The notes below the pieces were generated by a model. The model was not told where the DNA came from and did not search any database. It worked only from the letters and a program-made list of their open reading frames with translations. A program made the translations under genes and the position numbers. This document shows, one piece after another, positions 1 through 64,000 of a stretch of DNA of 64,000 nucleotides (positions are counted from its first letter, which is position 1; each line of letters starts with the position of its first letter). Source of the stretch: Pomacea canaliculata (lineage: Eukaryota; Mollusca; Gastropoda; Architaenioglossa; Ampullariidae); assembly GCF_003073045.1 (NCBI RefSeq), contig NC_037596.1, positions 27,502,392 through 27,566,391 on the forward strand, read 5' to 3'.

Positions 1-282
1 TGTGACATAAGGCAAGTGTTGGCCTTATTCCTAAAATGAACAATCCGTAAAAGGTTTAGTTCCGGTTAAGAGATTTAAATATACTTGGGCGGGAGCCGAC
101 ATGAAGCTGTCTCTTGTGTGTTTTCTAACTGGACAGTTTAATGAGTGCCACCTCTAATACCCACAAACCAATAACACAACAATGACAAACACTTTAACCC
201 TAACACTTTAAATTAAGTTTGTTTTCAAGATTTTGATTTTTAAACAGTTAGAATGTATTTGACTATTTCTCTAGGTTCTTAC

Positions 283-3200
283 CTAGCTCAAGCAAAGCTT
301 CAGCTGTCGCAAATTTTCCAGTTAAACATGCGTTATGTAGCGCCGTGCCGTTTTTGCGTTTATTTCTCATGTTAACATCCGCTCCGCCCTGTTGACAAAC
401 AACAAACCGTAAAAACAAATCCAGTCTCCTCGATGCTCTGAGCTGGTCTCATTATGACAAAAAGGATTTACATGAGCGCACCTACATCTCATGTGTCTAT
501 GTTACCAAGCACGACCGTGACCATAAGAAATTTACTATGACCTTTCACCCTTTGACCCAGGAAATAGCTTTCTTTGACACGAGGTCAGCCACTCACATTG
601 ATGACCAGGAGGCGCACACACTCCACGTGGTCGTTGTAGGCAGCGATGTGAAGAGGAGTCGAGTCCCCTTTCCTTCTTTTATTCACGCCGCTCTTGTCTC
701 GCTTCAGAATCAGTTCCACCGCCCTGTAGTAGTAGTAGAGGGGGAGATGATGGAGTTGTAGCCGTGGTTTAGAGGGGTGGGATTGTATTGGTCGAATTTT
801 TTTTTCTTTCTTTTTGTTTAATGAAGACTTTTTTACTCTTTTATTTCATAGACCATAGCAGTTTAGTTCTTTTTGGTGAGAGCTGTTTTCTTTTTGTTCT
901 TACAAATTCAGAAATCCGACAAATATTTTAAAAGGTCAACGAAAGGTTTAAAGCCTCTCAGTAACAGGTATCTCAGAAGAAAACGAAAGGAAAGCAAAGA
1001 GGCTATATCACTTGCTGTTTTTGTATCCCCTCTGAGCTCCCGGGCTTACCGCGGATTATCTCTGAGGCAGGCCAGCTGAAGGGCGTTGAAGGAGTTGTCA
1101 TCCTCTATTTCGATGTCCACTTCCGGTAGAGACAACAATGCCTCTACAATGTCAGTCTTTTTCAGCTCTATTGCCATGTGAATGGGTGTCTTCCCTCCTA
1201 AGTGCTGGATGAGCAGACAATGTTGATAAATAAATGCGGCAATATTTGCTCTGGTACTTTTTAATGGTCAGCACGATGAAACTTTGAATTACAGACATGA
1301 GAAAAGTAGTTAATGTGCTCCGACATTTTTTTTTTCTTTGCCTTCAGCAACGTTTACTCTACTTCCATCCTATCGCTCAATCAAGCGACCAACCACACTA
1401 AAAAAAATCAAGCAGCAAAATGGAAAGAAAAATTCTTATCAAAATCAATGCTGTAATTAAATTTCAGAAAGTTAACTGGTTTGGGGTCATCTTTATCAAA
1501 ATTCGTGTCGCTGACCAAACCTTCCTATTGACATCAGCGCCATGTTTAGCTAGCGCCAGGACTGCGCCCACTAAACTATACTTGATAGCCAGGTGAATAG
1601 CAGTGACTCCAGGCGAATACCAATGCTCCTTGTTGGCGCCAAGTTCCAGCAGAAGCTCCACAAGGTCTTCATTCTTTCTAGAAACAAAAGACACTAACCT
1701 TACAGCTCTTCTGTCTTCTTACATGCATACTCGTCTGATAATCTGAGCGCATGTTATTGTCTCCATCATGTCTTGTTATACAACATGATATTCAATAAAA
1801 GATGATGGTAAAAATACAAGTGCCTTGATGCAAGACACCTCAGAGACTACTCACCCTTCCAGAGCTGCAGACATCGGAGTTTTGTCAGAGTCATCGCTGA
1901 CACATCTGCTGACATCTGCACCCAGCTCAAGCAACACCCTGACACATTTTCGTCTACCTTCGTATAAGGCTAGGATCAGTGGTGTGATCCCCGTGTACTC
2001 ACATTCTACCTGTAACCACAGATCCAAACTAAACCACGTGTGTTGTGTGCTGCTCTATAGGGCATGCTCTGAGGTCATATTACAGTGTTCTCTTTCTGTA
2101 AAATAATAAAAACTCATTGAAATCAATGACAGCTAACGGGGTCTAGCAAGTTGTGTATGCCTTTGTTGAAGACGAAGAGAAAACTCTTTTTTTTAATCAC
2201 CCTGTTTTGGATAACCGTCACACTATCCATTTAGGCTGGTTCGTGCAGGTTCTGACAGATGAACTGTAAAAGAATCCTTGTATAGTGACCTACCCTACCT
2301 GTGATATTTACTAGGTTTTATTTGTGTCGTAATTTACCTCGACCTTTTCCTTTAACAAAGCTGTGATTCAAAAATTCTTCCTTTCTTATTTTATCTAAAT
2401 GTTTACCTACCAGGTTAGGGTCCAGCAGACACATTTCCTTCACTTTCCTGTCGTCATCATTCTTAATGGCCGCAAAGAGTCTGTGCATGGCATTCACTCG
2501 GTCTGGTGTCCCGCTGTCCGCCACGTGATCACGAGCCATTTTCTTCAAGTCCATGTTCTTCACTGTCATGTTTGCAAGTACGAATATTAGGGAGGAAATA
2601 ACCCAACGTGGTCAACCCAAAAACTAACGAAGGAAAGAAAGAACGAGCAGGTAATGGAATAATGAATTTACAGCTTGCTGCTTTGATAATGGGGGCGATG
2701 ATGTGTACATGCGAAAAAGGGTTATAGTTCGGTTAGATTGAATTTTACAGAAGTAAACAAAAGCATGTAGCGATCTCTCTTCTCTAAAAACATGCGATCC
2801 GAAATAAATCAATCTTCACTCACGAGAGAGAGAGAGAGAGCACGATAAAAGAAGGAAGCACACAGAGAGATTAATTAAACTATTAATGTATACAAAGACA
2901 GACAAAATCAACTGTATACAGAAACATGCATTAGCACAGTTACCTGTTACTGCAGGTTGTGTTTTCGCTGACGTCATTTCCTGTTTGACGGTTTCCTCAC
3001 GATGCGATGTTACCGACTCAGCAGTTTCGTGCAGACAACATGCAGGAGAATAGAGAAACAGTTGACCTTCGACCTCAACTAGAATATTTCCTTCGTGGTC
3101 CACTTTGCGAACTCTGCCGACTTTTCCCATCGTCTGAATCACAAAGAACCTTTTTCATCTTTGGAGGAACAGCGGAAGTACAAGGCGTAAACGAATCCGG

Positions 3201-5911
3201 GATGGATGTGGGCATCAGAATGGTCTTCGACACACGCCAGTTGGTCATAAATAGGAAAATCTCGCGCATAGTGGTTTTTTTATTTTAAATGTAATTTTGG
3301 ATGACAGACAGCTATGGGCGTGATAATTGCATCGCACATTTACCTTAAATGAAATGAAAAAAGCAGTAACTAAGTAGAGGCTGACCTACCTCATCCATTT
3401 CTGGCTTCCAGCCTATTTTTCTGTTGAAAAGCTGTGTGAGATCCTTGCTGGATGTCACGCGAACAATGTCGTTCTCTTCAAATTTCTGTAGCTATGTAAA
3501 AAAACAGTCAAATGTTTAAGATGGTATCGTGTAAAAGTTTGCAATAGTATCATACATGTATCTGTTAGCATGTGAGAGAACATTTTACGCCGAAAATGTA
3601 TTTTCTTTTCTCGTTCACTTTCTTTATCTTTCGTTCATGTTATCTTTTCTTTGTTTGTTTTTTCTTTCTTTTTCCTTCTTTTCCTCTTTTTTTTTTATAC
3701 CTTGATCACTGCAGCAGGATTGAACCGGTAGCTCACACGGTTAGTAGGTCCGAACCTTACACAAACAGCTCCTCTTCTCGTTATGCTGGTGACCTCCCCT
3801 GTGTTACCGATGCTCTGAGCAAAAGTTGTTAAAAATGTGCAGCACCGCCTCAGAGATATCGCTAGTACTATTGCTCATCTAAACTGCTTAGTTTAAATAT
3901 ATTCATAACAACTAATGCATATAGACCTAACTTGCTGTTTGTCGAACACAAACACTCATCTGTCAAAAGAAAAGAATGATTAAAATTCTGTGGCCATCCA
4001 TACGCAATATTTACATCAACAAATAAGAATTACCTAACGACTATACAAACTCGTAAATAAGCACAGAACCAGTTATCTTGGTAGCTTTTACTTATTAGGT
4101 CACCTCACCAGAAGAAAGGTGTTGTCTGTAATAAGACAAAACCACGATGACCCCGTTGGTCATGTTATTGCAGACGACACTTTCTTCCTTATCGGCCACT
4201 TTACCTTGATCATTCCCGGGGTGCATCCCCCAAAGTCCTTCTGTAGCGTCTCTAGTTGCTGCTCGTTGACCGTGATGGTCACGTGATCTCCAACCCCAAC
4301 TCCCATCGCAATCTTGTCAGCACCGGCTTCTGCTGTAGGTCGTGCTGATGGGTTGCTACCAGCAACATCGACATTTCTGATGACCGTGTCAACGTTCTCG
4401 ACACCCGACTTGTGAGGTTCAGGATGGCGAAGCACTAAAGAAGGTCGTGACCCTTGACTAGTGTTCTCTTTGGTAGTGGCTTCCCTTTGGGTGATGTCTG
4501 TATTATAAAATCAATCAGCTATAAGGACAATGTTAAATGCGATCCCATGTCCGTTTTACTTAGAAATAATTTTTGTTATCAGCGAACTTCGCTTCTTTAA
4601 AACTCAAATTCACAAAATGTAAGAATGAGCCAACTCTGAACAAACTAATTTATCCTACGATCCAGTTGGATGATATACAGAAGAGAGTTTAAATTAAATT
4701 TAATCTAAAAAATTGGCTTGCCCAGTAAAGGGAGATGATCCCTGTAGTAGAAAGGTCCTGTTTCCTCCTCCACACACAAGAGGTCTACTTTGCCTTGGAA
4801 ACCCAGGCGGTAGCTGTTGACGACGCCATTTGGCCAACGTACACGAATAAGGTTCCTCCACGAGTCCACCGCTTCAGGTTCGTAACCTTCCACGTCACCC
4901 TCCGAACTCTGGCCGCCATCTTGGTCATCCCACATCCAGTCTCTTCCTCGAATGACCTTTGCACCGGGAAAGATACCGATCGCTCGAACTTTGACACTGA
5001 TCTTGCGGACAGGAAGAATCTGGCTGTTGGGGAAACAAAACATGTTATTCAGACAGGTGTTCTTCCAAAACAAAAAAAAACCGTTCAAGTACTACAATTT
5101 GTTTGCACCTGTACAGACAGAAAGTGAAAAAGGAAATGCATACAAAGCTAGGAGTACCTAACTACATACACTGTTATGTAATGCAGCTGGATATCTCTTA
5201 ATACTCACCCGACATCACCAGGCCTGTCTATACGAATAAATCTGTGATTAATTTCGTGCTTATCATCGGAATAGCAGAAGGTGCAAAGGTCACATCCGGT
5301 ACATTGCTGGCATCGCCACAACATGCTCCAGATGTCACCCTGTCCGCATGCTGAACACTTTGTGCCTTTGTGTCGGACACCTGAATATAAACGTTGACAC
5401 TAATATCGCAAAACAATGTTATTTACAGCCCCTTTCTATTTTTACCTCTGTCTATTTTATTTTTCTTACAATCTCTGCTTTTATTTTGCTTTGTTTCTCA
5501 GCTATTTCTTTCTGAAAATGTTTCAGTCTCTACAATTAGTATATGCTCGTGACATTCAAATTGTTGCTAGAAATATGTGTATGATATTGCGAAGCGGTAA
5601 ATAAATCTCAAATAATAAAGTTTGACAATGCAGCGTGAGAAAATTTCAATGTATTTTCTGTTTAGTTATGTAGTTACCTTTATTTAGTTATACCTACCTG
5701 ACGGAGCAGTGTCGAAGAGTCTCAAATCGTACTTTTCATCTCCACCAACGCGGCATATGGTTTCAGCTCCTTTGTCCCACACTACGCGCACTCTGCCGTT
5801 GCCTAGCAACTGAGTGACGGTGCCCAGGTAGCCCTCTCCTCCATCGCTGTCTCCTTGATCCCAGTCAGGGCCCCGCAGCACACGTGCGCCCACAAAGAAA
5901 TGAATCTCCAT
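283..5911 (-). CDS. MIB2-type E3 ubiquitin ligase, 13 exons, 3' end beyond left edge
   Basis: Exons (minus): 5698-5911, 5209-5380, 4722-5023, 4205-4497, 3701-3814, 3390-3485, 2944-3133, 2407-2562, 1855-2005, 1521-1677, 1050-1204, 597-723, 283-388. All phases agree, giving 744 codons before the window ends. Domains: MIB/HERC2 domain 1 (residues about 3-67, with GARVLRGPDWDQGDSDGG), ZZ zinc finger (about 77-118, CxxC pairs), MIB/HERC2 domain 2 (about 138-225, ending GPFYYRDHLPLLG), SH3-like MIB repeats (about 295-435), then ankyrin repeats from about 512 (for example GGKTPIHMA, STPLHIAAYND). The family ends in RING fingers, which would lie beyond base 1. Mind bomb ligases ubiquitinate Notch ligands and other targets in the cytoplasm; a Notch role here is inference. 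The RDHLPLLG stretch resembles MIB2 more than MIB1. The start ATG at 5911 has A at -3 and G at +4. Residues about 230-300 form a low-complexity linker not expected from vertebrate MIB2. Confidence 0.9.
4498..4721 (-). other. GC-AG intron in the MIB2-type gene
   Basis: The exon ending at 4722 has no GT donor before the in-frame stop at 4705. A GCAAGC donor begins at 4721, and the next exon begins after TACAG at 4497. Using this GC donor leaves one base over, which matches the two bases needed by the next exon. GC-AG introns are a known minor class. Confidence 0.65.
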
Positions 5912-7860
5912 CCTGTTCTTGTGTCAGCGAGAAGACTGCTCCAGTAAAAATGTTCAACCTTTTCACTCGTTGAACGAAAACACAATTTTTTAATCTCAGA
6001 GGAGAATATATTGAGCCTTCTCAATGTCGAAAAAAAACTTTTGTAAGACGATGTGTTTAGGTTGCTTGTTGCTGTTCGTGTCGGCTCTATGTTTCCCTGT
6101 TAGAAAATCGCAGAGAAATGTTCTCAATTTATCGCAATAGTCTTCCGGTATCTCTAAAGAATGTCATCATGGACAATGATACCGAGACCGGAAGTAAAAC
6201 GACCCTGACCGTCATTGTCCTGGCGGTGCACAAGTACCTTGCAGCTCATAAAATGACTGCGGACAAGGTTCTAAAAGATTTCTCGGCTGCCAGCATTTCT
6301 AAGATAAATATTTTGACAAACATTTTTTTCATGAGAAAGAATGTTCAGTTGCTAGCCATAAATTAACTTTCATAATTTTAACAACGGGTTATCGTGAGAA
6401 AAGTTTCCTGCAAGATATCGAACATTGACAGATGGAAACGTCTAGGGTCATGCCAAAGGTCAGGAAAAGGTACGAGGTGGCGAAGTGAGGGAAGTTAATG
6501 GCCATGCATACAGATGCAAGATCACGAACATACATGGCCACAGGCATGGAGAACAACTTACACAGAAACGAAATGAACAGGTCACAGGATGTTGGGAGAG
6601 ACATTTGTGTGTGTGTGCTTTTCTCTTCAGTAATGCATGTGTGTCTGCAAGAATAAGATATCAATCCCAAGAACACTCTGCTCAGCATAACATTAATGAC
6701 CAGCGGAGTGAATTTGCATCGTGAACTGTATGATTGTTGAGAATATAGGACACAGGAAGCATCTTACCTTAGACATAAAGATGCTTGTTCATATCCATGT
6801 CCTAGTATTTTTGAAACATACAAACACGCAAAAGTTTCATACCTAGATAGTGTTTAGTCAATAAATCTACTCAAACTACTAGACAGGGAATTCCCAAAGT
6901 GAGTATATACCAGTACGAACTGCGGAACTATTTTTGGTTTTCGGAAAATCTCGACGGAGAAGTATCATACGAGAGATAAGAAAATCAGGTGTAATCCTTC
7001 GTGCTAGCAAGCCCCTAAAACCTTGACCCCATATTTGCTCCCCTGTCGGAGATAACAGATAATATTCATCAATTTCTCAAAACATCTGAGAACAGAGTGT
7101 GAGTGATGAGAGGCTGATGAACAGGAGTAACTCTTTGTTCCTGCGCTGACACATAGTACAGAGATAATAGAGAGGTCAGATGACTGATTATAATGACAGC
7201 ATTTTGATATATGTTGTTATGATTAGTTTTAAACGACTTATCATTTATACTCATGTTACAGTGGTATCACTCGGAGGCTACACAGAATATATTTTTAAAT
7301 TATTTTTTAACAGAACATTTTATTGAGATTGAGACGAAATTTCTTATGCGTTAGAACTGATAACTTCTTCACTTGTTGGTAGATATATTTATGCAGTGGT
7401 TAGTATATGTAGATATATTTATAAAGTGGTTTGTAGGTCATGTTTTGATTGATTTCTTTATTGCTTCAGCACAGCTCCAACAATGGTGCAAACATCTGTC
7501 ACTATAGAGACAGATTTTAAAACAGAATCCAATATCAAAAAACAGCAACCGGTTTCTATAAACATATGCAAAGAGTTCTATACATGAATATGCATACAAT
7601 ATCACATCACAGCATCTAGATATATAACCACTTACACACACACATAAGCTCCTACTTGTACAACCATCACCACAGACTTTAGCCACATATAAAAGAAAAT
7701 ATTAAAAGAGCAACCATCGTCAAAGACATGGTCGTTACAACAAACTGAACAATCTTCACCTCTCCCAGTATGCCTCCAACTCTTACACCATCGCCATAAA
7801 ATCACCATTCACACAACATGTCCATACTTCAAGGCTACAAAGTTCTCAATAGCTTGCGTG
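5912..7860. other. Intergenic, nothing recognised
   Basis: AT-rich sequence upstream of the MIB2-type gene. It should contain that gene's promoter and 5' UTR, but I see no distinct core promoter element. Short open frames here (for example 6118-6366 plus) have no recognisable domain or splice context. Confidence 0.5.
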
Positions 7861-7867
7861 CACATTC

Positions 7868-8268
7868 CTCCACCCCTACACACCCCTACACACACCCCTA
7901 CACACACCCCTACACACACCCCTACACACACCCCTACACACACTCCTACACACACCCTTCACACACACCCCTACACATGCCGCTACACACACCCTACACA
8001 CACCCCTACACACACCCCTACACACACCCCTACACACGCTACACAACCCTACACACACCCCTACACACACCCCTACACGCACCCCTACACGCACACACCC
8101 TACACACCACCCTACACACACCCCTACACACACTCCTACACACACCCCTACACACACCCCTACACACACCTACACACACCCTACACACACTCCTACACAC
8201 ACCCTACACACACACACCTACACACACCCCTACACACACCCCTACACACCCCTACACATACACAAGCC
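7868..8268. repeat. Minisatellite, 12-bp unit CCCCTACACACA
   Basis: About 400 bp made of a 12-bp unit with small variants (missing C, CA gained or lost). Because 12 is a multiple of three, several frames stay open and encode strings such as TPTHTPTH; these are not genes. Confidence 0.95.
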
Positions 8269-8289
8269 CTCAACCACCAAAGCCGACCT

Positions 8290-11200
8290 AGAAGCAAACA
8301 CTTATTTCCTTGTTCTTCTTTCCTTCAAAAACACACCCTGCTAAGGGCATACCACGCTGTGGCTGAATTTGAAAACAATGAAGGTAGAGCCACTGTCATG
8401 AGACACAAAATAGAGAAGTAAACATCAGATGTTTAATTGAAGGCGACTGGACCAAGAAGCACGAAGAACACCTGTCACCTTCCTGGAGAGGCGTTGGAGC
8501 TAGCAGGTGAGGACGATGTGAAAAATACAGCATCCAGCCAGCGCCTTAGTGATGTGCTATGCAGCTGGGCCCAGTTGGTTTCTTTTCCCTGTGTGTGTGT
8601 GTGAGAGACAAAGAAGTCAGAAGGACTAAAGGCTTGCATGGTGGTCACTAACCAGCAGGATGACCTGTAATAATGACAGATGACAGAATTTTTGTGCAGT
8701 TGAAACACAAATAAAAAAACCAAACATGTTATCTTTACCTTATTTTTGTTTTCAGGACAGTGGACATTTATTACTTTCAAAATCCAATAAAAGTAAGTGT
8801 TGTATTGTGGTGAGTCTGTCAAATAGCTAAGGGCAGCAACTCATGCTCCGCTGTATTCTTCACAGTATTATCTGAGTTCCCTCTCCTGATTTCAGCATTT
8901 CTAAGTCGTGTCCAGCGTGTTAGTGTAAAACAACTTGGTTTATTTAACATCTATCTAATTTCTCGTAATGTTCTGAAGTCAAATACAACTTTACTAAGCA
9001 GCTCTTTACTGCCACCCGCTCAACTGTTGATAATCAAACCTCAAATAATCAGTGTAGCGGATGGCCGAGTTCTGGTGTCCAAACCGAGGGGCGAGCTGGT
9101 CAAATACTCGTGTAGAGCAGCACACTAGTCTACCCAGATGTCAGGAACATTATGAAGTTCATAAAGAAAACATTTTTAAAAAGTAACGTAAAGCACTTCA
9201 AATCGCACCTGAAAACAATGTTTTAAGAGGAAAGGGAGAGAAAAAAAAACTTGGACCTTCGTGAAATGCTCTCAACACAGTGCGAACAAACAATGTTTAT
9301 CAACCTAGTTAAGATTTTCTGTCATCTAACTTCCTCCCTCTACTTCCTGGTCATACTAAGCCACAAACAGCGGGATTCTGCGCCTCCCATCACTTGCAGA
9401 ACAAATCCAGGATTCAACTCGCACAAAGACCCAAACACTTTTGCATGGGCTCTACGGTCTGCTCAACGCCCTTATTATCCACCCACTCCTCTAACATCCT
9501 CTCCCCCCGGTAGTCACTCAGCTGCACTTCACTGTTCTTCACCAGCATTTCAAATCCGGGTGCGCGGTGAATTAGCACGCCCTGGGTGTGGGACTCACTT
9601 CCTGAAGCTTCGAGTGGAGGAGGGAAGAGTTGGGCTGGTTGGTTCCACTCGTCACACCCTGCTGCAGGGATCCCACGGAACGCCTGGCGACAGGGAGTGC
9701 ACTGTCCCATCCTCTGCAACTATTTTAAACTCTGCATCTCATGAGTGATGTCTGGTGGATGTACTTTGAACTGACGATGTACATGTCTTCTGTCCACGTG
9801 ATGGGCTTTCTCTACAGTCGACAGTCTGTGAGAGGGGCTCAGTGACACAGTGTAATAATTTACACTTCAGTTTTGTGCACTGACCCTTTCAGTTCAATTC
9901 AGATTGATTGGAAATAATTTGTAATAAAGCAGACACGTTTTCAAAATAAGTAGCGATGTCAGGGGAGGAGGGCTTCTGTGACCTAACGTCTGAAAGCTAA
10001 CGTCTGATTGTCTTTGTCTATCATGTCTACATGTGTCTCTGCCATTCCTGATCATGTGTAGACATGTAATTTATCTTTCATCCGGTCTGACCTCAAATAC
10101 GCGATGCTTGCATGCAGAAGGAATCGTCAACTCATTCACACCACGTGACATACACTTAATTGTACTGTTGGCCTGGGGTGATGAGGCAGTGCACCTCCTG
10201 TAGCTGCTGTTGCTGTGTGTTTGTGTGTATATATATATACACATTTCTATGTGTCTAACATATGAGAATTACCTGTATCTGCCCTTGTGGAGGAATAAAG
10301 TTGTGCTCACGTGAAGCCGATCTGACGCCCTGCTGACGACTCTCACTTCCTCCCCTGTGTGACCCTACCCGCGCTGACGCACGTGTCTAGTCTGTAGCAC
10401 CCTGTTGTAACAAAGAATGTCTCTGTACACCTAACTCAGAGAATACTTATACCAAGAACTGATATACACATTATGTGACTGTGATGGAAATATCAGGTAC
10501 CTGCGAACTGTTTTGTGGCTATGTATCTTGAATAACCAACTGTACTTATATAGCTATTATGACTATAATTAATATTCTTTTATTGTTGTTTTGCTATTTT
10601 TTCTGTTGTTTTGTAGTTATTATTGTGCTGTTTTTGCTTTTACTCTCAAAGACAATTTCCTTGTTATTTTATTCGTTTTTCGTACAAGCCTCTCAGCTTA
10701 ATGACTTTTTGTTCATATACATTTCTCCTCTCTGTTGAATACTGCAGCGTCACTTCGGCGGAAATTTACAAGACTGAAGAAAAAGTTTTAAATTAAGCCA
10801 AAATCCTTTTTATGTTCTTTTGTGAATATAGAAGCATGATGTATAAATAGTGTGTTAAACAAGGTTTAGACATTTTAACCTTTTGAGGTTTCGTGAAAAT
10901 CGTAACTGAGTTATCCGTCGTTGGACCAGCATCTTATTTTCTAGTCCATTGATAGTAAAAAAAAATTGTTATACTACTATATATGAGTACAAATAATATC
11001 TTCTAAAATCACCAGGATCAATTTGCAGCGTGTATTCGAAAAACAAATGAGCCATTGAGTTGGAGCTGCGCAGACTAGGAGTAGCTGGTGAACAAGGGAG
11101 GTAATTATATGAGTTGTGTTCTTGCCCTTTGATCGACGGGTTTCTCACCACAGTTCACTTACATCTGTGCATTGTTCATTCACAAACATCCACCATCAGT

Positions 11201-11990
11201 GTCAGATAGCACTCAATCCGCTTCCTACAAAAACTGTGGAAGTCTTGCCAAGGCTGATATCAGGAAATTTTGTTTAAAGTAAACATTAAAGACGATTATA
11301 GAAGTGTTCATGTTGCACTGAGATAACACTTCTCTTTAAAAGCTGCTTAGGGCCAACAAGGCACAGATTAATTTTTTTTTTTAATGTCTGACAAAGACTA
11401 AAAATAAAGCAAGGCAGATGATGTCATTAATGTGCTGTGGTGTATTATATCACCAGTGACATTACACACAATCATGTCACTGCTCACAGTATCACAAACA
11501 TTTCTGGTCTCACTAGAACTCACATTATACACGTGATGTCAGCGATGGTTGTAATGTGCAACATCCCTGTCGAGAGCACATTTCCGTTCACAAGCAGTGA
11601 TGGGAATGGTCGGGAAACATCCGGAATATTAGTTGTACCCAGTAGTGTGCTTTCTTCTTCGTTTGTTGACAATACCGACAAGTGACACGTGTGTGTGTGT
11701 CGGTCTGTCTGTCTATACGTACGAAATTGCATAATATGCCTCATGAATGTATCTGAGTGGGTAGTCAGACTGCCTGGTTATCGTACGCACACGTGAAAGG
11801 AAGAGCAAAATGAAAGACAAATAAAATGAAAGGCAAGTAGGATGCTAACACACATAACCAGCCAATGAACGTGGGCGCAGCTTGGCGCGTTTTCAAATCA
11901 GAACAGACCAAACGGAACCGAGATGTTAAACTGATGAGATACCGAGGCCTGGTGCAGCCACAGACCCGAGGTCTGGTGAAGCAGCAGTCG
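8290..11990. other. Intergenic, nothing firmly recognised
   Basis: Mixed AT-rich sequence with short TG and AT runs (for example 10218-10240). The stretch about 9370-9720 is more GC-rich and keeps an open frame on both strands. It may be an old repeat or a lone exon, but no family is recognisable. Confidence 0.4.
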
Positions 11991-11999
11991 GCGATGTCG

Positions 12000-12195
12000 G
12001 GATGCGACCAATGAGAGGAAGTTGCTGGAGTGTTTTAAGCGCGTGCAGTGTCGTGCTCGCCGGGCTGTCAGGACGCGGGACTTTGTGATTCCTGACGGCC
12101 AGGGTGGTCCTGCAGCCGCAGTCTCCACAACTTTTGATGAATATTTACACAGCTGTCACTGTGTGCTGCGGCAACTGTCAATAAGGAACAACAAG
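12000..12195 (+). other. Possible noncoding first exon of the Ig-type gene
   Basis: GC-rich stretch ending at an ACAAG/GTTGGT donor (exon end 12195). The exon carrying the ATG at 13288 begins after a TTCAG acceptor at 13245, so an upstream noncoding exon must exist. This is the best nearby candidate, but the link is inference. Confidence 0.3.
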
Positions 12196-12829
12196 GTTGG
12201 TGTTTTGTCCATTTCTTTTCTTTTGTTAGTATTACTACTCCTTCAAGAAACGAAATTTGCTAATGACTTCAAAAACCTAGTTTATTTTGTTTCCTCTGTT
12301 TCAAACTAATCGTTTTGATTTAAGGAAGTTGTGTATTTCCTCCAGCGTTCTCCCTCATCTTTTCAATTCTAATAAATGTGCAATTATTGTCACTTAATCA
12401 GGATAAATAGGGTTATTTTTAGGGTGTACAGTCGAGAGTGTTTTGTGTCTAACAATAAATGTGTGAAGGGATGCTCCAATCCTAAGCTCTCTGGGCCTGT
12501 TGTGCGGCTAGAAAAATCTCAGCTAGGATTTAGAATTTGTCGGGATAGTTGGGATTTAACCAACTTTTTCTGAACTCAGGATGTTGTCCACTTGTGTGTG
12601 TGTGGTGGCATTTCTAAGTTGATATGAATTTAGTGAAATGATTGAACAAGCAAGAGCTAATGATAAGGGTGGTATTATAAACATTTCGATTCAAAGACTA
12701 ATAACTTCGGACAATACACGCAATGTTAGTATTCACCTCACCTCAATTTGTTCCTTCTGGACAATTAACTGTTGAGAGCTTTGAAAAGTATCTTCTGAAC
12801 AAAACAGTGAACACCGTGTTCATAAAATA

Positions 12830-13170
12830 TCTGAAAGATATATATATATATATGTAAGCTATGTTCAGACAAAATTATTACAGTAAACAATTTCCATAGC
12901 ATTTTAAGTAAGTGCATATAATATATATATGATGAACACTAATCCAACTTTTACTTTAAGTATTGAAGTATGAAGTATAAACTGCCTCTACTTGTACTAG
13001 TTAGAAGCTTAGTCATTCCATATACTAATACTAACAAGTATATACTTACTAATCAAAAACAACATGTCCTATACTAAGTATATTCTTATTAGAGTCACAT
13101 TTTATACTAATTATTATATAGTTATGTACTAAGTAGAATCTTAGTCATGTTCTATATCATATATCTCCCG
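12830..13170. repeat. AT-rich low-complexity stretch with diverged TATACTAA-type repeats
   Basis: Short TA runs near 12839-12853 and 12920-12930, followed by loosely repeated TATACTAA motifs and two related pieces containing CTTAGTCAT. It lies in the inferred first intron of the Ig-type gene. Confidence 0.5.
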
Positions 13171-13287
13171 AGATGTTGTTTTGCCAGAAATGTTTACACC
13201 TTACAGTAAAAAATTTGCTCTCTTCATTTGTTTCTCTGTGTTCAGGTCTACTTTGCACAACAGAAGGTTGTGAACAGAACTTGCTCG

Positions 13288-16200
13288 ATGGAATCGAAGC
13301 GAAGTTTTATTGGAACCATTGTGTTCCTCGGCCTGTTGCTTGGTGAGTATCTGGAGTAGTTATACTGCTCCCCCTCCCGTGGGATGATAACTGTTTTCCT
13401 AACTTCTCTAAAATAGTAAATAGCGGTTTGTGTTGTCCTTATCAATGTCCTCTTGTTAAAACAGTAGCTTCCCCTTGTAGGTGTCACCCCCAGTCAACCT
13501 GTCCCAGGGCAAATTAGCCTCATCCTGCTAATGTTTTGGTCACATCAACCGCTCTGTCGTCGTTCTATGTTACCTCCCACAACCCCTGGGTTATCCTAGG
13601 TCTCCACGAGGGTCTTATTCACGTACAGTATTGTGTGGGTCAGCTAAAGGTTAACCTAAAAATCTTTTCCAAGCCTCTCTCTGCAACTAACAATACCATA
13701 ATATGAATATCGTTACGTAGCGAAAGTGGCTTTGAGAATAATGGAGTGGTTACATTATTCTCGTTAATGATTGGTCCGCTGTTAGATAACAAAACTACTG
13801 CTGGATGTTAAGTATTATTAACACCATTATTATTATTATCATCATCATCCTTTTATTTAAAATACTTCATCACAGGCACTTCCTAATTTGACAGTTAAAG
13901 CACTTGATGCTGTTAAATGTTATTGTTTTGGAACAATTAAATGGTTGATCACGATAGGTTGGAACAAGTGCTTTAATTGAAGGACGATATCCCGATGAAA
14001 TGTGAAAAAAATGAGTAAAAAGCCCTCAAGAGAATGAGTGCATGCTCATTTTTCGTGTCCCGTCTCGATCAGCAAGTTGCGTAGGAGTGTGGAGTGTCAC
14101 GGGCTGGAACAAAGCGTCCCCCTCCCTCTCCATCTACTTCCTTTCACACTCACCCATACCCAGTGGAATACACGGCAACATGGCAAGATACACGTGTTGC
14201 TCGTGGATTTTGATTGCTTCGTCGAGTGGACAAAAGAGGCTTAGTGGGTCGCCGGCACTTTATCCCGCCTCGGCACTTATCGTGGCGCAGCTCCAACATC
14301 ACGTCGCCACATGTCCGGACCACTTCCGGCTGTGCTGTGGACTGTTGACTGTTGACATATTTTATAGCTGCCCGGCCCACGTCCTCTCTCTCACTCTCAC
14401 ACATACACACAAACACTCTCCAGCACTCTAACACACACACATACACAAACTTTCTCTCTCTCTTTCACAAACACATACAAACAAACACTCACACACACAC
14501 TCTCTCACACACACACACACAAACACTCACACACATACAAACACAATATCTAACGTGTGCACAATGCTCTTTGTAGCCATGGTCTATTCATTTTAGGTCA
14601 TCAAATTATAGTTTTCGGAGAACACGTCCTTTAAGTACCGTTAAGTTGTCGCCCTTTAGCTTGCCGTCTTGTCCTTCACCTCATGCAAGCGGGGTCATGG
14701 TGAACTTTGCCACACACGCCTGCTTAGAAAGTTAAGATTTTGAGACAGCGTGAGAGTTATTACAAGACAGCATGAGAGTTATTTCAATAGTGGATGACGC
14801 TAGCCTTTGATCCGATTCAGGGGTCAGAAGCCAGCAGCAGTGCACTCTGGGAGGCAAACCAGCCGCCCCTGTTGTGCAGGTGCCGCAGAGGGCAAATCTC
14901 AGCCTTGAATGCAGCATTTCCTGCCTTGGACCTTTGTCACGTGGTCAGCTTACCTGGACAGACCCACGTGGTGCGGTTGTGCCATCGGTACCTGCAAGGT
15001 AGGTTTTTGATTTCGATAATCGAGAAGCGTAGTATCACGGTTTCGTCTAGTCAAAAAAAAAACTTCACCAAACTCACAGAACACGTGGGGAACAAAACTG
15101 GAGAACTCGGAGAAAATTATTGCAATCATGAAGAAAACGTGGTCCGAGCAGTAAATCTTATTTTTTCTTTCATCAACCTTAAAAAAAGTGAAACGATATT
15201 AAGTGAGGACATACTGTATATCTTGCAAGATGATGACAAAAAAGTACTTGTTTCTATCTTCCTAAATAAAAAAAGAATTTTTGTTAATAGAATCTGACTT
15301 CAAAATAGTTCGATATTATTATTAGTAATATTATTTTCTCTTAAAAATAACTATAGGATCCTTAGACACAATTTTTTAAAAAATACTGTTTTGGCAGATT
15401 GTTTACTGTAAACTACAACCAATGGATGACAAATCGTCTGATTTTGCTGGACGTCACCAATGAGGATTCTGGGGTTTACAAATGTGAGATCAACCACAAG
15501 GGGCTGCATCTCCAGCGATTTACCATCATTCGTGTGGAAGGTGAGATTGAAACAGACATCCTCATTAATAAAATATTGTCACTTTACTTCTCTCTCAGTA
15601 CTCTCCATTCGAGATAATGAAAAGCGTATAAAACCAAAAAGGTAAGAAAGTCCTCCATTCGAATGTCCTGAACGATCTGATTACAATCAAATCACATAAC
15701 TAATTGTGTTTTTCCCCCGAGTATTCTACAAACTATGATACACAAACTGATTCTCCCAAGATTTTTTTAACATGACATGAATCTCTTCATTGCAGACATT
15801 GCGACACCCATGAGTGATCCTGGACCTCAGCGCGGGGACATCTCCGTCAGAAGTGATCCTGTTTTCCCGGAAGTTCGTGCGGTGAGAGCTGTCAGCAAGG
15901 AGGATGAAGTTGAATATTCGAGCAGAATAACCAAAGAAGAGAACAGCGACGAACCTAACGGTTATTTCTTTGCCGCCCTTGACCCTGACAACACTTTCAT
16001 GGGAGACGACCAGGAAAGCGAGGATCTGGCTACGGACCCGAGGGACACCTCAAACACAGCGCGGAAACGATCGAAGAGAAGTGACAATGGAAGTGGTGAT
16101 GGAGCGGGTACTTCTGACTCAACAAACAAAATCTTTTTGCCTATTTCTTTAATCACATCCAGCCAGAGTGAGTCGACTCATACCACCACTGAGGAGCAAT

Positions 16201-17555
16201 CGACATCATCTGAAACCCCTGTGACGAGCCCGTCGACAAAATCTGAGCCTCTTACAGTCAGTAGCACCAAGACTGCGACTGACTATCAACCCCCAGCATC
16301 AAGCACGTTGGCGGATATTGAGACTCCTGCAGTTAGTAGCACCATGACTATGACTTACCCTCAACGGTCCTCCTCTCAAACGTCATCAGCCTCGCCTGCC
16401 TCAGATAGCGCAGGTGGAATGACTGACAAATCGTCTGGCAAGTCCCATCAGTCGACCAAGGACTGCCAGCAGACCACGTTTGGGAGTCACGGGCTGCTGG
16501 CGTTCGCCATCACTCTGGCCATCGCCGTGCTGCTGCTGTACGCTCTGCTGCTCGTCATCCTCGTGCCCAGGTGCTGCGGCAAGCGGCGGAAGCAGGCCAC
16601 GTTGACCGGAGACGCGATGGCTTCCCCTGCGGAGGAAAACGTGGCTCTGATGGAGAAGAAGCACAAGAAGGTGGAGCCCATGACCTCGGCCACGGGCCTT
16701 AATGGCGAGTTCATCACTGCGGTCGATCTTGATGCTGACCAGAACGACGATGGCCAGAAAGCCAAGGACGATGGTGCAGAGAAGAAGGATGATAAAGAAG
16801 GGGACAAAGAGAAAAATGATGATAAAGAAGAGAGCACAGAGAAGTCTCCCGAAAGGTGTGTACACCACAAGCGGAAGACCTGGTTGGACCCTGTGATAGC
16901 CATCTGTCTCTTTTTTCATATTCACGTGTGTGTGACAGAGAGATAGAGAGAGAGATAGAGGGAGAGAGAGAGTGAAACGACTAATAATAATGGTTAGGAT
17001 CAGGAAATTGCATATATTGATGGTCTGATAGACGACATTTTGAAGCTAGCTCACGCTTTTGTCGTTTTTAGATAACTCTATTTGTAAAAGTAATTGTCTC
17101 ATGCCAAGAAATTGTGACTAAAGTTCTTTTCCTTTCTTGACAGCTTCGTGTCGACCTTCCTGCTCGGTCGACTGAGCTCAAGCAAGCCAGAAGAGGGAGG
17201 CGACGCTGCAGCAGTACCTGGTGGTGAGGACGACGTCTTCGCGGGGATCAGCGGAACAGGAAGTGACGTCAAGCAAACGCCCCCGCAGAGCACGCTGGGA
17301 GACTCAACGCCAGCCAAAGAACCCCAGGATAGCGAGAAGAAAGAAGAGAAACTCGAAGTGGATAAACCCAGCACACCAACAGATGAAAACAAAACTGAAA
17401 TCAAGTTTGAGAACGAGATCAGAGATTCTAGCGGGAGAGAGGCTGCTGGCAAGGATGAAGGTGAGAGCCAGCAAGTCCAGGCCCAGCAGGTGTCTGATAT
17501 TCATGTGGAGGCCAACAAAAACGGAAATATCCAAGATATTCCTTTGCTTGTGTAG
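13288..17555 (+). CDS. Type I membrane protein with one V-type Ig domain, 615 aa
   Basis: Coding exons: 13288-13342, 14821-14998, 15398-15540, 15796-16855, 17144-17555. They sum to 1848 nt, exactly 616 codons with TAG, and every junction keeps phase. Residues 1-22 form a signal peptide. Residues about 33-120 form one Ig V-like domain with Cys49, Trp64 and the DSGVYKC motif ending at Cys107. A stalk rich in Ser, Thr and acidic residues follows, with a furin-like RSKR site at 217-220. The membrane span is about 358-382, followed by PRCC (possible palmitoylation) and a basic stop-transfer. The cytoplasmic tail of about 230 residues is very rich in Lys, Asp and Glu and largely disordered-looking. 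No ITIM or kinase domain is evident. Likely a surface adhesion or recognition molecule; no named orthologue is recognised. The Ig domain is split between exons 2 and 3. Confidence 0.85.
14388..14545. repeat. CA/CT-rich microsatellite in intron 1
   Basis: Imperfect ACACAC and CTCTCT runs upstream of the second coding exon of the Ig-type gene. Noncoding low-complexity sequence. Confidence 0.85.
16933..16975. repeat. GA-rich microsatellite in the last intron
   Basis: Run of GAGAGA/GATAGA after the fourth coding exon of the Ig-type gene. Confidence 0.8.
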
Positions 17556-18589
17556 AGACGATGAAATGAAAGCACTTGTCACTTGGGCGTGCCTGAAAGT
17601 TGAACTGAGTTTTTTTCTTGGGCCCACGACCTGACAAACACAGTGACTGTCCCATAGCCACAACCTCGGACACCCTAGCTACCTGTCAGAGTCAAACAGA
17701 GACTTCGCCTTGGAATGCAGCTTTTATAGCAGAAAAAAAACTGCTTATTTTATTTTTATTTATTTTTTGTCGGACTTCGCCGACATACATAACATCGTTC
17801 CATCTATTTATACATTCCGACACGTGCGCACATTCTACCCAAGTGTGCACAGATACGTGTAGTCTTTTTATCTTCATCTCTTATAGTTAGTCTCTCCCTC
17901 CTGCCTCATTCTGCTTTACCTCCTCGACACTAATCTTCAATAATCGTAAAGGACATAGGGACCTATGCCGCAGTCAACGAGTAAACAATGTTATTTCATA
18001 ATTTTATGGACGCACAAGGTTTCACTATGATTAGCTTTACTTTAACATTGTCTAGTTATTTAATCACATGAAGTAGTAACCAAGACAGTTTGCGTGGAAA
18101 ATAATGTCAGAATGTGAGGTGAAGAGGGAAGTTGCTGACAGGACATGAAGTTATCTCTCTTTCAACACCATCAAGGACTCAGTGTTTGTTTGTTTGGATA
18201 TTCCTCTCCCCACAGGCAGTTCTTTGCTTGTTGTTTGTAGTCGGACAGTTTTCATCTTTGAATTTAAAAAGCTACATCTTTTTATAGAATTACAAGTTTA
18301 AACCTTTATTTTGTTTCTCGTGTAATTTTTTTAATTTTGTTTTTCTTTTGTTTCAATAATGAAGGGGCTTACTTTTTATACCAATGACATTGCTCGATTC
18401 TGCGAATGATTTGATTTCAATTTAATATTTTATTTTTAAATGTAAGCATTTTGTGTCTCGGGTTATTTTCTGCTATGCATACCTTTTGTCATATTGAATG
18501 TACGTATGTCTGTGGACCTGGTGATTTATGTCATTATGTTGCTTAGCCCTGTACAGAGAAATGGTATGTTCGTAGCTCCCAAAAGACAA

Positions 18590-18596
18590 AAATAAA
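18590..18596 (+). terminator. Likely polyadenylation signal of the Ig-type gene
   Basis: AATAAA about 1.04 kb after the stop, followed by a T-rich stretch. It would give a 3' UTR of roughly 1 kb. Earlier AT-rich stretches could hold alternative sites. Confidence 0.5.
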
Positions 18597-18615
18597 GAGA
18601 AACATTTTTAGGTAC

Positions 18616-19700
18616 GAACCTTCATGTGTTCAGTTCACATTCCATGTACATTCATCCACCCCGTTCACACACCAACTGAATCCTAATCCGGGGAGTCTGA
18701 TGGTAATTAGGTAGAAAGTGTTTTGTGGTGTGAAGTTCTTCTTTGGAGAGCACGGAAACTCTGTCCAGATAGCAGGAAGATTTTAATATTTAGCTAATAC
18801 ATGGCTCTTACCCTTGATAAGTTTTCCTTTGCTTGGAAAATTAGTAAATAAATTATTTTGTTTACAAATTGTTTACCTTTCAGTTTATTTTCTATGCGTT
18901 CCCTGTGCATTGTTCTTCTTCCCACTATTAAACATTTGAAGTGTTTCTCTCTTATCTCTTGTGCTGTTTATTTTTAAATTGATATCTCAGACTTACTTCC
19001 CAATACTGGATGTTGAAAAATTGAGTTAGTATAAGAGCAAAAAGAATCTGATTTAATGCATAAGAGAATCATGGCAGCCAACAAACTTTAATAATTCCTG
19101 TAGAAAAAATGTAAATTATTAAACTTACAGAATAATATCTTTATAGATCAGCTTCTTTTCTTAAACCTACTACTCAGATAGTAAGCCCTAAGGTATGAAC
19201 CCTTTAATTTTTAATAATAATAATGAAATGCTTATTTATAGAGTGCCTCATTGTATCAATAAAGGTGACCAGCAATGGTCCATCGTGAAGTGAGATAGTG
19301 AGGGGGAGGATTACCTGTCGGATGTTAATCACAGATGAAAAGCTCCCGACTGTTTCCAGGGACACAACCATGGTGTTAATAATCGCTGAATTCTTTTGAT
19401 CTGATCAGGGCAGCACCTTTGGCTACAGACAAATACTACGCCCCCCTTCTCTCTCCAAAAGTGAACCATTTATAAACAAAAATATTGCACGTTAAGCTCA
19501 GTTCTCTTTTTTAACTGAAACTTTAAAACATAAACTCAGGCAGGCTTACATATTACCAATAAATGTTTGTCGTGCTCTGCCTCGGGACGGACATTCCCCA
19601 GCACACATGCAGCCAAAACATCTAGCAGTCATACGGAAAGTCAGGCGACAATGCCAATCGATTTGTAAAGAAACTTTTTAATGACAAATTCCCTACTTTC
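18616..19700. other. Intergenic, nothing firmly recognised
   Basis: AT-rich. An AATAATAATAATG run followed by CTTATTTATAGAG near 19205-19245 resembles the tail motif seen in many invertebrate short interspersed elements, but no full element can be outlined. Confidence 0.35.
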
Positions 19701-19704
19701 ACAC

Positions 19705-19893
19705 TAAAGCAGATTTTTACCCCTTGCCCTACCTACAGACCACACCTAGCGTCTCTGTCACGTGATAAAGACTAGCGGACTGTAACGGTTTACTTTGCGA
19801 GATGGAATGTTCGGCGGAAGGTCTTGTTTTTATAGAACTGTTAGCATCTGGACCACCTGATTGCTGTGCCGAGCTTTCTAGTGCCACCTCTCC
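19705..19893 (-). repeat. Left arm of a diverged inverted repeat
   Basis: The reverse complement of this stretch matches 20736-20925 over about 165 bp or more. Shared pieces include CACTAGAAAGCTCGGCACAG, AGGTGGTCCAGA, AAGACCTTCCGCCGA and GTCTGTAGGT. On the minus strand the arm is open, with a possible exon from 19934 (after TTGCAG) to about 19738 encoding EVALESSAQ and SGGPDAN. It could be a foldback element arm or an inverted copy of a host exon. Confidence 0.75.
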
Positions 19894-20445
19894 TCTATGG
19901 TCTTCACGGTTCGAGGCTTCGGTAGTTACGTTGTCTGCAATCAAAGGTTTTCTCGATACAGATATAAACAATTAAATCTCTAAAAGGAAGAAAAAATTGT
20001 AAGTCTCTTACTTATAAATTAAATATTTTGATAAGTTGTTTTTCTTACCTTTAACAAGATGCATCATGATGTAACTTTTACTACACAAATATATCACACG
20101 GGAAAGTTAAAGAAGGGACGAGATGACTTTTTATTTTCATTTACTCTTCTAGCCGTTTCGTTTGATTTCTGAAGCTTTTCTACTGAAAGATGAAGTAGTG
20201 TTTACACCAGATACAATGATGTCTTTATTCATAATTTTATTTTCTAATTTCGATATCTAATCGATCACTTGCAATGATTGTGGAAGGGATGACCATCAAA
20301 GCCAAAACTGGTTTTCGGTTGTAATACACAGACGCCGCACACTCACATGTGACCCCTCAAGCCACTAATGACCCAACCATGTCCACGCAGCGAATCGGGG
20401 CAAGAAGGCGGGGTGGGTGGGTCGGCCTGGCTTTACCACTGGGCA

Positions 20446-20480
20446 AGAGCACCACCCCGGCTGCAAGGCAGGGTGGGTGG
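20446..20480 (+). repeat. Isolated piece resembling the 67-bp satellite unit
   Basis: AGAGCACCACCCCGGCTGCA and the following AGGCAGGGTGGG match the satellite core AGAGCACCACCCTGGCTGGA plus AGGCAGGGCTGGG, with two substitutions and one missing base. It lies 1.2 kb left of the array in otherwise unrelated sequence, between the two inverted-repeat arms. Confidence 0.7.
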
Positions 20481-20735
20481 GTCACGTGGGTGGTCACGTG
20501 CCCAGGACATGCACTCACGTCACGAGCCACTGAAATTAAGTTTTATATCTGTCCAGCCTGTGGGCCTTGCACGAATTTAACATTAATATAGAAAGAGATT
20601 GAAAAGCATGAACACATGCAGTTACCAATGTGGTGAGGAAGAGAGCTCCACTGCTCAGCAGCACAGAGGCAGGACGTCCGTTGTCCGTGTGTGGCTGTCT
20701 TTGTGGGAGGGAGGATGGAATGCAGGAGGGGAAGG

Positions 20736-20925
20736 TGGAGAGGTAGCACTAGAAAGCTCGGCACAGCACTTAGGTGGTCCAGAGGCTAAAAGTTATAGAA
20801 CAAGACAAGACCTTCCGCCGACTAGTCCATTATGCAAATTGAACCTTTACAGTCCGATAGCTTTTATCAGATAATAGTCAGGTGGTGGTGTCTGTAGGTC
20901 GGAGGGCATTTGGAAAAAATCCTGA
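20736..20925 (+). repeat. Right arm of the diverged inverted repeat
   Basis: Plus-strand partner of the arm at 19705-19893. It also keeps an open frame, encoding EVALESSAQ and LGGPEAK, so the best-matching frame is conserved in both arms. The spacer between the arms is about 840 bp. Confidence 0.75.
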
Positions 20926-21640
20926 GTGGATAAGTTTGCTATTGCTTTTGTGTGGAAGGAAGGAATGTCACAAAGTTCTTTACGGATCTTCGGGCATTGT
21001 CGCTTGACTTTCCGAAAGACTGCTGAATGTTTGGGCTGCGTGTGTGCTCGGGTATGTCAGTCCGTGGGCTGGGGCTATACCAAGTGGGTAAATATTATCA
21101 GGCATTGTCTGGGTAGCTTCGTCTCTTTAATCTGTGATTAAATTCAAGAGTTACCAACATCACTAATGAAAAGTAATAAAACGTCAGCAGCTATCTGTTA
21201 AATTTTTTTTATTTATCATGCCAGTTTATAAAAACAAAAAACAAGACACTTTACTGAAACGTTCTAAAAATAATTAAGTTTAAAGACATCCTGTTTTTTT
21301 TAATCCATTAGCTTTTATTGTAAATTTGTTTATTTCTAAATTTCCTTCTTTAGAACAGTTGTAAGTTTTAGAAACACGCTGTCCACCCAGCCTCACCCAC
21401 ATATACATATGGTCCGTTAGTGGCCACAACAAGGTATAGGGCGATAAAAGTAAGTGTCTCTTCGACTCTTGTTAATCTCTATTTCGTATTAAGGTATAAT
21501 CTAAAAATATTGTACAGCGGTATGTGTATCATCGCACAGACTAACCAGCCTCTAACACCCTTCACTTCAGAACCCGTGGTGAGTCACATCGGTCACCGGC
21601 TTCCTACCAGACCATGATGGCACAGTCCTAAAAATACGAG
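20926..21640. other. Unique AT-rich spacer before the satellite
   Basis: No gene or named repeat recognised between the right inverted-repeat arm and the first satellite units. Confidence 0.5.
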
Positions 21641-21649
21641 GGCTGATGG

Positions 21650-24600
21650 CAGGAGGGGGGGAAAGGTGGGCAGGGCTGGGATTCTGCATGGCACCGACCC
21701 TCGCCAGGTCCAGAGCACCACTGGAAGCAGGGCTGGGGATTCTGGCATGCACCGCACCCTGCCAGGTCCAGGCACACCGGCTGAAGGCAGGGCTGGGATT
21801 CTGGCATGCACCCGCACCCTCGCCAGGTCCAGAGCACCACCCTGGCTGAAGCCTGGATTCTGCATGCACCGCACCCTCGCAGGCACAGAGCACCACCCTG
21901 GCATGGAAGGCAGGGCTGGGATTCTGCATGGCACCGCACCCTCGCCGCCCGCACCACCCTGGCTGGAAGCAGGACTGGGGTCTGCATGGCACCGCACCCT
22001 CGCCAGGTCAGAGCACCACCCTGGCTGGAAGGCAGGGCTGGGATTCTGGCATGGCACCGCACCCTCGCCAGGTCCAGAGCACCACCCTGGCTGGAAGGCA
22101 GGGCTGGGATTCTGGCATGGCACCCGACCCGCCAGGTCCAGAGACACCACCCGAAGCCTGGCTGGAAGGCAGGGGCTGGGATTCTGGCAGGCACCCGCAC
22201 CCCGCCAGGTCCAGAGCACCACCCTGGCTGGAAGGCAGGGCTGGGGATTCTGGCATGGCACCGCACCCTCGCCAGGTCCAGAGCACCACCCTGGCTGGAG
22301 CAGGGCTGGGGATTCTGGCATGGCACCCGCACCGCGCCAGGTCCAGAGCACCACCCTGGCTGGAAGGCAGGGCGGGATTCTGCATGGCAACGCACCCTCG
22401 CCAGTCCAGAGCACCACCCTGGCTGAAGGCAGGGCTGGGGATTCTGGCATGGCAACCGACCACCGTCCGCACACCCTGGCAGGTCTTGAAGCCACCTGGC
22501 TGGAAGCAGGGCTGGGATTCTTCTGCATGGCAACCCGCACCCCTCCAGTCCAGAGCACCACCCTGGCTGGGAATGACCCGGCCTACCGGCTGGCTGGGGA
22601 TTCTGGCATGGCACCGACCCTCGCCAGGTCCAGAGCACCACCCTGGCTGGAAGCAGGGCTGGGGATCGCATGGCACGCACCCCGCCAGGTCCAGAGCACC
22701 ACCCGGCTGGAAGCAGGCTGGGGATTCTGCATGGCGACCGACCCTCGCCAGGTCCAGACCACACACCCTGGCTGGAAGGCAGGGCTGGGATCTGGCATGG
22801 GCAACCCACCCGCCAGTCCAGAGCACCACCCTGGCGAAGCAGGGCTGGGTCCAGATTCTGGAACATGCACCCGACCCCGCCAGCGTCCAGAGCACCACCC
22901 TGGCTGGCACGACAGCTGGATCCAGGAACCACATCCCAGGCTGGGGGATTCTGGCATGGCAACCCGACCCCGCCAGGTCCCAGAGAGCACCACCCTGGGC
23001 TGGCAAGGCAGGGCTAATGCTGGGATTCTGCATGGCACCGCACCCCGCCAGGTCCAGCAGCACCACCCTGCTGGAAGGCAGGGCTGGGATTCTGCATGGC
23101 ACCGCACCCTCGCCAGGTCCAGAGCACCACCCTGGCTGGAAGGCAGGCTGGGGATTCTGGCATGGCAACCCGGCCAGGTCCAGCAGCACCCTGGCTGGAA
23201 GCACCCTGGCCAACCGACCCCGCCAGGTCCAGAGCACCACCCTGGCTGGAAGGCAGGGCTGGGGATTCTGGCATGCACCGCCGACCCTCGCCAGGTCCAG
23301 AGCACCACCCTGGCTGGAAGGGCAGCAGGCTGGGGATTCTGGCATCGGCACCGCCACCCTCGCCAGTCCAGAGCACCACCCTGGCTGGAAGGCAGGGCTG
23401 GGGATTCTGGCATGGCACCACGCTGGAACCCTCGCCAGGTCCAGAGCACCACCCTGCTGGGAAGCAGGCTGGGGATTCTGGCATGGCAACCGCACCCTCG
23501 CCAGGTCCAGACACCACCCTGGCTGGAAGCAGGGCTGGGGATTCTGGCATGGCACCGCACCCTCGCCAGGTCCAGAAGCACCACCCTGGCTGAAGCAGGG
23601 CTGGGGATTCTGGCATGGCACCCGCACCCCGCCGGTCCAGCAGCACACCCCTGGAAGGCAGGGCTGGGATTCTGGCATGGCACCCGCCAGGTCCAGAGCA
23701 CCACCCTGGCTGAAGGCAGGGCTGGGATTCTGGCATGGCACCCGCCTCGCAGGTCCAGAGCACCACCCTGGCTGAAGCAGGGCTGGGATTCTGGCATGGC
23801 ACCGCACCCTCGCCAGGTCCAGAGCACCACCCTGGGCTGGAAGCAGGTGGGATTCTGGCATGGCAACCCACCCTCGCCAGTCCAGGCACCACCTGGCTGA
23901 AGCAGGGCTGGGATTCTGGCATGGCCGCACGCAGGTCCACCCGGCTGGAAGCAGGGCTGGGGATTCTGGCATGCACCCGCACCCTCGCCAGTCCAGAGCA
24001 CCACCTGGCTGGAAGGCAGGGCTGGGATTCTGGCATGCACCCGGCCAGGTCCAGAGCACCACCCTGGCTGGAAGGCAGGGCTGGGGATTCTGGCCATGGA
24101 CCGACCTCGCCAGGTCCAGAGCACCACCCTGGCTGGAAGGCAGGCTGGGGATTCTGCATGGCAACCGCACCCTCGCCAGTCCAGAGCACCACCCTGGCTG
24201 GAAGCAGGGCTGGGGATTCTGGCATGGCACCGCACCCTCGCCAGGTCCAGAGCACCACCACCCTGGCTGGAAGGCAGGGCTGGCGGTTCTGGCATGGCAC
24301 CGCACCCTCGCCAGGTCCAGAGCACCACCCTGGCTGGAGGAAGGGCTGGGGATTCTGGCATGCCGCCACCGCACCCGCCATGTCCCCAAGCACGCACCTG
24401 GCTCGCGAACCCGCAGATTCTGGCTGGGATTCTGGCATGGCACCGCACCCTCGCCAGGTCCAGAGCACCACCCTGGCTGGAAGCAGGGCTGGGGATTCTG
24501 GCATGGCACCGCACCCTCGCCAGGTCCAGAGCACCACCCTGGCTGGAAGGCAGGGCTGGGGATTCTGGCATGGCACCCGCACCCCTCGCCAGGTCCAGAG

Positions 24601-27600
24601 CACCACCCTGGCTGGAAGGCAGGGCTGGGGATTCTGGCATGGCACCGCACCCTCGCCAGTCCAGAGCACACCCTGGCTGGAAGCAGGGCTGGGGATTCTG
24701 GCATGGCACCGCACCCCGCCAGGTCCAGAGCACCACCCTGGCTGGAAGGCAGGGCTGGGGATTCTGGCATGGCACCGCACCCTCGCCAGGTCCAGAGCAC
24801 CACCCTGGCTGGAAGGCAGGGCTGGGGATTCTGGCATGGCACCGCACCCCTCGCCAGGTCCAGAGCACCACCCTGGCTGGAAGGCAGGGCTGGGATTCTG
24901 GCATGGCACCGCACCCTCGCCAGGTCCAGAGCACCACCCTGGCTGGAAGCAGGGCTGGGGATTCTGGCATGGCACCGCACCCCGCCAGGTCCAGAGCACC
25001 ACCCCTGGCTGGAAGGCAGGGCTGGGGATTTGGCATCGGGCACCGGCCAGGTCCAGGCACAGGCTGGGACCGCACCAGTAGCACCCACCCTGGCTGGAAG
25101 CAGGTCCAGCACCGCACCACCCTGGCTGGCAAGGCAGGGCTGGGGATTCTGGCATGGCACCGCACCCCGCCAGGTCAAGAGCACCACCCTGGCTGGAAGG
25201 CAGGCTGGGGATTCTGGCATGGCACCGCACCCCTCGCCAGGTCCAGAGCACCACCCTGGCTGGAAGGCAGGGCTGGGGACCCTCCAGTCCAGAGCACCCA
25301 CCCTGGCTGGAGGCTCTGGCATGGCACCGCACCCTCGCCAGGTCCAGAGCACACACCTGGCTGGAAGGCAGGGCTGGAAAGACAGGGCTGGGATTCTGGC
25401 ATGGCACCGCACCCCGCCAGGTCCAGAGCACCACCCTGGCTGGAAGACGGGTTCTGGCGGATTCTGGCACCGCATTCCCTCGCCAGGTCCAGAGCACCAC
25501 CCTGGCTGCAAGCAGGGCTGGGGATTCTGGCATGGCACCGCACCCTCGCCAGGTCCAGAGCACCACTGGCTGGAACAGGGCAGGCTGGGGATTCTGGCAT
25601 GGCACCGCACCCTCGCCAGGTCCAGAGCACCACCCTGGCTGGAAGGCAGGCTGGGGATTCTGGCATGGCACCGCACCCTCGCCAGTCCAGAGCACCACCC
25701 TGGCTGGAAGGGGGCAGGGCTGGGGATTCTGGCATGGCACCGCACCCTCGCCAGGTCCAGAGCACCACCCTGGCTGGAAAAGGCAGGGCTGGGGATTCTG
25801 GCATGGCACCGCACCCTCAGCCAGTCCAGAGCACACCCTGGCTGGAAGGCAGGGCTGGGGATTCTGGCATGGCACCGCACCCTCGCCAGGTCCAGAGCAC
25901 CACCCTGGCTGGAAGGCAGGGCTGAAGGCAGGGGGGATTCTGGCATGGCACCCGCACCCTCGCCAGGTCCAGAGCACCAACCTGGCTGGCTGGAAGGGCT
26001 GGGGATTCTGGCATGGCACCGCACCCTCGCCAGGTCCAGAGCACCACCCTGGCTGGAAGGCAGGCTGGGGATTCTGGCATGGCACCGCACCCTCGCCAGG
26101 TCCAGAGCACCACCCTGGCTGGAAGGCAGGGCTGGGGATTCTGGCATGGCAACCGCACCCTCGCCAGGTCCAGAGCACCACCCTGGCTGGAAGGCAGGGG
26201 GATCCCAGGTCTGGCATTGGGATGGCCCGCACCCTCGCCAGGTCCAGAGCACACCCTGGCTGGAAGGCAGGGCTGGGGATTCTGGCATGGCACCGCCACC
26301 CTCGCCAGGTCCAGAGCACCACCCTGGCTGGAAGGCAGGGCTGGGGATTCTGGCATGGCAACCCGCACCCCGCCAGGTCCAGAGCACCACCCTGGCTGAA
26401 GGCAGGGCTGGGGATTCTGGCATGGCACCGCACCCTCGCCAGGTCCAGAGCACCACCCTGGCTGAAGGAAGGGCTGGGGATTCTGGGCATGGCACCGCAC
26501 CACTCGCCAGGTCCAGAGCACCACCTGGCAACCACCCTGGCAAGCAGGGCTGGGGATTCTGCATGGCACCGCACCCTCGCCAGTCCAGAGCACCACCCTG
26601 GCTGGAAGGCAGGGCTGGGATTTCTAATGGCACGCCTCGCAGTCCAGAGCACCACCCTGGCTGGAAGCAGGCTGGGGATTCTGGCATGGCACCGCACCCT
26701 CGCAGGTCCAGAGCACCACCCTGGCTGGAAGGCAGGGCTGCGGATTCTGGCATGGCACCGCACCCTCGCCAGGTCCAGAGCACCACCCTGGCTGGAAGGC
26801 AGGGCTGGGGATTTCTGGCATGGCACCGCACCCTCGCAGGTCCAGAGCACCACCCTGGCTGGAAGGCAGGGCTGGGGGATTTCTGGCATGGCACCGCACC
26901 CTCGCCAGGTCAGAGCACCACCCTGGCTGGAGCAGGGCTGGGATTCTGGCCATGGCACCGCACCCTCGCCAGGTCCAGAGCACCACCCTGGCTGGAAGCA
27001 GGCGCTGGATTTCTGGCATGGCACCGCACCTCGCCAGGTCCCAGAGCACCACCCTGGCTGGAAGGCAGGGCTGGGGATTCTGGCATGGCACCGCACCCTC
27101 GCCAGTCCAGAGCACCACCCTGGCTGGAAGACAGGGCTTGGGATTCTGGCATGGCACCGCACCCCGCCAGGATCAGAGCACCACCCTGGCTGGAAGACAT
27201 GGCAGGGCTGGGATTCTGGCATGGCACCACCTCGCCAGGTCCAGAGCACCACCCTGGCTGGAAGGCAGGGCTGGGATTCTGGCATGGCACCACCGCACCC
27301 TCGCCAGGTCCAGAGCACCCTGGCACCCTGGCTGGAGCAGGGGCTGGGATTCTGGGCATGGCACTCGCACCCTCGCACCCTCCCAGGTCCAGAGCACCAC
27401 CCTGGCTGGAAGACAGGGCTGGGGATTCTCGGCATGGCACCGCACCCTCGCCAGGTCCAGCCACACCTGCTGCAAGACCACTGGGGTTCTGCATGCCCGC
27501 TGGAAGCACACCCTGGCAGGGCGGGGATTCTGGCATGGCAACCGCACCGCACCCCCGCCAGGTCAGACACACCCTGGCTGCAAGACAGGGCTGGCATTGG

Positions 27601-29160
27601 CACCGCACCCTCGCCAGGTCCAGAGCACCCACCCTGGCTGGAAGGCAGGGCTGAGGATTCTGGCATGGCACCGCACCCTCGCCAGGTCCAGAGCACCACC
27701 CTGGCTGTGAAGAAGCAGGGCTGGGGATTCTGGCATGGCACCGCCACCCTCGCCAGTCCAGAGCACCACCCTGGGGCGCTGGCACCGGAAGCAGGCTGGA
27801 GGGCATGGTCCAGGATTCTGGCATGGCACCGCACCCTCGCCAGGTCCAGAGCACCACTGGGATTCCTGGCTGGAAGACAGGGCTGGGGATTCTGCATGGC
27901 ACCGCACCCTCGCCAGGTCCAGAGCACCACCCGGCGAAGGCAGGGCTGGGGATTCTGGCATGGCACCGCACCCTCGCCAGGTCCAGAGCACCACCCTGGC
28001 TGGAAGCAGGGCTGGGATTCTGGCATGGCACCGCACCCTCGCCAGGTCCAGAGCACCACCCTGGCTGGAAGCAGGGCTGGGGATTCTGGCATGGCACCGC
28101 ACCCTCGCCAGGTCCAGAGCACCACCCTGGCTGGAAGGCAGGGCTGGGGATTCTGGCATGGCACCGCACCCTCGCCAGGTCCAAGAGCACCACCCTGGCT
28201 GGAAGGCAGGGCTGGGATTCTGGCATGGCACCGCACCCTCGCCAGGTCCAGAGCACCACCCTGGCTGGAAGCAGGGCTGGGGATTCTGGCATGGCACCGC
28301 ACCCTCGCCAGGTCCAGAGCACCACCCTGGCTGGAAGCAGGCTGGGGATTCTGGCATGGCACCGCACCCTCCCAGGTCCAGTCCAGCACCACGCTGGCTG
28401 GACCGCACCCTCGCCGGTCCACAGCCCACCCTGGCTGGGAAGGCAGGGGGAATTCTGGCATGGCACCGCCACCCTCGCCAGGTCCAGAGCCCACCCACAG
28501 ACAGGGCTGGCTGGACAGGGTGGGATTCTGGCATGGCACCGCACCTCGCCAGGTCCGCGCCCCCCCTGAAGCAGGGCTGGGGATCTGGCATGGCACCGCA
28601 CCCTCGCCAGGTTTCCAGAGCACCACTGGCTGGAAAGGGCTGGGATTCTGGTCCATGGCACTCTGGAAGCAGGGCAGTCCATGGCCCTGCACCACCGCAC
28701 CACTACCCGGTCCAGAGCACCCTGGCGAAGGCTTAGGTAGGGCTGGGATTCAGTTTCTGCACCCAACCCCGCTGCTCCAGAGCAGTACCCTGCACGGCAG
28801 ATAGGCTGGGGATTCTGGGCACCCATGCGAAATCCAAAGACACCCTGGCAATGGTGGACCAGCAGGGCTAGCGAAGGTTGCATAGCACCCTGGCTGGAAG
28901 GCAGGGCTTGGGGATTCTGGCCCTGACCCGAACGGCCGCCAGGTCCAGACACCACCCTGCTGAAGGCCTGGCGGCAGAGCACCACCTGCTGAAGGCCAGG
29001 TATTGATTCTGGCATGGGCACCGCACCCTAGAGTCGCCAGGTCCAGAGCACCACCCTGGCTGGAAGGCAGGGAATGGGGATCTGGGCTGGTGGAAGGCAG
29101 GGCTGGGGAGCAGGTTCCAGAGCAAGGCACCCTCGCCAGCTCCAGAGCACCCTGGCTGCG
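21650..29160 (+). repeat. 67-bp satellite, left block, heavily varied
   Basis: Tandem copies of a GC-rich (about 69%) unit containing CACCGCACCCTCGCCAGG, CCAGAGCACCACCC, TGGCTGGAAGGCAGGG and CTGGGGATTCTGGCATGG. By length this is roughly 110 copies. Units at 21.65-23.9 kb and after about 28.4 kb carry many small indels and some rearrangements; 24.4-28.4 kb is more regular. The variation is mostly one-base loss in G or C runs, with some partial units and insertions. Confidence 0.95.
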
Positions 29161-29680
29161 CACCGGAAAGGTGATGGGGATTCTGGCACCTTCCCGCCAG
29201 TCAAGAAGGCTGAATAGCTTGTTGGGGCTGTTTTGGGATTGTGGATTCTGGCATGGCAGCAACCTCATTCACCCCCGCCTAGAGTGGGATGTTATTGCTG
29301 GTTGGCTTCAGAGCAAACTGTGGTGTTGTTGTCACCCGAGGCACTGGGGATTCGTTGGCATGGCACCAGCACCCCCGCCAGGGTTCCAGATTTCAGAGCA
29401 CCAACCCTGGCTGGATGTGTCGCTTTAGGCAGGGCTGGGGTCTGGGCCTTCGCCAGCTGGCCATGGCAGGATGGTGACACGCACCCCGCAGGTCCAGAGT
29501 CACCACCGCAGAGGATAAGAACAAGTGTCGCAAACGTACTACGACAACAGCAGAATAACCGATTATAATACACATGCTACCGCATATTAACAACAAACCC
29601 CACAACAAACACAATATAGAAACGCTAGGAGACAAGAGAGATGGGATTCGCGAATGGTCAAAAACCAACTCGCCAGGTCA
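29160..29680. other. Break between the two satellite blocks
   Basis: The satellite decays into scattered pieces (for example GCACCCCCGCCAGG near 29370) mixed with unrelated sequence. About 29510-29650 is AT-richer and lacks the repeat. It may be a degenerate array edge, an insertion, or an assembly join between two arrays. Confidence 0.6.
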
Positions 29681-32600
29681 GAGCACCACCTGGCTGGGGA
29701 ATTCAGGCTGGCAACCGCATCCCTCAAGCACGCACTGTGGATAACAGGATGGGATTCTGGCATGGCACCTCTGCTGAAGACAGGGCTGATTCGGCGCACT
29801 GCACCTCGCAGCCAGAGCACACCGCCAGTGACCCTCAGCCAGTCTGGTGGAAGGCAGGGCGGCATTCTGGCATGAAGACAGCACCGATCTGCAAAAACCT
29901 GCACCCTCTGGCATTGAAGCAGGGCACCTGGGGACCGGCGGAAGCAGATGGACCGCACCCTCGCCAGGTCAGAGCACCACCCAACTGAAGGCGGAAACAG
30001 GATGGGATTTCTGGCATGGCACCCGTCCGCCAGGCAGGGCTGGGATTCTGGCATGGGGGCACCGCACCCTCTCCAGTCCAGAGCACCACCCTGGCTGGAA
30101 ACCAGGCAGGGCTGGGGATTCTGGCATGCCCGCACCCTGCGCCAGGTCCAGAGCAACCACCTGGCTGGAGCAGGCAGGGCATTCTGGCATCGAGCACGCA
30201 CCCTCGGCCAGGTCCAGAGCACCACCTGCTGGAAGGCAGGGCGGGATTCTGGCATGGCACCGCACCCTCGCAGTCAGCACCACCCTGGCTGGAAGGCAGG
30301 CTGGGGATCGGCATGGCACCGCACCCTCGCCAGTCCAGAGCACCACCTGGCAGCAGGCTGGGATTCTGGCATGGCACGCACCCACCAGGTCCAGTCCAGC
30401 ACCACCCTGCTGGAAGGCAGGGGGGATTCTGGCATGGCACCGCACCCCGCACAGGTCCAGAGCACCACCCTGCTGGAAGCATGGGGATTCTGGACATGGC
30501 ACCGCACCCTCGCCAGTCCAGAGCACCACCCTGGCTGGAAGCAGGCCTGGGATTCTGGCATGGCACCGCACCCTCGCCAGGTCCAGAGCACCACCCTGGC
30601 TGAAGGCAGGGCTGGGGATTCTGGCATGGCACCGCACCCTCGCCAGGTCCAGAGCACCACCCTGGCGAAGGCATGGGATTCTGCATGCACCGCACCCTCG
30701 CCAGGTCCAGAGCACCACCCTGCTGGAAGGCAGGGCTGGGATTCTGGCATGCACCGCACCCTCGCAGTCCAGAGCACCACCCTGGCTGAAGCAGGGCTGG
30801 GATTCTGGCATGGCACCGCCCTCGCCAGGTCCAGACACCACCCTGGCTGGAAGCAGGGCTGGGATTCTGGCATGGCACCGCACCCTCGCCAGGTCCAGAG
30901 CACCACCCTGGCTGGAAGGCAGGGCTGGGGATTCTGGCATGCACCGCACCCTCGCCAGGTCCAGAGCACCACCCTGGCTGGAAGGCAGGGCTGGGGATTC
31001 TGGCATGGCACCGCACCCTCGCCAGGTCCAGAGCACCACCCTGGCTGAAGGCAGGGCTGGGATCTGCATGGCACCGCACCCTCGCCAGGTCCAGAGCACC
31101 ACCCTGGCTGGAAGGCAGGGCTGGGGATTCTGGCATGGCACCGCACCCTCGCCAGTCCAGAGCACCACCCTGGCTGGAAGGCAGGGCTGGGGATTCTGGC
31201 ATGCACCGCACCCTCGCCAGGTCCAGAGCACGCACCCTGGCTGGAAGGCAGGGCTGGGATTCTGGCATGGCACCGCACCCTCGCCAGGTCCAGAGCACCA
31301 CCCTGGCTGGAAGGCAGGGCTGGGGATTCTGGCATGGCACCGCACCCTCGCCAGGTCCAGAGCACCACCTGGCTGCGAAGCAGGGCTGGGGATTCTGGCA
31401 TGGCACCGCACCCCCCCGCCAGGTCCAGAGCACCACCCTGGCTGAAGGCAGGCTGGGGATTCTGGCATGGCACCGCACCCTCGCCAGGTCCAGAGCACCA
31501 CCCTGGCTGGAAGGCAGGGCTGGGGATTCTGGCATGGCACCGCACCCTCGCCAGGTCCAGAGCACCACCCTGGCTGGAAGGCAGGGCTGGGATTCTGGCA
31601 TGGCACCGCACCCTCGCCAGGTCCAGAGCACCACCCTGGCTGGAAGGCAGGGCTGGGGATTCTGGCATGGCACCGCACCCTCGCCAGGTCCAGAGCACCA
31701 CCCTGGCTGGAAGGCAGGGCTGGGGATTCTGGCATGGCACCGCACCCTCGCCAGGTCCAGAGCACCACCCTGGCTGGAAGGCAGGGCTGGGGATTCTGGC
31801 ATGGCACCGCACCCTCGCCAGGTCCAGAGCACCACCCTGGCTGGAAGGCAGGGCTGGGATTCTGGCATGGCACCGCACCCCTCGCCAGTCCAGAGCACCA
31901 CCCTGGCTGGAAGGCAGGGCTGGGGATTCTGGCATGGCACCGCACCCCTGCCAGGTCAGAGCACCACCCTGGCTGAAGGCAGGGCTGGGGATTCTGGCAT
32001 GGCACCGCACCCTCGCCAGGTCCAGAGCACCACCTGGCTGGAGAAGGCAGGCTGGGGATTCTGGCATGGCACCCGCACCCTCGCAGGTCCAGAGCACCCA
32101 CCTGGCTGGAAGGCAGGGCTGGGGATTCTGGCATGGCACCGCACCCCTCGCCAGGTCCAGAGCACCACCTGCTGGAAGGCAGGGCTGGGATTCTGGCATG
32201 GCACCGCACCCTCGCCAGGTCCAGAGCACCACCCCTGGCTGGAAGCAGGGCTGGGATTCTGGCATGGCACCGCACCCATCGCCAGGTCCAGAGCACCACC
32301 CTGCTGGAAGGCAGGGCTGGGGATTCTGGCATGCACCGCACCCTCGCCAGGTCCAGAGCACCACCCTGGCTGGAAGGCAGGGCTGGGGATTCTGGCATGG
32401 CACCGCCACCTCGCCAGGTCCAGAGCACCACCCTGGCTGGAAGGCAGGGCTGGGGATTCTGGCATGGCACCGCACCCTCGCCAGGTCCAGAGCACCACCC
32501 TGGCTGGAAAGGCAGGGCTGCTGGGATTCTGGCATGGCACCGCACCCTCGCCAGGTCCAGAGCACCACCCTGGAAGGCAGGGTGGAGCACCGGCACTCGC

Positions 32601-35600
32601 AGTCCCAAGGCACCACCCTGGCTGGAAGGCAGGGCTGGATTCTGGCATGGCCCCACCCGCAGTCCAGAAGCACACAACCTGGCTGGAAGGCAGGGCTGGG
32701 ATTCTGGCATGGCACCGCACCCTCGCCAGGTCCAGAGCACCACCCTGGCTGGAAGACAGGGCTGGGGATTCTGGCATGGCACCCACCCTCGCAGGTCCAG
32801 AGCACCACCCCTGGCTGGAAGCAGGGCTGGGATTCTGGCATGGCACCGCACCCTCGCCAGGTCCAGAGCACCACCCTGGCTGGAAGGCAGGGCGGGATTC
32901 TGGCATGGCACCGCACCCTCGCCAGGTCCAGAGCACCACCCTGGCTGGAAGCAGGGCTGGGATCTGGCATGGCACCGCACCCTCGCCAGGTCCAGAGCAC
33001 CACCCTGGCTGAAGGCAGGGCTGGGATTCTGCATGGCACCGCACCCTCGCCAGGTCCAGAGCACCACCCTGGCTCAGGGCTGGGGATTCTGGCATGGCAC
33101 CGCACCCTCGCCAGGTCCAGAGCACCACCCTGGCTGGAACAGGGCTGGGGATTCTGGCATGGCACCGCACCCTCGCCAGGTCCAGAGCACCACCCTGGCT
33201 GGAAGGCAGGGCTGGGGATTCTGGCATGCACCGCACCCTCGCCAGTCCAGAGCACCACCCTGGCTGGAAGGCAGGGCTGGGATTCTGCATGGCACCGCAC
33301 CCTCGCCAGTCAGAGCACCACCCTGGCTGGAGGCAGGGCTGGGGATTCTGGCATGGCACCGCACCCTCGCCAGGTCAGAGCACCACCCTGGCTGGAAGGC
33401 AGGGGCTGGATTCTGCATGGCACCGCACCCTCGCCAGGTCCGAGCACCACCCCTGGCTGGAAGGCAGGGCTGGGGATTCTGGCATGGCACTCACCCTCGC
33501 CAGGTCCAGAGCACCACCCTGGCTGAAGCAGGGCTGGGGATTCTGCATGGCAACCGCACCCTCGCCATCCAGAGCACACCCTGCTGGAAGGCAGGGCTGG
33601 GGATTCTGGCATGGCACCGCACCCTCGCCAGGTCCAGAGCACCACCCTGGCTGGAAGGCAGGGCTGGGGATTCTGCATGGCACCGCACCCTCGCCAGGTC
33701 CAGAGCACCACCCTGGCCAGGGCTGGGGATTCTGGCATGGCACCGCACCCTCGCCAGGTCCAGAGCACCACCCTGGCTGGAAGCAGGGCTGGGGATTCTG
33801 GCATGGCACCGCACCCTCGCCAGGTCCAGAGCACCACCCTGGCTGGAAGGCAGGGCTGGGATTCTGCATGGCACCGCACCCTCGCCAGGTCCAGAGCACC
33901 ACCCTGGCTGGAAGGCAGGGCTGGGGATTCTGCATGGCACCGCACCCTCGCCAGGTCAGAGCACCACCCTGGCTGGAAGGCAGGGCTGGGATTCTGGCAT
34001 GCACCGCCACCCTCGCCAGGTCCAGAGCACCACCCTGGGCTGGAAGGCAGGGCTGGGGATTCTGGCATGGCACCGCACCCTCGCCAGGTCCAGAGCACCA
34101 CCCTGGCTGGAAGGCAGGGCTGGGGATTCTGGCATGGCACCGCACCCTCGCCAGGTCCAGAGCACCACACCTGGGCTGGAAGCCAGGGCTGGGATTCTGG
34201 CATGGCACCGCACCCTCGCCAGGTCCAGAGCACCACCCTGGCTGGAAGGCAGGGCTGGGGATTCTGGCATGGCACCGCACCCTCGCCAGGTCCAGAGCAC
34301 ACCCTGGCTGGAAGGCAGGGCTGGGGATTCTGGCATGGCACCGCACCCTCGCCAGGTCCAGAGCACCACCCTGGCTGGAAGGCAGGGCTGGGGATTCTGC
34401 ATGGCACCGCACCTCGCCAGGTCCAGAGCACCACCCTGGCTGGCTGGGGGCCAGGTCCAGGGCTGGGATTCTGGCATGCACCGCACCCTCGCCAGGTCCA
34501 GAGCACCACCCTGGCTGGAAGGCAGGGCTGGGGATTCTGGCATGGCACCGCACCCTCGCCAGGTCCAGAGCACCACCCTGGCTGGAAGGCAGGGCTGGGA
34601 TTCTGGCATGGCACCGCACCCTCGCCAGGTCCAGAGCACCACCCTGGCTGGAAGCAGGGCTGGGATTCTGGCATGGCACCGCACCTCGCCAGGTCCAGAG
34701 CACCACCCTGGCTGGAAGGCAGGGCTGGGATTCTGGCATGGCACCGCACCCTCGCCAGGTCCAGAGCACCACCCTGGCTGGAAGGCAGGGCTGGGGATTC
34801 TGGCATGGCACCGCACCCTCGCCAGGTCCAGAGCACCACCCTGGGCTGGAAGGCAGGGCTGGGGATTCTGGCATGGCACCGCACCCTCGCCAGGTCCAGA
34901 GCACCACCTGGCTGGAAGGCAGGGCTGGGGATTCTGGCATGGCACCGCACCCTCGCCAGGTCCAGAGCACCACCCTGGCTGGAAGGCAGGGCTGGGGATT
35001 CTGGCATGCACCGCACCCTCGCCAGGTCCAGAGCACCACCCTGGCTGGAAGGCAGGGCTGGATTCTGGCATGGCACCGCACCCTCGCCAGGTCCAGAGCA
35101 CCCACCCTGGCTGGAAGGCCAGGGCTGGGGATTCTGGCATGGCACCGCACCCTCGCCAGGTCCAGAGCACCACCCTGGCCAGGGCCTGGGATTCTGCATG
35201 GCACCGCACCCTCGCCAGGTCCAGAGCACCACCCTGGCTGGAAGGCAGGGCTGGGGATTCTGGCATGCACCGCACCCTCGCCAGGTCCAGAGCACCACCC
35301 TGGCTGGAAGGCAGGGCTGGGGATTCTGGCATGGCACCGCACCCTCGCCAGGTCCAGAGCACCACCCTGGCTGGAAGGCAGGGCTGGGGATTCTGGCATG
35401 CACCGCACCCTCGCCAGTCCAGAGCACCACCCTGGCTGGAAGGCAGGGCTGGGGATTCTGGCATGGCACCGCACCCTCGCCAGGTCCAGAGCACCACCCT
35501 GGCTGGAAGGCAGGGCGGGATTCTGGCATGGCACCGCACCCTCGCCAGGTCCAGAGCACCACCCTGGCTGGAAGGCAGGGCTGGGATTCTGGCATGCACC

Positions 35601-38600
35601 GCACCCTCGCCAGGTCCAGAGGCACCACCCTGGCTGGAAGGCAGGGCTGGGGATTCTGGCATGGCACCGCACCCTCGCCAGGTCCAGAGCACCACCCTGG
35701 CTGGAAGGCAGGGCTGGGATTCTGGCATGCACCGCACCTCGCCAGGTCCAGAGCACCACCCTGGCTGAAGGCAGGGCTGGATCTGGCATGGCACCGCACC
35801 CTCGCCAGTTCCAGAGCACCACCCTGGCTCGGAAGGCAGGGCTGGGATCTCTGGCATGGCACCGCACCCCTCGCCAGGGTCCAGAGCACCACCCTGGCTG
35901 GAAGCAGGGCTGGGGATTCTGGCATGGCACCGCACCCTCGCCAGGTCCAGAGCACCACCCTGGCTGGAAGGCAGGGCTGGGGATTCTGGCATGGCACCGC
36001 ACCCTCGCCAGGTCCAGAGCACCACCCTGGCTGGAAGGCAGGGCTGGGGATTCTGGCAGCACCGCACCCTCGCCAGGTCCAGAGCACCACCCTGGCTGGA
36101 AGCAGGGCTGGGGATTCTGGCATGGCACCGCACCCTCGCCAGGTCCAGAGCACCACCCTGGCTGGAAGGCAGGCTGGGGATTCTGGCATGGCACCGCACC
36201 CTCGCCAGGTCCAGAGCACCACCCTGGCTGGAAGGCAGGGCTGGGGATTCTGGCATGGCACCGCACCCTCGCCAGGTCCAGAGCACCACCCTGGCTGGAA
36301 GGCAGGGCTGGGGATTCTGGCATGGCACCGCACCCTCGCCAGGTCCAGAGCACCACCCTGGCTGGAAGGCAGGGCTGGGGATTCTGGCATGGCACCGCAC
36401 CCTCGCCAGGTCCAGAGCACCACCCTGGCTGGAAGGCAGGGCTGGGGATTCTGGCATGGCACCGCACCCTCGCCAGGTCCAGAGCACCACCCTGGCTGGA
36501 AGGCAGGGCTGGGGATTCTGGCATGGCACCGCACCCTCGCCAGGTCCAGAGCACCACCCTGGCTGGAAGGCAGGGCTGGGGATTCTGGCATGGCACCGCA
36601 CCCTCGCCAGGTCCAGAGCACCACCCTGGCTGGAAGGCAGGGCTGGGGATTCTGGCATGGCACCGCACCCTCGCCAGGTCCAGAGCACCACCCTGGCTGG
36701 AAGGCAGGGCTGGGGATTCTGGCATGGCACCGCACCCTCGCCAGGTCCAGAGCACCACCCTGGCTGGAAGCAGGGCTGGGGATTCTGGCATGGCACCGCA
36801 CCCTCGCCAGGTCCAGAGCACCACCCTGGCTGGAAGGCAGGGCTGGGGATTCTGGCATGGCACCGCACCCTCGCCAGGTCCAGAGCACCACCCTGGCTGG
36901 AAGGCAGGCTGGGGATTCTGGCATGGCACCGCACCCTCGCCAGGTCCAGAGCACCACCCTGGCTGGAAGGCAGGGCTGGGGATTCTGGCATGGCACCGCA
37001 CCCTCGCCAGGTCCAGAGCACCACCCTGGCTGGAAGGCAGGGCTGGGGATTCTGGCATGGCACCGCACCCTCGCCAGGTCCAGAGCACCACCCTGGCTGG
37101 AAGGCAGGGCTGGGGATTCTGGCATGCACCGCACCCTCGCCAGGTCCAGAGCACCACCCTGGCTGGAAGGCAGGGCTGGGATTCTGGCATGGCACCGCAC
37201 CCTCGCCAGGTCCAGAGCACCACCCTGGCTGGAAGGCAGGGCTGGGGATTCTGGCATGGCACCGCACCCTCGCCAGGTCCAGAGCACCACCCTGGCTGGA
37301 AGGCAGGGCTGGGGATTCTGGCATGGCACCGCACCCTCGCCAGGTCCAGAGCACCACCCTGGCTGGAAGGCAGGGCTGGGGATTCTGGCATGGCACCGCA
37401 CCCTCGCCAGGTCCAGAGCACCACCCTGGCTGGAAGGCAGGGCTGGGGATTCTGGCATGGCACCGCACCCTCGCCAGGTCCAGAGCACCACCCTGGCTGG
37501 AAGGCAGGGCTGGGGATTCTGGCATGGCACCGCACCCTCGCCAGGTCCAGAGCACCACCCTGGCTGGAAGGCAGGGCTGGGGATTCTGGCATGGCACCGC
37601 ACCCTCGCCAGGTCCAGAGCACCACCCTGGCTGGAAGGCAGGGCTGGGGATTCTGGCATGGCACCGCACCCTCGCCAGGTCCAGAGCACCACCCTGGCTG
37701 GAAGGCAGGGCTGGGATTCTGGCATGGCACCGCACCCTCGCCAGGTCCAGAGCACCACCCTGGCTGGAAGGCAGGGCTGGGGATTCTGGCATGGCACCGC
37801 ACCCTCGCCAGGTCCAGAGCACCACCCTGGCTGGAAGGCAGGGCTGGGATTCTGGCATGGCACCGCACCCTCGCCAGGTCCAGAGCACCACCCTGGCTGG
37901 AAGGCAGGGCTGGGGATTCTGGCATGGCACCGCACCCTCGCCAGGTCCAGAGCACCACCCTGGCTGGAAGGCAGGGCTGGGGATTCTGGCATGGCACCGC
38001 ACCCTCGCCAGGTCCAGAGCACCACCCTGGCTGGAAGGCAGGGCTGGGGATTCTGGCATGGCACCGCACCCTCGCCAGGTCCAGAGCACCACCCTGGCTG
38101 GAAGGCAGGGCTGGGGATTCTGGCATGGCACCGCACCCTCGCCAGGTCCAGAGCACCACCCTGGCTGGAAGGCAGGGCTGGGGATTCTGGCATGGCACCG
38201 CACCCTCGCCAGGTCCAGAGCACCACCCTGGCTGGAAGCAGGGCTGGGGATTCTGGCATGGCACCGCACCCTCGCCAGTCCAGAGCACCACCCTGGCTGG
38301 AAGGCAGGGCTGGGGATTCTGGCATGGCACCGCACCCTCGCCAGGTCCAGAGCACCACCCTGGCTGGAAGGCAGGGCTGGGGATTCTGGCATGGCACCGC
38401 ACCCTCGCCAGGTCCAGAGCACCACCCTGGCTGGAAGGCAGGGCTGGGGATTCTGGCATGGCACCGCACCCTCGCCAGGTCCAGAGCACCACCCTGGCTG
38501 GAAGGCAGGGCTGGGGATTCTGGCATGGCACCGCACCCTCGCCAGGTCCAGAGCACCACCTGGCTGGAAGGCAGGGCTGGGGATTCTGGCATGGCACCGC

Positions 38601-39862
38601 ACCCTCGCCAGGTCCAGAGCACCACCCTGGCTGGAAGGCAGGGCTGGGGATTCTGGCATGGCACCGCACCCTCGCCAGGTCCAGAGCACCACCCTGGCTG
38701 GAAGGCAGGGCTGGGATTCTGGCATGGCACCGCCACCCTCGCCAGGTCCAGAGCACCACCCTGGCTGGAAGCAGGGCTGGGGATTCTGGCATGCACCGCA
38801 CCCTCGCCAGGTCCAGAGCACCACCCTGGCTGGAAGGCAGGGCTGGGGATTCTGGCATGGCACCGCACCCTCGCCAGGTCCAGAGCACCACCCTGGCTGG
38901 AAGGCAGGGCTGGGGATTCTGGCATGGCACCGCACCCTCGCCAGGTCCAGAGCACCACCCTGGCTGGAAGGCAGGGCTGGGGATTCTGGCATGGCACCGC
39001 ACCCTCGCCAGGTCCAGAGCACCCACCCTGGCTGGAAGCAGGGCTGGGGATTCTGGCATGGCACCGCACCCTCGCCAGGTCCAGAGCACCACCCTGGCTG
39101 GAAGGCAGGGCTGGGGATTCTGGCATGGCACCGCACCCTCGCCAGGTCCAGAGCACCACCCTGGCTGGAAGGCAGGGCTGGGATTCTGGCATGGCACCGC
39201 ACCCTCGCCAGGTCCAGAGCACCACCCTGGCTGGAAGGCAGGGCTGGGATTCTGGCATGGCACCGCACCCTCGCCAGTCCAGAGCACCACCCTGGCTGGA
39301 AGGCAGGGCTGGGGATTCTGGCATGGCACCGCACCCTCGCCAGTCCAGAGCACCACCCTGGCTGGAAGGCAGGGCTGGGGATTCTGGCATGGCACCGCAC
39401 CCTCGCCAGGTCCAGAGCACCACCCTGGCTGGAAGGCAGGGCTGGGGATTCTGGCATGGGCACCGCACCCTCGCCAGGTCCAGAGCACCACCCTGGCTGG
39501 AAGGCAGGGCTGGGATTCTGGCATGGCACCGCACCCTCGCCAGGTCCAGAGCACCACCCTGGCTGGAAGGCAGGGCTGGGATTCTGGCATGGCACCGCAC
39601 CTCGCCAGGTCCAGAGCACCACCCTGGCTGGAAGGCAGGGCTGGGGATTCTGGCATGGCACCGCACCCTCGCCAGGTCCAGAGCACCACCCTGGCTGGAA
39701 GGCAGGGCTGGGGATTCTGGCATGGCACCGCACCCTCGCCAGGTCCAGAGCACCACCCTGGCTGGAAGGCAGGGCTGGGGATTCTGGCATGGCACCGGCC
39801 AGGTTGGCTGGAGCAGGGCTGGGGATCTCTGGCACCAGGTCCAGAGCACCACCCTGGCTGCA
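29680..39862 (+). repeat. 67-bp satellite, right block, near-perfect core
   Basis: Same unit and orientation as the left block, roughly 150 copies. The edge at 29.7-30.8 kb is ragged and regularity rises to the right. From about 36.1 to 39.75 kb most units are identical, and the remaining differences are nearly all single-base deletions (CTGGGATT for CTGGGGATT, CCAGTCC for CCAGGTCC, GCATGCACC for GCATGGCACC). The block ends abruptly with a few broken units at 39790-39862. Confidence 0.97.
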
Positions 39863-40602
39863 GCTCTTTGGGGCTCTTGGCTCTTGGCTCTTGCTTGGCT
39901 CTTGGCTCTTGGCTCTTGGCTCTTGGCTCTTGGCTCTTGGCTCTTGGCTCTTGCTCTTGGCTCTTGGCTCTTGGCTCTTGGCTCTTGGCTCTTGGCTCTT
40001 GGCTCTTGGCTCTTGGCTCTTGGCTCTTGGCTCTTGGCTCTTGGCTCTTGGCTCTTGGCTCTTGGCTCTTGGCTCTTGCTCTTGGCTCTTGGCTCTTGGC
40101 TCTTGGCTCTTGGCTCTTGCTCTTGCTCTTGGCTCTTGGCTCTTGGCTCTTGGCTCTTGGCTCTTGGCTCTTGGCTCTTGGCTCTTGGCTCTTGGCTCTT
40201 GGCTCTTGGCTCTTGGCTCTTGGCTCTTGGCTCTTGGCTCTTGGCTCTTGGCTCTTGGCTCTTGGCTCTTGGCTCTCTTGGCTCTTGGCTCTTGGCTCTT
40301 GCTCTTGGCTCTTGGCTCTTGGCTCTTGGCTCTTGGCTCTTGGCTCTTGGCTCTTGGCTCTTGGCTCTTGGCTCTTGGCTCTTGGCTCTTGGCTCTTGGC
40401 TCTTGCTCTTGGCTCTTGGCTCTTGGCTCTTGGCTCTTGGCTCTTGGCTCTTGCCTCTTGGCTCTTGGCTCTTGGCTCTTGGCTCTTGGCTCTCTTGGCT
40501 CTTGGCTCTTGGCTCTTGGCTCTTGGCTCTTGGCTCTTGGCTCTTGGCTCTTGGCTCTTGGCTCTTGGCTCTTCGCTCTTCGCTCTTCGCTCTTCGCTCT
40601 TC
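39863..40602 (+). repeat. Heptamer satellite (GGCTCTT)n
   Basis: About 105 units of GGCTCTT with occasional GG loss (CTCTTGCTCTT) and five terminal CGCTCTT variants. It starts directly at the end of the 67-bp array, at GGCTGCAGCTCTTTGGGG. Seven is not a multiple of three and the unit has no stop, so frames continue open from the 67-bp array. Confidence 0.97.
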
Positions 40603-41220
40603 ATCATCAACATGATAGCTGATGGCCAAAATCACAATCATCATCAATCAATTCATCATCAATCATTATTATCATCAAGTCATCATTAATCATTATTATC
40701 ATCAAGTCATCATCAACACGTCATCGATCATATCATCAAATCAACATCAAGACGTCATCAACATCAATGCATCATCATAAATGCATCATCAATCATCATC
40801 ATCAATTATCATCATCACCATCATCATCAAGTCATCATTAATCATTATCAGCAATGCACCATCAGCGTTGCAACACCATCATCAATCATCATCAATCATT
40901 ATCAGCAATGCATCATCAGCATTGCATCACCATCATCATCAAGTCATCATCATCAATCATCATCATCAATCATTATCAGCAATACATCATCAGCATTGCA
41001 TCACCATCATCAATGCATCATCATTATCAACACCATTAAGATCAGCACATCATCGTCAACACATCATCAACATATACCATCATGAACAACCCATCATCAG
41101 CACCATCATAAACACTATCAACAACACATCATCAACACTTCATCAAGACCCATCTATCAACACCCATCCATCATCAACAATCATCATCATCAACAACGTC
41201 AACACAACAATTGCATATCA
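40603..41220 (+). repeat. TCA/ATC-rich simple repeat
   Basis: Imperfect TCATCA repeat with interspersed ACAT and AATGCATCA pieces, immediately after the heptamer. A longer local repeat (AATGCATCATCAGCATTGCA type) recurs several times between 40850 and 41010. Confidence 0.92.
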
Positions 41221-41675
41221 ATGTTATAGATGACTTTGATGTTCTCCGTCATTCAGTTTAATTACACAACTTTTATTTCAATACTTCCCAAAATTCTCAT
41301 TTATGGTTTCGATTCTGTCCAGGTAGGTTCACACCAATCATGATCATCGATATAAATTATCTTCCATATTTAATCATCATCCATTAATCATCATCACCAT
41401 CGATATTAATCATCATCCATATTAATCATTATCATCATCCATCAATCATCATGGCAGATGGCAAATGTCTCGGCGCTCGTTTGTTTTTCAAGGTTGGGCA
41501 AGAAAGTTTTCATAACTTACATCAAAACACATACATGACTGTAAACCTTAAATAGCACATCAATGTCATAGATGACTGTCAACTTCTCCGTCATTCATTT
41601 TATTGAGACAACTGTCATTTTAATAGTTACCCAAATTCCCACTTACGGTTTGGATTCTGTTCAGGGACGTTCACA
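41207..41675 (+). repeat. Diverged duplicate about 41207-41325 and 41552-41675, with an ATC-rich patch between
   Basis: Both parts share ATAGATGACT, TTCTCCGTCATTCA, CCCAAATTC-like and TTCTGTCCAGG-like pieces in the same order, about 345 bp apart. The patch at 41360-41455 is again ATCATC-rich. Confidence 0.65.
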
Positions 41676-41679
41676 CTAA

Positions 41680-42310
41680 ACACACATCTTCAATTGCTTC
41701 AAATCTTTCTTCAAACTTCCTTGAAAAACCTATTTTGAAAACCCTCCTAAGCTGGGGTTGGCGAGACCAACACAACCCCCCCCTTCCCCATCCCACCCCC
41801 CACCCCCGGCTGCTGTTTTTTTTTTCCTCAACGTCTCAGTGAAGGGAAAAACTTCAGAAGCGTGACGTCAGCGACTACGATACTTCCGTGCTAAGCGAAC
41901 GAATGAAACTTAGAATAAAAATTAGAATAAGTCGAAAAACACTTACAATTCATCTGCCATCTGCCATCCCCATGTAGGAGACTCTCACGAACCTCAGCGC
42001 CAGGAATGCTCTTCCTCCAACCAATCACTGCCAGGCAGGTGAGGTGCGCTGCCACGCTAGCAACTACACTAACACGTCACTGCACATGTTTCCATGGAAA
42101 CACAAATGCTGGTAGACACTTCCAGAATCTTTGGCCAGGACATTAGTGGAAATGTCGACAGGATGCTCGATTCCTCGACGACCGACAAGGGAAGAAACTC
42201 CAGGTCTACTTCGGTTGACAGTCACCTCTGGGTGGGTCCGGTGTAGGGAGAAGGCTCTCCCGTAGTTAGGAATCCGTCTCAGTGGGTCCTCCTTAACTGC
42301 TCCTCCACAA
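41680..42310. other. Nothing recognised
   Basis: Contains a C-rich tract (41777-41810) and GC-rich sequence without a clear gene or named repeat. Confidence 0.45.
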
Positions 42311-42470
42311 TAGTTCCTGAAACTTAATGACTAATGAGACTCTACCATTCACTGCTACTGTTAGTCTCCCTGAGTTAAACTCATCACCACATTAGTTCCT
42401 GTAACTTAATGATTAATGAGACTCTACCATTCACTGCTACTATTAGTCTCCCTGAGTTAAACTCATCACG
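42311..42470 (+). repeat. Two-copy tandem duplication, about 82-bp unit
   Basis: TAGTTCCTGAAACTTAATGA and the following ACTCTACCATTCACTGCTAC are repeated from 42393 with only a few substitutions, ending at AACTCATCAC in both copies. Confidence 0.9.
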
Positions 42471-43455
42471 TGATTTCTTATCGAGCGTTAAGATTTTTCC
42501 CACGAAACAGTTTAACAATACTTTTGCCGTGAAATCAGAATTTAGGAATTCCTGACATTATAAAAACATATTTGCTTACCTTGACTGGAGAAGGAACGAA
42601 AAGCACAGATTCCCCTGTCTGTATTTACACCTGCACAGGTAGGACCAACCGTCTCGGCGCCTGCGGTGGAAATGTCACACACTGTTTACTGAGCGATTTA
42701 AAAACCTGGAGGTGAGCTGTCGTCACTAGTGTCACGTGTCATCAGTTATGCTCCTGCACGGCGTTTACGCTTGCACGGGAAACAAGGCCTTCCCCTGACA
42801 CAACATTATCCTTATCTTGTAATCATCTTGTAACTAGAACTTGTTTTGCTTAGTTTATTTTTTACTCTTTTGCTTATTTTTGTCTGTGAGCACACTTGCC
42901 GAGTATAATTGCCCGCTGGGATTAATCCCAATACAGTGAAGACTGGCTGCGCAGAGTTCGCGATCATTTCTCGTCTCGGGCACGCTGTTCTTTCTCTGCC
43001 AGTGACATCTGTTTACAGAGCTGGCTGCTTGCCGTGAGATAGCCTCAGTTGCTGACACGGCGTAAAACACCAATCCCCCCCCCCACTCCCGCTGGGTTTA
43101 ATCAAGTTGGTCATTGTCTCTGTCACTGTGATTGTCATTGTAAGATCCATAACAGTGTCACAGTAATAGCCAAATGAAAATAAATTGCTTTAACTGAAGA
43201 AACACTTATATTCTTGCATTGGCCATGAATTTTAAAAAAAAAGTTGTGTGACAGGGTGAGTTCAGATGGTTGTCCCTAGTTTAGACATCACACTTTACAC
43301 TAAGGACGGTCTTGACCTCATCCATAATTTATTTTCAGAAAAAACATTCAACATTTTCTATCAAACTACATCTTGACAACCATGAGAGGACAAAAGGACC
43401 AGAATATAGCAAGTTGTGGTCAAGGGGAGGTAACACTGGGAGAAAACTGTCATTC
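42471..43455. other. Nothing recognised
   Basis: AT-rich to mixed sequence without a supported gene. Confidence 0.45.
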
Positions 43456-43620
43456 GGGGCGCCCGGTGGTTAAGACACTCGCTTGTCACCCCTGAACTGA
43501 GCGGCTCAGGGTTCAGATCTCGTCTCGGAAAGAAAATGCCTGTCATCATGTGACACGAACTGGTCTGACGAACAACTTGCACTGGCTTGTGTTTATCTTT
43601 TATTAACAATAATACACATG
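43456..43620 (+). mobile_element. tRNA-derived SINE
   Basis: The head GGGGCGCCCGGTGG continues into a box-A-like TGGTTAAGACACTCG (43468-43482) and a box-B-like GGTTCAGATCT (43509-43519), spaced as in tRNA-derived elements. The opposite strand reads RRDLNPEPL, a common artefact of such elements. The 3' limit is a guess, since no clear tail or target duplication is seen. Confidence 0.7.
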
Positions 43621-46600
43621 GAACAATTAACACAAATGCCCCCACTTGGTAACAGCATCATTAGTAACACTAGGTGCGCACACACAGGGACGAATGGCTG
43701 TGAGAAGAATGGTGGGAAAGAGAGTTAGTCTTTACTGACAGATGTCTATATACAGCGTGCAGCATTGGCCTGGGGTAGTTTACTAAATAAACTATAAGAT
43801 GATCTGAAGGGAGAACAAAATGACCCTTTGACTAAATACACATGTATAAGGTTTGATCCTGGCGCATTCCACTTACTTCCCTACATTGTAGCACACGACG
43901 TAAATAAATAAAGAAATGGCACATGGATATTTCAGATGTTTAGACTTCCGATATCCCCAGACTTGTCTAAAAGGTCTGAAAGGCAACATTGGTCATTGGT
44001 CATAAACTCATAGGTCATACACTTCAAGCATGTATATCTGGCTATGTTTGTCGAGGTCAGTTCTTAGCCTATCGCCAAGTTGAATACTGCTAGGTCTCGA
44101 CAAACCATTTAACATTATAATATTTTGAACCACGATAAAAATCTTAGTTAATTATCTCGTTTCCTATTAGGCAGTGGTGGAGGATAAAGGGACTCTCATA
44201 TTGTTCTCGAGGCGAACAACCTATTCACCCTGTACAGGATTCTTTTTCATCACCGTCTGAGTGCATGAAGCGAGCGTATTACATCCCACTTCTGCACTGG
44301 GTTCGCGGTCATTGAAAAATGTATTCATTCATGAATCTGATTTTTTTGTTTGTTTGTTTTTGGTAAGGGGAAAAAAAGTTTTCGAAAATTTTTCATTCAA
44401 GTCTTCTGGCGGAGGCACCATTCAATCGCTGGCTTCCTCTCGCGGGCGGCAACTCCTACTGACTCCCGGAGTGGTCGGCCCTTGACGCAGCAGACGTCTG
44501 CTTCGCTAACGGTCCCCACTGTAGCAGACGAGAGGCTGCGCCGACGAAGGGGTGAACCTGAGGTCGCGGAAAATGTGTAAGTTTCGTGAATTTTGTTTCC
44601 ACTGTATTTTTCTCGAGCAGTGTCGATGGCCTGTGTCTGAAAGCATGACTAACACAAGGAATTAAGTTCATGCGATAGATGAGCTTGGAGGTCGATGCCA
44701 GGCGCAGAATTATTTCGCCAGCTCGTGCAAACAGAAGATTAAAACCGCATCGTGAAGGAGGATATGCACGTGGGTGTAGGAAGTTCACGATTGTTGCCCT
44801 CATCATCGGTGAAAAACAATCTCACAGCATAAAAAATAAACAAACAAAAAAAAAAAAAAGAAAGAAAAACAAGAACGATAGAAGAAAACAATGTGGAGTC
44901 TGCCAAGAGGCAGAGGGAACAACACTTACATTGCATCATCAGGGTTGAATGCATAATTTGTGACACACTTATAGGTCTTTGAGGGCGTCTGCTGTGACCT
45001 AGTGGAGTTCACTGATTCAGGATGATTGTATATACATTTCAAAGTTGGATTATACTACAGTGCTTGGCTACAGAAACCACAGTTTGTGCTGAAAGCTACT
45101 CAAAACACAAGAGGATATACTTCGTACATTCCAGGTAGGACCTCTATCTCACTTATCTAGCGCTTCCTTTATTGAAAAAAAAGTTTGGTGCAATTTAGTT
45201 ACATATTGGAGATGGTGAAGACTTTGAGAGTGAGAGAGACAGAGAAAGATGTAGTCTTTGCAACTTTGGCTCTCGCCAATGCTGTCAGTGTCATGTGCCA
45301 TTGTTCTTTGTTTCTCCAACATTCTTCTTTATCTCTCTTTGTTGCGTGTTGAAACGTTTTATACGTTTTGAGAATGTGAAAATCAAATTGCAATACAGTC
45401 CAAATGGTTGTATCATGTCTTAAGATGTCATCCCAAAAGACACCTCGAAAAATTAAGAATCGACGTCTACCTGTGCCTGTGGGAAGGGACGTAACTCCAT
45501 TCAAAAATGTTTTTACCTGGATTGTATTTTGTCTCCAGATTTTGTCAGCTTTTATTTAAATAGTTCAGGAGTAAACATTATTGAATACGGTGCACACACA
45601 TGTTGAACCCACCGAAGGCAATCGGTCGACAGGAAGGAAACCAAAGGTCGCAACAGATTCCCTCGATGTAACCGCTTTTCCCATTTGTGTTGATGCTTTC
45701 ATGTATTGACTTCGTTATTGTATAAACAATTATGATGTTCTGGGTATGTGGTCTTAAGTAATAGCAGAGATAGAAATGATCTATAGATTTCCGAAGTATT
45801 TGATGTGTGGCAGATAAACCAGTCAGCGTCAATGCTGTAAGAGGCTTTGGTGGAAGTAGTTCTATAAAAGTTGTCCCAAATATTTGTTACAAAATGTCTG
45901 ACTGCTTTCTTGGCGACTGACTCTTTAACTTCACGATGTTGTTTACGACTTCTGTCATAAAGCCGGCTGACACCAGATGAACTTGAGCAAAATTAAGTAT
46001 TTGAAGAATAGAAAATCCTAACTTTTATATACAGATTCAATGTGAAAAATAGGGTAAAATATTTGCAGGTGAATCTGAAAATGTAGTAAAAAAGAAAAAA
46101 AATTAAAAAGATAATTTTTTCATTATTTCCTGTTGCTGGCACACAAATTTTTTGTGTTAAACATCATTGACATTTAGAAAAAAAGAACCCAAAACCCCAC
46201 TAGTTCATTGTTAGACCAACAGATCAGCACATCACAATTCCTATTCCACAGCCCACAATTTTTTTAAAACTTTCTACCAAAATCTTAATTTTTTTTTAAA
46301 GCAGGGGTTTTATACTCGTGAGTAATCTCTCTGTTGACCGAGCTCTTGCTCTTTTATGTGTGGAACATTGCAACAATGTAGGCAGACGTATGGAAGGAAT
46401 TTCTTTACTTAACTTTCTTCCTTCATTTCAGAATCTTACTATAATTGTCAGGCTTCATTTAGCCGTATCGAACAATAACACGCGCGTGATGCTGTAGAAA
46501 CGCTTGTATGTATATACAGGTGCGCAGCATTTAAACTCAAAGTAAATTATATATATATATTGGTAAATAAAAGCGGAAGCAAATAGGAATACACCTCTGT

Positions 46601-46806
46601 TGACATACCAACAAACTTTCTCAACACACACACACGAATATTATAAAAAGTAATTATTCTCGCTGTTGTATACACTTTGTATAGCTTCAAGATACCAAAG
46701 AGATTAAACAAAGTCTATGAAACTGTAGGCAGCACCGATTATGCACACACTCCTCTTGTTATTTTGGATGACAACACCAGTCTCCACGTTTTAGTTGCTT
46801 TGCAAG
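43621..46806. other. Intergenic, nothing firmly recognised
   Basis: AT-rich with a GC-rich island at about 44400-44580 and an A-rich run at 44845-44870. No domain or splice structure supports a gene here. Confidence 0.45.
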
Positions 46807-48357
46807 ATGTGCTGCGAGGCAGATGACTTGACCTTAGTCGGGAACATGTCCTCCATCTACAATGGCTCTCGACAATTTCAGACCTTGGGTAGTCTCGCTG
46901 CTTTCAATAGTTTTCAGGCTTGCGAGACCAATTCCAGAATAGTGCATTGTGGTCTCATGCCTCCTCTTTTCTTCATCGGTGCTCCTGCCAACATCCTCAC
47001 AATGATCGTCTTTTATCGTCAGGGACTGCGAGACCGGATGAACCTTTGTCTTTTCTCTCTTGCCCTCGTCGATCTCATGTACATCACAGCTCTGTTCATT
47101 CCAGCCCTCCACTGCTTCATTGGCATCTTTACACCAGACCAGAAAGAGTTTTGGAGACTTACTTTCATCAAACATGTTGTCAATTTTACCAATGGTTTCG
47201 GGTATCCATCAGGACTTCTGACAATGATTATTGCCACGGAGCGGTGCGTGTGTTTTGTTTCCGATGAGGGCCACACGACTGATGAAGACGAAGACGATGG
47301 GAATAACTGTGACGATGTCGATGATGTTGATACAGATTCTGTGTGGCGTATATGTTGTCAAAGAAACTCTAGCATGTGTACAAAGCACAACAACTGGACA
47401 ATATCGTTTCGTTCTTACAACTACCCAGTTGTTTCTCGGCAACAGCTTTTTTAGAATTATCGAGAACATCCTCCTATCATTTATTTCTTTCTTCAGTTTT
47501 GCTATTGTGGTTTTGGCCACAACCTTAACTGTGATAAGACTGCGCAGTGCTGCCGTCTGGAGGAAGTCCACTTCAAGGTTAATGCATTTGTAATTTGATA
47601 ATCTCATTAAAAGTGTTTTTATTTAAACTGTTTTGCTGTGTTTGTAGAATTCTTTCTTGTAGGATTAGAACCTATGTGTATTGTAACACGAAAAACTCAA
47701 AGCTTACAATAATTTATTGAACTTCGTGAAGGTAACCATGTTTGAATGATATTCATTGTATTTATCTCATCTGGTGTTATAGTTCTGAGGCCTAGATGAC
47801 TGTTAAGCCACATGTGAATGACATTTGTCCTTTTTATTAAATTTCTTATTACTTTCTAAAATTCAGCCTGTTCACCGCTCATTGCTCACTCCTTGGTACT
47901 CTCTTGTATTGCTTCGTCTTCTCTTTCTCTTCTTATAACATCTCTTCCAAAATATATATGGCAAAACATTTTTGAAAACGCCGTCTCAACGCCCTAGCGA
48001 ATAATTATTTATTATATTCACAGTGCAGGATCGCACCAGAAAGGTCAGGCGGTGTTGATGAAGATGTTGCTGGCCGTGTCGTGTATCTACATCCTGTGCA
48101 CGGCTCCTAATGTTTCTCTGGCCCTGACCAGGTACACTGTCCCAGAGTTTCGCGCAGACGGTCTGTACTGCAACATCTTCTCCACCACCCATCTCAACGG
48201 TTTTTTGATCAGCATGGTCAACTCCTCCTTCAATTTCTTCGTCTACTTAGCGATGTCGTCCCGCTTTCGCCACGAAGTAAAGATGCTGTTTAGTAGAAAA
48301 GGCTTGATGTTCTATACTTATTCCCTAGATTATACTACTTATCATTTTAAACTATAA
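46807..48357 (+). CDS. Chemosensory-type class A GPCR, two exons, frame broken once
   Basis: Exons 46807-47577 (donor AAG/GTTAAT) and 48024-48357 (acceptor CACAG), joined in phase within a serine codon. The N terminus carries NMS and NGS glycosylation sites. TM1 has PANILTMIVFY, TM2 LALVDLMY, TM3 ends ATERCVC in place of DRY, TM4 and TM5 follow, TM6 has LLAVSCIYILCTAPN, and TM7 ends NSSFNFFVY in place of NPxxY. The layout (FYRQGLRDRMNLCLF, then TERC) resembles gastropod chemosensory receptors; the ligand is unknown. At about 47250, in a GTGTGT run after ATERCVC, the frame shifts: the upstream frame runs into an acidic stretch, while the frame offset by one base continues with VLFPMRATRLMKT. 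Two missing bases there would explain it, either as a pseudogene or a sequencing error. The upstream frame would stop at 47454. Confidence 0.75.
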
Positions 48358-49089
48358 AGAACGCTGACATCTTATATTTCTGTTTTAAACCAAAAAATTC
48401 AGTGCACTTTCAGAGTCACAACTTTCACACACACCTTAAGGTTACATATTAACACAAAGCTGCAATGCTTTGATTGAATATAAGGCAGATTTTATTTCGT
48501 ATAATAATAACTGTCACATGTCGCTTGCTGCTGAGGTGGTTGAGGTGGGGGGAGCCAGGGCCCAGGTAGGGGTCAGCGTAGCGAGTTATTTCCGCTTGTC
48601 TCGCATCAGTGGGCAGAGACCTTTAGTAGGTAACATACCCGTGTGTAGTTCGTCGTAAATCAGGGTCGCTGGGGGGTCGTGTGGGGCACACCTGATAGGG
48701 TCTATTGTTGCTGGTTTTGCTGCAGTAATGGGAAAGCTAAAGGCATGTTACAGGTGAACGTTCTCTTTTCTCTCTCTCTCTTCTTCCTCTCGTGTGCGGT
48801 GTCGGACTACTAGGGCACCCATTAGTTTATTTGTTTTGCAGGGTATTAACTTGTATGTGTGTTTTATAACATTTCCATTGGCGGAGTGGTTTTCTTCTTT
48901 TTTGTTTTTATTATCTGATTTATGAACTATTTTTTCCGTTATCATTTTCCTTTTGAGTTGATGGTTCGCACCTTGTGACCGCTAACAAACTTATGTTCTG
49001 TGCTGTTCCTACCTCTGTGTTTATCTGTTCACTGAGGGGCGAAACATTACATTGCTCTCAGAAATATATTTTTACTTTTGTATGTGCGT
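48358..49089. other. Spacer with an unrecognised GC-rich patch
   Basis: 48530-48740 is GC-richer than its surroundings and may be an inserted repeat, but no family is recognisable. The remainder is AT-rich. Confidence 0.4.
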
Positions 49090-50124
49090 TATCGTCATGC
49101 ATTTATTTATACTGCAAAATGCAGCATGCAAACAATATCGCAATGATGTGAGCAGCGCATTAATTGTCATAAATACTGTTTTAACAGTCGACATTTAAAA
49201 TAGAACGAGGAGGGAAACTCTATCCTCCCTGTTCACTCTACGGTTACCTTTACCGAAGGAAAGGTTGAAACGAAAGTTTGTTCTGTGCCATGAGTGGAGC
49301 TGGTGTTACCATGAATTGTGTAGACCTTCAACCATTTCCTAAATATTATACGCTTGTCAAGAAACGAAAAAAGGAATGGAGATATGGAGACTGTGGATGG
49401 TGTTCGGCGTTTGCCTACTTTTTATAAAGTCAGCCATTCAGGTAATGCAGTAATTATTCGTTTAACTCACAACGTACATAGCGACAAAGTGTGTGTTGCT
49501 AACAGTAGACGAAGCGCTGAATGCCTGCTATAAAATTTCGACCGGTATTTTTCTTTTTTAATTATATCTGTTAACCTACAAAGTTTTCAATTATCGGTGA
49601 TACTCCCTTTTAAAGATCATTTCTAAACATTTATGTGGTGTAAATTTTAAGACATAGATTTTGTCTACTGGTAGTAAAAAAAAAAAATAAAAGATTGGAA
49701 GTGTATGCGACAGAGAATTCACGAATCGGGAAGTAGGTCAACCGTTAGAAATTTTTAAAAATATATTTACACGATATCAACAAAAATACAGTATCAAACA
49801 AACATATTTTTTAGAATATGCATTATATTTGAAATAGTAATTACTGTCGTCTTCTTATTTTTAGCTGTTTAAGTACAAATTCTTGTTGAATTGAGTAACC
49901 GGTGACCTACTTTAACATGGCGCTTGATGACAGAATCTTTGCCTACTTTTAAATATCACAAAATACCTGATTGGTTAATTTTTTCAGCTGCGAAGGGGAC
50001 GTAGTCTATAATGAAACAACTCGTAAAGGTTACAGTTCTTGTCCCCCACCCCCTATGTATTCATTTATATACGCACAGAGTGGTGTGTTCTAAGAAGCAA
50101 GATTGTGTCCAATTTATAAAATGT

Positions 50125-50275
50125 AAAGTTGTCATACCTCGCCGCCGACACCAAGCTCACCGGATTTGGATGGGGTCAGCTGGTGACGGTAGCCCAGGAC
50201 AGGAGGCGTTGGAGGGCGGTCGTCGATGGCCTATGCACCAGGAGGGGCGAAAGGCATAACTGAAAGTTGTCATAC
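50125..50275 (+). mobile_element. 5'-truncated LINE tail with 13-bp target duplication
   Basis: The insert at 50138-50262 encodes LTGFGWGQLVTVAQDRRR followed by WRAVVDGLC and a stop, the typical C-terminal end of a non-LTR retrotransposon polyprotein. It is flanked by AAAGTTGTCATAC at 50125-50137 and 50263-50275. The duplicated locus at about 58795-58815 has one uninterrupted version of this site. There is no poly-A tail; the insert ends just after the stop codon. The clade cannot be fixed from 41 residues. Confidence 0.85.
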
Positions 50276-53200
50276 TTCAGTTTTTCTGTAAAAGGTGAAT
50301 GGATAATTTTTTTATTTCACGACGAAGTTTTTATTTCAAGAGAACTGCTAGGTTATATTAACCCTACGCAACTCTCTAACTTTGTCTCCAGTAACCCACA
50401 CAGTTTATGGATAGCGTAGAATAACATAGGGAATAGTTTCATAAGTTCCTATATAGCAACGGAGAACCTTTCCCACATGGGATTAATAAAGGCCATCGTG
50501 ATTTTCATGTCAAGCCGTTTACTGAAGATACATAATAATAATAACTAATACTAATAACTAATAATAATCCTCCTCCCTCCTGTTACCGATTTTCTTGACT
50601 TAAGAAAACTTTTTCAAAACTATGAAACATCGCATAATTTATTTACAAAAGACAATTTTATAATGTTAATTCTGTAATAGATATTCTGTTTCTTAAAAAG
50701 GTTTAGTTAATGATACAACTATGATTGTGATTGTTTGTGTCAGGTTCGACTATCGTAGGCTGTGAGCAGGGCAAAGTGGACGTGGAGGAAGGCACAAACC
50801 ACTCATTCTCGTGTGTTGAATTGCCAGGGATGATTTATGATAGCAATGGACGTGCTCTCTGTTACTGCAGTAGTTATTATTATTATTATTATTACGGCTA
50901 CTTGTGTCAGCTTGTAATATATTTTGGTGTATCAGAATATTTATACAGCTGCTATCAAAACTCCTACTTAACTGTGATACCAAGAGACTCGGCTAGCAGG
51001 ATTATGTGGGATTACTATGGGACACGTGCATATTGCAGTTTAAACATATATGGTATGTAAAAAAACAATTTTTATATACCTTTATATACCTTTTATTTCC
51101 ATGTAAAATCTATCTCTAATTTTGTATCGTCATACATAACCCTTTTCAATATCCATCTATATTTTTTTTTCCTTTTTTAGTGCACTTAAGCTCAAAATCA
51201 AATTTATGTTTGTGATATTGTACACGGTTAGTGATGGTTGGACAGATTTAGATGTTTTAGTAAATCCCTAAACAGTGTAGATTTAAAATGTAAAAACTAA
51301 CATGTACTATTTTAGTTGCATTCATATGTTATCTATAATGTGTCTGGTCAAGCTACCCCAGTGTACCAGAATGACAGCTGCGATGTAAGTATTTCAGACT
51401 GGATGGTTACCGGAAGCTGCAACATAACAGGAATGTATTCTTCCGACAACAATTACACATGCAGCTGGAGAGAGCAAAATAACACCAGGGAGGTAAAACA
51501 TATTTTTTACATTTTTACCACTCGTCTTTTCTTAGTCTCTGCTATGCATGTGTGCGTGTTTGCGTTAGTAGGCGTGTGTGTGTGTGTGATCACTCATCCA
51601 ATTAAATATAAAGATACTGTGTTGCATTAATTCATTAAGTTTTATCAAATGAACTATGTTATTCAAACTTAATTTATAACATAGATTGATGTTTAGTGCC
51701 TTTTAAACGCTGAAATTGTTTACTACCAAACTATTTTTTCAGGAATTCGGGGGTTGGAATGTGCTGGAAGGTTATAAGTGCGGCTAACACAAGACTCTAC
51801 ATGCGGGGTGTTTGCTCATTTACAAGACCAATTCCTTGTCTCAACGGCTCCTATAACTACACATGAGAGTATCACCCGGCTCTGATGAGTTTTACCATAA
51901 CACAATAATTATAGGCAAGAAACGCTTTTTGGAAATGGATTTAATCCGAACAGAACAACTGTGTTTACAAATGTAATCTTTAAAGATGACTTTATGAAAA
52001 AAAAATAGGAAAGTTATTACTAAACTAGTTTATTAAATCTGTTTTCTAGGAAGCCAAATTAAGGCATTTACGAAATCATTTGCTTGTTATTAAAGAAAAA
52101 AAAACAAAAAAAAAAAACAACATACACACAAAAAGTTCCAATCAGAGAGTCGATAAAATGTCGATATACGAGAAAGATCCTTCCTTTTTACCTGTACGAT
52201 TTGTTATTTAAACTAGCGCAACATGCAATTACTTGAAAAAATCTGTAGGTTAATAAAAAAGGTCAAAGTCAATATAAAAAGTAAATAAAAATTATAAGTT
52301 TTAATGACCAATTACTTTTTCTTCTATTTAAAGCTTCACCTGATCAGGTGCAACTCAACCTACAGTTGTCCGAGTTATGTTTCTAGAAGGATCAAGTGTA
52401 GTCTGTACATGCAATGCTTCAACAACGGGAAGTCCACCTGGACTTTTGGCTTGGTACGAAATGACAGACGAAACACTATTGCTACTCACAAATGTTAGTA
52501 GGAATCACAAGCGGAAAACAATTTACATGTCGATTTGAGTGGGGTTCAAATGGAGCCATCAAAGCATTTATTTCTTACATACCTGACTGTTGCTTGTAAG
52601 TAAACTTTTTCGATTGGTTTAATACATACCATCCTTGCAACAATTATATATTTTATCTAATTCATCATTATATGTAACTTCCGAACATTTTCCACAAAAA
52701 TATATTTTGTCTTGTCAAAAAAGGAATATTAAAAATCCTATTGGAGAAGTAACTTCTGCCATATTTTTTTATATTTATTGATTGAAGAGATAGGTTTCAC
52801 GCATACTCTCACTCAAATATATATGCAGACAATAATTCATATATTTACTGTATCCCTGAAAGACTATGCTGTGCTCAAAACAACTGTTTCTATGTTTAGA
52901 TGGACCATCCGATGTGATCATAAACAGAATTGCAGAGACAGCTGATGATCAGTCCGGGAGAATACGTTTTATCTGTTCAGCTATTTCTTTCTATCCTTCG
53001 GTTATGTTTCGATGGAACATTACATGTGAAAGTCAGACTGACTATACACACTTCAGTGTGTGCTCCATGAACATCATTCACACAGCGGACCGTGTGGTGA
53101 TAGAGTGTACAGCCAACAACACCTACTTCCCTGAGGTGTTCTTTTCGACTGTCTATGACTTGACTATTGAAGGTAGATAGTTATTGCTTATTGCATATGG

Positions 53201-54632
53201 CGTAAAAAAGTTTTTGTACATATTAGAATCAGTAATAACAAAACTAACAAAAGTCTGAAAATTGTGACAATTGTCTATGCTTAGAACTTTCTTTTATAAT
53301 CGTATTCCTTTTTTGCAAGAATTGTAAAATATCTTGTTTTAGACAACGATGTTATCTGTTATTTATCGAGTCGTGCAAACCGAAGCATCTGTAAGAAAAA
53401 AGTTGCGAAAAACAATTGTTGCACTCTCAAATGAACAATATTATAATCGACACATAATAAGTAAAAAGTTGTGTACGTTTCTAATTTTGATCATGATAAA
53501 GCTTCTACTGTTATAGAAAACAAGGAATCATCAGCACAAGGTGTAAACACAGCCGTCGTTGGTGGTGTCGGAGCAGCTGCTATTGTGTTACTAATCATCG
53601 TCAGCAGTCCTCGTTGTGTTCATCATCAAACGACAAGGTTGTTGGCATGTACATAATTTTTTTTACTGTAGACTAATATGACGGCTGTACTAGTCACGTA
53701 CCGCTCGAACTTTGTATATCTGCGCAAGCAAACAATAAAACTGAAAATCTTACTTTTACTCCCATCACACGTGCAACATTTAATTGTTCTATCATTTTGT
53801 ATGATCAATTTACACATTTTGGGTATAGTTTTTTTCCATGTAAAACTTAGTCATATATAATTGCTATAACGTACCCATCTTTACCAATTTTTGTCTCAAT
53901 TCTTTTAGGACTTTGATCTCAGTCCGGTTATATTATATTTTATATTTGTGTTAACATATTAGACCCCAAAATATGAATCTAAGCATAAAAAAGAAGCAGC
54001 ACATTTAATAAGTGTGGAAACATCAGCACAAAAATTGTTAATGAAAATTTATGTTGCTTATGAATGGCGAAGAAAAAAAAAAAACCACTAATACTTCTTT
54101 ATGCAGTCTTCAAGAGACCAAAGTCGCACACTTCAAATGACCATCAGTCAGCTTATTCGGAGGAAATTTACTCTATCCCCGACTTTTACTACTGCTGGCC
54201 ACGGAGTGGACAATGCAGCATTCAATGAGATGATAGAAAGCAGCGGGACCAGACACGTGACTTACGACAATCGCTGCGTGACACAAGAGATTGCCGGATG
54301 TGAGATAGCAAGGAATCCTCTAACAAAGCAAACGCCAGCCATAGCAGGGAAACACAGCTGTGAAGATGTATCTCAGGTAAAAATATTGTTTTGTTTGTCA
54401 TTACCTATAAATAATTCAACCTTGGAGAGGTACACACCGACCTACATAAGAAAACGAGTCTAAATGCTCTTCCATTATTACTCCCAGGGGATATAAAGCA
54501 AGTCAATCCTCAGGTATTGAGTTACTTGCCCTTAGACTCCAGCCAGCTTTTCATACATTAACCCTAATTATTTGGTTAACTGTCTGCTTATTTTACTTTT
54601 GAGGCAGTGTTCTCTGTAGTAAGGGTGAGTGA

Positions 54633-54638
54633 ATAAAT
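54633..54638 (+). terminator. Candidate polyadenylation signal, copy 1
   Basis: AATAAA in GTGAGTGAATAAATCGTAC, about 120 bp after the exon 9 remnant. The matching position in copy 2 is 63552. Confidence 0.45.
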
Positions 54639-55065
54639 CGTACTTAATTAATATTGATGTTGTTTTTTAGTTCGTGTTGGTATAGTTTGTAGTGCTTGTA
54701 GACAAGCTATCATAATGCTAAACTATTTCTTGGCTCAGATACTTCCTGTGCCCATGTTGCGAAGTGTAACGAAGATGAAAATATTTATGAGAATGTGGGC
54801 AACTGAAAGAAGCAAGGGTCTTATATTGCAGGTATGTGAAAATTAATGGTTGTTCTGTTTACAGTGTAAACATCGAAAGAAGTGTAAAAAAATCAGTAAT
54901 ATGATTTTTTCTGCACTGAAACTTTATACAAACTATAGTTTGAAAAAAGCTTTTTAATGACTATATAATGTAAGGAAAAGTTGAAACACAAAAATTTACA
55001 TCTTTTTTTGGGGAGGCTAAATTTTACATTACTAGAAAACAATTCAAACGCGAGCAAATAAAACT

Positions 55066-57809
55066 TTATAACGAATAAATTTTTGATGCACTTTGATAGG
55101 TATGGGATTGCAGAAATCGTGTTTATATATACATTTAATATATTTTTTCTTTCTCTTCCCTTTATGCAGTTTATGTTGCGACAAAGTCTACTTCCTGTTG
55201 GTAAAGGCCGCACACTTGTGTTTATAAAATGTTGCATAATTATGTTACTCATCGAAACTTTTATGATGAAGTAATTAATATTTAGTAACATGCAGGCTCA
55301 AAATTAACCAACACTAGTGATTTACTTTGAAACGTTATCGTAATTTTGTTAAAGGCGAATTTGATGTCCTCATCCTTTACATATTGATATCATGATGACC
55401 GATAAGAAGCTGCACACTTGCTGAAGAAAGCCACGAGAGAGATCGGGATAGAAACCCACATCCTGTATTAAATTTGATGTTTTTGCATTTAGTAGTAACT
55501 CTATTTATGCAGAAGTAGAATTATATTTAAATGTAGGTATCAGTAACAATGTGGATTAGAGTGTTCTACAGAATATGCAGCCTAATATGGTAACATATTT
55601 AGAAAAAAATCCTTGTTCATAGACTCTCCTTATTTTCAGCCATGTTAAACCCATTCTCTTCTTTTTTTCTTACACATGTTTATCCAGTGCGTTAGTTCTA
55701 TTTAATTTTTTAGTCTACAACGAACACTCATATTTTCGTGTACTACTGCCCTTTGGATGTTCTATAAAATATAACAAAATGACACACCTACATGGAGATA
55801 AAAATACGACACAAGACAAACATAACACTCATGTTTTGTCTACAATCAAGTGTGATTTTGTAGGCAGGCTTTTAATTTTACCTGCGTGATGATGTAATAA
55901 TCTTTTAGATGATAGACTTGATGTTGGATCTTTTGCAAAGTAATAAAGTTCGGCCATTAATACCTTTTAGTTGCCTATTTTGTGAGTGTATTGCTTTCTA
56001 TTTGTCACAATGGTTGTGCATTTGAGAATCATACATATACACACAGATACTCCCTAAACATACATAAGGACCTAGGTGTGCCTTAATAATAATAATTTTA
56101 CAACTTTTTGTAAACTCATATGTTTGTTCTGTAAATTATGCAAAAATGAAAAAGTTTTTTCTTTAAAGAGCTATAGTTTGGGGCAGACAACATAAACAGG
56201 CATACTCTTTCGTCGCTTGATGTAAAAGTGATGGAGACTCCTACGACAGATTAAAAACCACAGCTGCTATAAATAATACTTTCTTGAAGCCGGTGATTTG
56301 TAAAGACTTCATGACAAAAAGATGATAAAATAACTGATATAAAGCTGATAATATCAGAAAGAAAAATACAAACTTTATTACAGCTATAGCAGGTACTCAT
56401 ATAATCAATACAAGGCGTCACCTACCCTGACCATGTACTCCGTTAGGACTGGTCAGCGAAAGGGGAGCTCACTTGCTCGTGTCATACACGTCGTTATTCC
56501 CTTGACAGCATGCTTTTCTAGAACTATATTTAAGGGCAATAGTTATGTTTTCACCTGGATAATAACTCGCACATGTTATTCATTTGCCTATAAACTACCT
56601 TACGGGAACTTGATCTTATAACAGCTGAATAAAAATGGAAGACAGTACAATTTTCATGCTAAAAAGTTGTTAAATGAAATAGTATATGTTACCAAATATA
56701 TCAATGAAATGTGCTATACTTTGGCAATACATGGCTTTAAAAAATTATAATACATTATAAAATACTTTGCATTGTTTGTAAATGAATAAGTACATAAGGG
56801 AGGCAACTATTGTAATCTTTAAGATTTTTCCACTATGGATTACCTTTCTTGCAAATGTCTACATGGTATCAGGTTAAAAGCAAAGCGACTGGAAACTGCA
56901 ATTTTACAGCAACATCAGTCGGGGATACCCTGATCAATAAGTTAAAGTTGCAGCACGTCTAATAATATCTACAAAACGGAAATTTAATCTCTGTGAAATT
57001 AATACACTTATAATTATTTGCATCGAATACTGTGCAGGTGGAAAAGTGTGAATTATGGCTTTAGCTCCCTCTTTCGTTCATAAACAAAAAGAAACTACAC
57101 CTGTTTTTGCAAGCCTGTGTGTTTTTTTTCATTACAATTATAAATATCGCCGTTTGAAGAGTGGATCAACTGTCAAACCTTACACCTAAAACAGAGCTTT
57201 AAATGATTAAGATATTATTGGAATAATGAGGCTTTTTTTTTTTAAAAATAGTTTACTTTCTTGCATTAGGTCAGACGACATGCAATTTAACATGAATGAA
57301 TCAGATCTTTTTCTGTCTCTGATGACCCATATGATTTTTTTAGTATTCTGTATATTTAAGAGTGCAAAAAGTGGAACGAAATTATCCGCTGTTTCCTCCG
57401 TTTCAATAACTCGTTAAACCTATTTAGCAGCCACTGCTAGTCTCTTTGAGAAGTAGAAAAATGAAGTGTCTTAGTGGTTTATAAATGGGTTATACATTTA
57501 TTAAAGCTCATGTAGACCGACGAAACATTTACAGGAGCATCAATCTTTCAACAACAAAGAGAACAACCTATCTAATGTTTCGGTAATCAGAAAAAGAAAA
57601 AAATGTTTTGAAATGAATGAAAAGACAAACAAGTGCCCTATGAAAGTGGAGGTGTGAATAAATGTAATTAATCTAATAAACACCATCTCAGTTCTTTTCA
57701 GGTTCCACATGCACTTACAATCTTCAACCACAAAATGTTAACAAAGATAAGACATGGACAATTTAAATTGCTGTCTTAAAAAATTTATTTTTATTTTGCT
57801 TGTGTATTA
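55066..57809. other. Spacer between the two receptor copies, nothing recognised
   Basis: AT-rich, with no domain or splice-supported exon. It may hold distal regulatory DNA, but none can be identified. Confidence 0.45.
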
Positions 57810-58115
57810 TTCGTCATGCATTTACTTTCTTCTGCAAATGCAGCATTCAAGCAATATTGCAAGCAATGTGAGCAGCGCATTAATTGTCATAAATACTGTT
57901 TTAAGAGTCGACATTAAAAATAGAACAAGGAAAGAAACTCTACTCTCCCTGTTCAGTCAACGGTTACCCTTGAGGAGGAAGGGTTTAAAGAAGAACGAAA
58001 TTATGTTCAGTGCTGTGCGAGGAGCTGTTGTCACCATGAACTGTGTAGACAAATTTTAGACAAAGTTACCCATTTATTAAATATTTATTCTCTTGTCAAA
58101 TAAACAAAAACAGGA

Positions 58116-61100
58116 ATGGAGATATGGAGACTGTGGATGATGTTCGGCGTTTACCTACTTTTTATAGTCGGACATTCAGGTAATGGCGTAATTATTCGTT
58201 TTAAGCTTGGCATATTATTTTCATAAGCGACCACGATCTATCTGTTCAGGTGTTTGACTTAGTATCGAGCTTCTTTAAGCGTGTGTTTGTGTTTTTGCTT
58301 TGTGCTTATATTTGTTCGCGAACATTGTATTTGCTTTATGTGATGTATTGTATGGTTTGTTTGAAAATTATGGTCCGCTATCCCTTGCTCGTATTTTCAG
58401 AAGATCGTGTAGTTGTCATGGTTTGAACTTTGTTATTTAATCTCCTAGATAAGTAAAAGTCACGTGGCAACCAAGTTTTGCTACAAAAAATTATGTTAAT
58501 GAATCGTATTTGTAATGATAAGAATAAAATCAATATTTTTTGTGAAAAAGGTAATTTATAGATGGACTTATCGAGTTTTCGAACCTACACGACAATGTTT
58601 CGTTGTCAAGAACATCGACAAGAGAAATTCAGAGCGCCTTCCTACAACATGCATGAACCCTATGTGACTTTGTCTAATTCTGATCAAGAGTTGTCATCCA
58701 GAACTATAGCCAAACATTTTACCAACACCCAAAAGTGGAATATCCACGGGTTCTATGGAGCTTATGGATACCAAGATTGTGTTCAATTTATATAATGGAA
58801 TGTTGTCATACTTCATAAGTTTTATTCTTCAAATGATTTCAGTAGCCTTTAGGGTGTTATATTTCTGGCTAACTTTGTTCAAGTTACTTGCATAGGTTTT
58901 CAAGGGAAACGGAATAGTTAGATAGTTTTTATATAAGGGAGCACCTTTCCCAGATATTTAAATTGCTCAATGGGACTAATAAAAGCCATCGTCATTGCCA
59001 TTGTCAAGCCGTTTAAAAAAGAACTAATAAAAATAAAAAAAAATAATTCACTTTGTTAGCGACTTTTTCAGAAATGCTGCTTGATTTAAGAAAAAAGCAT
59101 TTATAAAAATATTGAAGATCACATAGTTCCTTTTCAAAAGGCTATTTTATAATGTCGAAAAGCTTATGAGAAAAAACAAGAAGTAAGCAAAGTTTTTGCA
59201 ACTGCTTAAACTTTGTAATAATAACTTGTTAATTCTGTAATAGGTGTTCTGTTTCTTACAAAAGGTTTTGTTGATGAGACAACCATGGTTGTGATTGTTT
59301 GTGTCAGGTTCGACTATCGTAGGCTGTGAGCAGGGCAAAGTGGACGTGGAGGAAGGCACAAACCACTCATTCTGGTGTTATGGATACACATGGAGGGTTT
59401 ATGATAACAATGGAAATACCCTCTGTGACTTGAACTATTTCCCTTACTCGTGGTGGAGCTTGTAATATATTTTGGTGTATCAGAATATTCATACAGTTTC
59501 TGTAGAAACTGCACAAATGTGACCAGGAGAGACTCACTTCGCGGGATTATTTCGGATTGTTATGGGAGTCCTGGCATATTGCAGTTTAAAAACATCTGGT
59601 ATTGAAAACCAATCTTTATATACCTGTATGTACCTGATCGTCTTTTTTTCCCTGTTAAAATCTATATCTCTACTTTTGTATCCTCCTTAATCACTGACAG
59701 GGATTTAAGTTTCAATATTCATATATAATTTGTTTACTTCTTCTAGTGCACTTAGTAAGATCAAAGTTAAATTTATGTTTGTAATATTGTTTCATGGTTA
59801 GTAATGGTTGTACAGATTTATAAGTCTTAGTAAATCCCTAAACAGTGTACATTTATACAAACTAACATGTGCGATTGTAGTTAGATTCATACCTTATCTT
59901 AAATTTATTTGGTCAAGCTACCCCAGTGTACAAGAATGACAGCTGCGATGTAAGTATTTACGACTGGACGGTATCCGGAAGCTGCTACATAACAGGAATG
60001 TATTCTTCCGACAACAATTACACATGCAGCTGGAGAGAGCAAAATAACATTAAAGAGGTAGAACATATCATTGTTTATATCTCCAATCTTTTTACCACTG
60101 CTTTTCTTAGTCTCTGCTACGCATGTGTGCGTGTTTGCGTTAGTAAACGGGCGTGTGTGTGTGTGATCGCTTACTCACTTACACATGAAGATCTTGTGCT
60201 CAATCAATTCATTAGTTTTTATCAAAATAATCTTGCTGTTTAAACCCAATGATCGAGGTTTTTAAGTATGTATTATTGTTGTTCAATATCAATAAAAATA
60301 TAAAACTTCGTTTACTACCAAAATATTGTTTCAGGAATTCGGGGGATGGAATGTGCTGGAAGGTTATACTGCGACTAACAAAAGACTCATGCGAGGCGTT
60401 TGCTTATTTACAAGACCAATTCCTTTTCTTACCGGCTTTTATACCTACATTATGAGAGTGTCACCCGGCTCTGATGTGTTTACAATAAAACAATAATTAT
60501 AGGCAAGAGACGTTTGTTGAAATTAATTTAATCCGATGAGACAACGGCGTTTTTAAAAATGACTCTATGCAATAAAATTTTAGGAGAATTATTACTAAAC
60601 TAGTTTTTTAAAGCCAAATTAATGCATTTATTAAATCATCTGTTTGTTTTTAAGGAAAAAATACAAAAATTGCCAATCTGAGAGTCGAGAAAATGTTTAT
60701 TCCCGAGAATGATCCTGTCGTTTTACCATTAAAGATTTTGTTATTCAAACTCGGCAAAATGCAATTAACTGAAAAATAAGCAAATGAATAAAAAAAAGCC
60801 AAGGTCAATATAAATAAGAATAAAATGTTATTAGGTTTTAATGACGAATTATTTTTTCTTCTATTTAAAGCTTCACCTGATCAGGTACAACTCAACCACA
60901 ATTGTCCGAGTTATGTTTTAGAAGGATCAAGTGTAGTCTGTACATGCAATGCTTCAAGAACGGGAAGTCCACCTGGACTTTTGGCTTGGTACGAAATGAC
61001 AGACGCAACACTTCTACTCACAAATGTTAGTAGAAACACAAGTGGAAAACAATTTATATGTCGATTGGAATGGGGTTCAAATGGAGCCATCAAAGCAGTG

Positions 61101-61414
61101 ATTTCTTATATACTGACTGTTGCCTGTAAGTAAATGTTTTTCGATTGGTTTAATACATACTATTTTTGCAACAACTGAAAATTTTATCTTATTTATCATT
61201 ATCTGTGACTTCTAACATTTTTCACACAAATAGTTCTTTGTTGTAAAAAAAGCCCGAAATATTTCTAGTAATCGGTGCCCTTTTGTTTGAGATTCCTACA
61301 CATTATTGCTAGCACTAACCTAATAAGATAATTCTTTCAAAATGCTATTCGATATGCTGCTTTGAACATTTTTTATTAAATATTTATGGATGGAAGAGAT
61401 AAATTTCATGCATA

Positions 61415-61456
<42 letters not shown>

Positions 61457-63746
61457 ATACAGATATATCTATGTAGGCAAGAATTAATCTGTTTACTGTA
61501 TCTCATGGAGCACTATGCTGTACTGTACTATGTCTTATATTTCTAGATGGGCCATCTGATGTGATCATAAACAGAATTGCAGAGACAGCAGACGAGAAGT
61601 CCGTGATAATACGTATAACCTGTTCAGCTATTTATTTCTTTCCCTCGGTTAAGTTTCAATGGAACATCACATGTGAAAATGAGACTGACTATACACACTT
61701 CAGTGTGTGCTCCATCAACATAACTCACAGAGTGGACCATGTGATGATAGAGTGTACAGCCACCAACACTTACTTCCCTCAGGTCTCCTTTTCACGTGTC
61801 TACATGATTTGACTATTGAAGGTAGAGACTTATTGCTTATCGAATGTGGATACTCTACATTTAATCGAATCAATAATAACAAAACCTAACAACAGTCTTA
61901 ACAAGCTATGACAATTGTTCAGGCTCGGAACTTTCTTTCATAAATTATTAATATCGCAACAGTTGATTTTCGAAAAACATAAACATCTTTAATAAAAATA
62001 TTAAATAGTAATTGCTGCATGTTAAAAGTAACAAAATAATCGACAAATAATAAGTCAAAGTTGCATAACTTTCTAATTTTGCCAAAGATTACAACTTTCT
62101 ACTTTATAGAAAGAGAACCGGAAAGCAAGGAATCATCAGCACAATGTGTAAACACAGTCATCGTTGGTGGTGTCGGAGCAGCTGCTATTGTCTTACTAAT
62201 CAGCGCGGCAGTCCTCGTTGTGTGCATCATCAAACGACGGAGAGGTTTGCATGTCTAGAATTGTTTAATGTAGACTAATCTCTAACCTCACTTTATAGTG
62301 TTGGTGGCACTGCAATCTGCAACAATCAAACGATTGTTAGACACACTGCGTTCTAATGAGTTCGTGCTCGTACCGCTAGAATTTTGCATTACTGCTCGAG
62401 CAACCGGCGCATCTGTGAAAATTTTAACTCTCATATATCTTTGTTACAGGTGTTTCTTTTATTTCAACCACTGAGAAGAACTATAACAAACAGCTAGTAT
62501 TAGCCTTCTACATTTAATATTGCTATGGATTTTTCTCTAATTTGTCGGATCATACATTGAACAGCCAAAACATATATTAAGCTTTACACATTTTGTGTAG
62601 GATCTTTTTCTTCCTACAAAGTTTAGTCATTTATAATTGCACCAACGAACATTATCTTAACCATTTTTGTCTCCAGCCTTTTAGGATTTCATCTCAGTCC
62701 GGTTATATTATATTTTATATTTGTGTTAACTATATTTTAATACTAAAAAATTAAAACCTAGCAATATTAGCGTGAAAACATCACCACAAAAATTGTTTAT
62801 GAAAATTATGTTGCATGTATGCGTGCCTAACGACAGGAATGGCCAAGAAAAAAGAAAACCCGCTGTCCCATCTTTATGCAATCTTCAAGAGACAAAAGTC
62901 GCAGGTTTTTACTGACCATCATTCAGCATCAGTGGATGAGATTTACTCTATCGCCGACTCAACTACTGCTGACCACGGGGTGGACAATGCAGCATTCAAT
63001 GAGACGATCCATAGCAGCGGGACTAGACACGTGACCTACGACAATAACTACGTGACACAAGAGATTGGTGGACACAAGACAGCAATGAAACCACTAACAA
63101 AGCCAATGCCAGTCACAGCAGGAAAACACAACTGTCAAAATTTATCAGGTAAGAATATTGTTTTGTTTGTCATTACCTATACACAATCGGAGAGGTACAC
63201 ACCGACCAACACAAGAAAACGTCTATAAAATGCATTCTGCTAAATATTTCATCATTGCTAACTAAGCGACAGACATGTTTTTGATGAAACTTGTAATTAA
63301 TCCATCTTTACAACAAGCCAGTGCTTCATCATATTTCAGAATCGATGTATGACTCGGGCCTCATGTCCGCCTGCATGGACCATAATTACGAAGACCTCTC
63401 CCCCAAGGGATATAAAGCAAAGTCAATTCTCAGGTACATGAGTGACTCGTACTTAGACTCCAGCCATCGCTTGATACACTAACAAAGATTATTTGATTGA
63501 CTTTCTGCTTATTTTACTTTTGGATGATTGTTCTGTGTAGTAAGGGCGAGACAATAAATTGTACTAATACTAATACTATATACGATTTGGTGATATTAGT
63601 GTTGATATATATCACAGTTAAAATTGTAATGTTTGTACACGATATTGAATGCTAAACTATACATTTCTTTTGGTCAGATACCTCCTATGGCCAAGGCTGA
63701 GAGGTGTAACAAAGATGAAAGTATTTATGAGAATGTGGGCAACTAA
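58116..63746 (+). CDS. Ig-type transmembrane receptor, copy 2, tyrosine-motif tail
   Basis: Exons: 58116-58179, 59308-59598, 59881-60057, 60334 to about 60457-60475, 60871-61125, 61547-61821, 62110-62244, about 62882-63148, 63340-63433, 63678-63746. Signal peptide MEIWRLWMMFGVYLLFIVG; Cys-rich Ig-like exon 2; exon 3 with GSCYITGMYSSDNNYTCSW; Ig-like domains in exon 5 (SSVVCTC, LLAWYEM) and exon 6 (FQWNITC, SVCSINI, VMIECTA), both with N-glycosylation sites; membrane span about GVGAAAIVLLISAAVLVVCI then KRRRG. The tail has DEIYSIAD, HVTYDNNYV, NYEDL and a final SIYENVGN. Phases agree for exons 1-2, 5-9; the joints 2-3, 3-5 and 9-10 are unresolved. Frame breaks appear in exon 2 and near the end of exon 6, and the exon 8 acceptor reads GCAA instead of GCAG. 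Probable phosphotyrosine-signalling surface receptor; function is inference and no named orthologue is recognised. Confidence 0.7.
61419..61458. repeat. CT/CA microsatellite in intron 5 of copy 2
   Basis: CTCTCT run followed by CACACA. Copy 1 has only a short CTCTCACTC at the matching place, so it expanded after duplication. Confidence 0.8.
63434..63482 (+). other. Read-through end of exon 9: alternative short C terminus
   Basis: If the GTACAT donor at 63434 is not used, the frame continues as YMSDSYLDSSHRLIH and stops at 63480-63482, about 70 bp before a polyadenylation signal. This suggests a short isoform lacking the IYENV end. In copy 1 the same read-through meets a stop almost at once. 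Confidence 0.4.
63552..63557 (+). terminator. Candidate polyadenylation signal, copy 2
   Basis: AATAAA in GCGAGACAATAAATTGTAC, at the position matching 54633 in copy 1. It lies between exon 9 and the last exon, so it would serve the short isoform. Confidence 0.45.
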
Positions 63747-64000
63747 AATCAGAATGGGTCTTATATTGCAGGTATGTGAAAATTCATGGTTATTCCGCTT
63801 ACAGTCTAAAAATCGGGGAAAATAAAAATCTCAGTACTAAGATTTTTTGTGCATTGAAATTATTACATACTATATTTTGGAAAATCTTTTTAATGATTCT
63901 TGCAATGTGCAGAAAAAATTGTAAACACAAAATATTACATCTTTATTGTGATGGGGCTGAACTTTATATTATTGGAATAAAATTTAAACGCGAGCAAATA

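Follow-up and report, generated by a model that had tools for sequence, protein, structure and literature searches.

Clustered receptor families in snails and other animals

The KIR and LILR receptors (leukocyte receptor complex) and the CEACAM receptors are encoded in clusters, carry several Ig domains of which the distal one evolves fast, and differ in their tyrosine-bearing tails. The Draper-type ITAM receptors of insects have an EGF ectodomain and two YxxL/I motifs separated by a spacer of 6–12. In Biomphalaria, the polymorphic transmembrane clusters PTC1 (GRC) and PTC2 are described as single-pass genes tied to schistosome resistance (PMC7494358), and the LG16 and LG5 clusters of B. sudanica as single-pass clusters in which some genes have Ig domains (PMC10875847). 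As far as these descriptions go, a TMEM154 or FN3 domain is reported for several PTC1 genes (PMC7494358, PMC10875847). Molluscan VIgL proteins (FREP, CREP and GREP) are described as multigene families of snail immunity (PMC10875847).

A 64-kb stretch of Pomacea canaliculata DNA (the window) contains two members of a receptor family which, on the present analysis, is best read as a set of clustered germline receptors resembling PTC1/PTC2 and vertebrate families of the leukocyte-receptor-complex type. Here, as in PTC1/PTC2, single-pass membrane genes form a tandem cluster; going by the published descriptions, the likeness to PTC1/PTC2 and the B. sudanica clusters extends to the gastropod host, a span away from the N terminus and fast change. 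In contrast to PTC1/PTC2 as described, the ectodomain of the Pomacea family repeatedly shows the order V-orphan-Ig-Ig, and the number of copies on a single contig is far larger. The family gave no C-type lectin or FN3 match when single domains and one joined ectodomain were scanned with Pfam, and TMEM154 appeared below cut-off only. It shares with KIR, LILR and CEACAM the clustering, the multiple Ig domains, the fast distal domain and the varied tyrosine tails, but neither a charged span nor an ITAM of canonical spacing was found in it, and an orphan Cys-rich domain lies between its Ig domains. Like the VIgL proteins as described, it is multigene with Ig-like domains after a signal peptide, whereas it has a span and a tail, and no lectin or fibrinogen domain was found by Pfam in single domains, tails or one joined ectodomain. 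The two YxxL/I motifs of the tail recall Draper-type receptors; however, their spacer is 15 instead of 6–12 and the ectodomain is Ig instead of EGF. Among the best-ranked titles and abstracts, a scope that leaves most subscription papers outside, no description of this receptor family in Pomacea was found.

A tandem pair at the edge of a large cluster

Copies A (49.38–54.81 kb) and B (58.12–63.75 kb) form a true tandem pair with ten exons in common (Table 1), in the order signal peptide, e2 (Ig-V-like), e3 and e4 (Cys-rich), e5 and e6 (Ig), e7 (span) and tyrosine-rich tail. BLASTN of A against the window returned seven colinear blocks of 67–88 % identity, about 5.0 kb in total with introns included, and among the 20 listed of the window's 33 repeat families, 18 are two-copy repeats spaced 8.5–8.9 kb apart. 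These blocks and paired repeats bear out the two direct copies of about ten exons proposed by the sequence-only reading, and each element it had named was found: signal peptide, Cys-rich exon 3, Ig exons (PF00047 above cut-off in e5 of B), single span and tail tyrosines. Between A and B, identity amounts to 87–95 % in e1 and e3–e7, 78 % in e2 and 73–82 % in the four introns measured; exons other than e2 are thus better conserved than introns. Rfam at gathering scores gave no match within the window.

Table 1. Exons of the two receptor copies in the window
Copy	Feature	Position	Strand	Remarks
A	e1, signal peptide	49376..49441	+	out of frame with e2 as assembled
A	e2, distal Ig-V-like domain	50744..51052	+	F-strand Cys absent
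A	e3, orphan Cys-rich domain, first half	51353..51492	+	
A	e4, orphan domain, second half	51743..51914	+	frame-shifted; GC donor
A	e5, Ig domain	52334..52595	+	several frame shifts
A	e6, membrane-proximal Ig-like domain	52900..53172	+	
A	e7, membrane span	53517..53637	+	frame-shifted
A	tail exon, T0 type	54088..54376	+	start is match start, true 5' end uncertain; two reading frames
A	tail exon e9, remnant	54483..54513	+	5' part and acceptor gone relative to B (BLASTN block edges)
A	last tail exon	54739..54806	+	C-terminal NIYENVGN-stop
B	e1, signal peptide	58116..58179	+	
B	e2, distal Ig-V-like domain	59308..59598	+	frame-shifted
B	e3	59918..60057	+	
B	e4	60335..60502	+	frame shift close to 3' end; GC donor
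B	e5, Ig domain	60871..61125	+	open
B	e6, Ig-like domain	61547..61821	+	frame shift close to 3' end
B	e7, membrane span	62110..62244	+	core without charged residue
B	tail exon, T0 type	62863..63148	+	open; start is match start, true 5' end uncertain
B	tail exon e9, T2b type	63340..63433	+	
B	last tail exon	63678..63746	+	C-terminal SIYENVGN-stop

The pair is nevertheless the wrong unit: A and B are damaged members at the proximal edge of a large receptor family and do not stand alone. The count of further copies that had been proposed as a check shows that receptor exons recur in the genome (440 Mb) from dozens of times to well over a hundred times, nearly always on one contig (C7) which accounts for 30.9 of the 440 Mb. 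Of 54 e3 matches at E<0.001, 52 lie on C7; e5 gave 198 candidates, of which 150 were scored and 143 of these are on C7, as are all 55 matches of e6. The stretches read hold 20 paralogs, arranged head to tail with a common exon chain, which is complete from e2 to e7 and mostly open in 13; e6 is incomplete in L025 and L028, as is e5 in L011. These copies on one contig, together with the domain matches, support a multigene, Ig-type, single-pass family. The gene is neither single-copy nor, in e2, slowly evolving. Divergence along some paralog pairs is patchy (for L014/L026, K is 0.42 in e2, 0.01–0.07 in e3–e5 and 0.11–0.84 in the flanking introns), which suggests mosaic histories with gene conversion as a candidate cause.

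Damage in the two window copies

As assembled, neither A nor B reads through. Comparison of each exon with four or five paralog sequences revealed eight frame-shifting differences in e1, e4, e5 and e7 of A, seven of them insertions and one a deletion, and four in e2, e4 and e6 of B, those of e2 within a hard-to-align stretch. The first tail exon of A changes frame too and, judging by BLASTN block edges, A lacks a stretch of roughly 155 nt at tail exon e9, acceptor included, that is present in B. Copy A is probably a pseudogene, whereas for B either a pseudogene or partial mis-assembly comes into question.

A possible but doubtful alternative, which concerns the window copies only, attributes the frame shifts in e1–e7 to residual long-read assembly errors and takes at least B to be intact. 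Raw PacBio reads are expected to show an insertion bias, and this fits the preponderance of insertions in A; a neighbouring GPCR gene also seems to change frame, and the conservation of exons other than e2 over introns points the same way. So does the method of a published assembly of this size, described as PacBio plus Pilon (PMC6129957). However, the gap around e9 of A is atypical for sequencing error, e2 of A has lost its F-strand Cys and, in the same assembly, 105 of the 112 exons found in paralogs away from the edge extend over 75 % or more of the profile in one frame. On balance, A and B are best taken, with reasonable though not strong confidence, as edge members, decayed or in part mis-assembled, of a large family of single-pass receptors that is germline-encoded and clustered.

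The ectodomain

The ectodomain belongs to the Ig superfamily, as curated Pfam models recognise both e5 and e2. In B, e5 scores 23.5 bits against PF00047 (cut-off 21.8); for e2 the first member reaches 26.2 bits and the best member matches Pfam ig at 5.8e-6. Among the best PDB matches of the e5 profile, all weak, are LRIG1 and LRIG3 (E 0.028), neurofascin (0.17) and Dscam (0.43). Pfam matches of e6 are weak: Ig_3 was hit by all nine members (best E 0.0018), with 13.6 bits in the first against a cut-off of 30, and the lowest E of the scan belongs to IgD3_Trs65 (1.7e-4, five of nine members). In PDB, e6 comes closest to a light-chain constant region, with E 3.2e-4 over the whole chain but 0.053 for the domain and with the F-strand Cys unaligned, and three of nine members matched the Pfam C1-set (best E 0.0021). 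Since this likeness is weak and local, e6 was not accepted as a C1-set domain.

For e3 and e4, no convincing match was obtained in PDB (best E 0.88) or Pfam (best E 0.026), which agrees with the initial impression that the exon 3 module is not a standard Ig domain; nor did their profile match e2 or e6. A C-x13-C-x-W motif is carried by e3, as aligned for 18 genes minus L025 and L028 with some junction residues trimmed or set by eye. The orphan domain lies in split exons, and structure prediction covered the contiguous translations of e5 and e6. Mean pLDDT was 41.6 for e6 (B and A aligned) and 39.9 for e5, too low for a fold search from these models.

Membrane span and tail

Membrane spans were found in 16 paralogs and in copy B, and the core of all 17 is without charged residues. 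Several kinds of tail exon (T0, T2, T2b and T3) exist among the paralogs, many of which carry a T3-type exon, often followed downstream by a second, phase-compatible one. T3 gave 28 matches, all on C7 and 17 of them at E<0.001. Its two tyrosine motifs, the second of which is YNRF in one case, are separated by a spacer of 15 in 13 out of 13 exons, and none therefore has canonical ITAM spacing. A strict ITIM, [ILVS]xYxx[ILV], occurs in 7 of 52 tail-exon matches (T0, 1/14; T2, 2/11; T3, 3/13; T2b, 0/12; last exon, 1/2, namely SIYENV in B). Two of five queries joining span and tail hit TMEM154 at E 0.045 and 0.44 (14.0 and 10.8 bits), below the cut-off of 30.3, and this identity was rejected. As to the suggested "paired or multigene" type, multigene holds, but paired receptors in the vertebrate sense find no support in spans that all lack a charged core, although the tail exons do differ.

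Evolutionary rate by exon

The fastest-evolving exon is e2, and it is here that the description of the genes as fast-changing applies. Its identity is lower than that of e5 in 135 of 136 paralog pairs, and its dN/dS is higher in 8/8 sets, once barely (0.38 vs 0.37), the sets being overlapping and e2 difficult to align. Pooled over four two-gene sets, nonsynonymous and synonymous changes number 164:48 in e2 against 51:36 in e5 and e6 (Fisher p 0.0017); L010 and L025 were dropped from both the pair-identity and the pooled-count comparison. Values of dN/dS range from 0.27 to 0.72 for e5 (all eight sets) and from 0.37 to 0.55 for e6 (the six sets with e6). For e2, dN/dS is at least 0.93 in five of eight sets, stays mostly near or below 1 and exceeds 1 solely in A/B, where the exon is damaged. 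Some ratios outside e2 also lie above 1, each on a small number of changes: single sets give 2.92 for e3 and 1.15 for a tail exon, and A/B gives 1.13 for e7. Moreover, e2 outpaces the introns on both sides in just two of nine pairs, so that relaxed constraint on this exon is possible. A fast outermost domain is also what would be expected if snails recognise something variable, for example parasites.

Possible functions

Judging from sequence, the family probably serves immune recognition. On haemocytes, the V-like domain would bind ligands that vary, the likeliest being surface molecules of parasites or microbes; ligand binding would cluster the receptors, tail tyrosines would be phosphorylated and dock SH2 proteins, and alternative tail exons may alter the output. 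A bolder and distinctly tentative proposal sees here a protostome counterpart of the vertebrate leukocyte receptor complex: more than 100 genes on one snail chromosome, encoding receptors whose V-like tip diversifies, whose Cys-rich domain is new to description and whose tails can be exchanged. One of these tails would carry an ITAM-like pair with a fixed 15-residue spacer, and alternative splicing would choose among the tails and so switch signalling.

Large Ig families serve adhesion too, and a non-immune role in homophilic or heterophilic cell adhesion, such as neural wiring, allorecognition or gamete recognition, would also favour a large and varied set of Ig receptors whose tails bear tyrosines. 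The weak PDB matches of e5 to LRIG1, LRIG3, neurofascin and Dscam lean in this direction. We nevertheless regard it as unlikely: a fast distal exon above constrained stalk exons, and the indications that copies arise, decay and diverge unevenly, would fit conflict better, and comparable snail clusters are tied, in the available description, to parasite resistance (PMC7494358).

Less probable still is a mostly neutral birth-and-death process, with many copies relics of little function and the speed of e2 due to relaxed constraint. The broken state of A and B, the incomplete exons of L011, L025 and L028 and the e2 ratios mostly near or below 1 count in its favour, but the majority of paralog exons found are open, and the low dN/dS of e5 and e6 and the invariant T3 spacing speak against relics. 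A cytokine-receptor-like family with e3 and e4 as the cytokine-binding module is very improbable and was rejected. The C-x13-C-x-W motif does recall class I cytokine receptors, but with a limit of E 10 the A1 profile retrieved a single sequence from PDB (E 0.88), which is not such a receptor, and no cytokine-receptor family was matched in Pfam.

Implications

Taken as clustered germline receptors that probably act in immune recognition, the family would make a defined group of candidates for recognition receptors available in a snail that is an invasive pest. Its conserved orphan domain and fixed-spacer tyrosine pair are directly testable, for fold and SH2 binding, respectively. A far larger, Ig-based cluster in the apple snail would extend the Biomphalaria-type strategy to another branch of the gastropods.

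Architecture of the receptors

The two neighbouring Ig-type receptor genes, A and B, share an exon order that runs from a signal peptide (e1) through e2, e3, e4, e5 and e6 to a membrane span (e7) and the tail exons; the dinucleotides of their splice sites were checked. Exons e3 and e4 form one domain with a phase-0 intron inside, while the remaining domain boundaries are phase 1 wherever examined. Beyond the window, 25 stretches (L009-L033, ~245 kb in total, parts of 27.566-28.003 Mb) were fetched from the same contig, NC_037596.1, here called C7. A profile scan of these yielded 20 paralogous e3 exons. The full e2-e7 chain is present in 13 of the 20 genes, two of them with a short e6, and every listed match lies on the + strand. 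Shorter forms also occur. The variant in L010 reads e2-e3-e4-span, L013 and L021 hold e2-e5 genes for which the scan detected no membrane span, and a short gene of L016, inside the cluster, consists of a signal peptide, one V-like e2 and a membrane span, the scan having found none of e3-e6.

Coordinates of the two copies, of their neighbours in the window and of individual paralogous features
Feature	Location	Strand	Description
Minisatellite	window 21669-39797		~18 kb, G+C-rich, unit 66-67 bp
Heptamer array	window 39872-40601		GGCTCTT x ~105, immediately after the minisatellite
Probable GPCR gene	window 46795-48357		directly upstream of copy A
Copy A	window 49,376-54,806	+	ten-exon gene, direct repeat of B
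Copy B	window 58,116-63,746	+	ten-exon gene, direct repeat of A
Short gene	L016 6403-7459	+	inside the cluster
e6	L025 4157-4348	+	cut short; longer in the relative L017
e6	L028 6981-7193	+	cut short (close paralog of L025); longer in L017
e2	L032 2206-2514	+	phenylalanine at both canonical Ig cysteines; near twin L033 retains both

The profile of e2 (15 members) has the cysteine pair of the B and F strands plus four further well-kept cysteines. Single members match ig (to 5.8e-6) and V-set (to 0.0013) in Pfam, and the PDB returns CEA, antibody V domains and CD4 (best E 0.0019, whole chain). Judged by sequence, e5 is an Ig domain and e6 is weakly Ig-like; a C1-like stretch is present in e6, yet it was not counted as a C1-set. 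The profile of the Cys-rich e3+e4 (17 members) displays ten invariant columns (C9, V18, G20, C22, C36, W38, C69, F71, Y82 and Y84), has no convincing counterpart in the PDB or in Pfam and does not match e2 or e6. Its residue pattern suggests a beta-sandwich.

The core is uncharged in all 17 membrane spans that were identified. In the tails of the paralogs, exon type T0 carries DLYTI, DMYTI and others, type T2 carries YMNV and VYHVV, and type T3 carries a tyrosine pair in which YNxL is followed by YxxL/I (once by YNRF), the two motifs being 15 residues apart in 13/13 exons read. A strict ITIM is found in 7 of 52 tail-exon matches. Genome-wide, T3 gives 28 matches at E<=1 (17 at E<0.001) and the second tail exon T2b (DPVYDT..HNYVDL) 18 at E<=1, every one on C7. 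T2b lies 0.8-1.8 kb downstream of a T3 match in 13 of the 18 cases and in the other five follows e7 with no T3 match between. Since phase 1 is common to the T2b acceptor and the e7 donor, and T3 runs into a stop in four of the six copies printed, alternative tails are possible. The tails of A and B consist of T0, then an exon resembling T2b, part of which A has lost, and finally an exon whose peptide ends in IYENVGN; the search of window 44,001-64,000 turned up no T3. With the middle tail exon of B as query, the genome returns just A, B and one weak match, so that tails, by this comparison, diverge between family members.

Genomic distribution

The genome searched comprises 440,159,624 bases in 24 contigs, with the window at 27,502,392-27,566,391 of C7 (30.9 Mb). 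Exon e3 gives 111 matches at E<=1, C7 holding 103, and 54 at E<0.001, 52 of them on C7. For e5, 143 of the 150 matches scored at E<=0.1 (among 198 candidates, copy A entered twice) are on C7, as are all 37 matches to e6 of B at E<=0.001 and 55/55 matches to a paralogous e6. These counts are of exons, not genes, and are lower bounds; weak matches may be remoter relatives. The main e3 and e5 groups on C7 lie near 2.6-2.8, 20.9-21.5, 24.2-25.1, 27.1-28.2 and 30.7-30.9 Mb. Because none of the e3 and e5 matches listed falls between ~27.30 Mb and copy A, A and B appear to form the proximal border of the group at 27.55-28.22 Mb.

Integrity of the two copies

When four or five paralog sequences are aligned per exon, copy A differs by eight frame-shifting changes (7 insertions and 1 deletion, in e1, e4, e5 and e7) and copy B by four (in e2, e4 and e6). 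The first tail exon occupies one frame in B and two in A. In the profile scan, which counts detectable exons while those too decayed for detection fall outside, the two copies together have 12 e2-e7 exons, 4 of them split or truncated, and <75% profile coverage is seen in 10/115 paralog exon matches, or 7/112 without three at stretch ends. Four of these seven are e4 of one divergent subgroup.

The preponderance of insertions in A is what raw long-read error would produce; according to PMC6129957, the published P. canaliculata assembly, which matches in size, was built from PacBio plus Pilon. Copy A also lacks ~155 nt in which B carries the acceptor of tail exon e9 and the 5' part of that exon, and it has lost the F-strand cysteine of e2; both losses fit real decay. 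Copy A is probably, and copy B may be, a pseudogene.

Of the open stretches in the neighbouring probable GPCR gene, the second hits Srw in Pfam (6.3e-6, over the cut-off) and the first has no match there; the first part of the gene shows an apparent reading-frame change near 47250. The minisatellite is noisy on the left (73-82% matches, 12-18% indels) and clean on the right (96%), a contrast that suggests uneven assembly quality or age.

Uneven evolution of the ectodomain

A and B are 87-95% identical in e1 and e3-e7 and 78% identical in e2; for the four introns compared, the figure is 73-82%. The excess of exon over intron identity indicates constraint on both copies after duplication, e2 excepted. 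Among 17 paralogs, e2 is likewise the least conserved exon, with a mean identity of 33% vs 45-58% for e3-e7; it falls below e5 in 135/136 pairs, below e3 in 128/136 and below e6 in 59/66.

By the Nei-Gojobori method, dN/dS in eight sets (one nested within another) is 1.49 (A/B), 0.96, 0.59, 0.75, 0.94, 0.93, 1.00 and 0.38 for e2, vs 0.72, 0.27, 0.31, 0.34, 0.51, 0.51, 0.38 and 0.37 for e5 and 0.37-0.55 (six sets) for e6. Values >1 outside e2, with few changes behind each, are e3 2.92 (one set), e7 1.13 (A/B) and the first tail exon 1.15 (one set). Nonsynonymous and synonymous changes pooled over four two-gene sets, two of them without e6, number 164:48 in e2 vs 51:36 in e5+e6 (p = 0.0017), A/B being omitted for broken frames and the larger sets for non-independence. 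Only 2/9 pairs, which overlap, have an e2 faster than both flanking introns. This, with the dN/dS contrast, points to a near-neutral rate for e2 in most sets and constraint on e5 and e6; positive selection on e2 is plausible, not proved. Between L014 and L026, K is 0.42 in e2 vs 0.01-0.07 in e3-e5, as if the genes had been pieced together from different lineages.

Proposed function

Clustered germline single-pass receptors are already known as a kind. This family is set apart by a V-orphan-Ig-Ig ectodomain that recurs from gene to gene, by the orphan domain (e3+e4) itself, by how many copies a single contig holds and by the tyrosine pair with its spacing of 15. Beside the observed architecture, clustering, conservation contrast and tail motifs, we infer a mechanism in which the V-like tip would bind a variable ligand, the receptors would cluster via this ligand and perhaps also via the glycine-rich span, and phosphorylated tail tyrosines would recruit SH2 proteins. 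The family resembles the diverse single-pass clusters, some with Ig domains, described in PMC10875847 for Biomphalaria sudanica. By analogy with these and with the Biomphalaria polymorphic transmembrane clusters PTC1 and PTC2 (PMC7494358), the most likely use of the Pomacea family would be immune recognition by haemocytes.
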